Shown here: positions 1-21,080 of the stretch, piece after piece | Numbering within the stretch: the first letter of the stretch is position 1 | Layout: each line of letters opens with the position of its first letter | Virus record (IMG/VR): IMGVR_UViG_3300006928_000128 | Location: 1 to 21,080 of that record | DNA: 21,080 nt | From: a virus | Direction: 5' to 3' (one strand) | The notes under the pieces: model-generated | Seen by the model: only the letters and a program-made list of their open reading frames with translations | The model's database searches: none | What the model was told of the DNA's origin: nothing | Translations under genes and position numbers: made by a program

Positions 1-304
1 GTACATTGCTGGATTTGGTGATGGTTCAGGTAGTGCAACTGCTTACATGACAAATGAAGATGCTTCTCTTTCTAACCGCATGATTGAAGATGTTCTTCAG
101 CGTCAACAAGTTGGTGCAGCGTTCAAACTTTATACAGACCGTGTATTTAGTGGTGGAACTGTAAGTGACACTCTTAGTCGCTTTATCAGCTTTGATGCAA
201 CATTAACTTCTGCTTCTTTAGGTGTTACTCCTGATGATGCACAAGCAGTAACAGTTAATTTCCGTCCTGCTGGCGTTCCAACTTTCGATTTTAGCCGTTC
301 ATAA
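1..304 (+). CDS. Probable major tail (tail tube) protein, 3' part
   Basis: The reading frame is open from base 2 to the TAA at 302-304, so the gene starts before the window and about 100 C-terminal residues are visible. The visible part contains short beta-strand-like stretches (FKLYTDRVF, SRFISFDATLTS) and ends in AVTVNFRPAGVPTFDFSRS. It has no cysteine or membrane segment, which suits a structural protein. The main argument is position: it sits directly upstream of the tail chaperone G/T locus and is followed by a strong terminator, as is usual for the abundant tail-tube protein of lambda-like siphoviruses. The fold cannot be proved from this fragment. It could also be another head-tail structural protein. 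Confidence 0.55.
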   Translation, partial: YIAGFGDGSGSATAYMTNEDASLSNRMIEDVLQRQQVGAAFKLYTDRVFSGGTVSDTLSRFISFDATLTSASLGVTPDDAQAVTVNFRPAGVPTFDFSRS

Positions 305-330
305 TAGTAACGGAATCGGAATGTTCCAAG

Positions 331-357
331 AACCCTACTTTTTAGTAGGGTTTTTTC
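331..357 (+). terminator. Rho-independent terminator after the tail protein gene
   Basis: The arms AACCCTAC (331-338) and GTAGGGTT (345-352) form an 8-bp stem with a six-base loop, TTTTTA. A run of six T (351-356) follows, its first two bases closing the stem. It lies 27 bases after the TAA of the upstream gene and before the tail chaperone gene. It probably limits read-through from a highly expressed tail protein into the chaperone and tape measure genes. Confidence 0.85.
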
Positions 358-383
358 TTGTTTAGTAGGTTAGACTATTATTG

Positions 384-391
384 TATAAATT
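384..391 (+). promoter_or_regulatory. Possible -10-like element before the tail chaperone gene
   Basis: TATAAATT lies 6 bases before the ATG at 398. It resembles a sigma-70 -10 box (TATAAA) and matches seven of eight bases of the T4-type late promoter TATAAATA. There is no good -35 box: TTGTTT at 358-363 is poor and 20 bases away. No Shine-Dalgarno sequence is visible between it and the ATG, so a transcript from here would be almost leaderless. In AT-rich DNA this may be chance. Confidence 0.25.
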
Positions 392-397
392 TTCACT

Positions 398-760
398 ATG
401 ACAACTAGTCCTAGACCTGCACGTTCTGCCTTAAGGGCAATAGATCGTTTAAAGAAAGCTGCAAATTTAGAAGCTACAAAGAAGGAAGTTGAATTAACTG
501 ATGGAACGGTATTTGAGATGTGGGTATCACCTTTAACAATGGCAGAAAGAGAAAGAGCACAAAAAGGAGCTAAATCTGATGATGCAAATGAGTTTGCTTT
601 AAGGCTTTTGATGACAAAAGCATTAGATGAAAATGGTAGTAGGTTATTTAATATTGGTGAAATTGATGTTTTAAAGAATGAAGTAAGGGATGCTGATCTT
701 CAAATTTTGATGCTTGCGGTTATTAATACAGAGGATGATGACATCGACCCAAAATCCTAA
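398..760 (+). CDS. Tail assembly chaperone, unshifted product (gpG-like)
   Basis: This 120-residue protein lies between the tail-tube-like gene and the tape measure gene, the place of lambda gpG. In that family the protein coats the tape measure protein during tail assembly and is absent from the mature virion. The N-terminus is basic (about residues 1-30). A conserved-looking core (ELTDGTVFEMWVSPLTMAE, about 32-50) and a helical C-terminal half ending in an acidic tail (EDDDIDPKS) follow. The slippery heptamer CCCAAAA lies at its end, two codons before the stop, and an open -1 frame continues to 942. That arrangement is the strongest evidence for the assignment. The ATG at 398 has no clear ribosome binding site, but no better start precedes the core. 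Confidence 0.8.
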   Translation: MTTSPRPARSALRAIDRLKKAANLEATKKEVELTDGTVFEMWVSPLTMAERERAQKGAKSDDANEFALRLLMTKALDENGSRLFNIGEIDVLKNEVRDADLQILMLAVINTEDDDIDPKS

Positions 761-942
761 GTGCTGAATTGCGTAAAGATAATTTGTTAATGTTGCAATT
801 TGGTATTGCAAAAGAGTTAGGTAAATCTTTAACAGAAATCCGTCAAATGACTTTGGCTGAAATATTGGGTTGGAGTGCATATTTTCAAGTTCTTAACGAA
901 GATCAAGAGAAAGAAATGCAAAAAATCCGCAGAAGTAGGTAA
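398..942 (+). CDS. Tail assembly chaperone, -1 frameshift fusion (gpG-T-like)
   Basis: A -1 slip on CCCAAAA (748-754) replaces the C-terminal Ser and stop with the frame that reads from 754 to the TAA at 940-942. The extension is about 62 residues (ILSAELRKDN...). It includes a helical stretch, a GWSAYFQVL motif and a basic end (KIRRSR). Short T domains with a W-x-A-Y/F motif are typical of the second part of siphovirus tail chaperones. There the T part recruits tail-tube subunits while the G part holds the tape measure protein. The T frame has no obvious start of its own near the overlap, which favours expression by frameshift. The ratio of the two products cannot be read from the sequence. 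Confidence 0.78.
748..754 (+). promoter_or_regulatory. -1 ribosomal frameshift slippery heptamer CCCAAAA
   Basis: In the gpG-like frame the bases read C CCA AAA, the canonical X XXY YYZ form, so both tRNAs can re-pair after a one-base slip. The zero-frame stop follows one codon later at 758-760. Two candidate RNA structures lie downstream: a wobble-rich helix pairing 760-773 with 794-807, which starts five bases after the heptamer, and a perfect 7-bp hairpin at 793-811. They exclude each other. Confidence 0.8.
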
Positions 943-970
943 ACTGTTGAAATATTAGGGATTCTGGGTC

Positions 971-3900
971 GTGGCAATTAACGAAGAAGTCATAACCGTT
1001 AATCTGAATGTCAATATTACTAAAAGTGAAAGGCAGCTTAAAAAGACTGAAGCAAGATTAAAAAAAATACAAGATTTAGCCGCAGGTATTAGTAAAGGAA
1101 CTTCTTTAATTGATGCGAGATCAGTTAAAGGAGGAAAAGCTGCTTTAGAAGGATTTAAAAAAACATTAGAAGATTTAGCTAAAAGCAATAAAAATTACGC
1201 TACGACAACTGCTGGATTAGACCGTCAATTAGGAAAATTAAGAGCAACTTTTAGAGGAATAAGTACTGATGCTAAAGAATTTAAAAATGCGTTAGTTGCT
1301 TCTGAAAAAGTTCAAAGACAACTATATAAAGCACAACAAGAAACAAGAGCTATTAGAGGAAGAGCTTTAACAGGAGGAGAAGCTGGAGGAATTGTATCTG
1401 AATTAATTGCTCAAAAAGGTGAGGTGTACCAATCAATTAGTGCATTAAGAGCCTATAGAAGTGAATTAACACGGTTAAAAGACGCTGTAAGAATGAATAG
1501 TAGTGAATTTAATGAATTAGAAAAAGAAATTAAACGAGTAGATGGAATATTAAATAAGCCTAAGAGAAAAAGACCACAAGATATAAAAAGAAATATTGGA
1601 GGCATTACAGGTCGAGAAAAAGCATTACAAGAAGCATTAAGGATTCAAAATGAAACAGAATCAAGTGCTTTAGGTTATAGAGATGCAGTTTTAGGTGTTA
1701 GAGAAGCTCAAAAAGCTTTAAATGCTGAATTAAGGCAAGCAGCAAGAATCCAATCACAAATTAGTCAATCAACAGTTAGTTGGGGAAAAGCTTTTTCTGA
1801 TTTAAAAAAATTAGGAGGAGGATTGGCAGGAGGATTAGCAAATGTAGGAGGAAAAGCTGGAGGTGTTTTAAAAGGAATAGGAACTTCAAGAGTTGGTCAA
1901 ATCGGATCAGCAAGAATATTTAGTGATTTAATTAAAAAAGTACCTGTTGTTGACAAAGCTTTTGGTCGTCTTCTTCAAAAGATTCCGTTATTTGGAAAAT
2001 TATTAAATGAAAATACTTCTGTTAATGCTCGTTGGGCAGCACAAATTTTAGAGGGAATCACAGGAATAACGCTTGCGTGGAACGGATTAAATCAGATTAT
2101 TTCTGCTGCACAGGCTTTTACTGCATTTGAACGTCAAGCAGCCATAGCGATTAATAGTGTAGCGAGGATGTTTAAGAATCTATATAACGTAGCTGGTGCA
2201 ATGATGATGGGCCTAATTAGCCCTGGTCAAGTAGGACAAAATCTTTGGGATCAATTAAATGATAGACCAGAAGTATTAAAAGCAAGGCGTGGTCGTTCAA
2301 GGATTGAAAGTTTAGAAAATCAATTACCTAAATATAAGGAGGAATTTAAAAATACAGAATTATATGAATACGACAGGATCGAGTTAAAAGCAAGACAAAT
2401 ATTAGAAATAGAAGCAGGTATTACAGATGAGCAAAGAAGTCGAATATTAGTAATGAAAAGGATGCAAGCCGAGATGGGAGGGCCAGTTTGGAGTCAATAT
2501 GGAAGTCCAGCAGGGCCAGGTTCTAAAGGTGCAGGTTGGGGTTCAAATGCTCAAGACAGATTAGGAGATGTTCAACTTAGGATTGGTGAAGCTATTACTG
2601 CAAATAGCTTAGAAAATAGAAATGCAGTAAGTAGATTATTAATAGAAGAAAGAAAAGTAAATGTTGAATTAGCTCGAAGAAAAGAAATTTTAAGAGTTCT
2701 TCATCAAGGTGTTGAGAATGTCAATTTAAGTGTTCAAGCTCAAAGAGATATGTTTGGCATAAGTAATAGAGCAGCATTGGAATCTCAAAAACAACAATCA
2801 CCTCTTTACGCTAACGACCCAAATGCAAATGCAGCTAGAAGAAGAGCAGGAAAAAGAGGTGCAATTCAAAGAAAACGGCAAAGAGCACAAATATTACAGG
2901 AAGGATTAATGCTTGGAGCTGGTTTTCCTGTCCTATTTGGAGGAGGGCCAGGTGCAATTCTTGGTGGTGCTGGTGGTGCTTTATGGCAAGGAACACGCAA
3001 AAAACCAGAAAGAGGTTTTGGTGGACAAATATTAGCTAGTGCGGCAGGTCAAGTTCTTGATCGAGTTGTCGCTCAAACAATTGCGAGTGTAACAAAACTA
3101 GGGCAAGCATTTACAAGCCTTGGTGGTTCGTTTGACATGATGACAGAGAGATCTTTGTTTTCATCTGACGCAACAAGATTACAAGCTAAAAACTTATTAG
3201 AACAAGGCAAAAGAAGTGAAGCTGCTGCTTTAATGACAAAAGAGCTTACAAAAGCTTTAGGGTCAACAGCCGTTGAAGATTTAAAAAGATTAGGAGAAAA
3301 AAGTAAAGAATTATCTCAAAAATGGGGAGTTCTTAAGACACAAATGGAGCTATTACTTGTTGGCCCATTGACAGACATGATTGAGATGTTGAACAAAATA
3401 GTTAGTCGTGAAACAGCAAAAAATAAATTAGGGAGTGTTATGCGAGAATCTCAAAGACTTGGAGTTGGTAATTCTATTGATGTAGCTACTAAAGATGTAA
3501 TAGCACAAGAAGTATCAAAATTAGGAGGCCTTGGCAAAGTTGATAGATTCTTCCCTGGTGAACAAGAATTTGTAGGTGGAATTGGAGGTATTGATGTTAA
3601 CGCTCTTGACGCAGAATCAATATTGAAGATTGTAAAAGCATTAGAAAAATACAATGAATCAATTAAGGACTTTTCAACAGCGTCTAAAGTAAAAGGGCTT
3701 TTACCTTCAAAAGATGAAAATGAGGAAGTTTTTCAATCTTTTGAAAAGATTATTCAGGCTCAAGAAAAACTTAATGAAAAAACAAAACTTGAAAAAGAGA
3801 TTGCTAATGCTGTTAATAAAGAAGCAAGAATTGAAGCTAAATTAAAACTAGCAATATTAGATATTGAAGGAAAAATAACTGATGAACAAAGGGAAAGATT

Positions 3901-4504
3901 GAAAAACGCTATTAAAGCAGGAGAAGAAACAGCAAAAGTAAAAGTAAAATGGGAAGACATTAAAGAAACTATTGCTAGTGGTTTAACAAGTGCAGTTGAA
4001 GGATTAATAGCTGGAACGAAGTCATTAGGTGAGTCATTAGCTGGAATTGCTAAATCAATTGCAAGTATGTACTTGAAAGCAGCATTTATGAATATGTTGC
4101 CTATGGCAGAAGGAGGTTATGTCTCTAATGGAATTAAACCGTTCAGTTCAGGTGGGATGGTTACAAGACCAACCGTAGGACTTGTAGGAGAAGCTGGAGA
4201 AGATGAATACATAATCCCTGCCTCAAAGATGGCTGCAAGTATGCAACGCTACTCAGCAGGTGCTAGAGGTGAGGCTGTAATTCCTGCCACTGGTTCGTCT
4301 TATGCAGGTGGAGGTGCAGGAGGATCTACAACAGTTTCTTACTCTGGGCCAATATTGAACTTCAACTCTGAAGAATTTGTTCCTAAATCAGCAGTAGGAC
4401 AAATTATTGCAACTGCTACATCTCAAGGTGCTAGAGCTGGAGAAAATAGAACTTTATCTACACTAAGGAATAGTAGAAGTGCCAGATCGAGGTTAGGAAT
4501 GTAA
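971..4504 (+). CDS. Tail tape measure protein
   Basis: This 1177-residue protein sets tail length in siphoviruses and is ejected with the DNA. The N-terminal third (about residues 15-260) is rich in Lys, Glu, Ala and Arg and looks coiled-coil. A more hydrophobic stretch lies near 365-420, and a glycine-rich hydrophobic segment near 645-680 (GAGFPVLFGGGPGAILGG) could enter a membrane. Near 1045-1090 comes the region commonly seen at the end of tape measure proteins: EGGYVSNG, SSGGMVTRPT, GEAGEDEYIIP. The C-terminus is basic. The start is GTG at 971, with AGGG ten bases upstream. The stop overlaps the next ATG (TAATG). At the usual 0.15 nm per residue the tail would be about 175 nm long, an inference only. 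Confidence 0.95.
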   Translation: MAINEEVITVNLNVNITKSERQLKKTEARLKKIQDLAAGISKGTSLIDARSVKGGKAALEGFKKTLEDLAKSNKNYATTTAGLDRQLGKLRATFRGISTDAKEFKNALVASEKVQRQLYKAQQETRAIRGRALTGGEAGGIVSELIAQKGEVYQSISALRAYRSELTRLKDAVRMNSSEFNELEKEIKRVDGILNKPKRKRPQDIKRNIGGITGREKALQEALRIQNETESSALGYRDAVLGVREAQKALNAELRQAARIQSQISQSTVSWGKAFSDLKKLGGGLAGGLANVGGKAGGVLKGIGTSRVGQIGSARIFSDLIKKVPVVDKAFGRLLQKIPLFGKLLNENTSVNARWAAQILEGITGITLAWNGLNQIISAAQAFTAFERQAAIAINSVARMFKNLYNVAGAMMMGLISPGQVGQNLWDQLNDRPEVLKARRGRSRIESLENQLPKYKEEFKNTELYEYDRIELKARQILEIEAGITDEQRSRILVMKRMQAEMGGPVWSQYGSPAGPGSKGAGWGSNAQDRLGDVQLRIGEAITANSLENRNAVSRLLIEERKVNVELARRKEILRVLHQGVENVNLSVQAQRDMFGISNRAALESQKQQSPLYANDPNANAARRRAGKRGAIQRKRQRAQILQEGLMLGAGFPVLFGGGPGAILGGAGGALWQGTRKKPERGFGGQILASAAGQVLDRVVAQTIASVTKLGQAFTSLGGSFDMMTERSLFSSDATRLQAKNLLEQGKRSEAAALMTKELTKALGSTAVEDLKRLGEKSKELSQKWGVLKTQMELLLVGPLTDMIEMLNKIVSRETAKNKLGSVMRESQRLGVGNSIDVATKDVIAQEVSKLGGLGKVDRFFPGEQEFVGGIGGIDVNALDAESILKIVKALEKYNESIKDFSTASKVKGLLPSKDENEEVFQSFEKIIQAQEKLNEKTKLEKEIANAVNKEARIEAKLKLAILDIEGKITDEQRERLKNAIKAGEETAKVKVKWEDIKETIASGLTSAVEGLIAGTKSLGESLAGIAKSIASMYLKAAFMNMLPMAEGGYVSNGIKPFSSGGMVTRPTVGLVGEAGEDEYIIPASKMAASMQRYSAGARGEAVIPATGSSYAGGGAGGSTTVSYSGPILNFNSEEFVPKSAVGQIIATATSQGARAGENRTLSTLRNSRSARSRLGM

Positions 4505-4962
4505 TGACTGTTGTTGCCTTAACTGCTTTTGTTACCGTCAAACAAAAAGATGGAACAGTAGAACATCAATTTCAAAATGGAAAACATGGGGGAATAGGAG
4601 ATTATGATTATCTTTCTTTTATTTATCAAGGAGCAGCAATGAATAGGTCAGGGGATAATTTAGAAGCCTCAATTATCCTCGCTAACAATCCTTTGAGTAT
4701 GTCTTATGTGAAAGATTTTGTAGAGAAAAAATACTATCTACAGGTTGAAACCTTTTTAATGAATAATGATTTTACTGCTAAACAAGGAAATAAATTAACT
4801 GGTGAATATTGGTTGGCTGCTGGTATGAGATACGATCCAGAATCAATTGAATTGTTATTAAGTTCTGCTATTGATGCTGTTGGTGCTAATGCTCCACAAC
4901 AAACTTTGACTAAGAAAAGGTGTGCTCATCTTCCTTTAACAGGTCAAATACAGAATCTTTGA
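4504..4962 (+). CDS. Minor tail protein (gpL-position, DUF1833-like)
   Basis: This 152-residue protein starts at an ATG that overlaps the tape measure stop by one base, so translation is probably coupled. It begins with a beta-strand-like segment (VVALTAFVTV). It then has an YLSFIYQGAAMNRSGDN region and a helical SIELLLSSAIDAVGANAP segment, as in small minor tail proteins placed between the tape measure and the NlpC/P60 gene. Lambda gpL, in the same place, is longer and carries a cysteine-rich iron-sulfur C-terminal domain. Here only one cysteine is present (KKRCAHLP) and the protein ends soon after, so that cluster is absent. The family name is inferred from length, position and general look. 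Its likely role is a tip subunit between the tape measure end and the J-like protein. Confidence 0.6.
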   Translation: MTVVALTAFVTVKQKDGTVEHQFQNGKHGGIGDYDYLSFIYQGAAMNRSGDNLEASIILANNPLSMSYVKDFVEKKYYLQVETFLMNNDFTAKQGNKLTGEYWLAAGMRYDPESIELLLSSAIDAVGANAPQQTLTKKRCAHLPLTGQIQNL

Positions 4963-5366
4963 AGCCTTACGAGTTAATAGGACTTGAATATCGTTTAGGG
5001 TCTGATCCTGTAAAGCATGGAACTGGTGATTGCCTGTCTTTGGTTCGTACAGTATTAGCAAATTATGGTTTTACTGTTCCTAAAGGAGATCGTGATTGGT
5101 ATCGAAGGTTAAAGAGAAAAGACTATAGTATCTTTTTTGAAGAATTAAATCGGTGGGGAGTTGAATCACCCCCTAAACTAGGAACAATTGGTTTATGTCA
5201 TAGCGAAAATGATTCCTATGGTATGGCTGCTTATTACGAGGAAGGATGGCTGAGTTACCGAAAGACATTAGAAAGCCAGGTGGTGCTTTGGTGTCCGCTA
5301 GAGGCCCTTTCACTCGCAGGGTGCTACTTCCAACGGAAGCCGATCTCTGTAATGCCCTTGGATTAA
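4959..5366 (+). CDS. NlpC/P60-like tail protein (gpK-position), probably inactive
   Basis: The order L-K-J and the motif GTGDCLSLVRTVL, with a cysteine at the head of a helix, fit the NlpC/P60 papain-like peptidases found in siphovirus tail tips, which cut peptidoglycan crosslinks. Where active members have a conserved His (typically HVGIY), this protein has SYGMAAYYEEG, and the second His position also lacks a clear match (WLSYRK). The only nearby His is in LCHSEND. It may therefore be a structural relic of the enzyme. I prefer TTG at 4959, which overlaps the upstream TGA (TTGA) and gives the N-terminus MKPYELIGLEYRLG. An in-frame GTG at 4920 would add 13 residues that are an out-of-frame reading of the upstream gene. 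The last 121 bases overlap the J-like gene. Confidence 0.62.
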   Translation: MKPYELIGLEYRLGSDPVKHGTGDCLSLVRTVLANYGFTVPKGDRDWYRRLKRKDYSIFFEELNRWGVESPPKLGTIGLCHSENDSYGMAAYYEEGWLSYRKTLESQVVLWCPLEALSLAGCYFQRKPISVMPLD

Positions 5367-8300
5367 CAGAAGAAGAATATTTTCAATTTTTAGAAGGTGT
5401 AGCGGCAAAAGTAAAAGAGAGGCCAGAAGCTTATGACTTAGTTCCTAATTTAGTAAATGGCCCTTTAGTTGTTGCGGCTGGATTACCTGGAGCAGGAACA
5501 TTAACTGCTTTTGGTCAAATAGTTGTTGGTATTGCTTTAAGTGTCGTTTCATATCTTTTAACACCTAAACCCCCAAGCATGAAGCAAGGGACAAACGAAA
5601 GAACTGCTGATATAGCAGGTCTTAAGCGTTTTGCTCCTCAATTTAGTTTTAACAGTATTCAAGATTTAGCAAATTTAGGTGATTTAATTCCTCTTGTTTT
5701 TGCCAATAGAGATCAAAATCCTAATGGTGGAATCAGAGTTAATTCACAGCTTATTTGGTCGCAAATGGTCAGTTTGGGCAGCTATCAACAATTAAAAATA
5801 CTTGCTTTATTTTCTTTAGGTGAAATAGCTCGAAAACCAGAGGTAAAAGGATATGCAATAGGAGATTTATTAATAGACAACTACCATGCAGATAAAATTT
5901 ATAAGGACACGAATGATGATATTCCTTTTCAATTAAATGCAATACCAAACGTAGACGAAGATAATATTCCTTTTTCTGCTGATTCAGAATTAGGTCATAT
6001 TTTTAGAGTTGACGATAAAAGGTATTTTTCAGGAACAAGAAACCCAACGACACAAGCAACATTTGGATTAAGTAATCCAATGCCTAACGCAACGGTTTAT
6101 AAATTACCTTATGAATTGGTCGGATCTCCTAGTAATCCAAATAACCCTGACTACAGGCCAGCAGGAAGAATAGTTTATAAAAAGAGACGGAAACTTCTTG
6201 GGTCGTGGCCTATGTGTGCAGGTTTTGTTAATTCTGGTACTGCTGACCAGCAAGCAGGTAGAGCTGATGCAACCGTTGGTGATTATTTGACATATCAGAT
6301 AGTAGGTAGTGGAACATTTGGCTTATATGAGGGCATTGCATATCAGCAAAACACAGATAATTTAGACCTAACGATGGATCCTCATGGGGTTGAGGACGTT
6401 AACTCTGCAATAAAAACAGTTAGAGAAGCTACTGACTCATATCTTGTAATAGGTGAGCAATATATGGCTGGATCAACTTTGCTAACTTGTGAGGAAATAT
6501 TAGAAGATAATCTACCTGTTAATGGAAGACCGTGGGATGGGACAAAAGTTAGATCAGCTAGTTTTAAAGTAATAGAAACAGGAAGATATGAATCTCTCGA
6601 TAATTCTATTGATGGATTGGGCTATCATTGTCAAAATCCTTATTGGTTAGATGGAAATACAGAGAACCCTGGCAGGAAGAAAGGAATAACATTTACTAGA
6701 CGTAAGGGGAAATTCTTTACAGTAAAACCCCCTAGTGGAGATGATCACTTCTTTTATGAACAAGAATATGATGATAGTCCTGATGCAGCAGATCTTTACA
6801 ATCCAAACAGTAGATATGCACTTCAAAAGGTTAATTTAGGAACTATTTCTAACAATAGAAGATGCAATATTACGGAAATAGGAATTAAGTCAAAGGTCTT
6901 TAAAGAGATGCAATTTGCAAATGTAAATAGTAAACCAACAGAAGCAAAAATAAATGAAATTTATGATTATAGGTCTTCTCTTACATTGGGTAATGTCCAA
7001 AAATTTATTACCAGATATAGTTTTTTTAAGTTACAAGTTAGAAAGGTAGGACAAGATACTTGGAATTGGTTAAAGCCTGAAGTTAATACCAACGCGCATA
7101 CTGGTTTATTTTGCGTAAGAGGTAATACTCCAGAATTTCAATATAACTATATAAGAATTGATCAGCCTACTTTTGATCAATATGAGTATAGATTTTTCCC
7201 TTGGCCTGGTGCTGCTGTTGTCAAAGAAGTCAAGACTGATTCAGCAAGGTCAAGATATAATCCTATTAATGCTATTCTTTTAAATTCTAATACTGCAAGA
7301 ACAGCAGGATCTACAGATAAGTTTACCTGTAGTGTTAATGGAGAAGATTTTGCTGTTCAATTTGCAGGAAATAAAAACCATGTTCTAACTGAACAAAACT
7401 TAAGCAACAGCGAATGGAATTTAGGTACACCAGATGCATTAAAAGTAGGTGATGCTACTTATCAAGTTCTTGAGTTTAACGGAAACAACCACGATGGAAG
7501 TAGAAAAGATTATTCAATAAGCAATCTACCAATATTAAGACCAAGCGAACCAGTATTTACTAATAAGCTTTTTTATCCTCCTAATTACGGTGGATATATA
7601 AATGGTTCGGGTGCTCATGGAACAATTATTGTTGGTTGGCAAAATCACCCTAGTAATGGTTATACCCAGTATTCCTTATACATTAATAAAGCTGACGTAA
7701 CTGAAAATATTCAAGGACTTGACGGCCCTGCATGGGCTAATCATCAAGTAAAAGCACCAGGCGATTTTAGCGATGTTGAGTTTCACTACACCACACTAGA
7801 TGGCAGAGGAGGAAAATTTATATTAGGGACTCATCAATTAAATACAAGTCAAGGACATCCTATTTATGGAGTTACAAAAATTGAGCAAACACCATTAACA
7901 GCAACTCCTTCTTTTAGCGGTGAAGTTGATGTAAAGAAACAATATTCGCATGAGGATGGTTCAGGATTAAAGGCTAATGTTGTTGTTTATTCTCTTGGAT
8001 CTGAATGGTATGCAGAATGGGAATTGTCTGATGTAGGAGATGAGTATTTAAATAATCAGGAGGTTTATCTAGATAAAAACGATATTTTTACAAGTGACAT
8101 TATTAATGCTGGATATGACGATATAACATTCACTTTGAACGTTGGTCTTTCTAATACTGATGTTTACAGTGATGAAATTGGGCCTAGTAAATTAAATCTT
8201 TATGATGCGGCTGCTGATTTTTGGCAGTATGAAGGTGATAGATCAAGTCATTTAGAAGGGCCAGAGCATCAGATAACATACTGTAATGAAATTGTGGAAA

Positions 8301-9541
8301 CGGAAGGATCAGAAAGGGCTACTTATGAAAATTTAGCCTACGCAGGATTAAGCATTAAAAGTTCAAAAGAATGGACAAACTTTAGTCAATTTTCTGCTTA
8401 CTTTAAACAAGGAATAAAAGTTGAAAAATTAGTTTTTGATGGAATGGGGCCACATCCCTTAAAAGATGCAACAAGTTTATTTCCTGAAATTGCTTATGCG
8501 TTATTAACAGATGAAAAGATTGGAGCTGGTGCTGTTATTAATGCTGATTCTGTCAACAAAACAAATATGACTATTGCGGCAAAATTCTGTAAAGCAAATA
8601 AATTCTTTTGGGACGGTGTTATTTCAAACAAAGTTAATTTAAGAGAATTTATATTTGAGCAAGGAACACATTGTTTATTAGATTTTACGATTATAGGAGG
8701 ACAATTTAGTTTGTATCCTTCTGTTCCTTTTGATAATAATTCCTATGAAATAAAAAATGATAAGGATGTTGTTATTAAAGCAATGTTTACCGATGGCAAT
8801 ATTAAGGATTTACAAGTAGCTTTCCTTAGCCCTGAAGACAGACAAGCTTTTAAAGCAAATGTTATATATAGAAATGAAAAAGAGAACGGATTTCCAGAAA
8901 ACAAATCTATAGTTATACGTTTGGCTGACGAAGAAGATGCTAATGGGAAGGTTCTAGTTTCACATGTAAACGATCCATTAGAGACATTCGATTTAAGTGG
9001 TTTTTGTACAAGCAGAAAACATGCACTCGATTTTGGGAGATATATTTTGGCAAATAGAAAATTTGTCGATCATACAATGACATTTAAGACTGCACCTCAT
9101 TTTGTTAATGGTGTTCAGCCTGGTGATTACATAAGAGTGTTTTCAACAACTCAACATGTTCAACGATTTAATAACGGTGCAATTCTTGACAATGGAACGG
9201 TTGTTTGTAAAGACATAAGTGAATTAGCAAGCGGTACTCAACCTAAGAATTTTTATTGGTGGAATACTAAAGAATCGGTTGTCCAAGAAGATAGTTATAA
9301 TTTCTCTAATTGGACTTCTGATAGTAAGTTACCTGCAACGTACAGAAATTCTTTGTTCACAATTAAGGAACTTGAATCTTCTGATCAATGTTACAAAGTT
9401 GAAAGTATGACGTTTGGAGAAGATGGATTGATTGAACTTTCTGGGTCGTATGCAAAATTGGATGGAAACAAATTAGCTATGCTACAGAAATGGGATGATA
9501 CTGATATAGATAATCCCTTGTTTGATTATGATTTGGAGTAA
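5246..9541 (+). CDS. Tail tip / host specificity protein (gpJ-like)
   Basis: This 1431-residue protein is by size and place the central tip protein that closes the tube and contacts the host. The ATG at 5246 follows GAGGAAGG directly and lies 121 bases inside the preceding gene. An in-frame GTG at 5291 is an alternative. Residues about 72-107 are hydrophobic (GQIVVGIALSVVSYLLTP), a feature seen in lambda gpI, so an I-like part may be fused to J. Residues about 120-200 match the J-type start in style (SFNSIQDLANLGDLIPLVFA, LKILALFSLGEI). Near 1248-1300 the segment SGFCTSRKHALDFGRYIL with VQPGDYIRVF matches the hub domain of J-like proteins. The middle (about 560-1000) is beta-rich and probably variable. 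The stop is three bases before the next gene. Confidence 0.85.
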   Translation: MAELPKDIRKPGGALVSARGPFTRRVLLPTEADLCNALGLTEEEYFQFLEGVAAKVKERPEAYDLVPNLVNGPLVVAAGLPGAGTLTAFGQIVVGIALSVVSYLLTPKPPSMKQGTNERTADIAGLKRFAPQFSFNSIQDLANLGDLIPLVFANRDQNPNGGIRVNSQLIWSQMVSLGSYQQLKILALFSLGEIARKPEVKGYAIGDLLIDNYHADKIYKDTNDDIPFQLNAIPNVDEDNIPFSADSELGHIFRVDDKRYFSGTRNPTTQATFGLSNPMPNATVYKLPYELVGSPSNPNNPDYRPAGRIVYKKRRKLLGSWPMCAGFVNSGTADQQAGRADATVGDYLTYQIVGSGTFGLYEGIAYQQNTDNLDLTMDPHGVEDVNSAIKTVREATDSYLVIGEQYMAGSTLLTCEEILEDNLPVNGRPWDGTKVRSASFKVIETGRYESLDNSIDGLGYHCQNPYWLDGNTENPGRKKGITFTRRKGKFFTVKPPSGDDHFFYEQEYDDSPDAADLYNPNSRYALQKVNLGTISNNRRCNITEIGIKSKVFKEMQFANVNSKPTEAKINEIYDYRSSLTLGNVQKFITRYSFFKLQVRKVGQDTWNWLKPEVNTNAHTGLFCVRGNTPEFQYNYIRIDQPTFDQYEYRFFPWPGAAVVKEVKTDSARSRYNPINAILLNSNTARTAGSTDKFTCSVNGEDFAVQFAGNKNHVLTEQNLSNSEWNLGTPDALKVGDATYQVLEFNGNNHDGSRKDYSISNLPILRPSEPVFTNKLFYPPNYGGYINGSGAHGTIIVGWQNHPSNGYTQYSLYINKADVTENIQGLDGPAWANHQVKAPGDFSDVEFHYTTLDGRGGKFILGTHQLNTSQGHPIYGVTKIEQTPLTATPSFSGEVDVKKQYSHEDGSGLKANVVVYSLGSEWYAEWELSDVGDEYLNNQEVYLDKNDIFTSDIINAGYDDITFTLNVGLSNTDVYSDEIGPSKLNLYDAAADFWQYEGDRSSHLEGPEHQITYCNEIVETEGSERATYENLAYAGLSIKSSKEWTNFSQFSAYFKQGIKVEKLVFDGMGPHPLKDATSLFPEIAYALLTDEKIGAGAVINADSVNKTNMTIAAKFCKANKFFWDGVISNKVNLREFIFEQGTHCLLDFTIIGGQFSLYPSVPFDNNSYEIKNDKDVVIKAMFTDGNIKDLQVAFLSPEDRQAFKANVIYRNEKENGFPENKSIVIRLADEEDANGKVLVSHVNDPLETFDLSGFCTSRKHALDFGRYILANRKFVDHTMTFKTAPHFVNGVQPGDYIRVFSTTQHVQRFNNGAILDNGTVVCKDISELASGTQPKNFYWWNTKESVVQEDSYNFSNWTSDSKLPATYRNSLFTIKELESSDQCYKVESMTFGEDGLIELSGSYAKLDGNKLAMLQKWDDTDIDNPLFDYDLE

Positions 9542-9544
9542 CTA

Positions 9545-9985
9545 ATGGCAACAGCACAACTATTTCCTAGTGTTAAACCAACATCCAGAAGTTACACACC
9601 TGGAACATATCCAAGCACCACTTTTGAATCGTTAGACGGTACAAAGACACATCTTCGTTTTGGTAATAAACCAGTAAATGCGACATTGACTCTTGGCTTC
9701 GCAAATATTACTGATGGTCAAGTTGGTTTGATTTTGAAGAATTATGATGATGTTAATTCTGTTTGGGATTATGTAAAATTCACAGAAGCTAATGGTTCAG
9801 CAGGAATAAAAGGAGCTGGTTCAGGGTATTTTTTAAGAAAAGAAATCCATGCTGATTCTGGTACAGGCGAAACGGAAAATGGTTTAAAATGGCGTTATGC
9901 TGGCCCTCCAAGTGTTACAAGTGTTTTTCCAGGAAGATGCAATGTGATCTGTAGTTTTGTTGCTTGTTTGGATGCGCCTATATAA
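9545..9985 (+). CDS. Minor tail protein of unknown function
   Basis: This 146-residue protein directly follows the J-like gene, three bases after its stop, and so belongs to the same transcript. It reads as a compact beta-rich structural protein with segments such as THLRFGNKPVNATLTLGF and GLKWRYAGPPSVTSVFPGR. It has two cysteines near the C-terminus (CNVICSFVAC holds three in all) and no signal peptide or membrane segment. I do not recognise a named family with confidence. The location suggests a small tip or fibre-attachment protein. The AG- and Pro-rich start (SYTPGTYPSTTFESLDG) could be an extended arm that docks on a neighbouring subunit, which is inference only. Confidence 0.6.
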   Translation: MATAQLFPSVKPTSRSYTPGTYPSTTFESLDGTKTHLRFGNKPVNATLTLGFANITDGQVGLILKNYDDVNSVWDYVKFTEANGSAGIKGAGSGYFLRKEIHADSGTGETENGLKWRYAGPPSVTSVFPGRCNVICSFVACLDAPI

Positions 9986-9986
9986 T
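9957..9986 (+). promoter_or_regulatory. Possible sigma-70-like promoter before the tube-like genes
   Basis: A perfect -10 box, TATAAT (9981-9986), overlaps the stop of the preceding gene. TTGTTG (9957-9962) could be a weak -35 box at 18 bases. Transcription would start near 9993, about 20 bases before the GTG at 10013. It would give the following tail proteins their own transcript. AT-rich DNA produces such boxes by chance. Confidence 0.3.
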
Positions 9987-10012
9987 AAAAGTAATGTTTT
10001 TGATTTGGGATT

Positions 10013-10492
10013 GTGGCTGGATTTTATAGCGGAAGAGATGGAGCCTTGTATATAGGCACCGAGACAGCAAAAGCTGCCAAAGTCCAGAATTGGTCTTTTT
10101 CTTCTAGCCAAGCAGTTTTAGAAACTACTTCAATGGGAGATACTGATAGGACTATTGTTGACGGGATTCGTAGTTATTCAGGAAGTGCAAGACTTTTTTA
10201 TTACACAACTTCAGGCGGTTCAAACGTCGAAGCTATTCTTAAAAATTCAATTCAAAGAAGTTCTGGAACTGCTGGAGGTGATGGTGTTCAAGATGCAAGT
10301 GATCAAATTAAATTAAAACTTGCATGGTTAGACGGCTCAACACCTAGATTTATTACTTTCTTTACTTATATAACTGGAGTAACAATGGGTGCTTCTATGG
10401 GTGAAGTGTCATCTGTAGACATAACTTGGGAAGCCAATGGGGCACCGATTGAAGATACTCTTGCAACTGGATCTGCTTCTTCTGGTTCCTAA
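10013..10492 (+). CDS. Tail-tube-like structural protein
   Basis: This 159-residue protein begins MAGFYSGRDGALYIG and has KVQNWSFSSSQAVLETTSMGD followed by a RTIVDGIRSYSGSARL segment. This matches the general pattern of siphovirus tail-tube proteins: a tag-like start, a strand with a central W, a T-S-x-G-D turn, then G-x-x-x-x-S-G-S. The end is a Ser/Ala/Gly-rich tail (TLATGSASSGS). The start is GTG at 10013. GGGA lies very close upstream (10007-10010), so the ribosome site is not ideal. The stop TAA shares its last base with the ATG of the next gene, so the two are coupled. Sitting after the J-like gene rather than before the chaperones, it probably extends or decorates the tip and is not the main tube subunit. 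Confidence 0.6.
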   Translation: MAGFYSGRDGALYIGTETAKAAKVQNWSFSSSQAVLETTSMGDTDRTIVDGIRSYSGSARLFYYTTSGGSNVEAILKNSIQRSSGTAGGDGVQDASDQIKLKLAWLDGSTPRFITFFTYITGVTMGASMGEVSSVDITWEANGAPIEDTLATGSASSGS

Positions 10493-11358
10493 TGGGCGTT
10501 TATTTTGGTCAAAGTGGTGAGATTGTTTTAAAAAGAGATACCCTTCAATCTCCACTGCAAACAACTTTAGATCCTTCGGACGTAAACACCGCCACGAGGA
10601 GATTTAATGTTGACCATAGTTCTGGTTCGTTAATAACTGGAGATGAGGTAGAAATATCAACTGCTGATGGTTCGACGTTAGAACTTGTCAACGGGCATAA
10701 TTATCCAGATGGAAAATGGTTTGTAAATATTGATCCTGTTGGTGGTATTCGTTTGTTTGATTCGTTTTCAAAGGCAATTGAAGGATTACAATCAAACGCT
10801 TTAACTCTTGTAACTCCTAGTGCAATAAAAGAAGTAATTTTACAAACAAAGAATGAATTATTCCGTCATGTTGCAAATATTAAAGACTTTGAAATGACAA
10901 CTAGTAGAGATCAAGTTGATTTAACACCTTTAGGCGATGAGTTCAAAAGTCAATACGAAGCTGGATTAATTAGTGGTCAAGGTTCTATGAATTGTATTTG
11001 GGAGCATAGTTATGAAACAGGAGATAGAGCTAATCAATATGGTTCGGATGCAGAATTTCCGTTTTATCTAGCTCAATTAATTTTAAGAACTCAACAGGGT
11101 GCAGATTTTAGTGGGATCTTTTATATCTATAGAGATAGCAGTAATTCAAAAAATAATGTTTATTATGAAACTGAATGCTGTGTAACTAATGTTGCTGTAT
11201 CCGTTGCTGCTTCTGATGTTATAGAGACGAGAATTGATTTTGTAACTAATGGAATTATTGCTTTAAAGACAGGAGATACACCTGGATACATACTTCAAGA
11301 AGATGAAGATAAGATCCTTCAAGAGAATGAAAGTCCCATATTGCTCGAACAGGTTTAA
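10492..11358 (+). CDS. Second tail-tube-like structural protein with C-terminal 8-residue repeats
   Basis: This 288-residue protein is coupled to the previous gene through a TAATG overlap. Its N-terminal part (about 1-115) includes an HSSGSLITGDEVEIST segment typical of beta-rich virion domains. The central part (about 125-170) has FEMTTSRDQVDLTPLGDEF and GLISGQGSMNCIW, which resembles the conserved centre of tail-tube proteins. The last 22 residues are a short repeat, ILQEDEDK-ILQENESP-ILLEQV (11290-11355), recalling the short LLLED-type repeats of some phage structural proteins. Together with the previous gene it forms a pair that may build an extra ring or collar at the tip. Neither role is proven. 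Confidence 0.55.
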   Translation: MGVYFGQSGEIVLKRDTLQSPLQTTLDPSDVNTATRRFNVDHSSGSLITGDEVEISTADGSTLELVNGHNYPDGKWFVNIDPVGGIRLFDSFSKAIEGLQSNALTLVTPSAIKEVILQTKNELFRHVANIKDFEMTTSRDQVDLTPLGDEFKSQYEAGLISGQGSMNCIWEHSYETGDRANQYGSDAEFPFYLAQLILRTQQGADFSGIFYIYRDSSNSKNNVYYETECCVTNVAVSVAASDVIETRIDFVTNGIIALKTGDTPGYILQEDEDKILQENESPILLEQV

Positions 11359-11365
11359 ACTATTG

Positions 11366-11386
11366 CTAACGGTTTTTAGTTAGGAG
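11366..11386 (+). promoter_or_regulatory. Ribosome binding site of the fibre gene, partly inside a small hairpin
   Basis: AGGAG (11382-11386) lies three bases before the ATG at 11390. CTAAC (11366-11370) can pair with GTTAG (11379-11383) across an eight-base loop, covering the first two bases of AGGAG. The stem is only 5 bp, so any effect on translation would be mild. Confidence 0.4.
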
Positions 11387-11389
11387 TAA

Positions 11390-14300
11390 ATGGCTGATCT
11401 CAAAATAACTGGATTAGATGCTTTAGCAGAAGCCTCGATCCAAGCGACCGATGCTCTCGCCATAGCGGATCTGAGCGCAACAGAAACAAAGAAGGTAACT
11501 GTAAAAGATTTAATTGCGGCTGGTGTAGCCCTTATTGATTCTGGAGATATACCTGCTGCCAAAGTTGCGGCACCTTTTGCTGCTAATTCAGTTGCAACTG
11601 CAACTATTCAAAATGACGCTATTAATGCAGATAAACTTGCTACTGATTCTGTTACTGCAGATGCTGTAGCTGCAAATGCTATTGGAGCGAGTGAATTAGC
11701 AGATAACGCCGTTGACTCAGGGGCTTTAGTTGCCAATTCAGTTATAACAACAAAAATATTAGATTTAAACGTAACAAGCGATAAAATTGCTAGTAACGCA
11801 ATAACAACGGTAAAGATTCTTGATGCAAATGTAACTTATGCAAAATTAAATCTTAGTGATGGTGATATTTCTGGTGCAAAGATTACAGGAAATTCTATAA
11901 CAAATGCACAGATAGGAGCCGATGCTGTTGGTACGTCCGAGTTAGCAGATAACGCTGTTGATACAGCAGCAATACTTAATGCCGCAGTAACAGGAACAAA
12001 GATAGCTGCAGACACTATTGAGTCAGGTAACATTGCGGCAAACGCTGTCGGTGCTAGTGAACTGGCTGATGCTTCTGTTGATACAGCAGCTATTGTTGCG
12101 AACGCTGTAACAACTGCCAAGATTGCTGATGGCGAAGTAACAACAGCAAAATTAGCAGGAAGTATTACTGGTGATAAATTATCTAATTCAACTGTTACTT
12201 ATGCAAAATTAAGCATAGCTGATGGTGATATAGCGGGAGCAAAGATTACTGGGAACTCTATAACTGCAGCACAAATAGCAGCGAACGCTGTGACTGCATC
12301 TGAGTTAGCTGATGACGCTGTAGATACTGCGGCTGTAGTAGACGGAGCTATTACAACTACACAAATAGCCGCAAATACAATTACGGCTGGAAACCTAGCT
12401 GCAAATTCCGTAGGAGCAAGTGAACTGGCTGACAATGCTGTAGATACTGCGGCTGTTGTAAATGGAGCCATAACTACTGACAAGATTGCTGACGGAGCAA
12501 TTACTACAGCGAAATTAGATGGAACAATTTCTGCTAGTTCTATTGCTGATAATTCAGTTACAAGTGCAAAGATAGCGGCTAATGCTGTTGGAGCTTCAGA
12601 ATTAGCAGACAACGCTGTGGATACTGCTGCTATTGCTGCTTCTGCTGTCATTGATTCAAAGATAGCAAGTGGAATTAGTGGAACAAAAATAACTGATGGA
12701 ACAGTTACAGCAGCCAAGTTAAATACTTCTAATCTTGATCGTTCGTTAAATGTAGCTAGTGGCAATCTTGGAATTAATAACACAATTACTGCTGCTACTC
12801 GTTCAGGAATTACATATAACGCACAGGGCTTAATAACTGCCTCAGCCGCATTGGTAGCAGGAGATTTACCTGTCGCTACTACCTCTGCTGTCGGTGGCGT
12901 TTCGGTTAGTACTGGTCTGACTGTTAGTGGGGCAGGTGCATTATCTCTTACTAATAGTGTTACTGGAGCAACAGTTAGCGGGATAACTTTTAACAATCAG
13001 GGCATGATTACGGCTGCTACTGGATTGACAGCAGCGATGCTTCCAGTATCAACGACAAGTGCTAAAGGTGCAGTACAAATTACGTCTGGAGGAGGATTAA
13101 CTGTTGATGGTTCGGGTAATCTGGCTACTTCAACGAGTGGAATTAGTGCTGGAACATATCAATCAATTACTGTTAACAATAAAGGTATCGCCACAGCAGG
13201 TGCGGCACTTACAGAAGCGTTAATTCCTTCGCTTGCTGCTAGTAAAATAACAAGTGGAAGTTTTAGTGCTGCGAGAATTGCAAATGATTCTATTGATGGT
13301 TCAAAGCTAAGTAATGCTTCTACAGCAGTCTTTCAATCTATTGCCCAGAGTGGTTATCCAACAGCTCAATTTAATGGTCAAATATTATTTGATACGGTTT
13401 CAGAAGATGCGTTTATTTGGGACGGAAACGCTTGGCAAGCAATAACCACATTAACAAAAGGAAGTCTTGTTTTTGGTGGAACTTTTAATGCAAATACGAG
13501 CCAAATGGTGGCGACTACCTCTGCAGGAATTGCGGCTGGATTGGCAGTTGGTTCTAATTTACCTACTCCAAGTGCTACCACAGATGGCGTTTACGTCGTT
13601 GTATCGAGTTCTGGAACTCCAAGTGCTCCAGCTCCAGTTGTTGCTTTAGCTCCTCCTGATTATGTTTTAGGTATTACAAACTCAGGAGGGAGCAGTTGGA
13701 ACGAAGTTGATCTTTCACAGACAGTAGCAGGACAAATTGCAAGCAATATTACCTTTACACCTTATGGACAAATCAGTGCAACTAATGTTCAAGATGCACT
13801 TCAAGAATTAGAAACAGAAAAGATGGGTCTTGCTGGTGGTACGTGTACTGGTCAGCTATTGATTTCTAACACTGGATCAATTGTTTTTGAAGGAAGTACT
13901 GTTGATGCACATGAACTAACTCTCGCAGTAACCGATCCTCAATCTTCAGACAAAACTATTACTTTTCCTGACATAACTGGAACATTAATTACTACTGCTG
14001 ATACCAATACTGTTACATCAACAATGGTTGATGGAAGTTTAGTTAATACAAACTTGGCGGCTAATGCTGCTATTGCTTTTAGTAAATTAGCTGCTTTAAA
14101 TTCTGCTCAAATCATTGTTGGTAATGGATCAAACGTTCCAACAGCAGTTGGCGTAACAGGAGACATAAGCATAAATAATGCAGGTCTTACGGCTATTGCA
14201 ACAGGCGTAATTGTTAACTCTGATATATCTAACTCGGCTGCAATTACAGGGTCGAAAGTAACTACTGGAACGACAAGTGCCGTTGGTGTTCTTCAGTTAA

Positions 14301-16354
14301 CAGACTCAACTTCAAGTACAAGTGCAACAACAGCAGCTACTCCTAATGCTGTTAAGACTGCTTATGACTTAGCTAATACAGCAAACACAACTGCCAACGC
14401 TGCTCTACCGAAAGCTGGTGGAACAATGACTGGCAACTTAATTGTTGATAATGCAAAAGAAGTTCGTTTTACAGAAGCAGACTCAAATGGTGCAAATTAT
14501 CTAGCATTAAAAGCTCCTGATTCTGTAACGGCTGATATTACTTGGACTCTTCCAAATGGTGATGGTAGTGCTAATCAATTCTTAAAAACAGATGGTTCAG
14601 GAAATCTAAGTTGGGGAACAGATAGTACAACTGACAGTACGAAGCTTCCTTTGGCTGGTGGCACTATGAGTGGCGCGTTGAATATGGGGAGTCAAAATAT
14701 TACAAACGCTGGAACAGTCACAGGAACCTTTGTAGGAAATATCACAGGAAACGTAACTGGTAATGCTTCTGGATCTGCTGGCTCTTGTACTGGAAATGCT
14801 GCAACAGCAACAGCCTTAGCTTCAAGCGTCAATATTGGTGGAGTTGCTTTTGATGGGACATCAAGCATCACTCTTCCTGGTGTTAATGCTTCTGGAACGC
14901 AAGACACAAGTGGAACAGCCGCTTTAGCAACTTCATTTACAGTTACAGCTAATGACTCAACTGATGAAACTGTTTATCCATTGTTTGCAGATGGAGCGAC
15001 AGGATCACAAGGAGCAGAAACAGATACAGGACTTACTTATAATCCTTCAACTGGATTATTAACTTCAACAGGATTTAGCGGAGTTGGAACTTTATTAACA
15101 GCTTTAAATGCCTCGAATTTAAGTTCTGGAACAGTAGCCACAGCAAGACTTGGCTCAGGAAGTTCTGTTACTACTAAATTCCTAAGAGGAGATAATACTT
15201 GGCAAACTGTTTCCTCTACTCCAGAAGGAACAGCAATATTATCTACAGGTGAATCAGGTGCAACTAAATTCCTAAGAGAAGACGGTGACGGGACATGCTC
15301 TTGGCAAACCGTAGTTACATCTGCCTCTGGATCAAATACACAAGTTCAATTTAATAATTCTGGAGCATTTGCGGGATCAAGCAGTCTTACTTTCAATTCT
15401 GGAACAGGTGCTTTAACAGCTACATCGTTCAGTGGATCAGGTGCGTCTTTAACTGCATTAAACGGATCAAATATTGCTAGTGGAACAATCGCTGCGGCTA
15501 GGATTGCAACTCTAAATCAGAGCACGACAGGATCGGCGGCAACATTAACAACAGCAAGAGCAATTAATGGAGTCGATTTTGATGGCTCAGCAGCAATAAC
15601 AGTAACGGCTGCTGCTGGAACGCTTACAGGAACAGAATTGAAAAGCACAGTTGTCACTTCAAGTTTGACTTCTGTAGGAACCCTTACAAGTTTGGCAGTT
15701 ACAAACAATGCAACTATTGGGGGTAACGCAGTAATAACAGGCGATCTCACTGTTCAAGGAACTACTACTTCGATTGACACTACCAATCTCGATGTGGAGG
15801 ATCGCAATATAACACTTGGAAAAGTATCATCTCCTAGTGATGCTACCGCCGACGGAGGGGGCATCACGCTTAAAGGTGCCTCAGACAAGTCATTTAACTG
15901 GGTTAATTCGACTGACGCTTGGACTTCTTCAGAACATATTAAAGTTGCTAGTGGTAAGACATTTATTGGAGACGGTTCAACTTTAACTGCATTAAACGCA
16001 ACAAATCTAGCGTCTGGAACGGTAGCAACTGCAAGGTTAGGCTCTGGAACAGGAAGCAGTTCTAATTTCTTAAGAGGGGATGGAAGTTGGCAGACAATCT
16101 CTCTAGATAAAATCGAAGAAGGTAATACTTCAGTTGAGGCAGTTGATACAGGATCAGATGGTCATGTAAAGATAACTACTGAAGGAACTGAAAGAGTTCG
16201 TGTTGGAACGGCAGGTGAAATAGGACTTTCGGGTGCCAACTATGGTACGACTGGGCAAGTTTTGACATCTGCTGGTTCGGGATCAGCTCCTCAATGGTCA
16301 GCACCTGCTGGAGGTGTTAGTATTGCAGCATTGCTAAAATTAACAAACTTATAA
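11390..16354 (+). CDS. Large tail fibre protein with decapeptide-repeat shaft
   Basis: This 1654-residue protein is a long repetitive tail fibre. Residues 1-63 form an attachment-like head with a helical VTVKDLIAAGVALI segment. Residues 64-444 are about 38 tandem units of 9-12 residues (consensus near AxNAVTTAKI). Residues about 465-614 hold three units of about 60 residues around SGITYNxQGLITA and LPVxTTSA. Later come GGTMTG/GGTMSG motifs, three copies of a SLTALNxSNLASGTVATARLG-type module and FLRGDxxWQT motifs. A DLTVQGTTTSIDTTNLDVED and WVNSTDAWTSSEHI segment (about 1445-1525) is of a kind often seen in cyanophage fibres. The C-terminus is GSAPQWSAPAGG. No S74-type chaperone end and no enzyme motif were seen. 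A good AGGAG site precedes the ATG. Confidence 0.88.
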   Translation: MADLKITGLDALAEASIQATDALAIADLSATETKKVTVKDLIAAGVALIDSGDIPAAKVAAPFAANSVATATIQNDAINADKLATDSVTADAVAANAIGASELADNAVDSGALVANSVITTKILDLNVTSDKIASNAITTVKILDANVTYAKLNLSDGDISGAKITGNSITNAQIGADAVGTSELADNAVDTAAILNAAVTGTKIAADTIESGNIAANAVGASELADASVDTAAIVANAVTTAKIADGEVTTAKLAGSITGDKLSNSTVTYAKLSIADGDIAGAKITGNSITAAQIAANAVTASELADDAVDTAAVVDGAITTTQIAANTITAGNLAANSVGASELADNAVDTAAVVNGAITTDKIADGAITTAKLDGTISASSIADNSVTSAKIAANAVGASELADNAVDTAAIAASAVIDSKIASGISGTKITDGTVTAAKLNTSNLDRSLNVASGNLGINNTITAATRSGITYNAQGLITASAALVAGDLPVATTSAVGGVSVSTGLTVSGAGALSLTNSVTGATVSGITFNNQGMITAATGLTAAMLPVSTTSAKGAVQITSGGGLTVDGSGNLATSTSGISAGTYQSITVNNKGIATAGAALTEALIPSLAASKITSGSFSAARIANDSIDGSKLSNASTAVFQSIAQSGYPTAQFNGQILFDTVSEDAFIWDGNAWQAITTLTKGSLVFGGTFNANTSQMVATTSAGIAAGLAVGSNLPTPSATTDGVYVVVSSSGTPSAPAPVVALAPPDYVLGITNSGGSSWNEVDLSQTVAGQIASNITFTPYGQISATNVQDALQELETEKMGLAGGTCTGQLLISNTGSIVFEGSTVDAHELTLAVTDPQSSDKTITFPDITGTLITTADTNTVTSTMVDGSLVNTNLAANAAIAFSKLAALNSAQIIVGNGSNVPTAVGVTGDISINNAGLTAIATGVIVNSDISNSAAITGSKVTTGTTSAVGVLQLTDSTSSTSATTAATPNAVKTAYDLANTANTTANAALPKAGGTMTGNLIVDNAKEVRFTEADSNGANYLALKAPDSVTADITWTLPNGDGSANQFLKTDGSGNLSWGTDSTTDSTKLPLAGGTMSGALNMGSQNITNAGTVTGTFVGNITGNVTGNASGSAGSCTGNAATATALASSVNIGGVAFDGTSSITLPGVNASGTQDTSGTAALATSFTVTANDSTDETVYPLFADGATGSQGAETDTGLTYNPSTGLLTSTGFSGVGTLLTALNASNLSSGTVATARLGSGSSVTTKFLRGDNTWQTVSSTPEGTAILSTGESGATKFLREDGDGTCSWQTVVTSASGSNTQVQFNNSGAFAGSSSLTFNSGTGALTATSFSGSGASLTALNGSNIASGTIAAARIATLNQSTTGSAATLTTARAINGVDFDGSAAITVTAAAGTLTGTELKSTVVTSSLTSVGTLTSLAVTNNATIGGNAVITGDLTVQGTTTSIDTTNLDVEDRNITLGKVSSPSDATADGGGITLKGASDKSFNWVNSTDAWTSSEHIKVASGKTFIGDGSTLTALNATNLASGTVATARLGSGTGSSSNFLRGDGSWQTISLDKIEEGNTSVEAVDTGSDGHVKITTEGTERVRVGTAGEIGLSGANYGTTGQVLTSAGSGSAPQWSAPAGGVSIAALLKLTNL
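11579..12721 (+). repeat. Array of about 38 decapeptide repeats in the fibre gene
   Basis: Residues 64-444 parse without gaps into 38 units: 33 of ten residues, three of nine, two of twelve. Each carries a small residue then V or I at positions 4-5 and ends in I or L (examples AANAVGASEL, ADNAVDTAAI, ADGAITTAKL). The pair GASEL-ADNAVDTAA recurs six times, near bases 11681, 11927, 12047, 12290, 12410 and 12587. Copies use different synonymous codons. Confidence 0.85.
12782..13231 (+). repeat. Three longer repeats of about 60 residues in the fibre gene
   Basis: Residues about 465-614 contain three copies of a unit with SGITYNAQGLITA, SGITFNNQGMITA and QSITVNNKGIATA, spaced 58 and 61 residues apart. 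In the first two copies this is followed by LPVxTTSAxG and GLTVxGxGxL. The third copy is more diverged. Confidence 0.7.
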
Positions 16355-16355
16355 G

Positions 16356-17906
16356 ATGGCTGACGAATTAAAGCAATTAAGCACTCATTCAGCAAAAACT
16401 TTAAGTGAGATGCAAACTGGCATTACTTTAGCCAGTACTTCAGGATCCCAGAAAGCAGTCGTTAAAGATATATATATTACTAATTCAAAGAATCGTCCTG
16501 TTCAAATAAGGTTAGGATCTACAACAGGCCAACAAATTGCTACTGGTAGTACTACATGCAATCTTAATGGTAATGAAATCTTAGATAATTCTCAATCGAT
16601 AGTAGCTTGCACAGATGCCGAATTATTAATAACTAATTTTGTTCAACGTGGTTGGGGAGATGGTAATGATAATACTCCTGCTGAAGAAAGAACCTACAAT
16701 GGTACTTATCAAATAATTCAACATACTATTAATGACACTCCAATTTTTAAACCACAGGTGTGGGATGGATCTTTTGGTACCGTTGCCAACAATGGTGCTT
16801 CTTATGTAAGTAATTATAAAAATCTGCCACAATCTAATGGCAGTCACGAGGTCAGAAACCCTGCTACTACCTTCTTTGATGCATCTGGCAATATGTTTGC
16901 CCATCAAACTGCCGACCAATTAGATTACAGACTAAATGGATCGGCAGATAAAAATGTTGTATATAAGCTCTCTAACAATTCTAGTAATTCCCCTTCGACA
17001 AATACGACACGGATAGGTAGTGCAAACGACCATGATGCAGTGGCTTGGGATGGTTCCCGTTATTTTTACACTTTCAGGCATGATGCAAACCATCTAAGGA
17101 AATATGATACTCAAACAATGGGAACTAGTGATACCTATACTCAAATACCTGTATATGACTGCGTAACAAGTGATACAACTGCTTTTCAATTCTATTGCAA
17201 CCATGGAGCTAGTGGTATTTACTACCTTGATGGTCTTCTTGCTTGGACTGGTAGAGCAGGTACAACGAATGTTGGCTCAAGATTCTCTATAACTGATATA
17301 GCATCTGGTCGTACTAAACAATTATATGATCCTGAACGCGCCGAATATCAAGGTGTATCTGGTTACAACGCGGATAGAATTAGGCGTAGCTTTGGGATAG
17401 CAAAAGATAGTGCAGGAGATTATTGGGCCGTAATATGTAATTACAAAACGGAGAACAATACTCAGTCAAAAAACTATTGGGCTTGTACAAATATGGGTAG
17501 TGATCCGAAAACAACTTTTATACCTCATGCTCAGAGTGCTAAGCAAGAAATATTAATTGATATGTATGAGACTGGTACCACTAATCATCAAATGTGTAGA
17601 CGCTTAGCCTCTTTTGATGGGAGATACTTTGGTAATCCCCGTGGCTCATGTGTTTGGAGTCCAAGTGTAACAGGGGGACTGTATTTCTATAGTGGCAGAT
17701 ATAACCAAAGTACTACTAATGCAAGCGATTCTTTCTACTATTTTAATTTGGATGCTATCCCCGATCTTAATTATAGTGCGATGGTAACTCGCTATAATAG
17801 TTCTACTGCTTACACCGGAGCAATGGAATTAGTTGCTGATGCAACAGTAGGATCTGCTGCGTGGGGTACAGTCTCTGCCACAACAAAAGGAATTTTAACT
17901 ACGTAA
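16356..17906 (+). CDS. Putative receptor-binding / propeller-like adhesin
   Basis: This 516-residue protein starts one base after the fibre stop. The N-terminal part (about 1-90) contains KAVVKDIYITNSKNRPVQIRL, a beta-rich module that may attach it to the virion. From about residue 140 on, segments recur with an aromatic-rich strand after a D-G-x-Y or D-S-x-G turn: AVAWDGSRYFYTF, GIYYLDGLLAWTG, GIAKDSAGDYWAVICNY, LASFDGRYFG, GGLYFYSGRYN. This resembles a Kelch- or NHL-type beta-propeller, although the repeats are too diverged to count blades. It has many Asn, Thr, Ser and Tyr, no signal peptide and no membrane segment. Its place after the long fibre suggests the tip that recognises the host surface. 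An enzymatic role such as glycan cleavage cannot be excluded. Confidence 0.6.
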   Translation: MADELKQLSTHSAKTLSEMQTGITLASTSGSQKAVVKDIYITNSKNRPVQIRLGSTTGQQIATGSTTCNLNGNEILDNSQSIVACTDAELLITNFVQRGWGDGNDNTPAEERTYNGTYQIIQHTINDTPIFKPQVWDGSFGTVANNGASYVSNYKNLPQSNGSHEVRNPATTFFDASGNMFAHQTADQLDYRLNGSADKNVVYKLSNNSSNSPSTNTTRIGSANDHDAVAWDGSRYFYTFRHDANHLRKYDTQTMGTSDTYTQIPVYDCVTSDTTAFQFYCNHGASGIYYLDGLLAWTGRAGTTNVGSRFSITDIASGRTKQLYDPERAEYQGVSGYNADRIRRSFGIAKDSAGDYWAVICNYKTENNTQSKNYWACTNMGSDPKTTFIPHAQSAKQEILIDMYETGTTNHQMCRRLASFDGRYFGNPRGSCVWSPSVTGGLYFYSGRYNQSTTNASDSFYYFNLDAIPDLNYSAMVTRYNSSTAYTGAMELVADATVGSAAWGTVSATTKGILTT

Positions 17907-17908
17907 TT

Positions 17909-18199
17909 ATGGCATTAACAACAGCCTCAAAAGGAGCATTACACCCAGGCGGTTCTCCTACTAGCATCCACATGAAGGCGGCCTATGGCAAGGTAATATA
18001 TACAGTACCAGAAGGGCGTATTCTCTATGTTTACGCGACCTATGGGACATTAATGGTTAATGACATACAGGTAATAGGGATGCCAAGAGGTGGCAGTACA
18101 AATAACAGTTGGATTGACCCTTGTTGGTTCTGTGCTGGTGATGTTATCAAAGCAGATACCACCAATTCTTATATTCACGGGGTTGAAATTGATTTGTAA
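17909..18199 (+). CDS. Small putative virion or fibre-associated protein
   Basis: This 96-residue protein starts at the ATG at 17909, two bases after the stop of the preceding gene. The longer in-frame reading from 17861 would overlap that gene and begins with an unlikely sequence. It contains AYGKVIYTVPEGRILYVYA, then TLMVNDIQVIGMPRGG and SWIDPCWFCAGDVI, a pattern of short beta strands as in small jelly-roll-like or collar proteins. It has two cysteines close together (CWFC) and no signal peptide. I do not recognise its family. It probably works with the adhesin just upstream, since the two are adjacent in the same transcript. Confidence 0.55.
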   Translation: MALTTASKGALHPGGSPTSIHMKAAYGKVIYTVPEGRILYVYATYGTLMVNDIQVIGMPRGGSTNNSWIDPCWFCAGDVIKADTTNSYIHGVEIDL

Positions 18200-18256
18200 A
18201 AGCCATAGTACTTAATGCTAGTATTGGCCGAACAAGTTAGAGCTAGACAGTAGGTT

Positions 18257-18262
18257 TATAAT
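18257..18262 (+). promoter_or_regulatory. Possible -10 box before the membrane-protein cassette
   Basis: TATAAT lies in the 85-base gap (18200-18284) between the fibre block and the next gene, with transcription expected near 18269. No good -35 box lies at the right distance (AAGTTA at 18234-18239 is poor). AAAGG at 18265-18269 is the only ribosome-site-like sequence, 15 bases from the ATG. An imperfect hairpin around 18202-18228 lacks a T run, so it is not counted as a terminator. Confidence 0.25.
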
Positions 18263-18284
18263 TTAAAGGCAATGTATTATTTTT

Positions 18285-18479
18285 ATGTCGGACTCTTTAC
18301 AACGTCTTGAAGAACTTGGAAAAGAAATAGTTCAGGAGAGACAGATTCAAGCAGATCTTCAAAACAGATTTAAAGAAAGCACTGAAAGAGCTGTAAAAAT
18401 AAATCAGGAATTAGCTGCTTTAGCAGAAACCGCCGCTAATCCAGATAATGCTAGTGATAGCGAGGCTTGCCCTGCATGA
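18285..18479 (+). CDS. Small coiled-coil protein
   Basis: This 64-residue protein is almost wholly predicted alpha-helical and heptad-like from about residue 4 to 48 (LQRLEELGKEIVQERQ, FKESTERAVKINQELAAL), followed by an acidic flexible end (NPDNASDSEACPA). It has no membrane segment. It starts a run of tightly spaced genes, and its stop overlaps the next ATG (ATGA). It could be a scaffold or an adaptor for the membrane proteins that follow. Similar small coiled-coil proteins occur in many phages, so no function is assigned. Confidence 0.65.
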   Translation: MSDSLQRLEELGKEIVQERQIQADLQNRFKESTERAVKINQELAALAETAANPDNASDSEACPA

Positions 18480-18682
18480 TCAAAACCCTTACTTACATAA
18501 ATACAGCCTTACTTGGTTTGGCTGTATCTGTTGGTACGTTGGCTTACTTTCAACGTGGCAAGATTACAGAATCCATAATGAGTGAAGTACAAAAGCAATT
18601 ACCTTCTCTTGTTCAAGGAGCCATGCCAAAGATACCAAGCGTTCCATCATCAACTGGCTCTGTTAATCCGTTTGCTAAATGA
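18476..18682 (+). CDS. Small single-span membrane protein
   Basis: This 68-residue protein starts at ATG 18476, which overlaps the upstream stop (ATGA). An in-frame TTG at 18467 is less likely. The N-terminal segment YINTALLGLAVSVGTLAYF (about 6-24) is one membrane span. After it comes an amphipathic stretch (KITESIMSEVQKQLPSLV) and a Pro/Ser-rich tail ending VNPFAK. From memory it resembles small membrane proteins next to virion protein genes in marine T4-like cyanophages. A holin is a possible alternative, but a single span with a long outer tail and no endolysin nearby gives no support. Translation is probably coupled to the next gene, as its TGA overlaps the next ATG. Confidence 0.62.
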   Translation: MIKTLTYINTALLGLAVSVGTLAYFQRGKITESIMSEVQKQLPSLVQGAMPKIPSVPSSTGSVNPFAK

Positions 18683-19236
18683 TTCAATTCAAGTCATTTA
18701 ATGGCCTAACTTCTTTAGTTTTAGGCGGTGGTTTGATTGCTACGAACTTTATGAGCCTTAACCTTTTGGCTCGTAAAGATTCTGGTATCCCTGATATAGC
18801 CAAACTTTCTAATACTCCCTATAGCAGCCTTCAAATCAGGAGCGAAACGAAAGCTGATGGTGCAGAAGAATGGAGTTTTGCCAGCCGTCAACACGATCCT
18901 AAGACGATGTTGGCCTATGAAAGCTCTGAATCTCCTACATTTAATGGCGGAATAAAAACTAAGCATATTCATAAAGAATCTGTTGCTCAATTTGCAATTT
19001 TTCCTAAGGGAGAAAATGGAACACTTACAGCAGATCAGATTGCATGTATAGAAAAACAGGCACAGGGTCGCTCGAACGGAATGATGATTGCTGACGCTAC
19101 TTCAGTTCAAGTTACGCCAGCCATTATGGGCGTACCTATCGTTGGCCCCGTTCTCGCAGGAATCTTCTTTGGTCAGGCTAGAAAGCAAGCAGGTGAGGCC
19201 GCAAGTAATCTTGCAGGTCAATGGAATAATTGCTAA
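18679..19236 (+). CDS. Putative membrane-associated virion protein
   Basis: This 185-residue protein overlaps the upstream gene by ATGA. The N-terminus has a hydrophobic stretch (LTSLVLGGGLIATNFMSLNLLA, about 10-31), either a signal anchor or an uncleaved leader. The middle is soluble, with a beta-rich SQFAIFPKGENG-like region and an ACIEKQAQGRSNGMMIADA segment. A second hydrophobic stretch near 146-165 (VTPAIMGVPIVGPVLAGIFFG) is followed by a short end with a C-terminal Cys. The region PAIMGVPIVGPVLAG recalls structural proteins of marine cyanomyoviruses, though I have not compared them. The gene ends directly against the next ATG. Its likely place is the host or virion-associated envelope. 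Confidence 0.6.
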   Translation: MIQFKSFNGLTSLVLGGGLIATNFMSLNLLARKDSGIPDIAKLSNTPYSSLQIRSETKADGAEEWSFASRQHDPKTMLAYESSESPTFNGGIKTKHIHKESVAQFAIFPKGENGTLTADQIACIEKQAQGRSNGMMIADATSVQVTPAIMGVPIVGPVLAGIFFGQARKQAGEAASNLAGQWNNC

Positions 19237-20061
19237 ATGGAAATAGAAGATATTTCTGTTAGGGAGATACCTGAAGCTTCAATAGATACAACAATAATTC
19301 CTACACCTAAAGCTGTATTACCTAACAACATAGGTTTCCCAGTCATCCAAATGCCTGGCTGTGTAAGGGCTAGGACGTTGAAAAATAAGAATTTAGTAAC
19401 TTCAGATCCTGCTGGAAATTTCTATGTATGTGATGGAAACGTACCAACACTTGAAAGCATGGCGGTTGATTGGGACGGACTATCTGCTGTTGGGCCTGTA
19501 AAAGCAGACGAGCCAAAATTAGTTCCACCTGTTCCCAAAATCAATTCAAAAGGGAATAAGAGAAAGGAAGTGGAAGAAGAGAATAGCGAAAATGACGAGA
19601 AGGGAGATACCAATGTAGGGCAACAAGATTTTAATATTTCAAATATTGATGGACAGTTTATTGCAGATGTTTTGCCTTGCCCACCGTTAGACACACTTGC
19701 TAAAACTCCCGTTGGTTCATTAGGTAAAGGAGGACTTGCAAGAATTAAAGGATGGAAAAGAGATGAACTTACAGGCAAATGTGAAACGGTATGGGAAGGT
19801 TTAAGTCCATTAGATATTGCAGGTAATTACGCTCCACAACCTACTGTTTTAATAAATACATCTGCTATTGCTATTACGTCAGTCGTTGGTGTAACTGTTA
19901 TTGGTCAGCCGATAGCTAAGTTTGTCCAGAAGCAACTTAAAGGACAAGTCAAAAGTTTTTCTAAGAAGATTACTAAGAAGCTGTTAGCTATTCGGGGGAA
20001 GAAACCTCCTGTAAAGTCCCTCGCTGAAAGGAGAAAGGAGCAGAAAGATTCTCGGAAGTAA
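19237..20061 (+). CDS. Putative virion structural protein with C-terminal membrane segment
   Basis: This 274-residue protein begins one base after the previous stop. It has an IQMPGCVRARTLKNKNLVTSDPAGNFYVCDGNVP region (about 28-62), split by a charged low-complexity linker (about 102-133, rich in E, K, N). Then come VLPCPPLDTLA, VGSLGKGGLARIKGW and LTGKCETVW. A hydrophobic segment near 205-225 (TSAIAITSVVGVTVIG) is followed by a very basic end (KKITKKLLAIRGKK, KSLAERRKEQKDSRK). The arrangement MPGC-DPxG-C, PCPP, a C-terminal span and a basic tail closely recalls a conserved virion protein of marine T4-like cyanophages. Its last 74 bases overlap the converging minus-strand gene. Confidence 0.65.
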   Translation: MEIEDISVREIPEASIDTTIIPTPKAVLPNNIGFPVIQMPGCVRARTLKNKNLVTSDPAGNFYVCDGNVPTLESMAVDWDGLSAVGPVKADEPKLVPPVPKINSKGNKRKEVEEENSENDEKGDTNVGQQDFNISNIDGQFIADVLPCPPLDTLAKTPVGSLGKGGLARIKGWKRDELTGKCETVWEGLSPLDIAGNYAPQPTVLINTSAIAITSVVGVTVIGQPIAKFVQKQLKGQVKSFSKKITKKLLAIRGKKPPVKSLAERRKEQKDSRK

Positions 20062-20839
20062 CTTCAATACTGTGAGTGTGATCTGTCAATGTATTAGGAG
20101 GATTCACAAGCCTTACATCTTCACAGACAACATAGCTAGGGCTATCTTTTGCATAGACAACCCCTAGCTTCAATTGTTCTGCACATACTTTTAAACGTCC
20201 TAAAGCATAATCTAACTTCTTAGCTTTGTATGCTTGTTCTAAATATTGAATACGTGTATTCATTGCAGCTACGCAGTTATTAGTCATGCGTCTATCTAGT
20301 GGAACGGCAATCGTAGCTGTAATGCCATAGTTAAAACTTAAATTATTTTCAGCTTGTCCTGTCCTGATTGGTTTTGTATATAAAACTCCACCAGGATTTA
20401 CTAAATTACCGTCATCATCTGTACTATCGTCATATACATTTTCTTGGTAATAAGGTTCAAACGGATCTTTCCAAGTATTCACTTTAGAGATGAAAGGATT
20501 AATTGTAAGAGTCGTTCCACTGCAACGGATTCCATCACCTACTTCTTGAAACATAAAGCTCCCCGATTGAACCTGAATACCTTGATTGATTACAGAACCT
20601 TGGGACGTTGCAGATGGAGAGGCTATAGTCGTTGAGTTTGCAAATACTGGTTGACTAAATGTTATTGAGTAAAGACAGATACCGACTCCACGATAGAGTC
20701 TGTTGTAGTGGTTCGGTTTATTGTTGTTACATTTGAAAGGCCAGGTTGGGCTAGTGATTCTGTGAATGAAAAAGCGTTGCCAGCAGTTTTGATTCCCCAA
20801 TCGGGCTTGTTTGCTGGTGTTACATCTACTGATGTCCAT
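19988..20839 (-). CDS. Secreted or envelope-directed virion-type protein, start uncertain
   Basis: The frame ends at 19988 and the only ATG in reach is at 20839, giving 283 residues. However, about the first 55 residues are the out-of-frame reading of the next minus-strand gene, so the true start is probably later. Just after that overlap the sequence reads like a signal peptide: NRLYRG, a hydrophobic GICLYSITF, then PVFA before NS. No ATG, GTG or TTG sits in front of it; a TTG at 20800 is the nearest. The body has GVLYTKPIRTGQAENNLSFNYGITATIAVPLD and a helix rich in Lys and Leu (TRIQYLEQAYKAKKLDYALG) with several cysteines. From memory it resembles the partner of the adjacent protein in marine T4-like cyanophages. 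Confidence 0.6.
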   Translation of the reverse strand: MDISRCNTSKQARLGNQNCWQRFFIHRITSPTWPFKCNNNKPNHYNRLYRGVGICLYSITFSQPVFANSTTIASPSATSQGSVINQGIQVQSGSFMFQEVGDGIRCSGTTLTINPFISKVNTWKDPFEPYYQENVYDDSTDDDGNLVNPGGVLYTKPIRTGQAENNLSFNYGITATIAVPLDRRMTNNCVAAMNTRIQYLEQAYKAKKLDYALGRLKVCAEQLKLGVVYAKDSPSYVVCEDVRLVNPPNTLTDHTHSIEVTSENLSAPFSFQRGTLQEVSSPE

Positions 20840-21080
20840 GTAAAGGTGATGTTATCAACGGTTTGAGGTGCATTTAATACAGCGTTAGGTGAAATATTAT
20901 TTGTATTTAGTGGTTCGATATTATGACCAGAAACAACATATTCATACCCTGATCGATAATCAACTGATGTTATAGATTCGGTTACTACAGTTTTAGTTTC
21001 TTGTCTGCTGTTAAGAGTACCAGTTGAGAATGTGGGGACGACGGGAACAGCAGAAACGCTAGTCCCTGCAAAGGATATGA
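20662..21080 (-). CDS. Putative cyanophage virion protein, 3' part
   Basis: On the minus strand the frame is open from the window edge at 21080 to the TAA at 20664-20662, giving 138 visible residues, so the start lies beyond the window. It includes ETKTVVTESITSVDYRSGYE, VVSGHNIEP, WTSVDVTPANKPDWGIKTAG and SFTESLAQPGLSNVTTINRT. The combination VTESI - SGxNI - PGLSNVTTINRTTTT recalls a conserved structural protein of marine T4-like cyanophages. There are no cysteines and no membrane segment in the part seen. Its stop lies close to the signal-peptide region of the gene at 19988-20839, so the two genes probably form one transcript running leftward. Confidence 0.68.
   Translation of the reverse strand, partial: ISFAGTSVSAVPVVPTFSTGTLNSRQETKTVVTESITSVDYRSGYEYVVSGHNIEPLNTNNISPNAVLNAPQTVDNITFTWTSVDVTPANKPDWGIKTAGNAFSFTESLAQPGLSNVTTINRTTTTDSIVESVSVFTQ

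Follow-up and report, generated by a model that had tools for sequence, protein, structure and literature searches.

A cassette of membrane and exported proteins common to several kinds of cyanophage, and its possible role in host lysis

Gene content of the window

The DNA analysed here (the window) is a stretch of 21,080 nt, positions 1 to 21,080 of the viral record IMGVR_UViG_3300006928_000128. A tail module of lambda type is encoded on its plus strand. It starts with a tail assembly chaperone-like gene (398..760; phrog_344, E 1.9e-5), followed by a tail tape measure protein of 1177 aa (971..4504), which was assigned from its size, its position and a match to phrog_10093 (E 1.1e-4). A possible NlpC/P60-type tail-tip hydrolase occupies the gpK position (4974..5366); it matches PF00877 only at E 0.21, while NLPC_P60 scores above the Pfam cut-off in the relative G004. 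The gpJ-like central tail protein (5246..9541, 1431 aa; phrog_27845, E 7.6e-28) is related to tail proteins of S-CBS1, S-CBS3 and S-LBS1. Two major-tail-protein-like genes (10013-10492 and 10492-11358; phrog_10528, E 6e-7 and 1e-5) precede a long open frame with repeats (11390-16354), which codes for a fibre-like protein, and another fibre-like open frame (16356-17906) without a family match. This fibre-like region (11390..17906) is variable among relatives.

The tail module adjoins the genes that are the subject of this report, referred to as P1 to P8. P1 (18285-18479, plus strand) codes for a charged protein of 64 aa. As its seven HMM matches all fall within the phage group of the window, it was not retained as a conserved member of the cassette. 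The next three plus-strand genes each code for a protein with a membrane span according to hydropathy. In P2 (18476-18682, 68 aa; T4-GC 414) the span is N-terminal. The only match of P2 is phrog_568 (E 3e-5), a family labelled 'plasmid stability'; this function was not adopted because it is the label of that family only, and searches of Pfam and PHROG revealed no recognised stability/partition or toxin-antitoxin domain. P3 (18679-19236, 185 aa; phrog_605, E 1e-11; T4-GC 219) has an N-terminal span and a hydrophobic, glycine-rich segment at the C-terminus. P4 (19237-20061, 274 aa; phrog_570, E 4e-31; T4-GC 234) consists of a proline-rich domain with Cys, a C-terminal span and a basic tail.

P4 overlaps tail-to-tail by 74 nt with P5, which is encoded on the minus strand (19988..20839; phrog_848, E 2e-63, and phrog_1755; T4-GC 235). 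From its stop at 19988 the P5 frame is open up to an ATG at 20839, which lies within P6. The protein begins with a basic leader and a hydrophobic segment, followed by an invariant Ala cleavage site (near 20639) and a mature part with four invariant Cys. In the sequences inspected, the residue after the cleavage-site Ala is N, E or D and never Cys, so that a lipobox is absent. P6 (20662-21078, minus strand; phrog_650, E 8e-35; Pfam DUF6322, E 1e-28; T4-GC 236) is a secreted S/T-rich beta protein, the 5′ end of which is cut by the end of the contig. Signal peptides are indicated by hydropathy for P5 and for full-length homologues of P6. The cassette continues beyond the window, as P7 and P8 (T4-GC 237 and 218) are found just upstream in relatives. 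Nearly all P8 members have one or more spans, and 74 of the 78 T7-like ones have two; no match to a holin family was obtained. A sequence-only reading of this DNA had pointed to a membrane cassette next to lambda-type tail genes, and on both counts it is borne out.

P5 starts inside P6 in another reading frame, and between 20662 and 20839 on the minus strand the C-terminal part of P6 and the leader of P5 are thus encoded by the same DNA. This overlap is open in 52 of 52 distinct sequences from the group of the window, while synonymous shuffles leave the P5 leader frame open by chance in 0.4% of trials per sequence. It is open in all four kinds of cyanophage that carry the cassette. The start codon of P5 is ATG in every T4-like and every window-group sequence. 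A frameshift fusion of P6 and P5 was considered and is less likely, since the start codon is fixed within each group and the nearest upstream stop lies about 4-5 codons before it.

Distribution among cyanophages

Homologues were found by tblastn in 134 (P3), 407 (P4), 444 (P5) and 412 (P6) phage records, all of them from cyanophages or marine viruses. Together with the PHROG matches, this confirms the proposed likeness of five of the proteins (those of 68, 185 and 274 residues and the two on the minus strand) to proteins of T4-like cyanophages. The core of the cassette (P4, P8, P6/P7 and P5) is common to T4-like, T7-like and MED4-184-like phages and to the siphovirus group of the window. Syn5 lacks P5, P6 and P8. 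P5 was also matched in genome contigs assigned to bacteria and archaea, which bear the names of unrelated organisms or come from Prochlorococcus single cells; these are likely phage contamination or infected cells.

Within the group of the window, P2, P3 and P4 face P5, P6, P7 and P8 in the same order in 38 loci, P2 to P6 being those seen in the window itself. The HMMs also mapped the genes onto P-SSM4 and Syn9, with the same order in S-SM1. The suggestion that the module is transferable and shared with T4-like cyanophages is supported. In these, the cluster is often located among replication genes. The T4-like late-promoter motif ATAAATA occurs about 29 nt before P8 in approximately one third of the T4-like loci; near P7 its share is 20%, compared with 1.6% expected.

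Endolysins and the cassette

Of 15 cyanophages with a stand-alone C39 and/or lysozyme endolysin, 14 have no clear P5; S-CAM7, one of these, has only a trace of it (28 bits). Conversely, none of the 22 cassette records has a stand-alone C39 or lysozyme endolysin. This exclusion (Fisher 2e-9) is to be read with the reservation that the records were chosen, not random, and that related phages are not independent. The exception is DSL-LC03, where cassette and endolysin lie about 2-5 kb apart. Hydrolase matches inside ORFs of approximately 900-1200 aa (G012, G014 and S-ShM2) were not counted as stand-alone endolysins; these ORFs look like tail or baseplate proteins. The C39-like match of S-ShM2 was rejected as an exception, as the domain belongs to an ORF of 1205 aa whose neighbour is the virion protein T4-GC 15.

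Endolysins and cassette also share places in the genome. In S-CBP1 and S-CBP2, a lysozyme/endolysin gene lies between tail fibre and terminase, at the site where P-SSP7 carries P4-P8-P6-P5; this interval also holds the lysis genes in T7. In S-PM2, ACG-2014f, S-CAM7 and S-CREM1, C39 and lysozyme genes are located downstream of nrdB, and Sf-FS3 has the cassette in this place. A lysozyme directly follows the tail/fibre genes of S-CBS1 and S-CBS3, two phages with a tail protein akin to that of the window. No endolysin family was detected among 47 of the MED4-184 proteins, nor among the unassigned proteins scanned from P-SSP7 and G001.

Structure predictions

None of the proteins P2 to P8 has a hydrolase match in Pfam, PHROG, NCBIfam or PDB, and families of lysozymes, amidases, peptidases, holins or spanins gave no match to any member of the cassette. 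P5 was considered as an enzyme and dismissed for want of a family, PDB-sequence or fold match. Its predicted model is poor (pLDDT 60, pTM 0.31), without a significant PDB match, and suggests with low confidence one long helix after a beta domain. The model of P6 has two strands of 23-24 residues (pLDDT about 80-86). Pore stems and tail tips are frequent among its PDB matches, none of which is significant (best E 0.06). As the members have no recognisable fold, we can only infer their biochemistry.

Possible functions

The sequence-only reading had likened the proteins to virion proteins and suggested that the module may serve to cross the cyanobacterial envelope. A module of minor virion proteins acting during DNA entry would fit the position of the cassette, which adjoins tail genes in the group of the window and tail-fibre genes in T7-like phages. 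The architecture of P4 (a large N-terminal domain and a C-terminal span, without a signal peptide) and the T4-type late-promoter motifs are also in its favour. In S-SM1, however, the virion of which has been analysed by mass spectrometry, all seven members are annotated as hypothetical and none as a virion protein. Cleavable Sec-type signal peptides, as in P5 to P7, are unusual for virion proteins, the location among replication genes in T4-like phages does not fit, and entry would not predict the anticorrelation with endolysins. We consider a role in entry unlikely: the endolysin exclusion, like the sharing of genome slots, suggests exit (lysis) instead. A late system that remodels the envelope or excludes superinfecting phages, protecting the infected cell or changing its surface, has a somewhat better, still small chance of being correct. 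It would agree with the many secreted and inner-membrane proteins without an enzyme signature and with the restriction to cyanophages and to contigs of probable cyanophage origin, but it leaves the absence from endolysin-bearing cyanophages and the use of endolysin slots unexplained.

The lack of a hydrolase fold in the cassette, the predicted beta domain and long helix of P5, and the many proteins of these genomes that belong to no known family would also suit an accessory trans-envelope complex for secretion or release, which would assist lysis or release without being lytic, the peptidoglycan hydrolase being an unrecognised one encoded elsewhere in the genome. This is improbable, given that few candidates are left in the small genomes scanned (MED4-184 and parts of P-SSP7 and G001). 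Hardly credible is a mobile cassette carried by its 'plasmid stability' gene without a role in the phage cycle. The genome place of the cluster does vary (Sullivan et al.), but P2, a single-span membrane peptide without a Pfam plasmid-stability domain, is missing from the T7-like members, and the near-universal retention implies a function.

For the cassette as an envelope-disrupting lysis module that replaces the usual endolysin cassette, we see about an even chance. This interpretation is supported by the exclusion, the shared slots, the proximity of cassette and endolysin in DSL-LC03 and the lack of an endolysin family among the proteins scanned. It is also supported by the late-promoter motifs, by the fact that most members are membrane-spanning or exported, and by the P6/P5 overlap, which recalls Rz/Rz1. 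It is weakened by the lack of a lytic family match and of a P5 lipobox, the poor P5 model, the presence of both systems in DSL-LC03 and the absence of P5, P6 and P8 from Syn5; in addition, some T4-like phages could achieve lysis with hydrolases carried by the virion. More specifically, and with a chance clearly below even, the exported, partly dual-coded proteins P4, P8, P6/P7 and P5 may open the envelope independently of a classical endolysin and be swapped as a unit among T4-like, T7-like and siphovirus-like phages. In the lysis interpretation, P8, with its charged N-terminus and one or two spans, would be a holin-like timing protein, and P2, P3 and P4 would be inner-membrane parts. P5, P6 and P7 would be exported late and weaken cell wall and outer membrane, with P6/P7 perhaps being long beta-hairpins that form pores and P5 perhaps a disulphide-stabilised oligomer.

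A considerable part of the photosynthetic cells in the ocean is killed by cyanophages, yet the cassette phages examined have no recognisable lysis enzyme. If the cassette is a lysis system, it would account for the missing enzyme, constitute a gene set that several kinds of marine cyanophage have in common, and represent a testable, non-canonical exit through a Gram-negative-type envelope. Whatever its function, the pattern is sharp and testable: four kinds of phage have a dual-coded envelope module that is hardly ever accompanied by an endolysin.

Comparison with known systems

The spanin genes Rz/Rz1 of lambda resemble P6/P5 in coding for two exported envelope proteins in overlapping frames. 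They differ in that P6 has a cleavable signal instead of a membrane anchor and P5 has no lipobox, and no sequence relation was found. The C39 peptidase/lysozyme endolysin modules of S-PM2 and of the S-CBP and S-CBS phages use the same genome slots as the cassette, but consist of unrelated proteins with recognised hydrolase domains and almost never occur beside it. P-SSP7, a T7-like phage, has homologues of P4, P8, P6 and P5 (PSSP7_042-045), which form one operon flanked by the tail fibre and terminase genes; this version is confined to a single strand, lacks P2, P3 and P7, and has shorter P4 and P5. The Prochlorococcus phage MED4-184 (JF974286) shares the order P2-P4 facing P5-P6-P7-P8 and lambda-type, gpL/gpM-like tail proteins. 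It differs by the lack of P3 and by P5 and P6 that are only 32-46% identical, and the genes are annotated as hypothetical.

The closest precedent is a mobile cluster of hypothetical genes in T4-like cyanophages (T4-GC 218, 414, 219, 234, 235 and 237), to which no specific function was given (Sullivan et al. 2010, PMC3037559). The module can thus not be called undescribed, as had been suggested from the sequence: the genes are the same, mostly in the same order and in the same convergent layout, with P5-P7 facing P2-P4. In contrast to that cluster, the cassette of the window resides in a lambda-tailed siphovirus, adjoins the tail genes and has P8 within the P5 operon. The sharing of the core among the different kinds of cyanophage, the exclusion of endolysins, the sharing of genome slots and the dual coding of P6/P5 are new in this analysis.

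Cassette genes and the adjoining tail module

The 21,080-base IMG/VR virus contig carries a lambda-type tail module, comprising a tail assembly chaperone, a tape measure, a gpJ-like protein, major tail proteins and fibre-like proteins. It is followed, at 18285-21080, by P1 (64 aa), P2 (68 aa, phrog_568), P3 (185 aa, phrog_605) and P4 (274 aa, phrog_570) on the plus strand, and facing these on the minus strand are P5 (phrog_848/1755) and the truncated P6 (phrog_650; Pfam DUF6322). On longer contigs, two further minus-strand genes lie beyond the window end: P7 (phrog_564, T4-GC 237) and P8 (DUF6450). No relatives of P1 were found beyond the window's own phage group. By tblastn, P3, P4, P5 and P6 match 134, 407, 444 and 412 phage records, every one from a cyanophage or marine virus.

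The sequence-only reading had placed a cassette with T4-like cyanophage homologues beside a lambda-type tail, and both parts were recovered: the tape measure, gpJ-like and major tail proteins are present, and iterated HMM searches map the core to Kyanoviridae. The module is, however, not undescribed as had been suggested. T4-GCs 218, 219, 234, 235 and 237 were reported as a mobile cluster of hypothetical genes, frequently joined by one for plasmid stability, in 15 of 16 T4-like cyanophages (S-PM2 being the exception), and functional reasons for the clustering were proposed (Sullivan et al. 2010, PMC3037559). As for the virion proteins that had been postulated, the S-SM1 virion was analysed in that study, and all seven cassette genes in the S-SM1 record are annotated as hypothetical or plasmid stability, which hints that their products may not be virion parts.

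Two features of the tail region deserve mention. Downstream of gpJ, at 10013-11358, come two genes that resemble those for major tail proteins, an unusual order for a lambda-type module. The 1654-residue protein encoded at 11390-16354 has degenerate repeats (ELADNAVDTAAI and similar) and is probably a long fibre; its counterpart in the relative G001 has 2397 residues.

A probable start of P5 within P6

P4 and P5 overlap tail-to-tail on opposite strands by 74 nt (19988-20061), as they do in 66 of 66 loci of the window group and 48 of 71 T4-like loci. A second overlap concerns P5 and P6. Most P5 members lack a start codon near the signal-like segment, and the P5 frame, -1 relative to P6, extends back without a stop as far as a start codon within P6. 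This codon has a fixed position and is always ATG in all 71 distinct T4-like and all 52 window-group sequences. The position is also fixed in 60 of 70 MED4-184-like sequences (the other 10 have TTG further upstream) and in 54 of 70 T7-like ones (ATG, GTG or TTG). Among distinct sequences, the frame is open in 52/52 (window group), 71/71 (T4-like), 70/70 (MED4-184-like) and 64/70 (T7-like), while the mean chance per sequence, obtained by shuffling synonymous P6 codons, is 0.4%, 18%, 4% and 21%, respectively. The other shifted frame of P6 is never open to that extent in the four groups. The result agrees across these separate groups, within which the sequences are related.

P5 may be initiated at this codon or may instead be made by frameshifting. 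The predicted product would begin with a basic leader (about 40-60 residues), followed by a hydrophobic stretch spanning the P6 stop, an invariant Ala cleavage site and a mature domain that contains four invariant Cys. In MED4-184 itself (L078 4344-5406) the relative frame of P5 and P6 differs from that in all 70 distinct relatives, reflecting either a sequencing error or a genuine change.

P5 could be modelled only weakly (pLDDT 60, pTM 0.31), as beta strands followed by a 43-residue helix, and no PDB match to it is significant. The P6 model (pLDDT 73) contains two strands, each 23-24 residues long, and pore-forming stems and phage tail tips are frequent among its PDB matches (best E-value 0.06); these may be taken as hints of pore formation rather than evidence.

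Endolysins in place of the cassette

Among 15 whole records that encode a C39 or lysozyme endolysin as a stand-alone protein, clear P5 and P6 occur in DSL-LC03 alone, where the two systems are about 2-5 kb apart; another of the 15, S-CAM7, shows a trace of P5 (28 bits). Conversely, stand-alone C39 or PF00959 proteins occur in none of 22 cassette records. The Fisher value of 2e-9 for this exclusion serves as a guide only, as it disregards relatedness and how records were chosen. VanY and glucosaminidase are absent from cassette records except for one 940-aa ORF. NlpC/P60 is limited to siphovirus and MED4-184-like records, where it probably marks a tail-tip protein.

Endolysins also occupy the same genome positions. 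In S-PM2, where every cassette gene is missing, the region downstream of nrdB encodes a Peptidase_C39_2 protein, a phage lysozyme and a protein of lytic-transglycosylase type; the lysozyme/C39 genes of ACG-2014f, S-CAM7 and S-CREM1 lie in the same region, and in the cassette phage Sf-FS3 the cassette directly follows nrdB. The 72-aa "putative lysin" of S-PM2 (L342 16286-16696) has been annotated too short, as its open frame encodes a full-length phage lysozyme domain. The window's gpJ has few phage relatives, among them tail proteins of the siphoviruses S-CBS1 and S-CBS3; both of these phages encode a lysozyme immediately after the tail/fibre genes, which is the place of the cassette in the window. 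In the T7-like S-CBP1 and S-CBP2, a lysozyme/endolysin is flanked by tail fibre and terminase, the slot that holds the cassette in P-SSP7.

A possible function in lysis

The analysis demonstrates homology, gene order, exclusion, slot sharing, the overlap and the signals. The role of each protein we infer, as we do the action on the cell wall and outer membrane. A function in lysis or release is favoured by the combination of exported and membrane proteins, late-promoter motifs at some of the T4-like loci, the lack of a recognised endolysin, the mutual exclusion with endolysin modules and the sharing of their slots, and we give it about an even chance. Competing models assign the cassette to entry, to exclusion or remodelling, or to accessory secretion.

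Distribution and gene order among phages

In IMG/VR, P5 has matches at 71 loci, most of them 78-100% identical, with the group's tail and fibre genes adjoining the cassette wherever the contig extends far enough. The usual order is P2>P3>P4>|<P5<P6, and 38 loci have the full order P2>P3>P4>|<P5<P6<P7<P8. One scanned protein from G001 or P-SSP7, probably that of G001 gene L081 13739-14431, gives a hit (E 3e-39) to PF25680, the Mom family of DNA modification.

According to iterated HMM searches, a core of P4, P8, P6 (with its paralogue P7) and P5 is common to four kinds of phages: T4-like Kyanoviridae, T7-like phages (P-SSP7), MED4-184-like phages and the window's siphovirus group. Searches of Syn5 (L369) with P5, P6 and P8 gave no match. 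A T7-like P6 (L099 38376-38735) resembles PraA/PraB weakly, below the cut-off (E 1.5e-4). MED4-184 (JF974286) has been termed a dwarf myovirus (PMC3861242), in contrast to its siphovirus-like tape measure and minor tail proteins, the latter resembling gpL and gpM of lambda.

Gene order differs between the groups. T4-like phages have P8>P2>P3>P4>|<P5<P6<P7, and S-TIM5, a myovirus outside Kyanoviridae, has P4>|<P5<P6<P7, whereas in T7-like phages the cassette is a single operon, P4-P8-P6-P5. As the tail proteins of MED4-184 are of lambda type (gpL and gpM-like), an isolate that combines such a tail with the cassette has already been deposited.
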